This document shows positions 1-64,000 of a DNA stretch of 64,000 bases, in pieces. The stretch covers positions 32,588,950-32,652,949 of the forward strand of contig OX439047.1 of the NCBI GenBank assembly GCA_949317995.1, given 5' to 3'. A model generated the notes under the pieces. That model was not told where the DNA came from, did no database searches, and saw only the letters and a program-made list of their open reading frames with translations. This DNA is from Acholoe squamosa (lineage: Eukaryota; Annelida; Polychaeta; Phyllodocida; Polynoidae). Made by a program: the position numbers and the translations under genes. The first letter of the stretch is position 1. Each line of letters opens with the position of its first letter.

Positions 1-1739
1 ATAACTTCCATTTAAATTGACATAATAACTTCATCTAAAAAGCAAAACTACTTATTTTTATCATAGCTATCAATTTCCTACCATATAAAATACATACAAT
101 AAGGTCTTAATTGATAGGTAAGTGCCCAACATTGGGGAGGTTGGGATAAGTGTCCAGAGATAATCTCACCAAAAAAGTTTGCAGGGTCTGTCAAACATAC
201 TGCAGCCCCTTAGAAAAAGAAAATGAAAACACTTTCTAGATCATTTTTAACCATAGAACAGGTGGGAACCATTTATTTTTAGGTGCTCAATTATCTCCTC
301 ATAATAAAATGGTTCTAAACTTTTAGTTGAACTTTGATGGGGTCATAGGCAAAATTCCCTGCATTCAACCTTGTACAAAAAATAATCATTTTAAAGGTCT
401 AGCCAAGCCTGTTAAAATGGGCCCTTGTTTGTAAAGATCCTCCAGTAAATAGTTTCAGAATAAGCTTGCAAAGAAAGGAGAGTTTAACACTACCCAGTTT
501 CAGCTTTATCACAGTTTCACACCTCTCCTGCAGCAGACTCACACAGTGGAGGTATTTCAGTGCCTACAAGGGTATAGATTTTTAGAATATAGCTTCTTAT
601 ATACTATTAGGAAGGGCTAACCAAAGTAAACTGTACAAAGAGGCCACCTGCTGATCTAGCCCCTGACTACATGAGCCACCTAGTTAATTTGTTTGGTACT
701 AGCAATGGCTCTGTTCCCTATAGATGATTATACAACTCATTCCAGGTACTCTCGACCCTGTGACGTCATATCAACAGTGTTGCCTCTTATAGGCAGAAGC
801 TACTGCAAGCAGCACGCATTTGGGAGTGTAAACTCTGCCTGCTGCTTACCAAGCGTGTGACTCACTGGCCTACTGCACCACTGGTAGACACTGGAGGAGG
901 TGTCTCAGGCTACGATCTCCCATTGTATACTGAGATGTAACCTCAATCTGAGACATTTAATCAAAATTCTGAATTGACAGAATGTTTTTAAATGTATTTT
1001 AAATCAATTAAATGGTTGTTGTAGAAAAGTGAAAACGTGTGCGGTGGTGTCTCATATGCACAGCTGCAGTAATGTAGGTCAGGTCAGCGTCCCTGGAGGG
1101 TGCTTACTTCCAGGTCCGTGCTCAGTGGCAGCTGTGCTAGCATCAGCCTCGGCCCAGGTAGTAGTGGATAGTGGTGTGACGGTCTACTCCGACTAAAACA
1201 CCTGTCCCCTTCAACACTTCGCGCTTGGGGGGCTTCAAACCAAAAAAAAAAAAAAAATAGTGGATAGTCTGGGACCAGATATACACCTGTCTCACAACCG
1301 CTGCATGTGGGTGACATTGGATTAACGTCATAAACTTATATTTGTTATTGTAACATGATATGAACAGAGTGTGGGCTGTTTACACTATCCCAGCGCCGAA
1401 GGCGCTGGTATATCATCACATCTGTGATGTTGGATGAACATGTATTTAATCCAGGGAGTAAATGTAGGGGCAAACATATTGGGGGAATCGGTACTTAGAA
1501 ATAATGGTTATATCCATATTTCTTGAAAACAGGAAAAAATAAAAGACCTTGCATTAGGCCAAAATAAATTGTGTTTCAGGTAACATGACTAAAAATAAAT
1601 TGGTAGGGTAGCTCGGATTTTTTTTTTTATTTTGTAAATTTGTTTTAACTACAACAAAGACATACTACGATTCGTGATGACTCACAATGACTCACAGAAC
1701 ACTACATTGACCTGAATATATATATATAAAAAAAAAAAC
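1..1739. other. downstream flank of host gene, no gene seen
   Basis: No convincing coding exon. It holds AT-rich DNA, a poly-A run near 1240-1256 and the likely 3' flank of the minus-strand host gene, whose AATAAA signal lies just to the right. Short open frames here are low-complexity or lack splice context. Confidence 0.6.
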
Positions 1740-1745
1740 TTTATT
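1740..1745 (-). terminator. poly(A) signal AATAAA of the host gene
   Basis: Plus-strand TTTATT reads AATAAA on the minus strand, about 320 bases past the proposed stop codon at 2063-2065. The distance suits a short 3' UTR. It is followed by an A/T-rich stretch. The signal is seen; its use is inferred. Confidence 0.4.
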
Positions 1746-2062
1746 GTTGGCCCTGTTTTGCTAGCTGGGTTTGGTGACCTGAAACAACCAACTTATCTTT
1801 TTTTTGGCCTTGTTATCCCTATTATCAGTGACCAAGACCCAAGGTGAATTTCAGCGGCTTCATTCCAGCTGATTTTTAACTGTTCCCCAGTGCAGTCTGT
1901 TCCTTGATAGTCTGATATATGTAGGATCTACCAGGCTTTGGTTGGGACAGTTCTGATTCATTAGCATACAAATAGGACTTGAGATCATCTGATTTGATAT
2001 CTGGCATGGCTTTGTCTGCAACCATATGGGGCAGACTAACAAGGTCTGAATGTTTTCTTTTT

Positions 2063-2122
2063 TTAGTTGGATATAGACCAAACATTTTCCATTGTATTCG
2101 ATAATGTACTGCCATGCATTTC
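2063..2122 (-). CDS. candidate last coding exon of the Q/S/P-rich host gene
   Basis: A polypyrimidine acceptor ending ..GGCATTTAG precedes base 2122. Reading in phase 0 from the preceding exon gives 19 codons (beginning EMHGSTLSN) and TAA at 2063-2065. The implied intron (2123-2184) is only 62 bases, short for this gene, so a more distant last exon or simple read-through to the stop at 2143 is possible. A longer open frame over the same bases is out of phase with the donor. Confidence 0.4.
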   Translation of the reverse strand, partial: EMHGSTLSNTMENVWSISN

Positions 2123-2184
2123 CTAAATGCCAAACAAAAAGGTCATCCTGGAAGAGAAAGAACTAAATACAAAAGCCTACTCAC

Positions 2185-5100
2185 CTCAAGTATTTGATTA
2201 TCAGGCAGTGATGGCTTTGGCTGCTCATTATATGGGGTCTCTGCCTCCTTCTTATCTCCATCTATGCTCGAAGACACGGATGCACACACCTCTCTTCCAT
2301 TATCAGTTGACATAGTAATGAAGTCCTCAAGAGAAATGAATTCGCGATCTGGACCAGAACCATCCCCAAGAGCATCAAGTTTTTCCTGCTGATGATGACC
2401 CTTTGGACTGTTTTTTTCATTGGCATTTTTCACCATGGAGTTTGTTACTGGAGCCACAGTTAAGACAGTAGACATTTGTTCCTGTGTCACCTCTTGCATG
2501 GTTGTTGCAGGGTTTGCCTCAACTTCAGGAATAGTTGGTAAACTAGTAGCCTTGTCTATTTCACATGAAGAGTCCATAGGAATATTAGGCTGAGTAACTG
2601 AATCAGGAGCTGCTGGATTCTTGGATAGGACTATAGGTAGTGCAGTCTCCCCCATGAAAGGAGTGGGTTGTGGCACTACTCCCTGTAGAATGGTTTGGGA
2701 AGCTACAGGCATTTCCTGTTCAGAGATGTTTGCTACTGCAGGCACTTCAGTATTTTCAGAGTCTCTATTGCTCATTTGTAGCATTCTTTGTGTAGCTGGG
2801 AACTGTGTAGGTGAGGGTGTCTTCTGTTGATGCGATGGCAATTGTTGATGTGTCTGAAGTATTTGTTTCTGTTGACCTTGAAGAGTCTGCTGTTGTTTCT
2901 GCTGGATTTGCAATTGGTTGTTGATGTTAAACTGTAGCTGTGATTGATATTGCCAGAGTTCTGGTTGGTTGTTTATAGGGGCATTGCTGTTCAATACATC
3001 CAACATAGACCGTGGCATATTGTGAGACATATATCCAGAAAGTGTAGGACTTGGGGCACTAGCAGTTGTCTGCTTACTTGCTTGGACCTGCATTTGTGGA
3101 GGGGTCTGCATAACTCCACGATCTTGCAGTCCACTGCAATTCGGCTGAGTAGTAGGAGCAGGATAAGATCCAGCTAGTAGATTTCTTTGCTCCGTGCCTG
3201 GAGAAGGTGCTTTTGGCAGTGTTGATGGGGCAATCACTAGTGGAATTTGGCTGTGCAATTTTGCATTTAACAGCTGTTGTTGGCCATTTGGAGATTTCTC
3301 CCTTAAACTCCTTTCACACTGTGCTGATACCTGTGGTTCAATAACAACAGGTGAAATATCATCTTCACTGGCAAAGCATGAAGTGGCGGCTGGAGTTGGT
3401 GGAGGTTCAATGACTATTGGTTGTTGGTTCTCTAGGGTATACCTTTCTTCAGCTGACAGAGGTGGTATAACTGGTTCATTGGGTGGCATCTCTGGTTCGA
3501 TCTGCACAGGAGAAGTACTGTCTGGAATAGGTTCAATAACTAACACTTGGGGCTCATTCTTCCTTGATTGTTCTTGTCCAGTAATTCTTGCTATAGTTTG
3601 CATGATGTTGTTGGCTGTTGTTGCAGATAGATACATATCAAGGTTACCACTTGCAGGGAAGTCCTTTAAAGCATTCAAATATAAAAGTCCACTTTGGGCT
3701 TTTGGTCGCTGAAATGCCCTCCCTACAACATGTATCTTTTGTGTACAGAGTGCTTGAAAGATCTTTGCACGTTTGAAATCTTGACTATGCAATATAGCTG
3801 TCATCTGCTCTCTGAAGTAAGCCTTCTCATACACACTTTTATGGAGGATTTGTTTAGCAACAGACACTACATCCTCATTTGTAGGACAATTGGTCTTTTT
3901 CTCAGATTGGTATACCCACCAGTTATGAGTTGAGTGACACCTTGTTATATGCTTTGGCTTACATTCATTACGCAGGCATTTTTCTAGTATGCAGAATTGT
4001 AGGTCTTGAGATTTGGTATTGACAACCTCAATCAGTACATGAATATCCATGTTTGGATTTTTTCGTTTTGGAGTACTTGAGGTTGCTGTGGGCTCATCAT
4101 CAGTCAAATCAACAAACATTTCTTGAGGACGTCCAGGTTTTTTCCTGACTTGACTATTCTGGTCCAAGCTTGTTGGATTAGATGGCCTTGGTGGAGGTGG
4201 CATACTTTCACTTCTTGAGCTGGTTCTCCTTGATGAGAGTGTTGTATTGCTGGAAGCACTAGATGATTCTACAGTTTTATTTTGTGAAGCACTTTGACTC
4301 CCTGTCCTGCTTTGTTCAGGTGTTGAACTGCTTGATGATGATGTTCCCTTCATAAGCTCATTTACTAAACGGATTTGCTGTTCAACATGATTTGTGTCAT
4401 GTCCTTTCAGAACAGACTCAACCACAAGTGCAGCAAGACTCTGGCTATTCAAGTCACTATTTGATGATGAACTAGGTGCTGATGTGGTTGCTGTTTTGGT
4501 GCTCTTCTGTGTAGGTGTTGATAAAGTAATGGGTGTTCTACTTGAAATGGCACTGTTAGCTTGTACAGGTCTGTTCTTTTGTTGAACAGGAGATTCTGTT
4601 GTCGATGGTCGAGATGTAGGATTTCCTGCTGGTTGTCTTGCCTGTTGTGTTGTCGATGGTTGAGATGTAGGATTTCCTGCTGGTTGTCTTGCCTGTTGTG
4701 TTGTCGATGGTTGAGATTTAGGATTTACTGCTGGTTGTCTTGCAGCAGGCAATCTCTTTGCTGGCTGTGGACTTCGGAATTGAGGCTGATGATTATTTTG
4801 AATTGGTGGTGTTGGCTGACGATTTAAACTTGAACGCATACTTTGGGAAGGTTGTGGATTACATATTTGTGGGCGTGCTAGGAATCTTGTATCTGGTCGA
4901 GGATTCTGCTGAAGAGGTACCTGGCTCCTATGGTTATTGATATTGTTTTGGATCTGACCAGTCCTTGCTGAATTGTACTGCTGTGCAGGTCTGGTCTTAT
5001 TGCTCGATTCCAGATTGGCTATGGAAGCAAGAGGAATACCTCTTTGAGAAGGATTAGCTGCACTGGAAGCACGAGGATGCTGATGAGTTGGAGGACGTTG

Positions 5101-7231
5101 AAAATTTTGAGCTGGTATTTGTGGTCTTTGATACACTGCACTTGAATGCATGGTCTGTGCTTGAAGCTCTGCTGCAAATCTGGTAAGTTCCATAGTTATA
5201 TTGCCATGTGCTGCTGATGATTGCATGGTCATGTTTGGGAACTGTCCATGTATTCCCATGTTCACGCCATACACACTGCCTGGTGCATTTTGATGGCTGT
5301 GCGATATAGCATTATTGAACTCCTGTCTTTGTGGTCTAACTCGAAATTCATGAAACTGACCATATCCTTCTCGTCCTTGCATGCCCATGCCTAGAGGTCC
5401 ACGCCAAGCATTAGCCTGATTGACTTGCCAAGGAGCTAAATCCCTGGAAGTGTTATATTCGGTCAACTGATTTGGTTGACTGGTGTTTCCATAATACTGA
5501 TTTTGGTTGGCACTTCCAGAATTAGTCAAAGCAGTTTGTTGAGGGTGTGTGAATGACATTCCAGTGTTCAGTTGCCTTGTACTTGCCTGATCTTGTGCAA
5601 CTGTCAACCTGCTAACAGTATTATGTTGTGGCATTTCAGGTGGAAGCATCATACCCCCATGGGCAATTCTGCTAGACCTTTGAGGAGACGATGAGGGTAA
5701 TTGGACAGGGTGAACTTGAGTACCTCGATGTGGTAACACTGGTGATTGCAGAGGCAAAGCAAATGCACCTTGATGATCAGGGGTTGGAGATGAGTTAGTC
5801 TGCATTACAGGACTATGTTGTGACAGTGAGCAAGATGGAATAGCTGGTGAGGTAACACTGTGATGTGCTTGCATTGGTGATTGAGTAGGCTGTGCTACAT
5901 TGAAGTTACTCCATGGCATCATATGAGGCTGAATATGTGGTTCTGGGAATATTGAAGTTAACGCATCAAAGTCTCTTTGCTCTGATAAATTCAGGTCAGG
6001 TATTTGATATGTAGAAGGCCCAAGGAGAGGTCGAGACACATTGCTTATAGGTGCAGTGGAAATACTTGTACTATTCTTAACAGTGCCACTATTTGTCACT
6101 TGCTGAGAAACAAGAGTTGACACTCTCTCTTGTTGTTGGAAGGAAGAAGACTGTATTGTAGATGGACTCTTAGATATTGGTTGCCCAGCAGGCAATGACT
6201 GCCCGCAATGGTCTCTGTTTGAAACTGTTCGAGACGATTGTGTTATGGCAGATGCTACATGATGTCTTGAAATAGGTGTATCCTGTAAATTGTTTGAAAC
6301 AACAGGTACTTTCTCAGTGGGATTCGACACCAGTTGTAACTTATCAACTGGACTAGAAGTACTATGAGAGGGGTTGCTTTGTTCACTTGTGATAGGTGAA
6401 GAGGTAGGGTATTCTTTATCTGTCACCACTACAGAATCCTCTAAATCTTTTGATACACTGTTTTCATTGTTGATCAAAGATGCTATAGAGTAGTCAAATG
6501 AGATATTTGAAGCTACTGGGACATAATCATTGCACATTTCAGGAAGTGATGACTTTGGACTTGTGTGTATAGTCTGCTGAACTGGTGTAGTTGATGCTGT
6601 TACAGTATCTACCTCTTCCATTCCAGCTTCAGCAGCCATATTACTGAGCACTGAGAGAATAGATGGCTTTTCAGTTTCAGATGCTTGAGGATAGGTTTTG
6701 CTTTCAGAGCCCTTTTGTACCTGAGCATGAACACCTTGAAAGTCATTATCACTTTGGTCCTTTTGAATATCCGGTAGATCCATGCTTGGGAGAGGGGGGA
6801 TCCTGGTTTCCCTGCTCTTATCCAGACATGTACCTTTTGGGACTTGTGTGCATTCTGGATTACTGTCTCTTTCTTGTGCGTTCACACTTGTTTGAACCAA
6901 TGGCCTTGGAGGAAGTGTTTCTCCAGAAGACTTTGTGTATGTCTGATCTCCAACAACTGCTGTGCCTGTATCAAATTCTTTTACAGATGTTGATGGACCA
7001 AGTACCACATTTTCCGCAATCTGCATTGACTTCTTGATCCTGGCCAAGTCATTTTCAGTTTTTCCAAAAAGCTTTGCAACGAAAGCCTCTGGACTCTTAT
7101 CCTTTTCCGGAAGGGTCCTCAGACTGCTTACTGTGCTGGAATCTACTGAGCTACTGCCATCTGACGTTGCGTACCGTTGAGTACCTTCGCTCCCGCCACA
7201 GGTCTGTTCTATCTCCATTTCTCTATGACAC
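2185..7231 (-). CDS. giant central exon of a Ser/Gln/Pro-rich, probably nuclear protein
   Basis: An open frame of about 1,680 codons. The first in-frame ATG is at 7216-7218, but the acceptor TTTGCAG lies just upstream at 7232, and the 13 bases between stay open, so this may be an internal exon. It ends at a canonical donor (GAG|GTGAGT, GT at 2183-2184). The product is mostly disordered: Ser/Thr/Pro-rich at first, then Gln/Asn/His-rich. A 60-base tandem repeat (about 4606-4745) encodes three PAGNPTSQPSTT-type units. A compact region follows: a hydrophobic-acidic FVDLTDDE motif (about residue 1035 from the internal ATG), matching SUMO-interaction motifs, then a KRK patch and about 165 ordered residues with clustered Cys/His (CILEKCLRNEC, HNWWVY). 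A Gln-rich stretch and an acidic tail close it. Composition suggests a chromatin or transcription cofactor. I do not recognise the family. Confidence 0.8.
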
Positions 7232-7507
7232 CTGCAAATATGAAATGAAGATGAGTAAATGAATAATGGTCAACAGTGTTGATTGAATACATATTATGAG
7301 AGTATACTTCAAACAGAGAACTAAATGGAAAGGAAATGAGCATGAAATATTTTCTCTATTTGAGTATATCCAATAATTGAGTATCAGAACATTTATGGTT
7401 TCAGTGAAGATATAAGAACCCTGTTGAGTAACAGATTTAATCCAAGTTTCGTTTCTCACAAAAACCCTAGACTTTCCAGACACAAAGATTAGGTAGCTTA
7501 AGCTTTA

Positions 7508-7687
7508 AGAGACCTGTATATTTTTTTCAGGGTTCCTTCTAGGGACCAGGTGCTCTATACATTGACCTTGCTATTGCACTTATTGCAATAGCAAGGTCAA
7601 TGCATAGAGCACCTGATGTAATAGCAAGGTCAATACGTAAAGCACCTGGTCCCTAGAAGGAACCCTGAAAAAAAGATACAGGTCTCT
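7508..7687. repeat. hairpin MITE-like inverted repeat in intron
   Basis: The ends AGAGACCTGTAT and ATACAGGTCTCTT are inverted. The match continues inward through CAGGGTTCCTTCTAGGGACC and AGGTGCTCTATACATTGACC, with a partial extra copy of the inner arm (AATAGCAAGGTCAAT occurs twice on the right). It would fold into a hairpin of about 80 base pairs. It lies in the intron upstream of the 5-kb exon. Confidence 0.8.
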
Positions 7688-8475
7688 TCTTGCATTTGTC
7701 TTAGCACATAATTTCCACCTCTTATACTGCCATACTGGCAGTATTCCAACCAATATTAAGGGAAAATGATATGCTGCCCCTGCTCTTCATGGAATGATTC
7801 GTTTTTGCTTGTGTTCGATAGAAAGTTAGTAGGAAACAATTGTGTTAATAGAGGGTTTTGAAGATTGACATTAAATATTTTAAAGGAAATCTCCAAGAAA
7901 AAAGGGGTGACGCACAGTTCTATTTTTACAACTTGTACATAATCCCTTGTACAAAATATAATTGACAAGATGATAATAATCTAACCTTCATAAACATGGC
8001 CATTTAGGTGATGCATGAAAACTTAATTTCAATGACTAAGCTATTCACATGAGTACTTGGACTCAGTTAGCTCCTCTAACAGATTACCAGTTTACATTGA
8101 AGCACAACTTTATTTTTGACCTAAATCCTATTGGAAGAGATATTGACTACTGGCAAGCAATAAAGGGGAAATCATTTAAAAATTTGCATTAGATCTGGGT
8201 TCCTGTATTTTCCATTTCCAAAAATTGAGAAGAAAAAGCAGTAAAAGGTGACTTTTGTTACACATTTTTTTATTTGACCCTCTGTCTGGTGCATAGCAAC
8301 CAGAGCTCTGGTTGAAATAATTGGATATTTTTCAAAAATTCTCCGCAGCCAAACTCTGATTGCTAAGGAAGTGACAAAGGGTCTGACAAAGACTTAGTGT
8401 CAAATTACATAGACCAGAAATTCACCTTTTTACTGTTTTCTTGTCTAATATTAGAATTGAAAAATAAGGCAATAC
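7688..8475. other. intron sequence, nothing further seen
   Basis: AT-rich intronic DNA between candidate exons on the minus strand. No reading frame with splice sites and no clear repeat boundary. Confidence 0.5.
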
Positions 8476-8657
8476 ATACATTTCAGATTCTGTAATGCAT
8501 TTTGCTTATGGAGTCTAGATAACATGATAAGAGTCTTAACATAATTTTTTAGTACATTTCCTACTTCCCATCTGGAGGACTCTAATCTTTTTTTCAGAGA
8601 TAAACCTGATAAGGGCTGTGCAGGTCCAATTGACATCACTACTTCTCCCAAGAATTT
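8476..8657 (-). CDS. candidate internal exon of the host gene
   Basis: The acceptor GGCACATACAG precedes base 8657. Phase 0 reading gives a balanced, non-repetitive peptide (begins KFLGEVVMSIGPAQPL, then a basic Leu-rich segment with SLKKRLESSRWE). Two overlapping donors are possible: GTATGT after 8480 (phase 1) and GTATTG after 8476 (phase 2). Only the weaker one (8476) joins the 5-kb exon in frame, adding CM|CHRE. The phases otherwise agree with the exon at 14.24 kb. The protein family is not recognised. Confidence 0.45.
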
Positions 8658-8884
8658 CTGTATGTGCCAAGTCTAACATCAGTCACACCACTCCCCTATA
8701 GTGGTCTCTCCCCACTGATAATTAAAATTAGCAAATGTGGGCCAACGGTGGAAAACGTGCCTCTGGGGGATTTTTAGTACCGGCTTTGGCCACCAGGGGG
8801 CAGTATTTGGGTAAAACACTGAAGAATATGCTTAAAAATTTTTTTAGACCAATTTATAATAAGGAATCCAGTGGTTTGCTTAAA

Positions 8885-9150
8885 ACTATTCCATCTCCAC
8901 TGAAAATGTTCCATTTTTGGAACATTGGTTGCCATGGAAACATAAAATTGGTAGATAAGGCAATTTCTGGTTACCATGGAAACCACTCACTATTCCAATT
9001 TGGAAACTTTGCCACAACCTTTTGTTTAAAATTCCTTCAGGAACCCAGAACCAAAAACAGAACTTAAAAATTACCTCTGGAACCAATTTTATGATAAAAA
9101 ACATCACATTTCTTTGGTTATTTTTCCACAAAACTCTATTTGTATCATTA
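8885..9150 (+). repeat. dispersed repeat, copy 1 (copy 2 inverted near 35.14-35.42 kb)
   Basis: The segment containing GAAAATGTTCCATTTTTGGA, the twin GGTTGCCATGGAAAC / GGTTACCATGGAAAC motifs and GGTTATTTTTCCACAAAA is repeated in reverse complement at 35140-35420. The match runs over about 260 bases with scattered differences. No open frame is shared, so this is a non-coding interspersed repeat. Confidence 0.8.
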
Positions 9151-10850
9151 GTGTTTATGTAGGGACTTTGGTAACACTGCAGTGGCCGGTCAGGAGAGAT
9201 GGCAGAGGTGTGAACAAAATTCGCTGGGCTTCGGGGGTCTGCCGACTTTCGCATGGGCGGAAATCGGCAATTTCTATTAATATTCTACTGATTCTTTAAG
9301 GTATTTTTGGCTATTCTCAAAATAGAGATTTCAAGCTATTCCTCAGCAAAATCTGGGTTTTAAAAGACCAATTATTGACAGAGTTATACCAAAATTGATT
9401 TAGATGTAATTTTCAAAGGCCGAAAAAAGTATCAAGACTTGCCCACATTTAAGAAATAACCCCCCACACATCTTAATCGGGTATTAAACAAGAAAGTGTT
9501 TAGTTTAAAAGAGTTGAGTCGAGAGTATGTCTTGGAGAGACAGAAAGGAAACGAGGCAAGGGTACAGAGCCTAGGCTAGATGACTTGCCCATGACTATGT
9601 CATAAGGACACATGTACTTGCTTGATTGTCTTCCTCCCCCTCCCACCCACAACTACAAGCACAGCTCTGAGTAGTGAGACATGACTGAGTACCCCCCAAC
9701 CCATCTAGTGGTGTGCCTACCTACCATACCCTCTGCCTCCCACACCTACTGGTGATTGTCTGGTGGTGTCACCACCTACCCTGCCTGCCCCTGCCTTTAG
9801 ACCCAACTGCCTTAATTTGTGTGTTACTAGTAATAAGTAGGTAATTATAGCTTTGTCTAGACCAATCAAATATCAGTCATAGCTTTCCCTGGTCTTCAGG
9901 GCCATGCTTCTGCCCCTCATGTCTACTTTTAACAATAATAACTACATGATTCTGAATTCCATAATCATTACCTACAAATACATCCATAATGACTATCTTC
10001 CACATACAAAACACTACAAACAAAATGAGACTAGGTGTGTTTTCCTCAACCATTATCTTAGTTGTTATCCTATATATAAAAAGGGGTTGCTTCGCCGCTG
10101 GTCCCCACCCCATTGAAATAAGCTTGACTGCTTGCGAGGAACAGATAAACCAAAAGAGGCTATACATCAGAATATGTACTAAATTCAATGTTAACTCGAT
10201 TTTCTTCTTTGAATTTAATTTCTTTTATATTTTGAGGCCTATAGATATCAGAAAACTCCGTTGTCCCACTTATCCTCCGATCTTCATTGTAATTAAAAAG
10301 GAATATAAAAGAAATTTTACCATAATCTCTTCAAAGTGCTTGGGCCTTAGCAACATGACTAAGATAGAACTGCCATTACCTTGAGCTTGATCATGGGTGT
10401 AAAATAACATAATTATATTATACTGGTGGTACCATTCAACATTTTTCAAAAGCAGATGTGTATATAACAGCCCAAACTCAATATAATATCAAACTACCCC
10501 CTAACAAGTAAAATATGTCAGTAGAAACTTTCCAATCGGCGATCTTTGGACGTACATGGCCATATCTAGGTCACAGGTCAAAGGTCACGGCCGTATTACG
10601 TCGTAGGTATGGCTCCACATCACTAGAGGGCGCCACAAGCCCATCAGTTGCCACTACAAGCCCATCAGAGCTGTCACAAGCCCCTTGCTAGCCCTGTGTG
10701 GGGGCGGGGCTACCAGAGATGTAGGCCTACTTGTATTTTTATCAGTATATAGATGCTAATGCCCCAAACTCTAGTGGCGAAGCCACTTGTTTGTATTACA
10801 AAAAGGAATGTGTCCAGTACCATGTCCTTCCCAGGGGTGGACAATCGGTG
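9151..10850. other. intron DNA without a recognisable gene
   Basis: Short open frames here are AT-rich and lack splice context. Near 10615-10690 the phrase ACAAGCCCATCAG recurs, a small local duplication. Nothing else supportable. Confidence 0.5.
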
Positions 10851-11077
10851 GACAAGGTCCCAAAGACCCAAAAAGATCCCAAGGTTAAAAAAGGTCCAAA
10901 AGTCATGAAAAGGTCTTATAAAGGTCCTAAGGTCTCAAAAAGGTCTCTTTGTCCCGAAAAGGTCCCAACGTCCCGAAAAAGTTATGAAAAGGGCCCAAAG
11001 TCTTCAAAATGTCCCAAAGTCCTAAAAAAAACCCCAAAGTACCAAAAAGGTCCTAAAAAGGTCCCAAGGTATCATAA
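10850..11077. repeat. degenerate AAAGGTCCCAAAGT minisatellite
   Basis: Variants of AAAAGGTCC, CCCAAAGTC and CCTAAAAAGG recur every 12-20 bases. This is a decayed short-unit tandem array that grades into the next array. The open frame across it is Lys/Pro-rich by repetition and is not treated as a gene. Confidence 0.7.
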
Positions 11078-11488
11078 AGCTCAATGAAGATCCATAAAGT
11101 TCAATAAAGATTCATAAAGTTCAACAAAGATCAATAAAGTTCTATAATGAATATAAACCCAATAAAGATCCATAAGGTTCAACAAAGATCCATAAAGTTC
11201 AATAAAAATCCATAAAGTTCAACAAAGATCCATAAAGTTCTACAAAGAATATAAACCTAATAAAGATCCATAAAGTTCAATAAGGTTCAACAAAGATCCA
11301 TAAAGTTCAATAAAGATGCAGAAAGTTCCATAAAGTTCAATAAAGATCCATAAAAGTCAATAAAGATCTGTAAAGTTTAACAAAGAACATAAACACAATA
11401 AAGTTCAATAAATATTCATAAAGTTCAATAAAGATCCATAAAGTTTAATATAGATCCATAAAGTTAATATAGATCCATAAAGTTCAAT
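11078..11488. repeat. minisatellite, unit GATCCATAAAGTTCAATAAA
   Basis: About twenty imperfect copies of a roughly 20-22 base unit (GATCCATAAAGTTCAATAAA and relatives), with a higher-order variant carrying ATATAAACCCAATAAA about every 110 bases. Strongly biased to A on the plus strand. Confidence 0.9.
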
Positions 11489-12626
11489 CTCCTCTATCCT
11501 TCCCATGTCTACTCCCACCCCATGTTACACTTCCTAGTCACATCCTTCCATCTGCCAGGTGTTCATGGGAAAGATCAGAAGGACCTTGAGCTTTCCCACA
11601 GGGACTGCTGATACTTATGATTGATGTGTGAGCCTGCTACAGTATGTGTCTGTATGGGGCCTAATGCTTTGTCTATGAGATAATCTTGGAATTAAACCTA
11701 TCAATGAACAAAATTGGAAGGCCTTCAAAATCAATTATATCAAAAGATATTTGCCCAGATAACCATGGCGCGCACTGCCCCCATACCTACTCTATGCCCT
11801 CCTCTTTTAAAAAATTTGAATTATGTCTAGAGGTGGGGTTAAAGACAGTTTGATTACCCTTTTATTTAGGTTAAAAAGAACCCTAAATCCCATGCATTTC
11901 TCCATAGGAAAAAAAACAAACAAACCAACAGCAATTACCATGTCACAGCCATCAAAATACACCTTAAAAAAATGTAAATTCTATTACATGGATAGCTTTG
12001 TCTTACTTTTTGTCTCACTATATGACTCATTTTTGGGGTTCAGTTGTAACCAAAATAGTGCTAAATGACAGGCTTTGATGGTCTATGCAAATTTTTGGAA
12101 TCTCAATATAAGAAAATCATACCCCATGAAATGTTTATTTTCATCATTTATAATAAGATTTTCATGTAAATAGAAATATGACTCATGGGGTCTTTGAAGG
12201 GTGTAATAGGGCATATTCTGTGTAATGGAATATTATTTTGGTGGTGCATGTAATCTGCTAGAGGCCTAAAAATAGCAATTGAAACTCGGTAATCATAAGA
12301 AACTCGGCTAAGGGCTAGTAAACAAGAGGTCAGAAAGGTGGTGTCAAAGGCCCTTGCCTCGTTTAATGACTAATATAATATGAAATTTCATGTATGTGTG
12401 AGGTGGTATAGTACCATTTTTGACTGGTACAACATCTATCAGGTTTCATACAATTTTTGAGGAGCAATGCTGCTATGTAACAATTTTTCAGGAGTAATTT
12501 AAGTCCACTTTGAATAGATGAGGAAATTATCCAATTGCACCATTTAAAACCTGAGATTTCAAGCATATCAGAAATCTAAAGTTTGTGAAGCATGGATCCT
12601 GAGAACCTCATTTCCCAAACACTTAC
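11489..12626. other. intron DNA, nothing identified
   Basis: No exon with splice sites and no bounded repeat was found between the minisatellite and the SINE-like copy. Confidence 0.45.
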
Positions 12627-12809
12627 GGGCTTCCCTAGCCCACTTAAAAGGGTCTATATCTCCTCTTTCCTATCCCCTCAGGATGTGTGTGGTGCACATA
12701 TGCGCGGGCACTGACACATTCCTCTGTTAAATTATCAACCTGTGAAGCACGGGATAGCCACTTAGTGCCGCTAAAGTGCGGTAAAACACAAATCAATCAA
12801 AAATCAATC
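12627..12809 (+). repeat. SINE-like element, copy 1 (plus orientation)
   Basis: Starts GGGCTTCCCTAGCCCACTTA and shares about 110 bases with three minus-orientation copies at 21.87, 22.70 and 23.76 kb (ATATCTCCTCTTTCCTATCC, GGATGTGTGTGGTGCACATA). Its 3' part differs from theirs and ends in an AAATCAATCAAAAATCAATC tail, as expected of a retroposed short element with a simple-repeat tail. Confidence 0.75.
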
Positions 12810-13958
12810 CCAAACACTTACAAATTGAAAAAAAACAATAGTGGCAGCCACACAGCTGGCCACTGGCAATGGGCTGAGTGGGAACTGCATGACGGCACTC
12901 ACATCACAAAAGCTGACACTCATCTCTACCGTTTCTATAGTGCTACTTGCCTCAGAATTATGGGCACTACCTTTTTTATATCTCTGGTTCTAGATGAGCT
13001 AGAAACTTAATTCCACAAGTTTTGGAAATTTCTCAATGAGCTTAATCGAATGTGACTAAAAAGAATTTTTTGTTTTCATTTTGAAAATTTTGTTGAAGTC
13101 CCTAGTTCATGAGAGGGGATAATAATGCATTTACAAACTTTATAAAGCCTAAACTATAACTGCTTTATCCATTAAAGGCTAAGCATAATTACATTGCAGC
13201 TTGCCAATAACTCTTTAAAAATGTCATAGTGTACAATGATAAACATAATGCAATCTGCTTATCTTGAGCTAGTTATATCATCTGTAATATGTGGTGAAAT
13301 GACCATAGGCCTAATATAATGTACACAAAGAGTATGAGGTAGCTGAGTGCCTGACCTACTTCCAACCAGCGAGAACCGGTTGAAACCAGTCCAAACTGGT
13401 TCAACACAGCTGTTAGGTTGGCTGTGTAAACAATCTCCTGCCCAGGGGAGATCTATAACACGCCATAGACTCTGACACTCGGGAGAGTAGAGTGAGGGAG
13501 GGGGCAGACAGGGAGGGAGACCGGGAGGTGGGAGGGGGCTAAGACTGGGAGGGGAGGTGAAATGGAAGGTGGGAGGGGGTGGTGGCAGACAGGGCACGTC
13601 GGAGGGAGCGGTGGCAGGGAGGGAGGGAGTAGCGACAAGGGGGTCAATGTCTGGTTGGTGAATGCAGTGGAAATTTCCATGGTACATACAGGCGGGAGTT
13701 AGTGGTAGCAGCCACGACCACCACGATGGCGCCACTCACTGCACCACACAGCCCTAAGCTTTTCATAACAGCCATTCTGTGTGTCGGCTTTCCATTGAAA
13801 TTGGAGCATGCCCCCTCCCACCCGGAACTAGACATGCACTCATTGTGTATTCAATACTGGCTGTTAATTGATTTGACTGGTTGGGTGTGAGAACGAGTTT
13901 TTCCCTACAAATGATAATCATAATATATGTATTGTAGGTTATATCACAGACATCATTG

Positions 13959-14053
<95 letters not shown>

Positions 14054-14235
14054 TATATATATACAATGTATATATATACAATGTATATATATACCGGTAT
14101 GTATGTGTGTGTGTGTGTGAGTGTGTGTGTGTGTGAAGCAGGCACAAGGACTCGTAGCGTATTGTACAACAGCAGAAATAGTGAACACTTATAATTCACA
14201 TCAGAAATGAAGGAAAGAGTGAAGATTTTCTTTAC
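12810..14235. other. intron DNA with purine-rich block and microsatellites
   Basis: 13490-13640 is an almost pure GGGAGG-type purine tract on the plus strand. 13962-14047 is (AT)n. 14040-14092 has three TATATATACAATG units and 14103-14134 is (GT)n. Frames across these encode only low-complexity peptides. Confidence 0.7.
13962..14134. repeat. compound (AT)n / TATATACAATG / (GT)n microsatellite
   Basis: About 43 AT dinucleotides, then three copies of an ACAATGTATATAT unit, then a GT run interrupted once by GA. Confidence 0.97.
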
Positions 14236-14301
14236 CTGAAATATGTAGGTGCGAGGCATTTTGATGGGAATCCAGTCATGGAGAGCCGGTCTGCGTGGAA
14301 C
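14236..14301 (-). CDS. candidate 66-base internal exon of the host gene
   Basis: Bounded by acceptor TTGCCTCCACAG and donor CAG|GTAAAG, both strong. It is 22 codons in phase 0 (starts VPRRPALHDW, ends PRTYIFQ). It shares phase 0 with the exon at 27 kb upstream and the exon at 8.65 kb downstream. Another frame is also open, so the phase rests on the neighbours. Confidence 0.5.
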
Positions 14302-16034
14302 CTGTGGAGGCAATGGAGAACGTATTTTTAGAATACCTATCATAACGCCTGGGTAATAACGTCAGGGAATCCCTTTATCTGCAGAAAGACTTAGGCCGAC
14401 AGAGCAAAAAGACAGGCAGAAAATGGTTGATTGATGCAAGTTACCGGGGAGAGGGCATAAAGGAAAAGTGGCCTGGTCGGAGGGGGAGGCGGGTGGGTAG
14501 GTGGGAGGGGCGGGGGCTGGAGAAATGCGGGAGAGAGAGGGCAAGTTTCGACTGGCAGAGGGGAGAAATAGAGGGGAAAGCCGCAGGGGGTGGGGGAGGG
14601 TGAGAGATGTGGAGTGTGTGTCTGTGTGTGTGTGTCTGGGTGTGTGTGGTGGGGGGGGGGGGGTTAAACTTCAAGATGAAAGGGGCAGTTTGGGTCAGTA
14701 GTAAAATTGGAAAGGGCCGTGGTCGGGTTGGGTAGGCCTAGAAAGGCGGTTTCTATGTTTGTTAGGGCAAGGGGTGTTGGTGGAATTAGAAGGGTCTACT
14801 GTAGGCCCTCTTTAGGCCACAATAGACAGGAAGTAAAGTATTTATCGGCATGTTACAGAGGAGGAGGTATCGAATGTACAGGGGTGGGGGGGGGGGGGCA
14901 AAGGTCAGGTAGTGCCCGTGGACCCCCCCCCCCCAACCTCTGAAATTGGGGAGGGGGAGGCGAAAGCATTTTTGACATATTGGATTCATAGTTGTGACTT
15001 AAGAGCCACAATGGTGCATTCTGGTGCATTTTGAGGAAAGAAGATGCATTCTGTGGGCTCTAATGAATTCCCCCCTCCTATCTATAGGCCTAAAAGATAA
15101 GGCCTAAAAGTCAGAAGAATTCAGTAGAGAATCTCTATGCAATATAAAATGGAAGCCCTGCCCTCCATTCCCAAAAAAACTTGAAAATCGAGACACCATA
15201 ATTTATGGTGCATTCTCAAGCAACTTCTAACACAATTTCCATCTGTGTTATCCCAGATCAACCAATAGACTTTATCTTTCTGTCAGGGCTATTGATCATG
15301 TAGATCTTAGCCTAGTAGATCCCATATTTTTCATATATCTCCCGCCTGATTTTTCAGGGTGAAATGGTGCATTTTGGGGAGTTCTACAAGTATAATTGGA
15401 TCGTGTATTGGATTCAAATTGTAGGCTCTATAAATTGACATTTGTATTGCCCTGAAATGTCACAATTTTCTGCAAAAAGTTGGGGGGGGGCAATAACATA
15501 GTCTCCCCCCCCCCCAACAGGAAGGTTCGGGGGCATGTGCACTCCTGCCGCCCCCCCCCCCCCCCCGCCCAGTTCCGCCGCCCCTGACATTGTACCCAGT
15601 ATTGTAGTTCGTAGGAAATGGTGCTAAAAACTAGAAGTTCCAATATGTATACATATAGATAGTCACACAAAACACAGAGGGAATAAGAAATGTAACAATA
15701 AAAAAAAACACTTATTCATAGCCCTAGAACCCCGTGCAACCTTGCACTTCAGGGGCAAAAGGGAATACTATTTTGCAATTCCTAGTTTTACCCCCCTTCC
15801 CCCTCGGGTTTTGTCCATGTTTTTTAACCAAGCTGTCCCATGCCCTCTTTCCCACATTCCCACGGCCCCTCGTTACGGATCTGTGGATCACAGTATCAAA
15901 ACTACTACACGTATTCCCTGTCCGATTGTACACTTGTAATATTTCATCCTAGTCTTCTGGAAAAATAAACTACACACAGAAAACCTTCAACTCACTATAT
16001 TTATGTGAAGGGACAGAACTGTAGCATGCGTATA
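14302..16034. other. intron DNA rich in G and C homopolymers
   Basis: Contains GGGAGG/GTGTGT tracts (14460-14670) and paired poly-G/poly-C runs at 14884-14936 and 15480-15570. The latter block ends in GGCCCCTGACATTG-like sequence and may be a mobile element with G-rich ends. No gene seen. Confidence 0.5.
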
Positions 16035-16203
16035 GGGGCCGTCCACAAACGACGTCACGCAGGAGGGGGGGGGGGGGTCTGGCCTGGCATGACGGAATTA
16101 ATTTTTCCATACAATTTCAACATTGTAAAATGACAAAAAAACATGACAAGGGGGAGGGGGGATCAAAATGGTCAAATTTGGCAAGTCATTTATGGATGGC
16201 CCC
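16035..16203. repeat. MITE-like element with GGGGCCGTCCA ends, copy 1
   Basis: Begins GGGGCCGTCCACAAACGACG and ends TGGATGGCCCC, an imperfect 11-base terminal inverted repeat. The interior has a poly-G run, GGCATGACGGAATTAATTTT and a second G-rich run. Related copies lie at 28092-28264 and 48921-49030. Confidence 0.8.
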
Positions 16204-16229
16204 TTACCTTCAGAGAGGTAGCAAGGATG

Positions 16230-18480
16230 GTACAGTATAGGATACCCGGGATAGGATAGGTCAGTCCATACAGTCCTATAGTGTAGGCCAACCCCCCTCT
16301 TCCCCCCCCCCCCACCCCATGAAACTAGGCTACCTTGTGTCTTCACTATTCCCGCTTAGCGGATTCCTTAGTGGGCTGACCCCTGCTGAAGCTGATACCT
16401 TGCGAGATAAGGACTGATAACAGCGAGCTGATGGGTACCAGATATTACGTAATGCACCCTGAAAAGTCGGCACTGAATGAAAGGAATTTTCTCATTGGTC
16501 AATATTATATTCCGCTAGGTTCCTATTGGGCCCTATGTAGGATAAGGGGGTTTATGGAGCTATCATGTATCTTTATGGGAGGGATATCAAATGAAGAGAA
16601 GGAACCACCTAAACCAAAAAATCCTGCTAAATCCAAAAATGATTTATTCTCAGACTTTGACTAAAAGTACCTAAAACGGAGGTTTGATTGGGGAAATATT
16701 TTTAAAATGTACTAAAGTGATATTGAAAATGATTGGAAATCTTTAAAGATACAACATGTCAATCAAAGTTAGTACCTCAACCCACATATACAAATGATGC
16801 CTATCTCTCAATCTGACAAAATACTGTGTCTGTGCATTGCTCTGCCTATCCCACATACAGCATATCAATTAGTGTACCTATCATTCGTCCTGCCTATCTC
16901 TTCAATCTAAAACATCAATAGTTAAATCTGATTATCTCTTAAAATGCTTGGATTCTCATGCTTACCTCTAACCTTACTTTAGCTTATCTGTTCCTTCTTA
17001 CCATTAATCTACCTATCTTCAATCTGCCTATCATTCATTTTACCTATCCCTCATGGTGGCTATCCCTAAGGCCCTATGTTTAAACTGCATTGTTCATCTG
17101 TTTATTTAAGCATCAATGGTTAACAGTACATTGCTTATACTGTCAAAATAGTAGACAGTATAAGCAATGTACTGCTAACCATTGAGGCTTAAATAAACAG
17201 ATGAACAATGCAGTTTAAACATGAGGGTCTGAGGGATAGTCACCATAAAGGGTTGGTAAAATGAATGATAGGCAGATTGAGGATAGGTAAACTATTGGAA
17301 AGTGATTACAGAGGAGAATAGGTAAGGTAAGAAGTAAGCTTTAGTATTTAGGCCTTTTGGGAGATAGCCTTACATTGCTCAAGATGCTTTGGATTTAAGA
17401 GATAGTATGAGTATGAGTGATAGGTAGACTAAGGGATAGGCAGTATGTGGGATAGGCAGAGCAATGAACAGTTAGAGTATTTATCAGATTGGGAGATAGG
17501 TAGACATTTGGACAGAGGCGTAGGAAGCAAATCTTCATTGGGGGGCCCGGCGAGGGCACCATCGCGACTACCTTGAATTGTAGGCTGATGCGTGATGGCG
17601 TCTATATATATATGCGTATTTAGAATTCATATAGAAAAGTGATTTTTGGTAAATTTTGGATCTGACTTTAGGCTCAGACCCCCATTCTCCCTATGACATC
17701 ACCATAATAATCTAATTTGAGAAGTAAAGTTTAAGCTTTTTTTCCATCGTGTTTATGAGTTCTCTGAAAATATTGGGGGGGCCCAGACATACTCAGGCCC
17801 CACCTCCTTCATGATTGGGGGGCCTGGGCCCCCCTGGACCCCCCCTTTTCCTACGCCCCTGTTGGACATGTACACCGAGGTACAAACACTGGATTACATT
17901 TATCTATCTAAAAAGACTTCTAATCATTTCAATATTACTTTTGTACATTTTGAAATATTTCCATCATCAAACCTCATTTTTTGGTACTTTTGGTCAATTT
18001 CTGAGAATCATGATCACAAATTCTGTATTCAGCAGGACTTTTTTGGTCTGGGTGGTTCCTTCTTCCCCTTTGCAGACATGTCAGTTCAGTATTGGCCAAA
18101 CATCTGAAGATTATTTTGGGGGACTCATAAATGGGGTTTATACCCTATGTATCTCAACAAAACACCTAAAAATGGACGCTTTGGGATAGGGCACACCATT
18201 AACAATAAGGAAAACTATGAAATAATCATCTAAAATTCTTTATACATTTTTTTCTATACTAAAATATCAACCTCAAACATCTGAAAAGTTGCAGGCATCT
18301 GAAACTCTGACATGTCTGCCTTTGGTATCACCCTGATAAAGGAATACCACAGCTCCATACACCACCTAATCCTCTATAGAAATATACACTGAAGACACAG
18401 GGTAGCTTAGTTTCAAGGGGGGGGTAGAGGGGGGGGGGTGGCCTGTCACAGTCTACCCATACACTATACTCTCAGTGAAC
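16230..18480. mobile_element. fold-back element, copy 1 (internally deleted)
   Basis: The left arm (GAAACTAGGCTACCTTGTGT, GGAACCACCTAAACCAAAAA, then many CCTATC(C)CTCA units) is matched in reverse complement by the right arm (GGATAGGCAG units, TTTTTGGTCTGGGTGGTTCC, GAAGACACAGGGTAGCTTAG). The arms meet at about 17148-17155, where TACTGTC and GACAGTA flank a loop of a few bases. Arms are about 1 kb. Two interruptions look like later insertions: 16350-16520 on the left and the 351-base element at 17512-17862 on the right. No coding capacity. A fuller copy lies at 46.64-48.9 kb. Confidence 0.85.
17512..17862. mobile_element. nested MITE with TIR ACAGRGGCGTAGGAA
   Basis: The ends ACAGAGGCGTAGGAA and TTCCTACGCCCCTGT are inverted (14 of 15 match) and flanked by a TGG direct repeat (17509-17511 and 17863-17865). 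The 351 bases interrupt the right arm of the fold-back element. Joining the flanks restores the arm, and the second fold-back copy lacks this insert at the matching place (ACATTTGG). Three-base target duplications are known for PIF/Harbinger and CACTA elements; I do not assign a family. Confidence 0.85.
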
Positions 18481-20153
18481 TCTCCTATACACTCATTTCA
18501 CTAGGCTAGTACACTTCCCATCCACTGGGGGCGCCGTGTGTCTAGGGGGGCTAGCTTGCCCTTCACCCTCAGGCTCCCATAGGCTTAATATGGGAGAAAT
18601 AACACCTCTCACAATCAGGCCATTTTGTCAGAGAAGATATGCCCCAATCTCTGAGAAAAACTAGATACACAGAGAGAAAATGTTGGCAAACCTGTCATAG
18701 TGATATCTTGGGGATATTTTCATGCCAAGATCTGTTATTTAGACTTTTACATGACTGTACATGAGTTGGAAAGTGACTGGATTCACATGGGTGGAGGGGG
18801 CAGAATGGGGGTGTCAAGTGAGGGCATCTGGCCCATTAAAACCTACTTAGGCTACTGGATGGGCAGTCACTAATTAGATTAACAGGCCTCTATCTTACTC
18901 ATAACCGTATACATGGGCTGAGTTTAACCACACTGTTGACATCAGTCTCATTAAAATGCACTTTTATCAGTGTATGGCAGACTGTTAATTATCAAATAAC
19001 CTGCCCCTTTCTGATACAGATGTTCACTGCCACCAGTGACCAAAGTCTGCCCCTGTAGACCAGGGGAATTTTGCAGATTGACACTAGCGCCCTCTGTAGT
19101 ATAGGCTTGATGAACTGAGTGTATAGTGTCTAAGCTCCTTGGAGGTAGGCCCCCGGCCCGGGTCCCCCAGGTAGGCTCTATAGATAGGAAAGGTAGGCAT
19201 ATTACCGTAATACCCCGCGTATAAGACGCACCCAGTCTTTGTGGACATGTTAGAAAAAATATATAATTGACAATGGATCTTTAAAAAATAAACACCCATG
19301 ACCTTTTCAGAGCTTGCCATGTCCACCTTTACCATTGTATTCCGACTTTGCATTACTAGTGGGTGCTAGTACCATACAGAATGGGTATACAGGTGTGACT
19401 GCACTGCAGCCACCAGCTAAGGCCTAATTGACATGCATTCTCACGAGATTTGCAGCTTCAGGGGTCAGAAGACACTCTAAACATGGGTGGGTGTCTACAC
19501 CTGTAGGTGTGAAGACTCCACACCTGGAGGTGTCATGAGTGATAGTCCGCATTATCCATACCTTTGAACTTGTATTTATATTATTAAGCCACTTTGTGTT
19601 AATTAATGAGTCTTATTAGAACTTCTGTGTGTAGGGTGGGACAGAGTGGATTCTCACCAGGTATTACATAAGTGTACCCTACAACCAGTCGGTGCGTTCG
19701 GAGTACAGCCGAGGGATCAACGCTGGTTTGTAAGGCCACCCCCTATTGGTCTGCCCCATGTAGGTCAATGTTGATCCCCAAGTCAACTTACTACACTTCC
19801 AAGCATAGTTAAGGACTGGTACCTAGCCAGACCTGGCTGGGGTGGAAGGGGGTGGAGGGAACCAGCTGAGGTGGGGTAGTTAGCGTTCGAGGTCACCCCT
19901 ACCCATAATGCACTAGATATCGATAGAAAACCGCTGCCCGAACGCCTCGAGTGTAAAGCACATGCTGGTGACCAGCTCCAGCTAGACACTACGGTGCCAC
20001 CCCAATCCCGCTAGGTCGGAATATATGGGGACGGGGGTATGGAGTATTGGACAGAATAACCTCGGGAATAACCTACACCCACTTAAATTTCCTGCTTCTA
20101 TAAGACGCACCCGAGCTGCATTCTCGCGTATAAGGCGAGAATGCACCTGTTGT
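18481..20153. other. intron DNA with dispersed repeats
   Basis: Includes the repeat at 19450-19690 (listed separately) and two occurrences of the phrase ATAAGACGCACCC (around 19220 and 20101), with GCGTATAAGRCG also near 20125. No coding exon found. Confidence 0.5.
19450..19690 (+). repeat. dispersed repeat containing CACCTGGAGGTGT hairpin, copy 1
   Basis: Segments of this block recur inverted at 36695-36850 (GGGTGGGACAGAGTG..., TTAAGCCACT) and 37290-37390 (CACACCTCCAGGTGTAG, TGACCCCTGGAACTGCA). The second copy is split by about 440 bases of other DNA. Confidence 0.7.
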
Positions 20154-20610
20154 AATACATGAGGTCCGAGTTACCCCTCGCGCCCACTTCTGAGCTGGTT
20201 GCTGGTCAGGCAGCAGGAGGAGGGTGGGTCTCCCTAACTAGGCCACAATGCTGAGTCAATGGGAGAGAATTCCATAGTCGACTTTTAATGGGTAATTTTA
20301 GGAATTTTGCCTTACAAAATTATGATAGTGTGGGTATGCACACCTTGTTGGCTGGTGTGAAAAATAAACATTATGATTTATAGAAATAAGGAGATATTGG
20401 TCTGTATGTGATACACACACTGACCTACATAGCTGAGACCGTGAGTGTATGGTATGTTGTCCACTCCCCACCCCTATACCTCCCGGATGGTCAAGGAGTC
20501 TGCCAGCCGTGGTGTGAAAAGGCACCCACCATGGCTTCGCGTACACCGTCACCTAGCGGACATATCCGCAGCTTGAGGGGCGTGCTGGAGTAACTCGGAC
20601 CTCATGTATT
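20154..20610. mobile_element. TIR element with 21-base perfect inverted ends
   Basis: AATACATGAGGTCCGAGTTA(C) at 20154-20174 is repeated exactly inverted at 20590-20610. The 457-base interval has no open frame of note, so it is a non-autonomous element. Confidence 0.85.
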
Positions 20611-20739
20611 CGTTTAGAGAACAATCTTAGTTTCATACACCTACATAAAATACAATAGTAAGGCAGCATGCAGCCTGCAGACAGACAACGTGCGGTCCCT
20701 TTAAGAAGACACATGACGCAGCAGAGGCGGGAATGGTTT

Positions 20740-20829
20740 CCCACTTGGCAAAACACGTTTTCAAACGTTTTAACCAATTTTCAACCAAATAACCAATAGG
20801 AAAACCAATAAAAAATGTTATGCCAAGTA
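20740..20829. repeat. short MITE with CCCACTTGGCA ends, copy 1
   Basis: The ends CCCACTTGGCA and TGCCAAGTAG enclose CCAATTTTCAACCAAATAAC and AACCAATA, also found in the better copy at 41805-41927. Confidence 0.8.
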
Positions 20830-21870
20830 GATGGGGGATAGGATGGAGGTTTTCAGGAGAGGAGAGGGAAGGGTGGATGGGTAGAAGAGGGAGGGGCACA
20901 GGGAGGTATAGGCAGGTGGAATGAAAGGGTATGAGGGATATGTAGATGAGCGGTGGTATGCAGGCGAGGGGAAGGGAAGGGGGATAGGTAGTAGAGGGAG
21001 AGGCATAGATGAAAGCGCATAAGCAATATGTAGATGAGGGGATAGGATGGGGTGTGCAGAAGGGAGGGGGGTTAGGCAGAAGAGGGAGAGGCACATGGAG
21101 AGATAGGCAGGTGGAATAAAAGGGTAGAAGGGATATGTAGATGAGGGATAGGGTGGGGTGTACAGGTGAGGGGGGATATGCAGAAGAGGGAAAGGCACAT
21201 AGGAGGGATAGGCAGGTGAAATGAATGGGTAAGGGAGTGGTAATTTTTTCAACAACAGGGGGGGGGGGGGTTGATGGGTTTGGGGGGACAAAAAAATTTC
21301 AGACCCCTCTTAGGAGGGGACAAAAATGTTTTTGCCCCATTTGAGCGAAAAAGCCAGCGTGCGACTAAAGAATAAAAGGGGGGGGGCAGAAAAATTTCAG
21401 ACCCCTCGGAGGAGGGGACGGAAAAAATTTCGCCGTGCATGCCCCCCCCCAAAATGACCACTCTCTAAGGGATATAAAGGGCTGATGAGTAGGGAGGGAT
21501 ATATAGGGATAGGCAGAGTGCCTGATAAATAGCTCCACAGTATTGAGCCTGTAGATTTCCTGCCCCTCCTACTTTTTGTTTGTATACAAAACACTCTCCA
21601 CCCTCAAATCATATACAGTGCTTCTAATACATAAGGAATGTGGGGGAAGGGTGCTTGGAGATTGACACTCCTCCAAGGTGGAGTCTTGGTCAGCCCTCCA
21701 GGCCCCCACAACAGGGCATCTGGTGTTATGTAACATTGCATTCCCAGCTCCTCTCCTCCCTAGACCTTAGAATTGGATTTTGAGGATGAGTATGAGACTG
21801 CAAGGTCTCGTCTGGGACCTTGCCATAGGCGCCGGGCATCGATAGGCGTCCCTCCCGGGGCGTCTCTTTA
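20830..21870. other. purine-rich degenerate minisatellite and G runs
   Basis: 20830-21235 repeats GGGATAGG, GAAGAGGGAGAGGCA and GGTGGAAT phrases with 70-100 base periodicity. 21257-21440 has two AAAATTTCAGACCCCTC units flanked by poly-G/poly-C. The Pro-rich frames on the minus strand are artefacts of this composition. Confidence 0.7.
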
Positions 21871-22047
21871 GTGAGAGTGAGTAATAGGTGTTTAACGCCA
21901 TTTCGACAGCTAAGGTCATATTCATGGCGAGAACATTACACAATTTCACAGAGGAATGTGTCGGTGCCCCCGCATATTTGCACCACACACATCCGAGGGG
22001 ATAGGAAAGATGAGATATAGACCCTTTTAAGTGGGCTAGGGAAGCCC
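21871..22047 (-). repeat. SINE-like element, copy 2
   Basis: On the minus strand it reads from GGGCTTCCCTAGCCCACTT through GCCATGAATATGACCTTAGC and GGCGTTAAACACCTATTACT to a CTCAC tail. It is missing a few bases relative to copies 3 and 4. Confidence 0.8.
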
Positions 22048-22694
22048 AGGGCGTCTCTTTATCTTTGAGACTGAAAACTTTCAGTTTTCCACAACAATAC
22101 TACCTTCCATATCAACATTTCGACTTCTCCAGGCCTCAACTCAACCCCGTATCAAGAACCCCCTACCCGGACCCCCTAGCTCATCTTATGAAGTTCTTAA
22201 TTAACCTTTTAAGGGCCGCTAATGCATTAATGTATCACGCCCATTGTCTGTGCACATATCAGACTAAATGCAGATGAGGGGAAAGGGCCCTTCCTGCGGG
22301 ATTTTTAATACTGGGTATGCCCACTAGGTCAGCTAAAATGGTCAGAAATGTAAAAATTAGGCCAAAAATTGTTCTTGGGTACTTTTTCACATAGAAAATC
22401 GTGATCCCCTCAAAAAACATTCTATTTTCTTGCATTTCTTTTATAGGGGGCCCATTAAATCCAAAATGAGGCTTGAATAAGGGTTCCCATAAAAACAGAT
22501 TTATATCAATTGATAACATGATTCATTAGGAATTATATGCTAAAAAAGTGTGTTGATACTATTTCTATATCCAAAATTATAAGCAAATGTATGAAAAAGT
22601 TGGGTGATTTATCAATTGATGATTTACATAATCATACACACTATGCAAATTAGAAGCTTGATATGCTTAAAATAATGGGAGATAGGGCATATTG
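22048..22694. other. AT-rich intron DNA, nothing identified
   Basis: No exon or bounded repeat seen between SINE-like copies 2 and 3. Confidence 0.45.
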
Positions 22695-22878
22695 GAGTGA
22701 GTGAGTCAGTAATAGATGTTTAACGCCATTTCGACAGCTAAGGTCATATTCATGGCGAGAACTGCATTACACATTTTCACAGAGGAATGTGTCACTGCCC
22801 ACGCATATGTGCACCACACACATCCGAGAGGATAGGAAAGAGGAGAAATAGACCCTTTTAAGTGGGCTAGGGAAGCCC
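22695..22878 (-). repeat. SINE-like element, copy 3
   Basis: Same 180-base family as the neighbours, with (TCAC)n tail at its low-coordinate end and the GGGCTTCCCTAGCCC head at 22878. Confidence 0.85.
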
Positions 22879-23419
22879 GAGGGCTTATTGGCTATAGCGA
22901 TATAATTGCATCATCCCATGTTCATAAAGCAATATCTCCAAGACTAGAGATGCTATCTACAAGTGTTATACCTCGTTTCAAAGCTGGTGAGACTGCTTGC
23001 CAGCATTTCATTGGAGCTCGCCAGGGCTACATTCATGCATCATGATGACCAATGGGCTTGATGCATCAGCGGCATTTGAAGGGTTAATTTCATTTTTTCC
23101 CTCCCCTCTGTGCGTCTGCATTACCTCTATTGAGGTTGCCCATAATCCTTTCTGTTCTATGAGGTTTCCTGTTAATTACCATAAGTAGGTCACGTGACTA
23201 ATACCATTGACCAGAGCAGAACTAACATAGCTATCCATCAATCAATGTATATTGTAGTTTTCTCGCCATTAATGTGACTTTGGTTGTCGAATTGGCATTG
23301 AATAACTACTACTGGCCCAATTTATAGAAGGGTCCAAGCACCTAAACACCTACAACCACATTTAGAAATGTCCCCTTATGACCTCTGCATATGATACATA
23401 CGCAGGTATGTCTAGAGTG

Positions 23420-24010
23420 CATCCCCGGGGGGCACTTAAATTTTTTTGATACGGGTGTGTGGCTGAACCCCCGACTAACCTTACCCTTGCTAGGGCCCTC
23501 AATCACGTTTTTTTTTCTTCAAAACCCTACCCTTGCTAGGGAACTTTTGACATAACAGTCTTAGATTTTGCTCAAAATATCTTAAATTGACCTTGTTTGG
23601 GAGAAGATTTGAATTTTGTTCCTGCTATTTTCATGAAAACTGGGAAAATATTCATGAAAATTTCTGAATTTTCCACTTAAATCGGGGTATTTTGCTGAAA
23701 GTTGACCCTTGCTAGGAACATTTTGCTCAAAGGTAGACCCTTGCTAAGGACATTTTGGTCTGAGTGAGTGAGTGAGTAATAGATGTTTAACGCCATTTCG
23801 ACAACTAAGGTCATATTCATGGCCAGAACTACATTACTATTTCACAGAAGAATGTGTCAGAGCCCACGCATATGTGCACCACACACATCCTGAGGGGATA
23901 AGTGAGGAGATATAGACCCTTTTAAGTGGGCTAGGGAAGCCTGTCATTTTGGTCTGAAACCAGAGGCTTGGTAGGGACATTTGGCTGAAAAAGTACCCTT
24001 GCCAGCCGCA
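23420..24010. repeat. degenerate ACCCTTGCTAGGGACATTTTG tandem repeat, interrupted
   Basis: Variants of ACCCTTGCTAGG and ACATTTTG recur from about 23480 to 24005. The array is split by SINE-like copy 4. Confidence 0.7.
23764..23944 (-). mobile_element. SINE-like element, copy 4, with 13-base target duplication
   Basis: The 181-base body is flanked by CATTTTGGTCTGA at 23751-23763 and again at 23945-23957. A 13-base direct repeat plus a (TCAC)n tail is the signature of target-primed retroposition and defines the unit: head GGCTTCCCTAGCCCACTT, tail (CTCA)n. The head does not look like a tRNA, so its source RNA is unknown. Confidence 0.9.
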
Positions 24011-25470
24011 CATATGTGTATGCCCCCCCCCCCGGGAGTGCATCCTGCCATATGCCCCCCCATCTAGCACTCTACCCTTCACACACCTGTTTTCAATAAA
24101 TCTAAGCTGTCACACCCCAGGTCCACTCATTGCCCTTTGTCCACTCTACCCCTCACAAAAATGCAGAAAGTAGGTCATTCTAAATTCATACTTATAAAAG
24201 AAGTCAGTATACATTGTACATGCTCATCAAAATTGGACAATTTATGTGGCAAAATTCTTGGGCGCAGCAGGGACTTCATAGCAACCAGCATGGCCCTTAA
24301 CAGGCTTATTCCACTAGAAATAAGAGTCATCATGAAGGGTTAAATTACATAGGAAATGTACTATAAAAAGGTGTTAAAACCCTTATCCGAAATGCTCTAG
24401 ACCACTTATGGCGAAATGCATTACAAAATCTAAAATACATTGAAAACTAACATCACATATTTGCATTAATTTCTAATCCCCATATTAGAAAAGAAATCAA
24501 AAACTTTTTTTAACTTGTACATTGCCTAGGCCAATATAAAAATAAGGTTTCCGGTCAACCGAATGACCTTAGCTAAAAAGGGCTGAACTCAGTTTTTCTG
24601 ATTTTTTTTTCAAATAATTTTCAATTATTTTTACCATATTACCGGAAATACACCTCTTTTTGGCCCTATGTAATTTGACACTTTGCCAGGTCATTTGCAA
24701 TCACAGTTTTGCTCCCTAGAATACCAGTATAATGCTTTTCTAGTTAGAGGCAAAGAGAACCACCAATGGTAAACTCAATACAACACACTTAAACTTTAGC
24801 ATATGATATACTTTAAACATATCATCTTTACATTGACATGCAAACAGCACATGACTGAAGTTGAGTGAAAGAAAAAAACAAAAAGTTGAGATTTCATGGC
24901 AGTATAAACTAGCACACATCAATTCCTTTGCATAGCACATTTTTTGTACCCAGTTCCTTTTTTTCTCATCATCCATAGTGGATTCATCTTTTTAGTGAAA
25001 TGGATGATATGTCTTCTTTTGCAAGTTGTATGTTGCAAGTTATGAAGTTATAGGCTACCAAGCTCCGCATTGGGTCATTTTCATATCCTGTATCATGACA
25101 CAGAATAAACATCCACTCCATAAAGACCTGACATAAACAGGATGTCAGCAGGGGTCACATGTCTATGAGATGAGTCATCTTTGTTATAAATGTTAATCCT
25201 CATGAGTTCAGTGCGGGCCACCATTATTGACAGAATTTTCTCTTTTGGCAAAAGCTAGTAATTGTGAATGGAAACATATGTCACATATATATGAACAATT
25301 TTGTTTATCTTTTGATGCTGTCACAGGTTTCAGCAATGATTGGTGCCATGACTTTCTGCATAATGACATACAGGCCTTAATGTGATGTAATCCTTGCATC
25401 TGAGCCTAATCAAAGAGACCTCCATTGAAATCCATTGCTCAAAACATCCATGTGGAGCTAGTAAGCCCCA
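24011..25470. other. AT-rich intron DNA, nothing identified
   Basis: Only short, compositionally biased open frames. No bounded repeat recognised. Confidence 0.45.
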
Positions 25471-25938
25471 TACTCACCAAGTGCTTGATAACTTTCTGTT
25501 ACTAATCACTTACTATTTACTTAGTGCATCATGGGTAGCTAACCTGTAGTGGTTAATCAGATGTAGGGACCATTGGGCAACACTATACCAGCTAATACAG
25601 GTGTGTGGTTAGGGTAAGAAGGTAGTTCCCCCAGTCACAATACCATAACAACCTACCACTAACACCCAGCCACCAGGCACTGAGCTGTGAATAGCCACTC
25701 AAATCATGTTCACCCCACAACCCATTCCCTGATGTCTACACCCAGTTCTGTACATAATCACAATACACTGTACAAAAGCAAAGGCTTTATAGTGGGTGTT
25801 CCATACCCCCTCCCTACTCTCATGTACAATTGACTATTCAAATTCAAGGCACTACTTTCAGGTGTCTACCCAAAATGCACTGAGTTAATAGTAAGTGATT
25901 AGTAACAGAAAGTTATCAAGCACTTAGTAAGTATGAGT
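25471..25938. mobile_element. MITE with ~65-base TIRs
   Basis: The left end (AGTGCTTGATAACTTTCTGT, then TACTAATCACTTACTATT) is matched inverted at the right end (AATAGTAAGTGATTAGTAAC, then AGAAAGTTATCAAGCACTTA). The TIRs are about 65-70 bases with a few differences, and the 470-base element has no coding frame. Confidence 0.85.
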
Positions 25939-26989
25939 AAGCCCTGCCTAAAACCAATGTTTGCCTGACATTCTTTATTGCTACACTGTGCTTGCAAAAA
26001 TAATCCAATCTTTCATCACCATCATCAATACTCTTCCAAATCTAATTGTTTGTAGTTGCCTGTGGCAGGTATGGTCAGATATTGCAATCTTTAAATAGGT
26101 TGACCTACAGCCAGTCTCAATTCTGCTGGTCACCAACTTTCATTAGATGTCAATGTTTATTATCACCACAGAATTAATTGCAAAGGTACAAATTGATTGG
26201 CAATCTTTTTGATTGAAGTCACCATGAGCTAAAGTGGATGTCATCTCATGAAATATCTGCTAAAATCAATTTTGATGTTATCATTTCTAAACCAGTGATA
26301 CAATGTGCACTGACCACTACATGTCACATGAAGTACATGATGATGATGATGCAGGTGTAAATCTTCCAGTACAATAATGATCATTCAGCATGGTAATACA
26401 GTCCTTATAAAACTCATCTGTACTTTTCCATTGTCATTGAAATATCAAAGTCTTTTTTTGATACAAGCAACAATTACCTCTCCATTTCATTTGCATCTGG
26501 TAATTGACCCCAGGGAATCTTGCATAATCAATTATTCAATTGATTGGCAAATGATCTGCCTTGACATCATTGATCTGTGTTAGTTTCAGAAGTGACCAGT
26601 CAACATGTCTGACTAAATAAAGCATATCAAATATGCGAAGGTTCCGTCCGAAGCTATGCGTCACTTAATCCAACCTGATGCCATCATCAATTGTAGAAAT
26701 GTACCTATTCTTCCATGAAATTGACCTATTTTCCATAAAAATGTCAAACACATACAATTCCATGCAACCATACATTCATAGCACAATTAAAAGATCTCCA
26801 CCAATTGATATGTATTACCTTTCATTAACTATGTAATCTTGTGCCACACTTGTAACTGATTCAAAAACAGGGATTTATAGTAATCTGTGCATGTCACTTC
26901 ACTGCAGCATGAACATGTGATCAAATGCCAAAGGTTTTAGTTGCAAAAACCTTGCCCCCCCCCCAGAATAACAGCTGAACTGGACCTAC
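25939..26989. other. AT-rich intron DNA, nothing identified
   Basis: Lies between the MITE and the donor of the 27-kb exon. No feature supported. Confidence 0.45.
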
Positions 26990-27100
26990 CTGTTTGGCTG
27001 CAGGCTTGGTAATGTCAGTCAGCACACACAGTCTACACAGGCCTGGTGCAGTTAAAATTAGCTCGGCCATCTGTCTGTCTCGATGCCCATATATGGCCAT
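26990..27100 (-). CDS. candidate first coding exon of the host gene
   Basis: ATG at 27098-27100 opens 37 codons (MAIYGHRDRQ...ITKPAAKQ) up to a strong donor CAG|GTAGGT (GT at 26988-26989). The frame stays open upstream to another ATG at 27208. An acceptor-like CCCCTGTGTAG ends 29 bases before the inner ATG, so a 5' UTR exon may lie further right. Phase 0 at the donor fits the exon at 14.24 kb. If right, the gene spans about 25 kb. Confidence 0.45.
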
Positions 27101-27600
27101 GCTGTTGGGCCCAGGTTCCGCTGCACCTACACAGGGGACCTGAGGGTGTGCTGCCCTGTTGAACAGCATAATACATGAGGTGTTGCCATGACGACGACCC
27201 ACCCGCATGCCGCCCTAGAGGGTTGGGGGCCCATTAATGACTCACGCGGCCCCCTCCCAACAGCCAACCCCTCTAGGCAACCCCTTCCCTTTGCAGCGTC
27301 TACGTGACCCTCCCTCCCACCTCCCCTCCTTCCTGTCCTCCCGCCCAGCTCCCCTGCCCCCTTCACCATCCTCGCTACTCACACCCAGGCCCTATCTGCT
27401 AGCCAATCTACCACAGCAACATCTAATCTTAATCTCCCCTGCAACTCCTAAACACACACACTAACACGCCACTCTCCGCACTCCCCTAATCCCTCCCTCA
27501 CACCCAGACACACATACACCCATCAGCCCCCCTCCCCATCCCTGCCTGGTGCAATCAGCCAGCTGGCGTGGGGCCATATGCATTCACCACTCGAGCTCAG
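27101..27600. promoter_or_regulatory. GC-rich, promoter-like segment upstream of the 27-kb exon
   Basis: CCTCCC-type pyrimidine-rich DNA with scattered CpG, in contrast to the AT-rich surroundings. Its position just 5' of the candidate first exon suggests a promoter. No TATA box placed. Inference only. Confidence 0.3.
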
Positions 27601-27897
27601 CACACAGAAGGGAGGTTATTTGTGGGGCTGACTGGTTTCAGCCAGTTCTGACAAAGGAGGTGGGTGGGCGCCCTGTCCTATATAAGTTACTGATTAAAAA
27701 AACAGTCACAGATTATGAGCCACCTGTCTGTCCTTACTCATAAATAAGAAAGCTGCTTATAAAAGACAAAGGCTGTCTAACAGTGAAGTCTGTCATGGGG
27801 ATTCGAATGGGCAGGTTGGATTATTTTTTGATCAGCATAATGTCTACCATTAAAATACTACAGGCCTTTTTAGTGAACCTCAGAATCATTATCTCCC

Positions 27898-28019
27898 TCC
27901 CTCAGTTTTTTATGGATAAAGGCGTTCTTATATCACACATACCTGCACCAGCATTTCTCTCCCTCAGTTTTTATGGATAAAGGCGTTCTTATATCACACA
28001 GACCTGCACCAGCATTTCT
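27898..28019. repeat. 61-base tandem duplication
   Basis: Two adjacent copies beginning CTCCCTCAGTTTTTTATGG and ending CACCAGCATTTCT, differing by one T and one base (CATACC / CAGACC). A recent local duplication. Confidence 0.95.
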
Positions 28020-28091
28020 TTGTTCCACCAATAGGTTTTATTGAAAGAACTCCCATGTGAGTAACATCAAACCAGCATGAACCGGTTGGAA

Positions 28092-28264
28092 GGGGCTGTG
28101 TACAAATGACGTCATGCAGGAGGGGGGGGGGTTAGGCCCGGCATGACGGAATTAATTTTCCATAAATCTTCAGCATTGCAAACTTAGCAAAACATATAAC
28201 GAGGGGGAGGGGGGGGGGGTCAAGAATGGCCCAAAAATGCATTTGTACAGTGTACACAGCCCCC
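28092..28264. repeat. MITE-like element, copy 2, ends GGGGCTGTGTAC
   Basis: GGGGCTGTGTAC at the left and GTACACAGCCCC at the right are a perfect 12-base inverted repeat. The interior shares GGCATGACGGAATTAATTTT and the two G-runs with the copy at 16035-16203. Confidence 0.85.
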
Positions 28265-29585
28265 AACTGGTTAGATCCGGCTTTCGCTGGTTTGAGCAGG
28301 GCCCCTGTTTTGGTCCTCGCCTGATTTATAACACTTCCTGTCTCTATTTTTTTCATGATCCTGTCGCCGACCTCCAACATGATATTTTTATCAGTCTTGG
28401 ATGTGGGAGGGTGGGAGGCGGGGTTGACCTTCGACCAGCCCCCTCCACCCTACTGAACAGGGTCCCCACGTTACTGCCAATGGGCAGACTATCCCAAGCA
28501 CTATGACATAGTATGTATACCCATACCATAGTGTTTGGTGGTAAAATTGAATTATGATTTTTATGTGCGATCACGTTTTATTGATACATATGCATGTAAA
28601 TTTAGGGATGTGATTTCAATATTGTTAAAGTGTCGTAAGATTTTCAATTGCCCAATACACATATTTGATAGTACAAAATGAACTACATAGGATAGTTTAA
28701 CCTAAAGATGGCCGTTCCTGTGCAGGTTTTCAAGAAGGGAAATGTAGTAGCTAATATCTTTTAGTCTAATAGGTCCTTAGGGTTCCCCAAGGTACTAAGT
28801 GAAAGACAATTATTTGGGCTTTTGGACTAATTACCTTTCTCAAATCCATGTGTAAAGTTTATCTATTGTTTTTCATCATTTGTAAGACCATCTCAGTTAG
28901 TCTATTTTCACCTTGAGATGACCACTTTGCACCTTGAGCTGACCACATGATAACTACCCTTTTAATGGGGCTATGTTCATTAAACTATCATTTGAAAAAA
29001 GGAATAAGTGTCTTCTATAGATATGCAGTTATATGGCGTAATTAAAACTATTGCATTATAATAAAATGTATGTTTTTATAGTGACTCAATTAGATTGGAA
29101 AATGGAGGCAATTTTATGGCCATGGATATTGTAAATCTCATCAAAATAGAAGTGGTATTTCCAACCCTGCATTATATAGGCTTTGTTTTTAATGTATTTT
29201 AATAGACCTTCAATACAGACTATGATAATTCATTCCTTAACTTTATCATCACACTCTCAGTATCAAATAGTTCCTCATAGTAATAACAGTAGCATTACAG
29301 TTATACAGAAATGTATGCATCAGTGCATAATCCAGTGAAGATTTCTATCCCAAACTATTCTGGCCATGAATCTTTTGATGTAATCCTACATAATCAATGG
29401 TTTCTATTCAATTAAATGCACAAATAGGTGTATAAGGAGTGGTTGACTCGAGGTGAAATGGTGGTCGTCTCGAGGTGAGAATGGTATGCTCTAGGAAATA
29501 AGTCCTAGACAGAAAGTATTTAACATTTCTGCACTTTTACTTATGCTGTCATTTAGCAAAGATATTGTAGCGGTAGCGCTAGGCT
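28265..29585. other. intergenic DNA, nothing identified
   Basis: No exon with splice sites and no bounded repeat recognised. Confidence 0.45.
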
Positions 29586-29646
29586 ACTGCGGGTAACGCT
29601 GCGGGTAACGCTGCGGGTAATGCTGCGGGTAACGCTGCGGGTAATG
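29586..29646. repeat. 12-base minisatellite GCTGCGGGTAAC
   Basis: Five tandem copies, two with GGTAAT in place of GGTAAC. The CACCAGGGGGCGAGC block and the TATA-like ATATATAAG (about 29689) directly follow, so this may be part of a promoter or a decayed LTR. Confidence 0.9.
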
Positions 29647-31148
29647 GTGGTTCGGCCTCACTCCACCAGGGGGCGAGCCTCGGGCAGCAATATATAAGTG
29701 GCTGCAGGGCGTCGCCTCCCCAGTCGTATCCAAGACTCCAACCGGTACAGGCCGCACTGTACGATGGTGTAAGAGAAATCTCTAATGGATAATAATGTGT
29801 AATCAGCAGTGTCGACAGTGATGAGAAATGTAAAGTGATTTAATGGAGATGCGAAGAAAAAGGCAGTAAGGCAAGACATAGTGATGAATGTTTATTGGCA
29901 AAGCAGTCCGAAATGAAATAAATTGGTAGCGTGTTCCACGGGAATTAGGGTGTAAATTGTAATGTTTGAGTCCATAATGGGATTTGAGACAGAAGGCTTG
30001 ATTGTTCCAGTCGAGAGATGAAGGAGATAAACAGAAGAGATTCCATCTGAAAATGAAAGAGATAATTGGTTAGGACCAGCAGAACTGGAGGGATTAATGA
30101 TGAATAATAGGAAGAAGAATATTAGATTAAGAGATAAATACTTTACAAAGTTGAGCAATAAATGGGGAACAAGTATGAGCTAGTGACGTCATGAGACAAC
30201 TACATGTCTCTGAGCAGGCGCGTTGAGATAACAACGATCCTCAAATAATATATTTGTGGAATTCTGAGTCGGGAACAGAGAGTTCGTGCAGAGGGAGCAT
30301 GGAAATAACATGGACAGTTAGGCACTCATATCTGAGCAGACAGTTAACAGACACCCAGCTAGCACAGCTTGTGCAATTTACATCATTTTTACGTAAAAAC
30401 CCATCTTATTTACGTAAAAGAGACATCATTTGGATGAGTTGTGCTAGCAGGGCAGATGCCAGTAGGATAGGGCTTAGTATGGACACCCTGTGAGTCCGCC
30501 ATTTTGAATTTCGCTGGTTGAGGTATAACCCACTGATAAGACATACCATAATGGGTACCTATTCCCTGGTTAACACCCACTTCCAGGGACATGCTGGTCC
30601 CATGTTGTCAGTTCTTATCAGTGCATGTCGCCAGAACCAGCTACAGACCCTTTTCCAGCCAATACTGTGGTCATACTTTATTTCGCACTGTACATATTTT
30701 CGCGAATTTCGCGGAAATGAGAAATCCGTGAATTTATGTCCTCAGTAAATATTAATCCAATATGACCCCTATGTAGAACTTCACAATGAGTGTTGGTAAA
30801 ACAATCTGGGCTATAGACTATATAGTAGATGCTGACACCCCCTCTCATTCACACACACTGCTACAAAGCTGGAACTACTACATGTACTAGGTACTAACAC
30901 CTTTATAGTGCAGTATTGCAGGGTGTTCTGATAGCTATACCTGAGGTGTCAGTTTTTTATGAACTACTCATTGTTCCTACCTTGAAAGTGCCATCAATTA
31001 GGCATCCCTCCCCCATGGACCTACATATATACCATTCAAAGTACAATGTAGCCTATAAAAATGGAAATACCGCAAATTTAAATACCAGTGAAAATGTCAT
31101 TTTGGCAAAATCCGTGAAAATTTATCCCAGTGAAATTATCTATGACCA
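29647..31148. other. intergenic DNA with weak promoter-like and repeat motifs
   Basis: Contains ATATATAAG near 29689, and related direct phrases at about 30690-30750 and 31075-31140 (AAATCCGTGAATTTATGTCC / AAATCCGTGAAAATTTATCC). No coding exon supported. Confidence 0.4.
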
Positions 31149-31785
31149 CAGTAGTATGTATCGGAACAGGACTAAAGTTAAGTACTGTTTATTAATCACT
31201 CGACCTGCAGCCAATCAGAGGGCTCCATTTGGTCACGTGACCTCCACATGACCTACTGACCTACTTAGTTGATCATATGATCAGCATGTGACCTAGTTAA
31301 GTGATCATGTGATCACCATGTGACCTAGTTAGGTGACCACGTGACCAAGTTAAGTGGTCACTTGACCTGACCTACTTATGTGGTCACGTGACTCCATTTG
31401 CATAATAGACCACGCCCCTTGATTACTTATAAAAAGTTTGAGTTTTTTTTGAGAAAAAATATTTAAGTGGTGATAGATTTTAACATGAATTGATATACTT
31501 TATTGATTTGTTTACTAAGTTATTGATTTTTTTTTATAAAAAGTATTTTTTGGCAAGCTAAAAGCTTGCCTAAAAAAAAAAATTGGGGTATGTAGTTTGG
31601 CAAGCTAAAAGCTTGCCCTAAAGAAAAGAAAAATTAGGGGGCCTTTATTTATTAAAGCAAGCTAAAAGCTTGCCTTGAAGAAAAGAAAAAATTGGGGGCC
31701 TTTATTTATTAAAGCAAGCTAAAAGCTTGCCTCCCAAAAAAATAAACACCCCTGTTTCTTTTGAAACAGGGTGTGTGTTTTTACT
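31149..31785 (+). repeat. left inverted arm, rich in palindromes
   Basis: The outer half has tandem TGACCTAGTTAGGTGATCA units holding GGTCACGTGACC and TGATCATATGATCA palindromes. The inner half has four copies of GGCAAGCTAAAAGCTTGCC (about 31552, 31599, 31659, 31711), spaced about 45-60 bases and separated by A-rich and GGGGGCCTTTATTTATTAAA spacers. A second, degenerate copy of the outer units follows at about 31795-32110. Confidence 0.9.
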
Positions 31786-33756
31786 TGGTGTGTTTACTTA
31801 GGTGGTTATGTGACCTCATTTGCATAATAGACTACGCCCCCTTTTATGATAATGAGTAGCAACCATTATGACCTAGTTAGGTTATCACATATCTACTATG
31901 TGACCTACTTAGGTGGTCATGTGACCTTATTTGCATAAAAGACCGAGTTTTTCTTATTTTAATGAGTAGCATTCATTATGATTACTCTTAAAAGGTTTGA
32001 AGTTTTTTCACGAAGAAATATTAAAGCGTTGTTTTTTTTTATAAGAGGACAGGTTTTCTGATTGTGAAATGGATATACCCCTATTGATTTTTTGTTTACA
32101 AAGTTATTGTACCCTCTCCAGAAAACACCTTTTAAACAGTCTTTCAATGTGAAATTGATGTACTCCCTTTTATCTGTCTCCTCCAGAAAGGTCTCTCCAG
32201 AAAACATAGTCTGTAGAGTTGTCGGTGTTTTCATGATTAAGGTGTCAAATGAAGTGTGAGGGAACAAAAGTTTATTTTTCCTTATATACCCGTCCAAGAG
32301 GTAAGCCTCTTAACTAAGGTTTTAAATTGATCAAAGACTTAAAAGAGATTTAATCCATTTTACAGAGACCTTCGCTCGGTAGGCTATCTGTTTGTTTTTG
32401 ATTTTTCCCTATTGTTTTGATGAAGGTATGGAACCTTAGATTATTAAGTGTGGTTGGTCCCAGAGGGAAAAGATAAAAGACTTTAAGTTTTGATTTTATA
32501 GACACCCCTCCGTTTACTGTAGGAGGCTTTTAAAGAAGAATTATTACATCATCAAAGAGTTTATTTTTTTCCATTCATAGACACAGTTTAGGTTGATGAC
32601 AAAAGGAGGAGTAAAAGGAGGAATTAACTTATCAACTGATTTGTTATACTTAATCTGCTTACTATACTACGTGCGCGTTTGTAGTCACAAAGGTAGGTAC
32701 GTACAAAGGTAACTGTTAGGCGCATTTCGGCAATCTGCGCCGATTGCCAATTTCGCTTTGCGCCATGCACAAATGGTGCGAGTTTTCAATAAAGTTTATA
32801 AAGATTTCCTTAAATTCATTTCTCTTGCATATTTGGGAGATGAGTATTTATGTTTGCCAACAGATTGTATGAGCATACACATCTTTATCACTTTATATAT
32901 ATAAAATATCTCAGACATGTCAGACCTGCTTGCCGATACACTGATATTGGTGCTTCGCGCAAAATTGGAACTTTGCGCGGCGCCGATCTTGCCCAATTTG
33001 CAAATTGCGCTGCGCTGTTTGCAAATTGTGCCGATTCGTGATTTGCGCGTGACATAACCACATACAAAGGTAGGCAGGGAGGGCAGGGCACGTGTCCGCC
33101 GTTTTTGTTGTACACCCCAGGTAGCCCCATACCTTTGGTAGTGAGTAATCTAATTAAAGCTGCAATAAATGTTGGAATATCCTTCTTTAATATTTATTTC
33201 AGACAATTTTATGGGTAGAGCTGAGTAGGTTAGCTTTCCAATGTAGACCTTTTTTACCCCCCTAGAATACCAGGCTAATTTTTAAAAACAGATGGAGCTA
33301 CTGAGCTGGTCTAATTAGGTGTGTGTTAACATGGATAAAGCATTTTTTATTTTGAAACATTTGTATTTTTTGGAATTAGCAAGGTTAGAGCTCACAAATC
33401 CAAAATAGGATTAAACCACCACACTTACGATAAAAGAAAATGGGGAAATAAAAAACACATTTTTTTTAAGTCTTGTAGCAGCTTTAAAACACTTTGACTT
33501 TGATCTTACAAGATTGATATTTTTCCCTTGGTGTTAATCATCCCCTGTAGTTTTTGTATACAGACTTTGAACACCTTAAGCTCCTAATGAACCATAAGAC
33601 TCTTATACATGTAAGTAGCATTAAGGTGTTAAACCCTTCCAGGTGTTTATCACCTGGAAGGGTCCAGGTGAAAATGGGATTACATCACTCTCTCGACTAT
33701 AGAAAGAACCCTGATTTTTTTGGAAGGACTGGTCACGTTTTGATCAGCGACAGTGG
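31786..33756. other. interior of the 10-kb unit, left part
   Basis: After a degenerate repeat of arm sequence (to about 32110), 32660-33060 is rich in CGCGCAAA / TTTGCGCG and GCCGATT words in both orientations. 33633-33663 is a perfect 13-base-pair hairpin (ACCCTTCCAGGTG with loop TTTAT). No gene supported. Confidence 0.5.
33633..33663. other. perfect 13-bp stem-loop
   Basis: ACCCTTCCAGGTG, a 5-base loop, then CACCTGGAAGGGT. It does not match the histone mRNA stem-loop. Function unknown. Confidence 0.8.
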
Positions 33757-34110
33757 GGGCAGCAGAAGCAGGAGCATGAGCAAGTGCAGCAACAGCACCA
33801 GCAGAGCATACATGTGCATTGGGAGGCGCAAGTGCAATGACAACACCAGCAGCAGTAAGAGTAACAGAAGTAGGAGCATGAGCAAGTGCAGCGACAGCAT
33901 CAGTAGCAGAGTATGTGCAGCGACAGCATCAGCAGAGTATGTGTAGTAGGAGTACGTGTGCATGTGCAGCAGAAGTATGTATATGTGTAGCAGTAGCAGC
34001 AGTAGCAGCAGCAGCAACAGCAGCAGCAGCAATATTATAGCAGCAGCAGCAGCAACAGCAGCAGCAGGAGCAGCAATACCAGCAGTAGCAACAGCAGCAG
34101 TAGCAGAAAA
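33757..34110. repeat. imperfect (CAG/AGC)n trinucleotide tract
   Basis: Over 300 bases of AGCAGC with AGT, AAC and AGA variants and occasional longer interruptions (ATGAGCAAGTGCAGC). Every frame is a homopolymer-like peptide, with no splice context, so it is not called as coding. Confidence 0.9.
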
Positions 34111-35139
34111 ATGTGGGAATCACAGAGCAGGAGTAAATTGTGAGCAAACGGGATAAGGTAGGTGGGCTGTGTTCTCTTTGTATCTTTTAAAAGACCAAGT
34201 ATTTTTATAGTTATTTAGCTTTTTTGGTGATTTTTAAAGACCCAGGGGTTGTAATAATAGGTGTCCATGGGGTTCATACAGATGTATGAAAGTTTAAACG
34301 TTCTCAGTCAAAAGGACGAGTACAAAAAACAACCACCAAGAAATAGAGCTAAAACTTCCATTGTAGTTTAGATCTACCTATAGTGTTCCCAAAATTTTGG
34401 TTGCCGTTGTGTTTTTTTATTCTCTAACCAGATTTAGTGTAAGTGTGTATCACTTCTAAATGGGGGTCTGTGTGCTTGAAGAGTGCCTGCATGCTTGACT
34501 GATCCTTGAAATGTGCACAATTGATTGACAGTCACATAATATCCACTCACACACTCCTCAACCACACATCTTACCTTTTCTACTGAATGTTCTAAACTAA
34601 GGAATCTGCTGAATACTGACTGATGTCAGAATAAAACTTTTAAACTGGGGAACATGACAAACCTGAGGATATTGGATTAATTCGGTCTCAAAAGTCAGGC
34701 AAGATACTTTTGTTTGTTATTTGCACACAGGGTACATTGAAAGATGTACCACCTATTGACTGGTAAAGAAAATATAGAATTACATGGATATTTTTTTATA
34801 ACTTTTAGCATTGAGTAATCTCAGTCTCAATTTACCAATATTGAAACGACACTCAGTCAAGTTGTGAGCGAATGGTCTGAATTTGAGGTAGGTGGGTTGT
34901 GTGTGAGTAGGATGTCTATGGAGCTATAACATAGGGAGCTAACTGTTAAATAAACTGTGGCCAGGTGAGGGAAAACATGCCTCCCGGGGGGAAATGGCTT
35001 TTTAAGGTTTAAGTCATGGGCTTTAAAATGAGATATCTTGAGCTAGAATATCCCCGGTAATTTTGCTGTAATTGCTTTTCAAACATAGGTTGGTGTGTAC
35101 AACTGAAAAGGGGAAATACGCTCTAAATGCATTATATCC

Positions 35140-35420
35140 TATCATAACCACTAATAATGCAAAAAATACATTTTGTGGAAAAATAACCAAAGGAATGTGA
35201 TGTTTTTGTCATAAAATTGGTTCTAGAGGGAATTTTTGAGCTCTGTTTTTGGTTCTGGGTTCCTGAAGGATTTTCAAAAGAAACTTTTTTGGCAAAAATT
35301 CCTAATTGGAATAGGGGAGTGGTTTCCATGGCAACCAGAAATTGCCTTATCTACCAATTTTCTATGTTTTCATGGCAACCAACATTCCAAAAATGGAACA
35401 TTTTCAGTGGGCCACAACTA
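35140..35420 (-). repeat. dispersed repeat, copy 2
   Basis: Reverse complement of the repeat at 8885-9150, sharing CCAAAAATGGAACATTTTC, TTCCATGGCAACCAG and TTTTGTGGAAAAATAACC. Confidence 0.8.
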
Positions 35421-36694
35421 TGAAAAATATACCTCTCCAAAAGTGGGGTCCTCCAGGGGGGAAAGATTACAGCATGGTAATAACCTTCCCTTTACAGTTT
35501 CAATTTAACTCCTTGGTTAATTTCCTTCCTCTTTAAAGACAAATTCTACCTGATACACAGAAGTCACCTGGTGACATAAATCGGAATGCATCAATGAAAC
35601 TCTAAGTGAGACAAATGTATGAAAGTTCAAACATTCTCAATCAAAAGGAACGAGTAGATAAGGGATACTGGGTACTAGTGTGTGTTCCAGTAATATTATC
35701 TACAATTGTGTAGGAGAATTTTTAATACCGGTACTCACAGATTGAGGTCCTACTGGATTCACTAAACTCCTATTGAAAGGTAAGCTCCCTCTAAATTTAA
35801 TTTCCATGAGACAATAACCTCAACAATCTATCAGACACACTACATAACACCCATAAGGAAGTCATGCTACAAAGTACACCCATAGGTTACTACTACAAGA
35901 GGAGAGTGTATGTGCACTGGTAGAATCAAAACAATTTACACTTCACTGTACCCATATCCATCAAACTGGGAAAAGTATCTACTTTATTTATAGAACAGAA
36001 CTATTTTTTTCCTACAAGATCACCAATCCACCTCCCAAAGTTCCACAAAACAGGTGGGAGTACTTGCATCATACGGATAACTTTTATTCAGAAGGGTGGT
36101 TCTGTGGAGAACCTATTGTGCCAGCGTTTTACCTCAGTGACAGACCTAAACCGTTGGACTGGTAACAGAAAAGGAAATGATGAAGCACATCAATGGAATG
36201 TACACATAGAGACGTAAATCATGATGTGTGACAACAGTGAAAAACATCCTGGCTCATGGTTGACCTGTCCAAAAAAAGTGAACAGGTCACCAGCTGCAGT
36301 TGCAGTGCCCATGCTTACAGATCGCACACTGAATAGTACTCATAAAACTACGGTATCTACGAAAAATGGTGTAGGTCAACACTGACCGTATATGTATTAC
36401 ATTTACACTTTTTCTATTAGTTAAATCCAATACAAATGTAAAGTTCAAGTTTTTTAGCAATGGATAAAACCAAATTCGCACAGGTTTACACCAAGATAAG
36501 TCATTATTACATCTCGGTTTACATGAGTGCTGACCGAATTCTTCACCGCAGCGCGTGGTGGCGGCAACTAGTGAAAAAATACAAAACTACTACCATGGAT
36601 ATAGTGTGTGTGTATAAGTCCCCGGGTGCTGATGGAATTTAATCCACTATACCCCAACACTTAAACGTACTATTATGTTATGATATACCTTACA

Positions 36695-37390
36695 TGGTTG
36701 TAGGGTACAGTTATGTAATAGCTGGTGGGAATTCACTCTGTCCCACCCCACATACAAAAGTACTATTAATACTCATTGATTAACACAGAGTGGCTTAATC
36801 ATATAAATACAACTTCAAAGGATATTGTTAGTTACAGTGAGAAGTGTCATATATCTACTGGTTTCCAATGTACAAGCTATCAGTATGTCTAAACCAATCA
36901 TAATGGGCCGTAAGTGGCTGTCCAATCTTGATTGGGTGGGAAAAAATAAACAACTAGGTAATTATAGCTGTGTCTAAACCAATTAAAGCGTGCTCTTTAA
37001 AGGTCTTTAAGAAGACACATGTCTGTATATACTACTACTACCCTCAATAAAATTACATATGTGCAGAGATGACACACAAACTATAAAATCTAAAAAACAT
37101 ACGATGGTCAGGGGTATCTCTTAGATGTTGTCTGTGGAGTAGCAGGTCACAGAAGGTCATACTAAGGTCAGGGGAGTGCAAAAAAAAAGTCTTCTGCCTT
37201 CATTTCTCTCAGAGCTTCTTTGACCCTTATAGGCTATACCCACAACGTTATAGTGTCAGTAGCTGGGTATTGCAGGGCTATACTAGGATATTGAGCACTA
37301 TCACTCATCACACTTCCAGGTGTGGAGTATTCACACCTCCAGGTGTAGAAACTTTACCCATGTATGGAGTGGCTTTTTGACCCCTGGAAC
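36695..37390 (-). repeat. dispersed repeat, copy 2, split
   Basis: 36695-36850 and 37290-37390 match, inverted, the continuous block at 19450-19690. About 440 bases between them are extra and include unrelated AT-rich sequence. Confidence 0.65.
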
Positions 37391-38279
37391 TGCATGGGGA
37401 CATTTTGGAAACCCACGGTTAATGTTTTGTTGTATCCATAGCAACCACCCCGCCGTCTAATTAAAAAATATTAGCACTGATTAAGCATGTACTCACCCCT
37501 AAAGAATACTGCATCAGTTATCCATGATCATGATACATCTTTAATATTGTCCAGAGACTCCTTCTCGGATATCACCTTGAGTTTTCACCATGGTTACACT
37601 TGTTGTCACCAATCATAGGCGTCCTTTGCTGTGTGCTCAAGTGTCATGTGCATGTACATGTATCATGTGTCCATTATACACCTGACCTATGTCTAGACCT
37701 AGATGAGGTGAGATTTCGTTAGCGTCCACATCATCACTCTTCACAGTACACAGATCGTGGTAAAACCACAATCTTTTTTTGACTAAGCTAAAGGAGATAA
37801 AGAACGTCAACCATGATTGGTTATCAACCACACCTTTCATCTGCCATTTTGACACTCAATACAGCAGAAAATGATCCCGAGGAAATGGGTCTTTCTTCTC
37901 AAAAACCACCAAAGGCTGGCTAAATCCCTCCTGTTTAATCCTACACTGGCTGAGAGAGGCACTGACACTTTTAATGGTTGGATTTCCTTCTTTTTTTTTT
38001 TTTTTACATAAATCCCAAGATCTAATTAGTTTAGATTCATGTGATGATTGTCCTCGGCCCTGTGTCGGATACAGCATCGCATAGGTCAGTGATGATGCTG
38101 ATGTGGGGATTCCCCTTTTCCCATTTTACAATGCCATTCCCCTACAGAACCCCAAGTCTCAATAACATATCAGTTCATCCCGTGACCACTTATCCACCCA
38201 CGACAACATCAAGTGACAACAGTAGATAAGTTGAGCTAACATATTATACACCGTTACTTATTCAAAGAACGCCAACCAG

Positions 38280-38700
38280 AGCGCCTGGTTAAACTTTTCG
38301 CGCCAGTCGCGTCAGTCCGGCGCCATCTTGAATATGCATCGAGGTATTGAAACTGACATCTGTCACGGCCGTCACCATGGTAACCGACCATTTGGTGACG
38401 CCCTAAACTGTTGCATGCGTCATAACAAGAACATTGAACGTGTTAACACGACTTTTTGCTCAGTAAACTTTCACCTACCTCAGAAGCTGTTCTGGGGCTC
38501 TGGATGAACAACTGTCAGCACAATTTGCGTTATACTGGAAATAAAAACGAATCTTTCTCTTTAGAAAGGCAAACCAAACACAAAATTAATTCAAAATTCC
38601 GAATTTGAGACGCAATTTTGATAAATTACACACCTTCCGTTGGTCATGGTAACCGACAAATGAATGGATGTCCCGTTGGGGAAAAAAATGTCAACTTCGT
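38280..38700. promoter_or_regulatory. CpG-rich patch with YY1-like site
   Basis: Unusually many CpG for this region, with GGCGCCATCTTG (a YY1-type core), TGACGC and repeated CCATGGTAACCGAC. On the minus strand TCTGAG|GTAGGTGAAA near 38477 would make a good splice donor. Consistent with a small promoter or first non-coding exon, but no transcript can be followed. Confidence 0.3.
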
Positions 38701-39449
38701 ATACCTCCATCGTGTATATATGACATAATGTCTAAAAAAAATTTCCTTTTATAGTGCGCTGACCCGTGCGTCGCGCTCCAAACTTTCGGCATATTTTTAG
38801 AGCTTTTAAAAAAATTCAATTTTTTCGACCTGTGGTTTCAAACAAAAATAACCATTCATTATCCAAATCCAGTTATGCACCCATATACTCTCCAAAACAA
38901 AGGTGGAATCAATTCTGAGCAATTACTGGAGCTTATACAGCATAAATTGATACACGATTTCACCATGACAGCACAGTGCCAGCGCAGTGTCGCCACCTGG
39001 TGTGTTACCCATGAACTAACCAAAGCGTCCCTGGTAACCAAACCTGCGCCTTGTTTAGGTCTATAGAGCTCTATGTGTTGTGTTTGTTGAGTTGCTCGGA
39101 TACGAATTTAACCTTGCTGTCTTTTTTGTATTGACCGAAACCAAGCTTGTGAACCATATCAGCTGTTCTACGCTAACAAATGGTCTCTATTTTTGTTGTT
39201 TTTTTTTATCAAAGCTCTCTACTTTAGACAAGACACGATCACACTTGCTCACTTCACCCTCTTTTATTCAACACCATCACCGCTCTCAACCTTTTAATTT
39301 TTATTTTTTCAACACATTTATTCAAAGTGTCATTTCATAGGTAGACAAATAGTTCAATATACACTACTCCCTCATCAGTTACCTAGTGATTTTCTTAGGA
39401 TGAAATGTTATTATGAGTACAAATAACAAATTTTAACTTTTTTTTTTAC

Positions 39450-39455
39450 TTTATT
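39450..39455 (-). terminator. poly(A) signal AATAAA
   Basis: Lies about 10 bases past the stop codon (39466-39468) of the Cys/His-rich gene on the minus strand. Confidence 0.5.
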
Positions 39456-39465
39456 CACAGTTATA

Positions 39466-39939
39466 TTATAGAATTTCTACTGGAAAAGTCTTGCTTTTGT
39501 CAGCCAATACACATTTATAATCCATATTGAAAAGATATGTTATCAGTTCTTTCACATTCAGGGTATTGACAACGTCAAATATGGCACACAACCTTGTAAA
39601 TTCAATCCAAATATCACCGACAAGCATCCTGGAAAATACCCACTCTCCATACATAGAAATAAGTTCTTCCTTGTCGGAGTAGCATCCATGATATTTAACC
39701 TCCGACTTATGGTTTTTACATCCGTAACATTCATCTTTTACTGTCCTATTAAACTCCCTGTGTAGTGAATAATGACAAGTGTCGGTCATTAATAACCTGG
39801 CTGTTGGTCGTTCCACAATTGTAGTAACCAAACAGTTTGACATCTTGAGAAAGTATTGAGGTGTTATGTAGTCGTTAATGCATACTCTATACAGATGCAT
39901 TGTGTCCACCTTTTTGGATATATTTTTACCCCTCGACCC
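39466..39939 (-). CDS. second exon of a Cys/His-rich protein of unknown function
   Basis: The acceptor TTTTTTTCAG precedes base 39939; 157 codons follow in phase 0, then TAA. The peptide has balanced composition. Its middle has a Cys/His cluster (TCHYSLHREF, then CYGCKNHKSEVKYHGC), which could bind zinc, followed by amphipathic helices (EWVFSRMLVGDIWIEFTRLC). With exon 1 the protein is 170 residues. It sits just inside the right arm of the 10-kb unit and is transcribed inward, as element genes often are. No family assigned. Confidence 0.65.
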   Translation of the reverse strand, partial: GSRGKNISKKVDTMHLYRVCINDYITPQYFLKMSNCLVTTIVERPTARLLMTDTCHYSLHREFNRTVKDECYGCKNHKSEVKYHGCYSDKEELISMYGEWVFSRMLVGDIWIEFTRLCAIFDVVNTLNVKELITYLFNMDYKCVLADKSKTFPVEIL

Positions 39940-40274
39940 CTGAAAAAAAATGAAAAACATGAATATTTTGAAAAAAAATGTAATAATACAAATTATTTTT
40001 GTCATTATTAAACATTCATAATATCTCATAACTCTAACTAAAAGAAAATTACCTTTCCTCTACGGGTTCAAGGTTATAAAATATGGTTATACTGGTAACC
40101 AATGTAAAAATACTTACTGAAAAGAAGCTAAATCCGTTGGAAAAGCTTAAACCTCGCAAACAGGCATCCTAGAATACATTGTTGATGATGAAATGTACAA
40201 GACGCCAAAAAAGAAGTTGTGTCCTTTAGACTAGAGCGACAGACATATATACCCTTCATACTTTGCATTCTCAC

Positions 40275-40313
40275 CTTACACTTAGAGTTCGACACGTTTT
40301 TCACAGCTAACAT
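40275..40313 (-). CDS. first exon of the Cys/His-rich protein
   Basis: ATG at 40311-40313 opens 13 codons (MLAVKNVSNSKCK) to a donor AAG|GTGAGA. Phase 0 matches the exon at 39939, across a 335-base intron. A short first exon makes the choice of start less sure. Confidence 0.5.
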
Positions 40314-40479
40314 TTGAAAAAAAAGTAGCATTTTTTTTTATCTCCCCTTAGCATGCTGCACACACAATGTGTGAATGCTTGCTGCGAACACAATATATGA
40401 ACGAATAAGTACAAAATAAAAGGTAAAAAAAAGCCAGGTGGCGCCACCCACTCATTACGTTACATTAACGTTTTACTTG

Positions 40480-41096
40480 CATCAAGTAAAAACCCACCCC
40501 TACCCCAAAAGGGTAGGGTTGGTTTACTTACTTTTTTTTGGGCAAGCTTTTAGCTTGCTTTAATGAATAAAGGCCCCCATTTTTTTCTTTTTTTTAAGGC
40601 AAGCTTTTAGCTTGCTTTAATAAATAAAGGCCCCCAAATTTTTCTTTTATTCAGGGCAAGCTTTAAGCTTGCCAAACTAAATATCCCAAATTTTTTTTTA
40701 GGCAAGCTTTTTTATAAAAAAAATCAATAACTTAGTAAACAAATCAATAAAGTATATCAATTCATGTTAAAATCTATCATCACTTAAATATTTTTTCTCA
40801 AAAAAACTCAAACCTTTTATAAGTAATCAAGGGGCGTGGTCTATTATGCAAATGAGGTCACTTGACCACATAAGTAGGTCAGGTCACATGACCACCTAAC
40901 TAGGTCACATGGTCACCTAACTAGGTCACATGGTGATCACATGATCACCTAACTAGGTCACATGGTGATCACATGATCAGTAGGTCAGTAGGTCATGTGG
41001 AGGTCACGTGACCAAATGGAGCCCTCTGGCTGCAGGTCGAGTGAGTAATAAACAGTACTTAACTATAGTCCCGTTCCGATACATACTATACTACTG
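40480..41096 (-). repeat. right inverted arm, rich in palindromes
   Basis: Mirror of the left arm, with GCAAGCTTTTAGCTTGC-type palindromes at about 40541, 40597 and 40653 and a truncated one at 40702. It then has ACTAGGTCACATGGTGATCA units and GGTCACGTGACC near its outer end. Confidence 0.9.
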
Positions 41097-41804
41097 ATGC
41101 CATTAGATCACAGTAGGGAGCAGCCTATACACGTTAGGAAACAAAGCATTATATAAGAGGAGACCTGACATGTGCATTCAACAACAACATACTCACCTTT
41201 CACTGCTGAGGAGATTAAAAAACCCACAAGGCACAATCATTCAGGGCTTCAATCAATGCTGCCTGGGAATGATTAGTTTTCAGCCTAGGTACTTTATACA
41301 AAATGGAGATAGGAATTAAGAGCAGTGATTAGTACCAGTGAACTCCAGGCCTGAGGAAGGCCTTTCCCTCTCCATGCAGGGAACATCCCTGCGTGGACTT
41401 AGGATCCACCGTAAGGTGGGCCTACTATAATAACTATTCAGACTTTTGATGTGAGGGTACTACACTGCCTAATTAAAATTGGGCTAAGCTTGCCTTCTGC
41501 CTTGCCTACTGTATAACATCATGGGAAGTTAGGAATGGGGAGTTGTCATCAGGGAGACTTAATATGAGAAGGAAATAGAGATGGTCATGATAGGTCTCTG
41601 TCATTAATACGACATGATCGAGTGTTGTTCATCTGAAGGATGCCGGGACATTTGGTGAACCTTTGTAATCTTATTATGCTTGACATGTTAGTAGACGAGG
41701 AGTGGAATCAATAAAAGTCCTCAGTCAGGAGGTATCTGTCGCTGGTTTTATTTGAGTAGGACCGCTGCACAGCTTAATAGGTGTACTGGGCTGAGGTAGT
41801 GGCA
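41097..41804. other. intergenic DNA, nothing identified
   Basis: No exon or bounded repeat recognised. Confidence 0.45.
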
Positions 41805-41927
41805 TACCCACTTGGCAAAAAACGTTTTTAAACGTTTTTTTAACCAATTTTCAACCAAATAACCAATAGGGAAACCAATAAAAACGTTTTTTTAACGTAA
41901 AAAAAACGTTTTTATGCCAAGTGGGTA
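41805..41927. mobile_element. short MITE with perfect 13-base TIR TACCCACTTGGCA
   Basis: The 123-base element ends in TACCCACTTGGCA and its exact inverse. The interior is rich in AACGTTTTT, itself palindromic. If TA is the target duplication the TIR is CCCACTTGGCA. A related copy is at 20740-20829. Confidence 0.9.
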
Positions 41928-42650
41928 CTCTACCCTTTATAGGAAGCTAACTCAAACCCCAAAATACACTTTGTTACATCTATAAAAAAACGACCAGAAA
42001 ATAAGGCTAAAACAACCTCAAACAAATAGAGTAAAGACACAGTACAGTACCAGCCTTACCCGCAGTGATACAGCTGAAGGAAGGACGTTGTAGTTCCAGA
42101 TTGATGACAATTGATGTTCCAACCTGTTGTACTTGCTAATCAGTTTACAATATATGAGGCCAAGCCTCCTTACAACCGAAAGGGCAGCTGTTGTGTTGTT
42201 TCTCTATTACCCGCATCTCAAATACTGTTACAATATTCATCTATGCCTAGAGTCAAAATGTTGTATATGTGAGCATTTGTCATCTTCCAATTATCGAACC
42301 AAAGTTGGAGAATTCTGATGAAAATTATGACGAGCTGGTCATGGTAAAAACCATTCAAACATGGGAACTTTAGTGTATTATCATGCAATGACAATTACTT
42401 CATATATTCCAAGACAACATTCTATGGGGTACTTGAACACCTCTATTTCAATAATATTAGGGCTTATCTCACGATTCTGGCCTCTACAGTGCCTTTTTGG
42501 TCATAACCCGGTGCTGTTATCGGGGTTTAACCGCACTCTCAGAATCCTTTTTTTTTCTAAGACCATCTTGGTTAGAACCTGAGCAGGTTAATAAATTGGA
42601 GGAGTATACAAAGTCAACTCCTCCATACGTTACCAGTTAAAAACGTTCAG
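41928..42650. other. intergenic DNA, nothing identified
   Basis: Short open frames only, without splice signals or recognisable motifs. Confidence 0.4.
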
Positions 42651-42722
42651 GGTTCAACGGGGAATCGATCCCCGGCCGCTGTGGCAGGAGGTGAGCTCAC
42701 TGTCCATTATACCAAGCAGACC
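42651..42722 (-). tRNA. tRNA-like pseudogene or SINE remnant
   Basis: The minus strand has TTGGTATAATGGACAGTGAGC (D-arm / A-box like) and a perfect T-arm CGGGG-ATCGATT-CCCCG (B-box like), followed by TTGAACC. The acceptor stem pairs poorly (GGTCTGC against TTGAACC) and no anticodon stem is convincing, so it is not called functional. Isotype not assigned. Confidence 0.4.
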
Positions 42723-43350
42723 AGTGATACAAAGCAATGTACATCAAGGATTTGAAAAAGTTGTCCGACATACCTGATGTTTACAGACCTCGTTAGCATG
42801 GATTTCAATGGTGCCAGTTATTAATAGAGAACCATCCTTAGATATCCTATATGAACATGCCATGCCTAATTTCTCCATTTTCTTCGAAATAAATAAGAAT
42901 CCAATGATTTACCATAGCGATATGTCTCGGCACCCACCATTGCGGCTTGCTGACCCAGTTCTTCAGCCGAAAGTAGGTCAGGTACATCCCGGCACCTATC
43001 CGCTTTGTCAAGAAGACGCAATGGCCATGAACCGGGCCGTGTGCATTGGATCGCTATGGAAAATCAATGGATTCTTATTTGTTTATAAGAAAATAGATAC
43101 AAAATGTAGGCGAACACCAAGTAGAGATCATATATTTGTTGGTGTTAGAAGTACAGGACTTGACATGCTTGGATTATACTCGAAAAATATGTGTAAAGGT
43201 GGAGGTATGTCGGGCAGAGTGACAACATGACCACGACGGCTTGGCAAAGCGAGCGGATCGCATGCACTTACAAAATGTCTTCTCATGGATTAATTCTAGG
43301 GTAATAAGGTAAGAAATTAATACATAATGGATGAATAAGTGCAATAAACG

Positions 43351-43473
43351 CATTAATGCATTGATATTCGAGGACTCGGTGAGGTTAGCTGGAAATAATC
43401 GGCCTCCCGCTACGTGGTCAGGCGTTTATTTCCAGCAAACCTCACCGAGTCCTTGAATATCCATACATTAATA
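43351..43473. repeat. hairpin MITE-like element
   Basis: The arms GAGGACTCGGTGAGGTTAGC...GGAAATAA and TTATTTCCAGC...AACCTCACCGAGTCCTTG pair over about 45 bases around a GC-rich loop (CCTCCCGCTACGTGGTCAGG). Confidence 0.85.
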
Positions 43474-46400
43474 GCTTATTAAGACCAATGCACTACATGT
43501 GAAAGTGAGAAAAACAAGTTGACAGGCGGTCGACTCTAGGTACATGGTCGTCTTTAGGTTAATCTACCCTAGGCAACATCTGTAATGTTTTTGGTATTAA
43601 AGATAGATCTAGGGGCATATCTTCCTGGGTGAATTTTGAAATCCTTTTTTTCCCGACACCTGTGACACAAGTATCTGTTACGGTTGGAAAGGGAACTTTG
43701 TGAATAGAGGGGGATGTGGTTGTGTAAGGGGCCTACCCCCGGAGGCACAAGAGAATTTTGAATATCTAGAGGCCGAATGGTGCAATCTGGCGGTTTTTTT
43801 TTGCAGGTATGGGATTCAGTTCATCTGTTGAAGCAGAGTGTAATTCTGGTGTATAAGCCACGTCTTATATGCGAGGATTTACGGTATTATGATGATGATG
43901 ATGCACTAAATAAAGTGCTGACAATTAGACTCACCAGCACTTCATTGGTGCATAATGTCAACCTATGGCATGGTGCTCTCCTGCATCAGTGGTCCTCAAC
44001 GGGATGAAGATGTAGCTGTCAATAATCACCATTTTAGGGCATTCTATACCAACGCCCCTATCCCACTTATCACAGATGGGATTCTTAGTTTTAGCTATAA
44101 CAGTTAGTATTAGTTTAACACACTGCCCCTGTGAGATGATGCCAGGCTGCAGGTGTGGGAATAATACCATTATGATAAGAGTAAAATGAATACACTTAAT
44201 AAATATATATTTGTTATTGAAGGAGCCAAGAAGAATAATAGAAACACCTTTTTTGTGGAAATTTAATTTACTCACATATCCACATCTTTGACATTATGAT
44301 AAACCCAGAGCAACTAAGTTCACAGGTTGCAAAGAAAATGATGTGAGGTATTGAACTTGCTTCTCAAATGGAAAGGCTCTGTTCTGGATGTCTTAACCTA
44401 TGTGGAGTTTACACTTACCATTTCAGAATTAAAAGAATTTCTATGTTGCTTGAAAGTCTATGTAGTTAGTGGAAAAGTCTAAGGCAAGTTAGGAGAAATC
44501 AGGCAAGTTGGGCATTTTTCCCAAGAAAACTTTTGTGGTTTGGGGACGTGCAAACTCCCAACCTGAGTTAGCAAGTCCAACAAATGTTAGGCGAAAGGCC
44601 TAAGATATTTTTTTTTGTGTGTGAGAGATCTGGAATAAGCTGTCAACATAGAAAATGTTCAAAGAGTTAAGGGCATGGGATGGTGGATTAAAGGACAGTA
44701 CATGCATGTGTAAAGACCTACATTCACTTGTAAATAGGCCAGGTCTGAGTCTATCCTATGAAATGTTGGGGTACATGTCCTGATTTACTTTAACTCTAGA
44801 TGGTTAGTTGGTCCTCACCAACCACAAGAGACATTTATCATTAGAGACTATTTTCAAATGTGAAATATATCAATTTTGACTATAACATTGGGAGGTGCCC
44901 AGGGTGGGTTCTTTTATACATAGGAGGTCCAGGATTGTTTCATAGCAAGCCCCATGCGATAGGTCGTTTATTGTAAGCAGGGGTAGAAGGCCCCCCCTCC
45001 TCAAAAAGCTATGGGGGACTACCAATATTGCATCCACCCCCATATCATAGCCTGTGATATTTTGGAATGATTTGTTGCTTAAAGACCCTCTTGGATGTAT
45101 CCAGAGGTTCCATAGACAGCTAGCAATAAAATGGCTCAGCCCCATTTCCTTGAATTGCTCCAGTCCAGAAGCAAGTCAGATGGGGTAAAATAATAAAGTT
45201 AAAACATTACAATTTCCAACAGTTTTGGAAATAAGCCATCTGCTCAGACACTCCATTAGCCCAGAACAGAAACATTATCCACCGCACCGCTGTCTACCGC
45301 CAACGAAATAATGAAGTTGGCTGACGTTCATTAGACTACCTCCATTATATACTACGTCCATACCTCCATCCAGCTCATTACCATCCATCCACCTCATTAC
45401 CATCCTCCAGCCCCCTTCCTCCAGCATCCCCAGCATCCAATCATTCTACATGCCCCATCAGCCTCCCTCCCTGTCTGCCACTAATGCCACATCATCCCCA
45501 GGACCCCATCCTATCAGTCTCTTCCCCCCCCCCCCCAACATATTCTTCACCTCATCCCCCAACACACACCCCTCCTTCTCCTGTCCCCTACCACTACCCT
45601 CCCTCATCCACTCTCACCCCCACTGCTACTCAGCTTTGAAATTGATGGGCATCAGCTCATCAGCTGCTCTGCTTTGGTTGGCTCCAGCTTCTGCTCGCAG
45701 CTTCTGCTCTCAGCCGCCTGTGTGGGACAGGTACAGGCATACCTGGATGCATCACATTTCTCAGATACATTGGCTCTGAGCCAGTGCCTTGAGGTTAGTG
45801 GAAGTCAGTTCCTGGAAGTCAGCGTTAGTGCCTTGGGGCTGATGCCTGGGAGTCAGTACCTGAGGGTCCGTGCCTGGGAGTCAGTGACAGGCTATGGCTC
45901 CCCAATAGCTTTCTCCTTGGGGTGTCTCACTCACTGAGGCATCCATAAATGGTCTGATTGTGTTACCTGTCATTCATAGTGTCTTTGCAGAGGGGATACA
46001 GCATAGAAACATGAAATTTTCATTCTGAAATCAATGCCTGGAAAAGTCTCAGGGAGAGTACAGTTTTCTGGCTTGGATGTTGGGTGCTATGCATGCATTG
46101 TGAAATTGTGAACACTAATGATGCATTTTGGTAATCGTGGCGGCAACAGATGACAGCATTTATCTTTTACAGTGCAGGAGCTGACATCACTGTATATGCA
46201 GTGCCAGAGGGATGTATTCGTCCTCGAGTGCCCTGCATTAAATTTGAATATGTGCATGTCCCCCGGCATGTCCACTCTGCTAACCAATGGGAGTGTGCGC
46301 CCTCAGTGTCAAAATCATGTATGTCCTCAGGGCATCATATGTACTGTCTCTGTCCTTGGGGTATAGCCCTTATTCATAAGTTCGTGCAGTTGGCCTTCCC

Positions 46401-46639
46401 AATTACTTCCTAGTTGACCTAAACTCTTTTAACGTTGAATACACGTTTTTATTAGGGTTTTAAGTTTACCAAACGTTTCTTAAATCTAAAAGAAAAACAC
46501 GTCAAAACATGTACTCAAAAACTCTTTTTAATGTTATAAGATGTCACCACCCTTGATCGGACCACTTCCGGGTATACTGGCCAAATAGTCCCCTCTAAAC
46601 TTAGTTATTTTGAGGAATTTGGCCCCTAGGGCAAGAAGG
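43474..46639. other. intergenic DNA with low-complexity blocks
   Basis: GTATAAGCCACGTCTTATAT near 43850 resembles the ATAAGACGCACC repeats at 19-20 kb. 45340-45620 is CCATCC/CCTCC-rich. 45780-45890 repeats CTGGGAGTCAGTGCC-like units. No gene supported. Confidence 0.5.
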
Positions 46640-48905
46640 TTAGATACTATAGGAGAGGTCACTGAGAGCATTGTCTATGGGTAGAGTGTGACAGGTCACC
46701 CCCCTCTACCCCCCCCCCATCAAACTAGGTGCCCCTGTGTCTTCATTGTTGATTTCTCTAAAGGATTAGGTGGTTTATGGAGCTGTGGTATTCCTTTATC
46801 AGGGTGATACTAAAGGAGAAGAAGGAACCACCTAGACCAGAAAATCCTGCCGGATCCAAATCTTGTGATCATGAAACTCAGAAATCGACTAAAAGTACCC
46901 AAAAATGAGGTTTGATGAAGAAAATATTTTAAAGATGTACAAAAATATTCAAAATGATGAGAAGTCTTCATAGACACAACATTTAAACCAGAGTTAGTAC
47001 CTCAATGCACATATCCAAATGTCTGCCTATCTCCTAATCTGACAAGTATTCTAATTGTGCATTACTCTGCCCATCTCACATAATGCCTATCCCTTATCTA
47101 CCTATCATTCATACTGCCTATCTCTTGAATCCAAAGCATCTTGAGTTAAGTGTGGCTATCTCCTAAAAGGCCTAGATACTAAAGCTTACTCCTTACTTTA
47201 GCTAATCTTCTCTGGTCCTATAGTTTCCCATAGTTTACCTACCCTCAATCTGCCTATCATTCATTTTACCTATCCCTCATGGTGACTATCCCTCAGACCA
47301 CCATGTTTAAACTGTATTGTTCATCTGTTTATTTAGGCCCTAATTGTTAACAGTACATTGCTTATCATGTCTGCCATTTTGATCCTACCTATCCTTAACG
47401 ATGCCTATCATAAAGCCTACCTATCCTTCATTATACCTATCCCCCAACTCTGCATATCCCTCATATTTGACTTGCACATCTGTCGCTAGCATCCATGTCT
47501 TCTTGTTTTATTTTTGCTGATCTTACAAGGTACTCTCTGTGCCTATCCCTCAAACTGGATATTGCTCATGCTACCTATCCCCCTTGCTACCAATCCTTAT
47601 GAATGCCTATCCCTCATTCTCTCCATATTGCTTTCTTACCATCTCAGCTCAGTCAGTCTGACCCACTCTCTCTATACATATCTCAGCTTGTGTGCAATTT
47701 CTTCTACCTGTCTCCAGGTCTATGCCTTGTGAAATATACCTAACCCCATTATGCCTATCCTCCATTCATATCATTATATAGGTAAACTGAAAGATATGCA
47801 ACATGAATGATAGGTAGATGTATGAATAAGGTGGACTGTAACCAGATGATGGGTTGACTAAGAAATGGTCATCATAATGAAGGTTGGTTGTGACAGGTAG
47901 GTTAAAAGAGTTGAGATGGGTAAGAAAGCTATATAGAGCACATGGGGGATAGGTAAGGACGGGTAGCAAGGGGGATAGGTAGTATGAGCAATTAGCAATT
48001 TGAGGAATAGGCTCAGAGTACCTTGTAAGATGAGCAAACATAAAAAAAACATAGTCCTAGGGTCAGATGTGCAAGTCAAATATGAGGGATTTGCAGAGTT
48101 GGGGATAGGCACAATGAGGGATAGGTAGGCTTCATTATAGGCATTATCAGGGATAGATGAAATTGAAGTAGTAGACATGGTAAGGAATGTACTGTTAACC
48201 AATAAAGGCTTATATAGCAGAGAAACAGCGCAGATTAAACATGAGGGTCTGAGGGATAGTCACATGAGGGATAGGTAAAATGAATGATAGGGAGATTGAG
48301 GATAGGTAGACTAAAGGAAGGAAGGAACAAATAAGATAAAGTAAGGTGAGGGGTAAGCATTATAAGTTAAGCCTTTTAAGAGATAACCAGATTTAACAGT
48401 AGATGTTTTGGATTGAAGAGATAGGCAGGATGAGTGATAGGTACACAATTGATATGCTGTATGTGAGATAGGCAGAGCAATGCACAGGCCCAGAATTTGC
48501 CTGACTGAGAGATAGGCAGACATTTGGGTATGTGTGTGAGGTATTAACTCTGATTTACATGTTCTATATTTAAAGATTTCCAATCATTTTAAATATCATT
48601 TTTGTACATTTTCAAAATATTTCCCTCATCAAACATCATTTTTGGGTACTTTAAGTCAAATTCTGAGAATAAAGACCGTCATTTTTGGATTTAGCAGGAT
48701 TTTTTAGCTTGGATGGTCATTTCATTTCATCTGGTATCCCTTTCATGAAGATACATGATAGCTCCAGAACCCCCCTTATCCTACATAGGGCCCAATGCTG
48801 AACACACAAGTTCACCTAGTTTCATGGGGGGGAGGTAGAGGGGGGTTGGCCTTCACTATAGGACTGTATGGACTGAACTATCCTATACTGTAATATCCTT
48901 GCCTA
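46640..48905. mobile_element. fold-back element, copy 2 (fuller)
   Basis: Same family as 16.23-18.48 kb: GGAACCACCTAGACCAGAAA, CCTATCATTCATTTTACCTA and CCATGTTTAAACTGTATTGT on the left are mirrored by the right arm (TGAGGGATAGGTAAAATGAA, AGATTAAACATGAGGGTCTG). The centre is near 47765. Beyond the shared arms, the inner 0.8 kb is itself inverted (AGATGTGCAAGTCAAATATG against CATATTTGACTTGCACATCT), so arms reach about 1.1 kb. No coding frame. Confidence 0.85.
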
Positions 48906-48920
48906 GGGGAGGGAAAGAAT

Positions 48921-49030
48921 GGGCTGTGTACAAATGACGTCATGCAGGAGGGGGGAGGGGGGTCCCACTCCCCATGACCAAGCATGACAAGGGGGGGAGG
49001 GGGTCATGGGCTGCATGACATCATGTCATG
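48921..49030 (+). repeat. MITE-like element, copy 3 (partial)
   Basis: Starts GGGCTGTGTACAAATGACGT and keeps the two G-rich runs, but the right end is rearranged (GGGCTGCATGACATCATG). It abuts the fold-back copy, as copy 1 does at 16.0 kb. Confidence 0.65.
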
Positions 49031-49742
49031 AAAAAAAAAGTGCAAGTTGCTTCAGTTTTGGCAAGAAAAAAAAATGATTTGTAAAGGTAGGGAAGTTTAA
49101 TGCATTCATCTGTTATAAAATATATATTATGCTTTCCTCAGACATCCCACTCAATGATTGTCACTGCCATCAGTGTCAGTGTTGGTCCACTACTCTATCC
49201 TACCTCTAACCCAGGTTCCATACCACTTTGAAATGCCCTTTAAGTTGGATTCATTTAACCAAAGGACCCCATATATAGGTTGATCTATGCGAGTAAGATA
49301 GATCATTGAGAATTCAGTAGAAAGATTCAAATGACCCAACTTCTATTCTATTTGATAAATTTCACAATTCAAAAACCCATTGGTAATTTAGGGATTGCTC
49401 ATTACTCATCAACAGGCCTGAGGGGTGGGGTAGATTGCCATACAGATGTGCAGAAATCTGAAAGTTTTATGACCCCTCCCTCTTGGACAGATTGCCCTGG
49501 TCATCCCTACAGTAGTTCACAGAAAAGGCATGACATTTTTTTTGCCCCCTTCCCCACTTGAGGTGTCAAAATTATTTTCCTCCCTCCCCCCTCAATCTGC
49601 ATCCTGCTCCCCCTGTTGATGAATCATGAACTCTCCCTTGGAAACAAACACATTATACTCTCCTTTTTCTAAATGGGAATCTAGGGGTTATGCCTTATAT
49701 GCCTTACAGTAAAATGATTGCTTTGTAAGTGTGATAATATAT
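49031..49742. other. flank left of the 8.2-kb transposon, nothing identified
   Basis: AT-rich DNA ending AATATAT at the element boundary. No gene seen. Confidence 0.5.
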
Positions 49743-49771
49743 GGTAGATAGGCACCACTTGTCGTCATTTG
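49743..49771 (+). repeat. left terminal inverted repeat of the 8.2-kb transposon
   Basis: Begins GGTAGATAGGCACCACTTGT and ends CATTTG. It differs from the right end at one position (A for C at base 4). The similarity stops abruptly at base 29. Confidence 0.95.
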
Positions 49772-50122
49772 ACCGTTTTGCCTTCTATGCTTAAAAAATA
49801 ATTCAAAATGGAACCTATATGTGTTATTATCATTTATTCTGATAGCCCTTGGTTGGAGCTACATGGGGAACCCTGGTTTTACATGTATCTGAGGTATATT
49901 TTGGGAGTCAGGGGCTTAAAAACTAGCCAAAAAGGTTCGTTTTTTAACGAGAAAATTAAAAAATCTACATATACAGGCGAAATTTTTTTTTTTAAAGTAG
50001 GAGGGCAGGTGTATATTATTAGGTATGATTAGAATTATTCAAAGATTTTTTTAATACCATTTGGCCATGTATAGACTGATTTATTTTCATGCTGCAAGCA
50101 AAAAAGTGTTTGGCAAGTTTTC

Positions 50123-50886
50123 GAGGCGTTCGTGTGACGCCCAAAGATGTTGGTATAACTCTAATATAATTATGCTACATGGACTAATGAAATATGTCAA
50201 GTTAAAGCATAACTTCTACCTGTATATCCATAAAAAAATTGGCAGCCTAGGTCCAACATAGAGCAGTACACATGGGGGCAAGCATGCTGGGGTAGTCCTA
50301 GGCCTAAGTCAATGGGCGATTTGTGTGATCCCCTGTTTTCATACATATGTGTGTGTCACTGCTAGGATTTTTATATTTAACTATCCTTATTATTATCAAT
50401 ACATACCTACACATGGAAGGTATAAGACCTGTGAGGGGCATCTACCCATTATCAGTACAGCCATAGATATCACTATAATAAGGTTCCGAGCAATGCGGGG
50501 CGATTCGTATAACGCCCGGCGAACCATGTGACGCCTGGCGGTTTGAAAGGGTACTAATAGCCCCACACGCTGCCTGGTGTTATATTGATGAACTCAACGT
50601 ATGCAGAGGCTGGACAGCGTCTTCGCCGATCGGAGAAACGCTAGAAAAGGTAAGAAATAGATGAAATAATATGTTTTTATCCTGTTATTATGGACAAACT
50701 TGGAGAAATTCTGTAGAATACATGTTATAGAAGCTATATATTGACCGAAAAGTGCAAAATAGGCCCGTAACTCGCTGCATTGGCATATTATCGTTACGCA
50801 CGGTCAATCTGGTGAAGGTAGAACTAGTATTTCTATGTTAAACCAATGCAGGAGTCTGTCAGTGTCGGGCGTCACACGAATCGCCC
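50123..50886. repeat. left cluster of 20-base iterons
   Basis: Near-palindromes of the GGGCGATTCGTGTGACGCCC type at 50123-50142, 50314-50333 and 50498-50517 (plus), a degenerate one at 50518-50535, and an exact copy on the minus strand at 50867-50886. The GGGCG and CGCCC ends pair with each other while the ATTCGTGTGA core gives direction. They lie 0.4-1.1 kb inside the left end, upstream of and around the 5' untranslated exon. Probable transposase-binding sites; that role is inferred. Confidence 0.9.
50560..50649 (+). other. candidate 5' untranslated exon of the transposase gene
   Basis: A good donor, AAAAG|GTAAGA, ends at 50649 before a long intron leading to the acceptor at 51376. The upstream edge is not visible. 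CpG content is raised (GCGTCTTCGCCGATCGG). Confidence 0.4.
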
Positions 50887-51376
50887 ATGACGATCAACCC
50901 TCAGTCATGTCGTGTTTGCTATGTATTATGATGTCCTATGGGATTTTATTGAAATAGCTAATGAACCTGGGGTTGTGCAAAGGTTTTTTAGCACCTCCCA
51001 CGCCGCGTAGCAGCGGTACCGCGAAGCGGTACAGGAGTGCGCTATGATGATTGCATTTGCCCCATGTGATGAGGTCTCACAATACAAAATTACTGAATAG
51101 ATAAATTGATAATTGTGAAATCTTCTTTATGTCTGCTTTTATGAGACTGGTATACCAACATTAGCGGCGGGAGGCGTTTTTTTACGCAGTCACAACCGCA
51201 TTTCTTGTTACCATACAATTCAGTAGTGGCATGTTGAGTTATAAACAGGGAATCCTCAATTACTATTGTAGATGAGCATGCAATGCCTCCCCCTCCCCCC
51301 CCTTTTTACATTCTATTCTTGCCAATTCTACCATGCTGAAGGTATATATATAATATATCTGCTTCCTCCTTTTCAG

Positions 51377-51503
51377 ATGCCTTACAAGGACCCTAAAAGC
51401 CCTACAGCTAAGGCCAACCAGGCTGCTAGGAGTAACAATTCGTACCATCTTAACAAGCACAAGCCAGAATATAAAGTGGCCAAGAAACTGTGCGATGATG
51501 CAA
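51377..51503 (+). CDS. candidate first coding exon of the transposase gene
   Basis: The acceptor TTTTCAG is directly followed by ATG (51377). The frame (MPYKDPKSPTAKANQAARSN...) is basic and open for 44 codons. The only plausible donor (GTTTGT after 51503) leaves phase 1, which does not fit the next exon (phase 0). The adjacent (AAT)n tract and the inserted MITE may have damaged the original donor. Confidence 0.5.
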
Positions 51504-51522
51504 GTTTGTAATGATATTATCG

Positions 51523-51523
51523 C

Positions 51524-51579
<56 letters not shown>

Positions 51580-51580
51580 G
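51523..51580. repeat. (AAT)n microsatellite
   Basis: About 18 AAT units with one TAG variant, directly after the candidate first coding exon. Confidence 0.97.
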
Positions 51581-51592
51581 TAATAATGACCA

Positions 51593-52062
51593 TATGTGAC
51601 CCATCCTAACAAAGTAGTACTGAAGTTGCACATTTAGAAGCCTAGATATAGGCTTCTCAAGTGGTATAGTGTCAAAAATATCAGATTTTTTTAAATTGAT
51701 ATTTTAGCGTTTTTCTAACCTATGGGTAGATATCTTTCAGAATCCTTGCCTACTAAACTGAATTTAAGCCCCAAATGCCTAGAAGACATAGCTATAGTTT
51801 TCTTGGTTATATAGAATTACATGGGAATTATATAGGATTCATAAATTATTACATGTTTAAAATGTCAATTATCTCAGTTTAATCAATTTTTAATTCATCC
51901 GACTAAATTTACCGACGGAAGATCCTTAGAGGACCACCTGGTTCAAATATGCAAGTGTTATATACCAAATGAAAGCTCTTGATGAGCTGTAAATGAATAT
52001 GTCAATAACTAAACATTTTGTATGTGCGACTTCCGTACCATTTTGTAAGGATGGGTCACATA
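51593..52062. mobile_element. MITE inserted in a transposase intron
   Basis: TATGTGACCCATCCTAACAA at the left is matched inverted at the right (TTGTAAGGATGGGTCACATA), one mismatch. The interior is AT-rich with no coding frame. A nested insertion within the 8.2-kb element. Confidence 0.9.
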
Positions 52063-52102
52063 TAACCATTATACATGGCTAAGAGATATCATCCATTTAC
52101 AG

Positions 52103-52220
52103 AATTATGCACCCAAGAGGAAAGGCATTGCCAAGCTCCCACCAGACCTTCAGGAATCAAGGAGGGCTTCAAAAAGGAAGTATAAAGCCAAGAAAAATGC
52201 CGAGAAGGAAGCAGAAAAGG
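52103..52220 (+). CDS. transposase gene, basic exon
   Basis: The acceptor ..CCATTTACAG and donor AAAAGG|GTAAGT bound 39 codons plus one base (NYAPKRKGIAKLPPDLQESR, then Lys/Arg-rich). High charge suggests a DNA-binding or nuclear-localising segment. It ends in phase 1, matching the next exon. Confidence 0.7.
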
Positions 52221-52413
52221 GTAAGTACAATGTATGAGGTTTTCTACAGGTGAATAGTCTAAGCTATTTAGTAGTACAATGAGACGGGAGATTCGTGTGA
52301 TGCCCAGGTGTTTGGCCATTTCTGTAGTCTTAACCCTCCTTAAAATGCTCTACTATTGGTAATATCTTTACATGTTTAACTCAAAGTAATTATTATTAAT
52401 TTCCTTTTTTCAG

Positions 52414-52705
52414 CTGCAACAGCAGCAGCGGCAGCCCAAGATGATGAGGGGTCACCGGCAGCGCCACCCACAGTGCCACCCGCAGTGCCACCCGCAGCGC
52501 CACCCGCAGCGCCACCCGCAGTGCCACCCGCAGTGCCACCCACAGCACCACCCGCAGTGCCACCCACAGCGCCACCTGAAGGGCCTCGCGCAGATCCTTC
52601 TGGTAAAGGAAAGGGCAAAGGGAAGAGGTCAAAAAGACTAGAGGGAGAAGAGCCTGCAGAGGCAGCCGCGTTGCCGGAGGAGCGAAGGAAGGGAGTCTCC
52701 AGCCG
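52414..52705 (+). CDS. transposase gene, Ala/Pro-repeat exon
   Basis: The acceptor TTTTTTCAG opens an exon in phase 1 that continues the previous frame: an Ala run, an acidic QDDEG, then about a dozen PPAV/PPAAPP units from a 12-15 base CCACCCGCAGTG repeat, then a basic GKGKGKRSKR stretch. The donor AGCCG|GTAAGT ends in phase 2. That phase fits the long catalytic exon at 53474 and also the short terminal exon at 52836. Confidence 0.75.
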
Positions 52706-52835
52706 GTAAGTAAAATTCCTTTTATTTCTTTAATTTATTAACTATTCATTATCTAATTATTCCATGTTATTTTATTGTGTGGAAATGTTTGTTAACATTT
52801 TGTTTCAAAGTAATTTCCCTTTTATTCCAGCACAG

Positions 52836-52935
52836 AGGTTGGGAAGTGAGTCGGAAGAAGAAGAAGCCACAATCCCCCACAAAGAGTCCCAGGACAAGAT
52901 TTGCCGGCCTGCTGTGTCTTCAGAAAAAGAAATAA
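52836..52935 (+). CDS. possible alternative terminal exon giving a short, catalytic-domain-free protein
   Basis: The acceptor CCAGCACAG joins in phase 2 to the Ala/Pro exon and gives 33 residues, very basic (GWEVSRKKKKPQSPTKSPRT...), then TAA at 52933-52935. AATAAA signals follow at 53144 and 53184, before the catalytic exon. A shifted frame over the same bases is also open and acidic. If used, this isoform would keep the N-terminal part but lack the catalytic region. Confidence 0.35.
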
Positions 52936-53143
52936 TTATATTCCACTAAATTAAGATTTTAACATATTATATTTACAGACAGACCGCAGGGTGCTTTATG
53001 TTACTCAAGATTCTCTTATATCAGAAAGCAAAAAAGGAGTGCTTAGTATACACATGAATGTAAGAAAAAGATATTAATGTAGAACTGTAAAATTATCATA
53101 TATAATATTTATCTGTTAAAGAAGACTATCTATATTTAAGGGT

Positions 53144-53189
53144 AATAAAAGAGTAATATATATAAAATATATTTTCAAACTACAATAAA
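53144..53189 (+). terminator. two AATAAA signals inside the transposase gene
   Basis: AATAAA at 53144-53149 and 53184-53189 lie between the short terminal exon and the catalytic exon, in AT-rich DNA. They could end a short transcript. Confidence 0.4.
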
Positions 53190-53473
53190 AGTCGTTCTTT
53201 TTGTACATGTCCAGTCTTCCTCTCATCATTGCCTTTATAGAATGTGTACTGCAGAGGGAGATTCGTGTAACTCCCGGGGCTTGGCCGTTTCTGTAGTCTT
53301 AACCCTCCTATGTGATGTAGTAGTACAACAGCGATGGGAGATTCGTGTGACGCCCGCGCGTTTGGATGTTTCTGTTACCTTAACCCTCCTCTCATGGAGA
53401 ATCCTCTAATCCCCTGCACTTTAGAGTCATAGCAAACAAACTTATAATGCTTCACATCTTTTATTAATTACAG

Positions 53474-56123
53474 TCTTGTTGTTGCCTTGCCCTTCTCACG
53501 CCAGAGTAAGGCAAGTCAACTCAAGAAGGAGCTGAAAAGTGCTCAGGATGAGGTGGTATTGCTGTGTAAGCAGCTTGCCTCTGCAGCCTCTGCAGCAATG
53601 AGACCTCCCACTGCCGCCACTACACCACGTGTCGCCACTTCACCGCGTGTCGCCACTACACCATGTGTTGCCACTACACCACGTGTCGCCACTACACCGC
53701 GTGTCGCCACTACACCGCGTGTCGCCACTACACAGCTATCATCACCTTGTGCTGGCGGTACACCTAGGCAGTCAACATCTGCCAGTACTCCGCAGCCTTC
53801 TACAGCCAGTGCCACGACTACTGGTAGTACTACACCAAGCAACGCTTGTCGCCTAGTGCGATTCTTTCATGCTCTCCAAGGCGCCACTCCACCACCGGGG
53901 TTTGATGACCCACCACCCGTGGTGGATGTTGCGCCCATTGAGGAACAAGTACCAGTTGTGCCGGTTGAACCTGCACGGGTCTAGCCACAACCACAGCTGA
54001 TCCCACCCCCTGGCATCGATGATCAACCACAACTGGAACCTGCACCGGTAGAGCCACCACCACAGCCGATCCCACCCCCTGGCATCGATGATCAACCACA
54101 ACTGGAACCTGCACCGGTAGAGCCACCACCACAGCCGATCCCACCCCTGGCTGAACCAGCACCAGCCCCTGCGTCTCCATTGCCACTAATAATGCAAAAC
54201 ATGGAGGAGTTGAACATCACTCCAACAAATGAGAGGGTGAAAAGTTTGCTCACATTACAAATTGCTGCCAGCCAGGTAAAGGCAAGCACAATCGATATTA
54301 AGAAAGGTCTTTTCCGGGAGCCTGTGGCCGGTAAAAACTATCACGGTACCCTCAGCTTGCTGGCAGAGACTGTTCAGATGTCCCGAGATTACATTTGGAA
54401 GGAGAAAGAGCCAGGCCATGCAAGAATAGACAAAACAGAGGCAACTAGGTCTTCCATCATTGAATTTATGAAACTAGAGGACAATTCTTACATGCTGCCC
54501 AATAAGAAGCATCAGACCAAAAATCAGCAACCGTCGGCTTTGGGAGACACTCTCATAAATCTTCACAGGAAGTACTGTTCCGAGTACGAGAGCATGACAA
54601 TTGAGTATTCCACCTTCCGGCGATCTAGGCCGTGGTATATTAAGCTCAATCATTTTCTCAAACGGAGTGTGTGCCTGTGTAAGGCACATGCCAACATGTC
54701 GCTGATGATGGATGCCGTACCATCGCTACCTAAGAGCACCACTCAAATGGCAAATAACTTCACTGATGAGGCTATACAGGTAGAGCTGGAGAAGATGAAC
54801 AAGGAGACGGTGTCCTACAAGCAATGGGAACGGGTGACCAAGAAGATAGAGAGTATAGTGGACAAGAAAATTGTGACCAAGGAAGTCCATCATACTAAAC
54901 TTGTCACCAAGTCACAACCAAAAGAGGTGTTCATAAAGACCTTCCTTGCTGCCCTGCCAGGGTTCTGTGCACATTGTGGCAGAGTTGAGGCGCAGTACCG
55001 TGAGATGAAGAGGCTGGAGGAAAATCTGCCAGTGGGCCATGCTGTCATACTAATGGACTACTCCGAAAACTGGAACTGTGCCTATCTGCGTGAGATCACT
55101 TCAGCCTACTATTCGAAGGATCAGATAACCATACATCCTATGGTGGTGAAAATCTGATCACCAGAAGGCCTCCTCATAACTCGCACGTACGTAGGTGTGA
55201 CATCCGTTACCTCCCACTCCTTTCCAACTACCTTCACATTCATACAGAAACTGATAGAAGATATCAAAGCATCATTTTCATATGTGACATCAATACACTT
55301 CTGCACGGACAGTCCCTCCTCGCAGTACCGTAATAGGCATGTCATTCAGATGCTTCTAAGGTTTACCAGCACCTTCGGCCTCGTCGCAGCATGGAATTGG
55401 CTCGAGGCCGGGCACGGGAAAGGCCCCTGCGACGGGGTCGGAGGAGCTATGAAGCGCCTGGCTGACCGCATCGTAAAGACCAATCAGATCATCCAATCGG
55501 CAGACAACTTTGTGGAGAAGGTTGCACCAGCAACCAAGGTCCAACTTGTCCAGGTTACATCCAGGGAAGTGATGGAGTCAACAAAAGAGTTTGAGGACTG
55601 GGACAGCCCAGGTGTGGCTGGGCTTATGGAAATGCACCAAGCATGTGCTTTCCAAGGTGCCATCTATGTCCGGCGCACCTCATGCTACAGGGCTTGCTGC
55701 ATGAGCACTGGGCAGCTTGTACCGGGGTGTGCCAGATGGTACAAGACCAAGGTTGTGGCAAAGGAGGAGGAAGACGTCTGTGAAGACTCTGACGCAGAGT
55801 TCGACTTTGAGGGGGACTCAGGCTACGACACTGAGGACGAGCTTCCTCTAGCCCATCTCCCCAACTCTGAGGATGGCTCTAAGGAAGACACCCCTCTTGC
55901 CAACCTTAAGACCACCATGGAAGATGACCTCCCTCTTTCTGAGGTGAAGGCATGACTTGCTGCTGAGAGTGACAACGATGATGTCCCCCTCCCTCAGCTA
56001 GTTAGGTCGAGGGTAGCCAAGTCGAGGGCAACCAAGTTGAGGGCAACCAAGTCGACCTCCGCCAAAACCAAGGCCACCAAGGAAGTCCAAGTACATCTAC
56101 GCAGGTCATCGCGGAAGAAGTAG
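53474..56123 (+). pseudogene. transposase-like catalytic exon interrupted by three in-frame stops
   Basis: The acceptor ATTACAG precedes 53474 and phase 2 fits the exon ending at 52705. One frame runs about 880 codons with no frameshift, broken only by TAG (53982-53984), TGA (55155-55157) and TGA (55953-55955). In order: a short coiled-coil-like segment (QLKKELKSAQDEVVLLCKQL), TTPRVA repeats, a 27-residue Pro-rich repeat (where sister copies have GAG at the TAG site), then a folded region with VCLCKAHAN and FCAHCGR Cys clusters. Next come LMDYSENWN, CTDSPSSQYRNR and AGHGKGPCDGVGGAMKR, which look like Asp motifs of an RNase H-like DDE/D transposase. The tail is acidic, then basic (ending LRRSSRKK at TAG 56121-56123). 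Family not assigned. Confidence 0.8.
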
Positions 56124-56328
56124 ATGATGCTTGTGTACTAGTGTATAAACCTTTCATCCATCCTGAGCATTTCTCCATGAGCCTCCACTTGTATTCCCTG
56201 GTGGACAGGTAGGTCCGGCTTCCCCATTTGTGTGGTGCGGCCAGGGGACAGGTGGAGACTTATGAAGGAATGCTCAGAATGGATATAAAACTAAGTAGCT
56301 GTAGAGGTCTGATGGTTGCACATATATT
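56124..56328. other. 3' region of the transposase gene
   Basis: No further coding sequence. It leads into the right iteron cluster. AATAAA at 56658-56663 is the first clear poly(A) signal after the final stop. Confidence 0.4.
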
Positions 56329-57742
56329 GGGTGATTCGTGTGACGCCCAAACGGTCCAAAAAAGTTGTTAGAACCATCCTTGTTACCTTTATAATATAGT
56401 AGAATAACAGCGGAGGAGATTTGTGTAACTCCCGGGGCTTGGCCGTTTCTGTAGTCTTAACCCTCCTATGTGATACTGTATGTAGTTAGTTGTTTAGACT
56501 ACAATGATAATGGAATAATAACAATGATGATTATAACAACAATAATGATAATGAAATGATGACAACTATGAAGTCAAAAATGATAATGTTAGTTTTTAAG
56601 AGGAGTACCGGTGTCACACACCCACTGTACAACGTTCATAACAAGTTTTTCCCTGTTAATAAATGTTATTCTCTTCAACTATGAAATGATGGCAACTATG
56701 AAGTCAAAAATGATAATGTTAGTTTTTAAGAGGAGTATCAACAATAATGATAAAGACTACAATGATAAAAGATATAATAACTATGATGATTATAACAACA
56801 ATAATGATAATGATAATGAAATGACAAGTTTTCCCCTGTTAATAAATCTTATTCTTTTCAACTATGGGTCAGATGTCTTGTTCTCGAAGTGTTGTATGAA
56901 GAGATTCGTGTAACTCCCGTGTTTGATCATTTCTTTGGTCTTAACCCTCCTATGTAGCCTTAACTATATATTTACCTGAACCTGGAGATTCGTGTAACGC
57001 CCTGTTTCAGCAGCTTTCAAGTTTAACAACAATACCAGTACAGCTAAAACTGAATATATATGGGAGGAATTATAATGCCCCAACATACTAACACCAACAA
57101 ATACCAACCAATGATATAATATTAGCTGGAAATTGATATTTTCCCAACAAAGTAAAAAAACCCTGAAAATATGTTGAAAAGATAGCCCCAAATTCCTTTC
57201 TATCACATAATTCCAAAGCTTATACAGTAGCCAATGTCTATATTTTGAAGAATAACTACAAATCTAAGGTAGGAAAAGAGAATGGATAGTGTGGAGATAC
57301 CTAGCAAACCCTATGCTTAGGGACCATTCGGGCGTCACACGAATCGCCTATCGTGGCGATTCGTGTGACGCCCTGTACAGGGCCTCTCCCGGTCTTATGC
57401 TTTAAGGTGGCCCTAACAATGATATGCCAGGCTGAACCTACGGTAATCCTTAACCTCTTCATGTCAAACATGGTAATATAAGCCAATTTTACAAGCAGCT
57501 ATGGTATTTGATAAGTAGGGGTGTAAGAAGCCCAGCATCCTCTTTCTACTGCACAAATTCACAACATTTTCTCTCGTACTGGAAAATGATTAAAATCACT
57601 GTTAATCTTAATGTTATATGGTTCATATTACAGCCTAAGGTGTTTATTTTGATTATCATTTACAAAATTAAAGTTAGGTATAATATATATGCTATTAGGG
57701 TAGTCTGCTCTGCATAAGGTTTAGGCGTCACACGAATCGCCC
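56329..57742. repeat. right cluster of 20-base iterons
   Basis: Plus-oriented copies at 56329-56348, 56414-56433, 56899-56918 and 56983-57002; a facing pair at 57330-57349 (minus) and 57354-57373 (plus); and a minus copy at 57723-57742, about 170 bases from the right end. Some carry the GTGTAACTCCC variant and the TTAACCCTCCT tail. The array mirrors the left cluster, with outermost copies nearest each end. Confidence 0.9.
56515..56870. repeat. imperfect tandem duplication of ~145 bases
   Basis: AACTATGAAGTCAAAAATGA followed by TAATGTTAGTTTTTAAGAGG occurs twice (near 56563 and 56695), and CCTGTTAATAAAT also occurs twice (56652 and 56837), within a GATAATGA-rich block. Confidence 0.8.
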
Positions 57743-57909
57743 CTGTCATTTTTCAGTCTCGGACATGCCATCTTTGCTGTGGTGGTGTAAGTACAGTTTT
57801 CATATTTAACCTACCCCAATATATGGATGTTATGGTCCAATCCCGGTAGTATACACACAAAAAAACTTTTACATGTCCTACTATATTTATTCTGGGGCCC
57901 CTCCCACCC

Positions 57910-57936
57910 CAAATGACGACAAGTGGTGCCTATCGA

Positions 57937-57938
<2 letters not shown>
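57910..57938 (-). repeat. right terminal inverted repeat of the 8.2-kb transposon
   Basis: Reads CAAATGACGACAAGTGGTGC then CTATCGACC on the plus strand, the inverse of the left end with one mismatch. It is followed at once by (AT)n. Confidence 0.95.

Positions 57939-58010
<72 letters not shown>
57939..58010. repeat. (AT)36 microsatellite between two mobile elements
   Basis: A pure AT run whose left edge is the transposon end and whose right edge is the start of an LTR (TGTAGCGAATTCC at 58011). Confidence 0.98.
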
Positions 58011-58013
<3 letters not shown>

Positions 58014-58620
58014 AGCGAATTCCGGATCTACCTCTGTTAGCAAACACCACAAGACTCGAACTATGGTTTTAACACTGTTTATTTAACCTGGCTTCGGGCC
58101 ACACCTTCTACTCGGAGCTCTCTGGTCCTCGGAGATAACTTCTTCAAAGCTATTACTTGTGACTTCAATAAACTCTGGTGCCAGACCTTTTGTCGTTGAC
58201 TCCCAACTTCCTTATATAGTAACCATTGTCTCCGACGCTGGGGTCACTCCAGCGTCGGAGACTCACTTCTCTCTATTCCGCTCTGGCTCGGGCTCCGAGA
58301 GAAAGAGACTTTGCCGCCTCCATCCAAGATGGCTTTTGCCTCGTCTCGCCTCCCTCGGCCTTACCGCCACACTCTCCCTGGCTAACTTTAAACTATAGGA
58401 GAGAGAGCTGTTCCTCCTAGCAGGAACCTCACTTACGATGCTAATGTCCTGACACGGATCCCCTACTGTGCCCTACACTCCTTAACCATTTACACATGTA
58501 CAGTATCTCAATAAACTGATATCACATCGGTCGTGAGTCTCCTTCACTCTATGGCCAGGTCCCCGAGCGCTCTGATCGTCCCTGCGTTTTCCTTCCCCAT
58601 GCTCCACGCCTGCCCCCTGG
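58011..58620 (-). repeat. LTR at the low-coordinate end (3' LTR in element sense)
   Basis: Begins TGTAGCGAATTCC right after (AT)36. It shares AACTTCTTCAAAGCTATTAC, CCATCCAAGATGGCTTT (a YY1-type core) and CCATTTACACATGTACAG with LTR copies at 62684 and 63041. The inner end is estimated. Confidence 0.7.
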
Positions 58621-59036
58621 CGGTGTTTATCTAGGGGTGACTCCCTTAATGAGTGGTCCCCACGCCGTACCACCATCTCCGAACTTGTCCTACCCCCCAC
58701 CCTCAGTTTCTTATTTCTGGAGTAGTCCCTTTCCCGGCTATGGGAGTGTGCCGTTCTTCGTCTCCCTCTGACGATGAGTGGCTCCGTTTTCGGCATCCCC
58801 TTTTGCTGGTAGAGTCTGGCCGAACCTTTCTAATAGATTCCTCCGGCCAACTTCTTCCGCCCGATGCACCACCACTCGCCTGTCTCCGTCGCCCGTGCCC
58901 ATCGTTCTCAGCACCTTCCCCAGGACGGCTTCCTTTATGCCTTCAGAGACGGGTGTCCCTCCTCCTGATTATTCCCCGCTGTCTACTTGGCTCCCTTCCC
59001 CCTTGGGTACCGGCGGTCCCGCTTGCTGGGCCGTTG

Positions 59037-59969
59037 CTAGGGTCCTCGCCCCGGCACTTCCCCCTCGCCGCCATCTTGGTCCCTAGGTGCTTGATTCCTC
59101 AATTCCGCTTCCCTAGCCTTATTTATATTATTATCCTCATGTGCTTGCATCACCATGTCCCCTATCTTCCAGAAAGCGGCCCACTGCCCCCTCCAATTTT
59201 TGACAATATCCCGTCTCTCAGGGTCCTGTCGCCTCGCCTGCCTCCTTTCCTCTCGGCGGGCGTTTCTCCCTAACCATGCCGACTCCCTCGTCGCTATCTT
59301 GCTCTCTGTTCTGAGTCGCCATCGATTCCCTTCCGAATCCAGGGAAGACCGCCGGGACCAATCGCTGGTTTCAGACAGGGGTGATTCCGAGTCCTGAGAG
59401 AGGGTAGACTCAACCTCAATGGGCCTATAAGGTGGCTCCTCCGGCCACTCCATAGTGGTCACTCTCCGCACGATGGGTGTCTCTGTCTCGTCCGCCTCGT
59501 TCTGGTTTTCTTGCTCCTCGCCCTCTGCTTCCACTGGAACCGTTTTTAGCGTGTCGTAATGCACAATCTTACGGAGACGCCCCTTCTTGATTTCGTATAC
59601 CGCAGCTCCAAACCGCCCCTCCACCCTCCAAGGTCCGGTCCAGTAGCTCTGCAGTTTTGGCGACTGCCCCTATTTCTTTAGAGGATGAAAATATTACATC
59701 CATGTCCCTATCGGAATTTCTTTCATCTCCGCCCGGCCATCATGGTTCCTTCTCTGTCTTTTGACTGCCTTCCTTATAGCTGCCCTGGCTAACTCAAAGG
59801 AAACCGCCATCTTATATTGCATGTCAGCTACGTAGTTCAGGGTATCCCTCTCCATGGGGTGATCCGGATAAAGGAGTGCCAAGGGAGTAGTAGTCTCAAT
59901 TCCCATCATGAGGAGATTTGGGGAGCAGCCCGTGGTGGAATGGGCCGACGCTCTGTATGCCGCCATCAC
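59037..59969 (-). pseudogene. integrase C-terminal part and pol tail, with two in-frame stops
   Basis: Begins (high end) MMAAYRASAHSTTGCSPNLL, the conserved end of a gypsy integrase core. It continues to GTWM, then TAA, YFHPLKK, TAG, then GQSPKLQSYWTGPWRVEGRF, a GPY/F-type module, all in one frame. The rest is a charged tail ending at 59037. Two nonsense codons near 59691 and 59670 break it. Confidence 0.85.
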
Positions 59970-60990
59970 AAAAGGTAGCCGGCTATCCCAATCCCTCTGA
60001 TCTCACCGTGGTGGCCAGCAGCATCTCTATTGTTCTGTTGGCTCGCTCTACCATCCCATCACTCTGGGGTCTAAAAGCACAGGTTCTTGTCTGGCGGATT
60101 TCCAGGAGAGCCATCACTTCTCGGAACAAGGCCGCTTGAAAGTTACGTCCCTGATCCGTATGCAGATCCTCCGGAGGCCCCAGCCGACACACAAATTCTT
60201 CCACAAATACCCGTGCCACTGTGCTAGCTTCCTGGTTCGGGATGGCATAGGCCTCTGTCCACTTGGTGAAGTAATAGGCTGTCACTAAAATGTACCTGTT
60301 TCCTCTGTCCGTGACAGGTAGGGGACACATGACGTCCGTTGCTATCCTCTGCAGGGGCAGCCCGGCTCCAACATGCCCCATCTTCGCCCAATGTGGCGGC
60401 GGAACCCCCTTTCTCCGAATGCAAGCCTCACACCTGGCACACCATCTTTTCACATCCCGGTGAAACTCCGGCCAATAGAACCCCTGCTGGACCCTCTTAG
60501 TGGTCCGAGTCCGTCCCAGGTGGCCTGCCAATGGAACCCCCTGAGCCTCATGTAGGACTTCCCTCCGACTGTCCTTGGGCACCGCTATCTGCCCCGTCTC
60601 CTGCCCCGTCACGTCCCGCCACTTCCTCACTAGGATACCGTTCCTCAGCTCCAGCCTACTGAACTGGGCCCTCCAAGCGTGCTGCTCATAGCTAAAATCA
60701 CTGGCCTTGTCCACGGAGGGGGGGCGCCCCAGGATAACCAAATTGGGAACCTCCCGGAGCAGTGCATCCTCTTCCTGGAGCTGCCCCCAGTCTCTCGGCT
60801 CCGTCTCCGACTCAGTCGTCGAAGCAGGCTCCCCCTGCAGTCGCACCTCTTGGCTGCAGGTCAAGACCCTACAGGTAGCCAGTTCCTCCTCCAGGGGCTC
60901 CCCCCACCCGCACTGCCTGCAGGGGTCCCTAGACAGGCCATTGGCATTTCCATGTTGCTTCCCCGGCCTATGCTTGACCCTGATATCGTA
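59970..60990 (-). pseudogene. Ty3/gypsy integrase (zinc finger and catalytic core)
   Basis: Shows an HHCC zinc module (HEAQGVPLAGHLGR ... CARCEAC), then the catalytic core with Asp in ATDVMCPLPV, Asp in LHTDQGRNF and Glu in MVERANRTIEM, the D,D-35-E pattern. It would insert element cDNA into the host genome. A frameshift at about 60000 (VRSEGLG then TAG) separates it from the C-terminal part, whose sequence resumes in another frame (DWDSRLPF). Confidence 0.9.
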
Positions 60991-61505
60991 GGTATCAATT
61001 ATCTGTATCCAACGAGCTAGCTGCCCCTCCAGTTCCTTGAACCCGAGCAGCCATTCAGGGACGCGTTCATACCAATATTGGCCGGCCCACCAGATAGTGT
61101 CGGAACTTCCTCAAGCCGGCAACTCCTTCCTAGTGATGCAGTAGTTCCTTTCTGCCCTCGACAGTGTACGGCTGGCGTTGGCCAGCACTCGCTCCACCCT
61201 GCTCTGCTGCTGGCTCAGGACTGCTCCGAGGCCGAGGCTGAAAGGCCAGGATAGGAGCTCCCATCAATAACTCCTTAAGTCGTGTGAATGCTGTCTGACA
61301 CCCACTCATCCATCGAAACGCCCTTCCCTTCTCGGCCAGCGTGCTCAGTGGCTTAGCTATTGTGGCGAAATCCTGGATGAACCCTCGATAATACCCGGAC
61401 AGGCCGAGGAAGCTCCTTACATCAGTAACTGTCTCCGGCGTCCCCCAGTCTCTTACAGCCGCTACCTTTCCCGGATCCGTTGATACTTCCTCCCTGCTTA
61501 TGATA
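60990..61505 (-). pseudogene. reverse transcriptase thumb / RNase H remnant
   Basis: Carries VSREEVSTDPGKVAAVRDW and RSFLGLSGYYRGFIQDFA, typical of the RT-RNase H junction, then LSRAERNYCITRKEL and HRPGKQHGNANGLSRDPC from RNase H. The RT fingers and palm, including the catalytic YxDD box, are absent: the frame goes from protease-side sequence (MMPYQPYHK) straight into the thumb. A stop follows KELPA. Confidence 0.85.
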
Positions 61506-62141
61506 TGGTTGATATGGCATCATGTCCTTAAAAATGGTCACTACTTCCTGCCCCGGGTTAAGGACTCGCACCCAGGGCCTAGCTTCCTGAGGCCGGACCA
61601 GGCTCGGAGCTACCAGAAATCGCGGTTCTCCCTTATGCCCTGCGAGACCTTCCACTAGCCCATCCTCTCCTTCCTTCCAGGAACCCTGGAGGTGCCCTTC
61701 CAGGACAACCTCCTCTCCGGCTGCCAGCACAGCAAATCTGGCGCTTACCACCCGGCAGACGCTCTCTCCTTCCGACCATACCAGCCGTGTTCTCCCCAAG
61801 TCAACCACAATGGCATGTCGTCTCAGGAAGGTGGCACCCAGTATTGCCTCATTAGGAACGTCTCCGACTCTGAACTTCAAGGCCACTTCCCTCATGCCCA
61901 GCTTAAGCCGGGCGGTGCCCTCACCCTGTAGTTTCATGGCCCTCCCGTCGACTGTGCATACCGTTTTTCCACAGCCATTTGTAGCTGTCCGCTTCGTCGG
62001 CTCGGTCCCAGGACTCCTCCTGCCTCTCCGCCCCTGTCTCGCTCCGGCCCGGTCCTTTTTTCTGAAAGAAACGTCTTCATCCACTAATTCAAGCAGAGCA
62101 CCCTTCTCTGCCCCCCTACCCTTACGTCTGGCATACCATTG
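61500..62141 (-). pseudogene. protease-region remnant of the gypsy element
   Basis: Contains TVDGRAMKLQGEGTARLKLG and EAILGATFLRRHAIVVDLGR, the second half of a retropepsin-like domain. I see no clean D-T/S-G active-site motif. The upstream side is cut by the MITE at 62142. Confidence 0.7.
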
Positions 62142-62633
62142 CCCACTGGGCACATCAATGTTGATTCAGCGTTGAAACAATGTTTGCAATGTTTGCATAT
62201 CAACATTGATTTAGGGTTGAAATAGAGTTGAAATTGAAAGTTGAAATAACATACTCAAAATCAACTGTGATTCAACATCTAACCATCAGCGCTGATTCAA
62301 TGTTTGTGTTTCTATGTTGACTCAACATTGTTTCAACAATGTTGAAACAACATTGACAGTTGTTTTGTTGACATATCAATGTTGAATCAACATTGTATCA
62401 ACATTGAAATCAATATTGTTGATTCAACATTCCCAAATCAATGTTGAATCAACGTTGAGTTGACAACAATATTTCAACATTGATATGTCAACTGTTGACT
62501 GGATGTTGAAATGGTGATGGTTGACAACGTTGAAATACAAATATTGAAAAAGTGTTGAAAACAGGTTGATCAACACCATCAACATAACATCAACTGGTTG
62601 TCAATGTTGATGCAACATTGTGTGCCCACTGGG
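62142..62633. mobile_element. MITE with CCCACTGGGCACA ends inside the gypsy element
   Basis: The ends CCCACTGGGCACA and TGTGCCCACTGGG match inverted at 12 of 13. The 492-base interior is built from CAACATTGA / TCAATGTTG words in both orientations, so the whole element can fold on itself. It sits where the gag region is missing. No clear target duplication. Confidence 0.85.
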
Positions 62634-62664
62634 TGTCCTTGTCCATGTTTGCTCCGGGCTGAAG

Positions 62665-62683
62665 ATCCCACTGCTGTCACCAA
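62665..62683 (-). other. primer-binding site of the gypsy element
   Basis: The minus strand reads TGGTGACAGCAGTGGGAT directly inside the LTR. TGG complements a tRNA 3' CCA, so this is where minus-strand cDNA synthesis would start. The tRNA is not identified. Confidence 0.75.
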
Positions 62684-63000
62684 TGTAGTGAATTCCAGAT
62701 CTACCTCTGTTAGCAAACACCACAAGACTCGAACTATGGTTTAACACTGTTTATTTAACCTGGCTTCTGGCCACACCATCTACTCGGATAACTTCTTCAA
62801 AGCTATTACTTGTGACTTCAATAAACTCTGGTGCTAGACCTTTTGTCTTTGATTCCCAGCTTCCAATGCTGTGGTCACTCCAGTGTCGGAGACTCACTTC
62901 TCTCTATTCCGCTCTGGCTCGGGCTCCGAGAGAACGAGACTTTGCTGCCTCCATCCAAGATGGCTTTGGCCTCGTCTCGCCTCCCTCGGCCTTACCGCCT

Positions 63001-63002
<2 letters not shown>
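62684..63002 (-). repeat. LTR at the high-coordinate end (5' LTR), truncated
   Basis: Starts TGTAGTGAATTCCAGATC and follows the 58011 copy to CGGCCTTACCGCC, where (AT)n begins. It lacks a 19-base AGCTCTCTGGTCCTCGGAG-type segment present in the first copy. Confidence 0.85.

Positions 63003-63040
<38 letters not shown>
63003..63040. repeat. (AT)19 microsatellite between LTR copies
   Basis: Pure AT run, again immediately before an LTR start (TGTAGCAAAATCC). Confidence 0.97.
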
Positions 63041-63043
<3 letters not shown>

Positions 63044-63400
63044 AGCAAAATCCGAATCTACCTCTGATAGCAAACACCACAAGACTCAAACTATGGTCAT
63101 GGTTTATGACTGCTTATTAACCTGGCATCGGGCCACACCATCTACTCTGAGCTCTCTGGTCCTCTGGGCTTACCGCCATACTCTCCCCTGCTAACCTTAA
63201 ACTATAGGAGAGAGCCGTTCCTCCTAACAGGAACCTAACTTAACGATGCTAATGTCCTGGCACGGGTCCCCTACTGTGCCCTATACTCCTAAACCATTTA
63301 CAATCGCATGTACAGTCTCTCAATAAACTTATATCACACCTGTCTTGGTTGTTCTTTACTTCTATAGCCAGGTCTCCGAGCGTTATACCCCGCTCCGATG
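63041..63400 (-). repeat. third LTR copy, internally deleted
   Basis: Starts TGTAGCAAAATCC and lacks about 200 bases of the middle found in the 58011 copy, then matches again from CTTACCGCCATACTCTC through AATAAACTTATATCACA. Confidence 0.8.
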
Positions 63401-63700
63401 TGCTGCACCTCCTTGTGAGGCTCCCAAACTTGACTAACCCAGGGCTTACTACCAACGTTTATACAAGCAGCTCCAGTCTGCTGCTCCGAGCGCTCTGACC
63501 GCTCCCATGGGCTGCACCTCCTCATGAGGCTCTCGAACTTGATTAACTCAGGGCTGCCGCCAGCTTTTATACAAGCAGCTCCAGTCTGCTGCTCCGAGTG
63601 CTCTGACCGCTCCAATGGGCTGCACCTCCTCGTTAGGCTCCTGTACTTGATTAACTCCGGCCTTACCGTCAAGTTTATACAAGCAGCTCCGCCTGGCTAC
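63374..63700. repeat. ~110-base tandem repeat, three copies
   Basis: Units start CTCCGAGCGCTCTGACCGCT-like and end TTTATACAAGCAGCTCCAGT, at about 63374, 63484 and 63592. Similarity to 58565-58620 suggests the unit belongs to the retroelement's LTR or leader. Confidence 0.85.
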
Positions 63701-64000
63701 TCTGATGCCCCAACATCATTCAGGACCGTCGTGTTCCCCTGGCTCCGCCTCGTCCTAGTCAACAGTCTACCCCATACTTGACTCCGGGCCATTATACTCC
63801 AGACCCTGATTTCTTCCCCTATATTCTACCGTTCTTCTCCGAGCTCCGTATACTCAGCATCTCCTTATACGAAGACCCTTCCAAAGATAGTGACTTTTAA
63901 CACTTACCTGGCTGGCGACTGGTAGACGCTTGATCGCCCTGCACCACCCGCCGCCACACTCTGAGCAGAAGTTGCGTCCTACCTCTGTTGGGCCGTACCG
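63701..64000. other. GC-rich tail of the window, probably retroelement
   Basis: Pyrimidine-rich and similar in style to the 58.6-59.0 kb region. It ends at GGCCGTACCG. No gene supported. Confidence 0.4.

Follow-up and report, generated by a model that had tools for sequence, protein, structure and literature searches.

The 64-kb stretch of Acholoe squamosa DNA analyzed here (the window) carries an inactivated member, with a broken gene, of a large transposon family that is recently spreading in this genome. The 8196-bp element (positions 49743-57938) is probably a cut-and-paste DNA transposon with an RNase H-like DDD catalytic core and with recognition of both terminal inverted repeats (TIRs) and dispersed 18-bp iterons, and by way of published descriptions we file it in Sola, closest to Sola2.

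Element boundaries and genomic copies

The first-pass annotation had described a complete DNA transposon with matched ends, and its observation of an end-matched element is confirmed. An inverted-repeat search returned arms of 35 nt (49737-49771 and 57910-57944) that are 97% complementary, and direct comparison of the 29-nt TIRs bore out their pairing at 28 of 29 bases, the sole mismatch lying at position 4 (left GGTA, right GGTC). Sequence likeness ends at the element edges, as the sharp stop noted earlier had implied, with no larger repeat around the TIRs. Completeness holds for the ends but not for the gene, which has three in-frame stops, nor for the interior, which has two stretches foreign to sister copies. 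ATAT stands on both sides as the target-site duplication (TSD); because the right one enters a TA tract and TA is also frequent in the left flank, the window's own TSD is uninformative alone, and the matter is settled by other copies. The idea that the outer four TIR bases are carried-along flank was dropped, since three copies (L013, L014, and L015) are altered there yet have exact TSDs.

Across the 1.48-Gb genome, the 25-base TIR core has 211 exact occurrences (reversed control, 0), and 30 head-to-head pairs were counted among the matches listed (100 sites). Both ends are present in 30 of the 41 regions examined, that is, in 29 regions besides the window, and 28 of these 30 copies have an exact 4-bp TSD (ATAT in 24, GTAT in 2, TTAT in 1, and TTAA in 1), with Y-ATAT-R favored in the flanks; no TSD was found in L018 and L052, though both ends are present. 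Neither of the outcomes that the first-pass annotation had named as overturning its reading was observed. The search with the ends that had been proposed earlier yielded other copies, TSDs, and also empty sites: when the 30 joined flanks were compared with 61 local sequences, two of them matched, over the junction, a paralogous site that lacks the element and has the 4-base target once. Identity of these sites to the flanks is only 84% and 75%, and in place of the ATAT of the copies they have TACT and GTAT. In the TSD and iteron tallies, the window copy (L031, L009, and L001) is counted once, and L002 to L008 and L010, which are parts of L019, L059, L060, L020, L021, L011, L022, and L025, are not double-counted; L032 and L016 are one locus, likewise tallied once, although both rows stand in the table of dN/dS and pairwise divergence.

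Full-length copies (n = 11) measure 6.5-8.3 kb and contain 14-16 iterons each, and open frames are present in many sister copies. The genome also holds many sister families at 50-55% identity, which account for 67 of 144 scored places.

The transposase gene and a remote relative

A spliced transposase-like gene, as first proposed, is plausible given several GT/AG sites, but its exact junctions are not fixed because at least 108 exon combinations leave the frame open (Table 1). The two foreign stretches were identified against three sister copies (L011, L014, and L016): the first is missing from all three, and ~51590-52089 of the window stands in place of 145-211 nt of other sequence. The MITE-like stretch at 51583-52072 has terminal inverted repeats of 51 nt (84% complementary).

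Table 1. Features of the element, in window coordinates
Feature	Position	Strand	Basis
TSD left, ATAT	49739..49742	.	Exact 4-bp TSD in 28/30 both-ended copies
5' TIR, outer end GGTA vs usual GGTC	49743..49771	+	TIR comparison, inverted-repeat search
Iteron, 4 mismatches	50124..50141	+	18-bp site scan
Iteron	50315..50332	+	18-bp site scan, shuffle control
Iteron, tandem pair with 50518 site	50499..50516	+	18-bp site scan, shuffle control
Iteron, tandem pair with 50499 site	50518..50535	+	18-bp site scan, shuffle control
Iteron, exact	50868..50885	-	18-bp site scan, shuffle control
Stretch without counterpart in L011, L014, L016	50885..51360	.	Sister-copy alignment
Candidate 5' coding exon with unsettled donor site (MPYKDPK...)	51377..51507	+	ORF/splice-site reading
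MITE-like stretch, presumed intron, unmatched in L011, L014, L016	51583..52072	.	Alignment, inverted-repeat search
Candidate coding exon (NYAPKRKG...), basic, then GTAAGT	52103..52220	+	ORF/splice-site reading
Iteron, presumed intron	52287..52304	+	18-bp site scan, shuffle control
Candidate coding exon, proline/alanine repeats, then GTAAGT	52414..52705	+	ORF/splice-site reading
Iteron, presumed intron	53257..53274	+	18-bp site scan, shuffle control
Iteron, presumed intron	53337..53354	+	18-bp site scan, shuffle control
Last, large transposase exon; in-frame stops TAG 53982, TGA 55155, TGA 55953; terminal stop TAG 56121-56123	53474..56123	+	
A/B-common cassette	55010..56178	+	A/B alignment
First conserved aspartate codon (MDYSENW)	55056..55058	+	Frame and conservation in L154
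Second conserved aspartate codon (TDSPSSQ), beyond 55155 stop	55308..55310	+	Frame and conservation in L154
Third conserved aspartate codon (HGKGPCDG)	55431..55433	+	Frame and conservation in L154
Iteron	56330..56347	+	18-bp site scan, shuffle control
Iteron, 4 mismatches	56415..56432	+	18-bp site scan
Iteron, 4 mismatches	56900..56917	+	18-bp site scan
Iteron	56984..57001	+	18-bp site scan, shuffle control
Iteron, exact, inverted pair with 57355 site	57331..57348	-	18-bp site scan, shuffle control
Iteron, exact, inverted pair with 57331 site	57355..57372	+	18-bp site scan, shuffle control
Iteron, exact	57724..57741	-	18-bp site scan, shuffle control
3' TIR	57910..57938	-	TIR comparison, inverted-repeat search
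TSD right, ATAT, first bases of TA tract	57939..57942	.	Flank reading

No credible match to the family protein was obtained from Pfam, NCBIfam, PHROGs, or PDB sequences, and the profile searches of the catalytic exon suggested by the first-pass annotation returned no transposase family from the first three. The best PDB match, a SUMO isopeptidase (E 0.008 for a 265-aa piece, 0.06 for the 529-aa query), was taken as chance. No relative was found in viral contigs by two protein scans, in phages with the L154 protein (see below) as query, or in a first scan of prokaryote genomes; two viral-contig stretches from a pattern scan were not picked up by hmmsearch. The pattern HGKGxxDGxGG gave at least 118 stretches in prokaryote genomes, and among the matches listed, one is a relative, the rest scoring E 0.095 or worse.

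This remote relative, L154 (contig JAAEPJ010000558.1), is a 705-aa ORF at 26% identity (hmmsearch, E 3.3e-29). An alignment of three sequences has D289, D373, D414, H408, and a CxCxxH motif kept in L154; the three aspartates would fit the catalytic core as in a DDD transposase, and the surrounding strand and helix order, as judged by eye, is consistent with an RNase H fold. L154 also resembles the window family in having iterons on both sides of its gene (8 versus 0.21 expected), but these have a sequence of their own. In the bacterial MAG that contains it (2.2 Mb), L154 is confined to one 4-kb contig and has no second copy, so it may be host DNA; its ends were not found.

Superfamily placement

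The element had been left unplaced in any named superfamily; a tentative placement now comes from comparison with published descriptions. Sola is described as having a DDD transposase, a 4-bp TSD, a length of mostly 2-9 kb, and TIRs of 11-1124 bp (PMC10741241), and Sola2 as having an 888-aa transposase, 12-21-bp TIRs, and AT-rich TSDs such as ATAT, AAAT, and ATTT (PMC3627910). The filing in Sola, with Sola2 as the best fit, draws on the AT-rich 4-bp TSD, which agrees with these accounts, and on the three aspartates, which would fit a DDD triad: they do not vary among the three sequences aligned, which represent two lineages 26% identical to each other. ATAT makes up 24 of the 28 TSDs, and the other four (GTAT, GTAT, TTAT, and TTAA) are AT-rich but not AWWT. 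Size and short TIRs also fall within the described ranges for Sola, and the last exon alone, at up to ~900 aa, is comparable to the Sola2 protein. Unlike Sola2, the TIRs are 29 bp long, and the dense, lineage-specific iterons have no counterpart in the Sola descriptions consulted (PMC3627910, PMC10741241).

A cut-and-paste DDD/E transposon of an unnamed, non-Sola superfamily, working by the same mechanism, is an unlikely alternative. The nil return from the libraries and the abundance of sister families would agree with it, as would the derivation of the Sola filing from the TSD, size, and aspartates given in two papers (PMC3627910, PMC10741241). Against it, none of the Sola features testable here failed. 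Invertebrate gene sets often include proteins with the HGKGxxDGxGG motif, and an unnamed superfamily would thus have had to escape notice.

Another named superfamily (Academ, Kolobok, piggyBac, or Ginger) is improbable. TSDs of about 4 bp do occur in several of them (TTAA in Kolobok and piggyBac, 4-5 bp in Ginger), and one copy here has TTAA, but Kolobok and piggyBac are TTAA-specific, in contrast to the 24 ATAT among the 28 TSDs here. Ginger would have a Gypsy-like integrase core, and no rve match was obtained in the pieces searched against Pfam, nor any transposase match, while a neighboring Gypsy-type ORF does yield an rve match. Academ carries an XPG nuclease domain, and no XPG match was found in the last-exon core and two short exon pieces. 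The C/DxxH motif that follows the second aspartate in hAT, MuDR, P, Kolobok, and Dada was not seen between the second and third aspartates, and, judged by eye, the conserved histidine closes the string EAGH in the window family and the string ATSH in L154.

Iterons and the proposed mechanism

Scanning the window with up to 3 mismatches found 12 iterons versus 0.01 expected from dinucleotide shuffles, and with up to 4 mismatches 15 versus 0.32 on average (50 simple base shuffles). All 15 starts lie within 50124-57724, with none elsewhere in the 64 kb, and the 30 both-ended regions together hold 287 iterons in 108.5 kb of element versus 0 in 71.9 kb of flank, in line with the earlier claim that iterons occur only inside the element.

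We infer from sequence that the iterons are docking sites for the N-terminal half of the transposase. Alternatively, they could serve the gene as promoter or silencer sequences, with transposition needing the TIRs only; we regard this as rather unlikely. Of the window sites, five precede the coding exons, seven follow them, and three fall within presumed introns, and in the 3' alignment of subfamilies A and B, much of which aligns poorly, iteron columns are identical in only modest excess (78/126 versus 750/1436 for other columns), both of which would suit a regulatory role. However, gene-less derivatives of 1.2-1.7 kb keep the ends and 4-8 iterons, at a density above that of full-length copies, and the iterons of three lineages vary in concert by lineage.

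Under the docking reading, sister elements would carry a transposase gene, probably spliced, with the RNase H-like DDD core in its last exon (aspartates 289, 373, and 414 of the alignment). The enzyme would recognize the 29-bp ends, with their near-invariant inner core, and bind the ~15 dispersed iterons via the protein half upstream of the catalytic core. The ends would then be cut out and joined to a 4-bp staggered target cut, with YATATR preferred, giving the 4-bp TSD. The gene-less derivatives would be mobilized in trans; catalysis, cut-and-paste transfer, and this mobilization are all predicted steps.

Short repeats inside the ends are linked to the transposase in hAT-type Kat1 and P-type Galileo (PMC4763223, PMC3688188, PMC3260210), and the present family resembles these and Ac/Ds in having such repeats. 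It differs from them, as far as those accounts describe, in spreading its copies over upstream, presumed-intron, and downstream regions, in its tandem and inverted iteron pairs, and in its other kind of transposase.

Subfamilies A and B

The transposase gene is under purifying selection (A versus B: dS ~0.25, dN ~0.03, dN/dS ~0.12), and within one subfamily eight compared copies differ by 0.1-0.8%. A and B form a mosaic of a shared, nearly identical catalytic cassette and a preceding exon half that is 17-19% diverged. The left edge of the cassette lies between ~54860 and 55010, and the window match to L033 extends to 56284. Strong selection holding the catalytic half identical, in place of cassette copying between subfamilies, is very improbable: within the 529-aa alignment the catalytic segment does have 0 fixed amino-acid differences, but synonymous sites are also near-identical (2 changes in ~168 sites versus 102 in ~178 upstream) and the first 55 bases beyond the stop are exactly the same, so selection on the protein does not explain the mosaic.

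The iterons differ between A and B in concert, whereas the TIR cores are the same in both. It is possible, if somewhat short of an even prospect, that the transposase is modular, with an N-terminal half that reads a lineage-specific iteron code and a cassette that reads or tolerates the constant TIR and has been copied between subfamilies.

Discussion

In this family the ends and TSDs are defined, many frames are open, the compared copies of one subfamily are closely similar, and two cis-signals evolve separately. What purpose subterminal repeats serve, and how a transposon and its passengers stay compatible, can therefore be tested directly with the two natural variants of the enzyme. If the modular reading is true, subfamilies with a novel iteron code would arise while ends and chemistry stay as they are, and an autonomous lineage could shed or recruit non-autonomous passengers via a shift of code.

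Ends, target sites and copies

The window element is 8196 bp long, and direct comparison bore out the matched 29-base ends of the first-pass annotation: 28 of 29 positions agree, with ATAT on either side. Because both flanks are rich in TA, a target site duplication (TSD) is not provable from the window alone; it was settled by the other copies. In the 1.48-Gb assembly (63 contigs), searches with each end gave 94–100% identity among the best 40 of 392 and the best 40 of 438 candidates. The exact 25-base core of the terminal inverted repeat (TIR) has 106 forward and 105 reverse occurrences, against none for a reversed control pattern. Among 100 core sites listed, 30 plus-minus pairs have 1.2 to 17 kb between partners, 19 of them 6.6–7.7 kb.

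Among 41 regions inspected (the window and the loci L011–L030 and L041–L060), an end scan located both ends in 30, the window included, and not in L025, L027, L028, L029, L043, L045, L046, L049, L050, L056, and L059. An exact 4-bp TSD flanks 28 of the 30 (24 ATAT, 2 GTAT, 1 TTAT, and 1 TTAA), none being found at L018 and L052; a pyrimidine directly precedes the TSD in 28 of 30 copies and a purine directly follows it in 24. A comparison of the 30 joined flanks with a set of 61 sequences yielded two that match element-free paralogous places across the junction (the L055 flank in L029, 84%; the L019 flank in L023, 75%), each with a single 4-base target, reading TACT and GTAT instead of ATAT.

Among ends of one TIR type, the outermost GGTC is changed in 10 of 37 at the 5′ side versus 2 of 29 at the 3′ side, and mismatches at 5′ ends occupy 15 of 148 cells at positions 1–4 and 8 of 888 at positions 6–29. 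In three copies (L013, L014, and L015), exact TSDs adjoin the altered ends; little constraint thus seems to act on the four outermost 5′ bases.

Eight copies of subfamily B differ pairwise by 0.1–0.8%, showing a recent spread of the family. Five matches to the catalytic piece, spaced 6.36–6.42 kb apart at C9:73098097-73124495, are probably a tandem array of elements. L019 and L045, ~95 kb apart on one contig with flanks 97–99% identical, probably represent a single insertion within a segmental duplication. In the window, a TA microsatellite directly follows the right TSD, and the integrase-like frame beyond it looks like part of a Gypsy-type LTR retrotransposon.

Features of the window, in window coordinates
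Feature	Position	Strand	Remark
Open frame of 1708 aa, rich in Q, S, and P	2146-7269	minus	No Pfam match at E 0.01
Transposon copy	49743-57938		
476-bp stretch	50885-51360		In window copy; not in L011, L014, L016
MITE-like stretch	51583-52072		51-nt imperfect inverted repeats; in presumed intron of window copy
Last exon of transposase gene	53474-56123		Extent as taken here
Hairpin with 37-nt arms	56156-56284		In window copy
TA microsatellite	within 57943-64000		Directly after right TSD
ORF with integrase zinc-binding and rve domains	59986-61110	minus	Past TA microsatellite

Transposase gene and classification

The element had been called complete, which holds for its ends but not for its gene: the last exon carries three in-frame stops before its terminus, the second between the first and second aspartates, making it unlikely that this copy produces enzyme. 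Many copies outside the window are open. Among the 144 places scored of 1215 candidates in a search with the catalytic piece, 77 share 73–100% identity with the window piece. The other 67 share 50–55% and therefore belong to sister families, of which this genome has several, each multicopy; their open frames reach 1059 aa. Comparing the last exons of subfamilies A and B yields a dN/dS of ~0.12, a value that rests on the upstream half, the catalytic half being near-invariant; it indicates that the protein has experienced selection. For the window copy and L014 the ratio is ~0.4, matching expectation for a decaying copy.

The transposase had no profile match and no PDB sequence match. A remote relative outside this genome (L154, JAAEPJ010000558.1), 26% identical in the alignment, retains D289, D373, and D414 (spacing 84 and 41), H408, K410, and a CxCxxH motif. 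By eye, the first strand ends in D289, a long helix and then a later strand lead up to D373, and D414 comes after the last strand, an order that would be that of an RNase H-like transposase. Eight iterons flank the L154 gene on both sides (0.21 expected), differing in sequence from those of the window family. Its source is a 4-kb contig within a bacterial MAG, in which no second copy was found, and it may be contaminating host DNA.

Repbase lists 20-odd superfamilies (PMC10045372, PMC4455052, PMC9587614). Published accounts describe Sola as a DDD enzyme with 4-bp TSDs and elements mostly of 2–9 kb (PMC10741241), and Sola2 as having an 888-aa transposase and ATAT, AAAT, or ATTT TSDs (PMC3627910). 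These descriptions fit our family and make Sola its best, though not proven, filing. No paper describing the family was recognised in a literature search thin on subscription journals and without the founding Sola paper.

Iterons

The 18-bp iteron (consensus GGCGATTCGTGTGACGCC) has 12 sites in the window at up to 3 mismatches (0.01 expected) and 15 at up to 4. The 30 both-ended copies hold 287 iterons within 108.5 kb of element, and none was found in 71.9 kb of flank; 58 more, in the 11 regions without both ends, were not assignable and were left out of this count. Full-length copies carry 14–16 (n = 11), the 3.7-kb L030 carries 10, and derivatives of 1.2–1.7 kb carry 4–8 (n = 18). In many non-autonomous copies among L020–L060, iterons are spaced ~170–200 bp apart, near the nucleosome repeat length, with 20-bp tandem pairs.

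The iterons of the lineages differ in a coordinated way. Position 11 carries G at 145 of 165 sites in A and C at all 50 sites in B; in 18 non-autonomous copies, 95 of 112 sites have C. Between L014 and L033, the three orthologous iterons nearest the 3′ end all differ alike at both positions 11 and 13; a plain column count over the pairwise alignment gives a weaker signal (78 of 126 iteron columns identical versus 750 of 1436 others).

A mosaic of two subfamilies

Over the first 830 alignment columns of the last exon, A and B are 17–19% different, whereas over the remaining 1114 columns B differs from the closest A copies (L013 and L014) by 0.3–0.5%. All 29 fixed amino-acid differences fall in columns 1–282 of the 529-aa alignment and none in 283–529. 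The catalytic part has 2 synonymous changes in ~168 sites, against 102 in ~178 upstream. Between L014 and L033, the tail (530–640) shows no synonymous and two amino-acid changes, and the 55 bases directly after the stop are identical between A and B. Beyond this cassette, the non-coding DNA has diverged (best stretch, 608 bp at 76%). The right edge of the cassette is ragged: relative to the window copy, L033 is close up to 56284 and the match of L040 ends at 56178. The stretch after 56178, present in the window copy and L033 and missing in L011, L014, L016, and L040, is thus polymorphic in both subfamilies.

Since the B catalytic part lies within A diversity (0.27–0.36% from L014, versus 3.4% between L014 and L021), the cassette most likely moved from A to B and could have done so, for example, through gap repair following excision. 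B elements have the exact TIR core at both ends (e.g., C7:27905069-27912238 and C7:74611021-74618026). The iterons and the TIR ends are two cis-signals that evolve separately. Amino-acid and iteron differences coincide in this single A/B contrast. On the simplest reading, iteron recognition would fall to the N-terminal half, and the catalytic part would act on the unvarying end.
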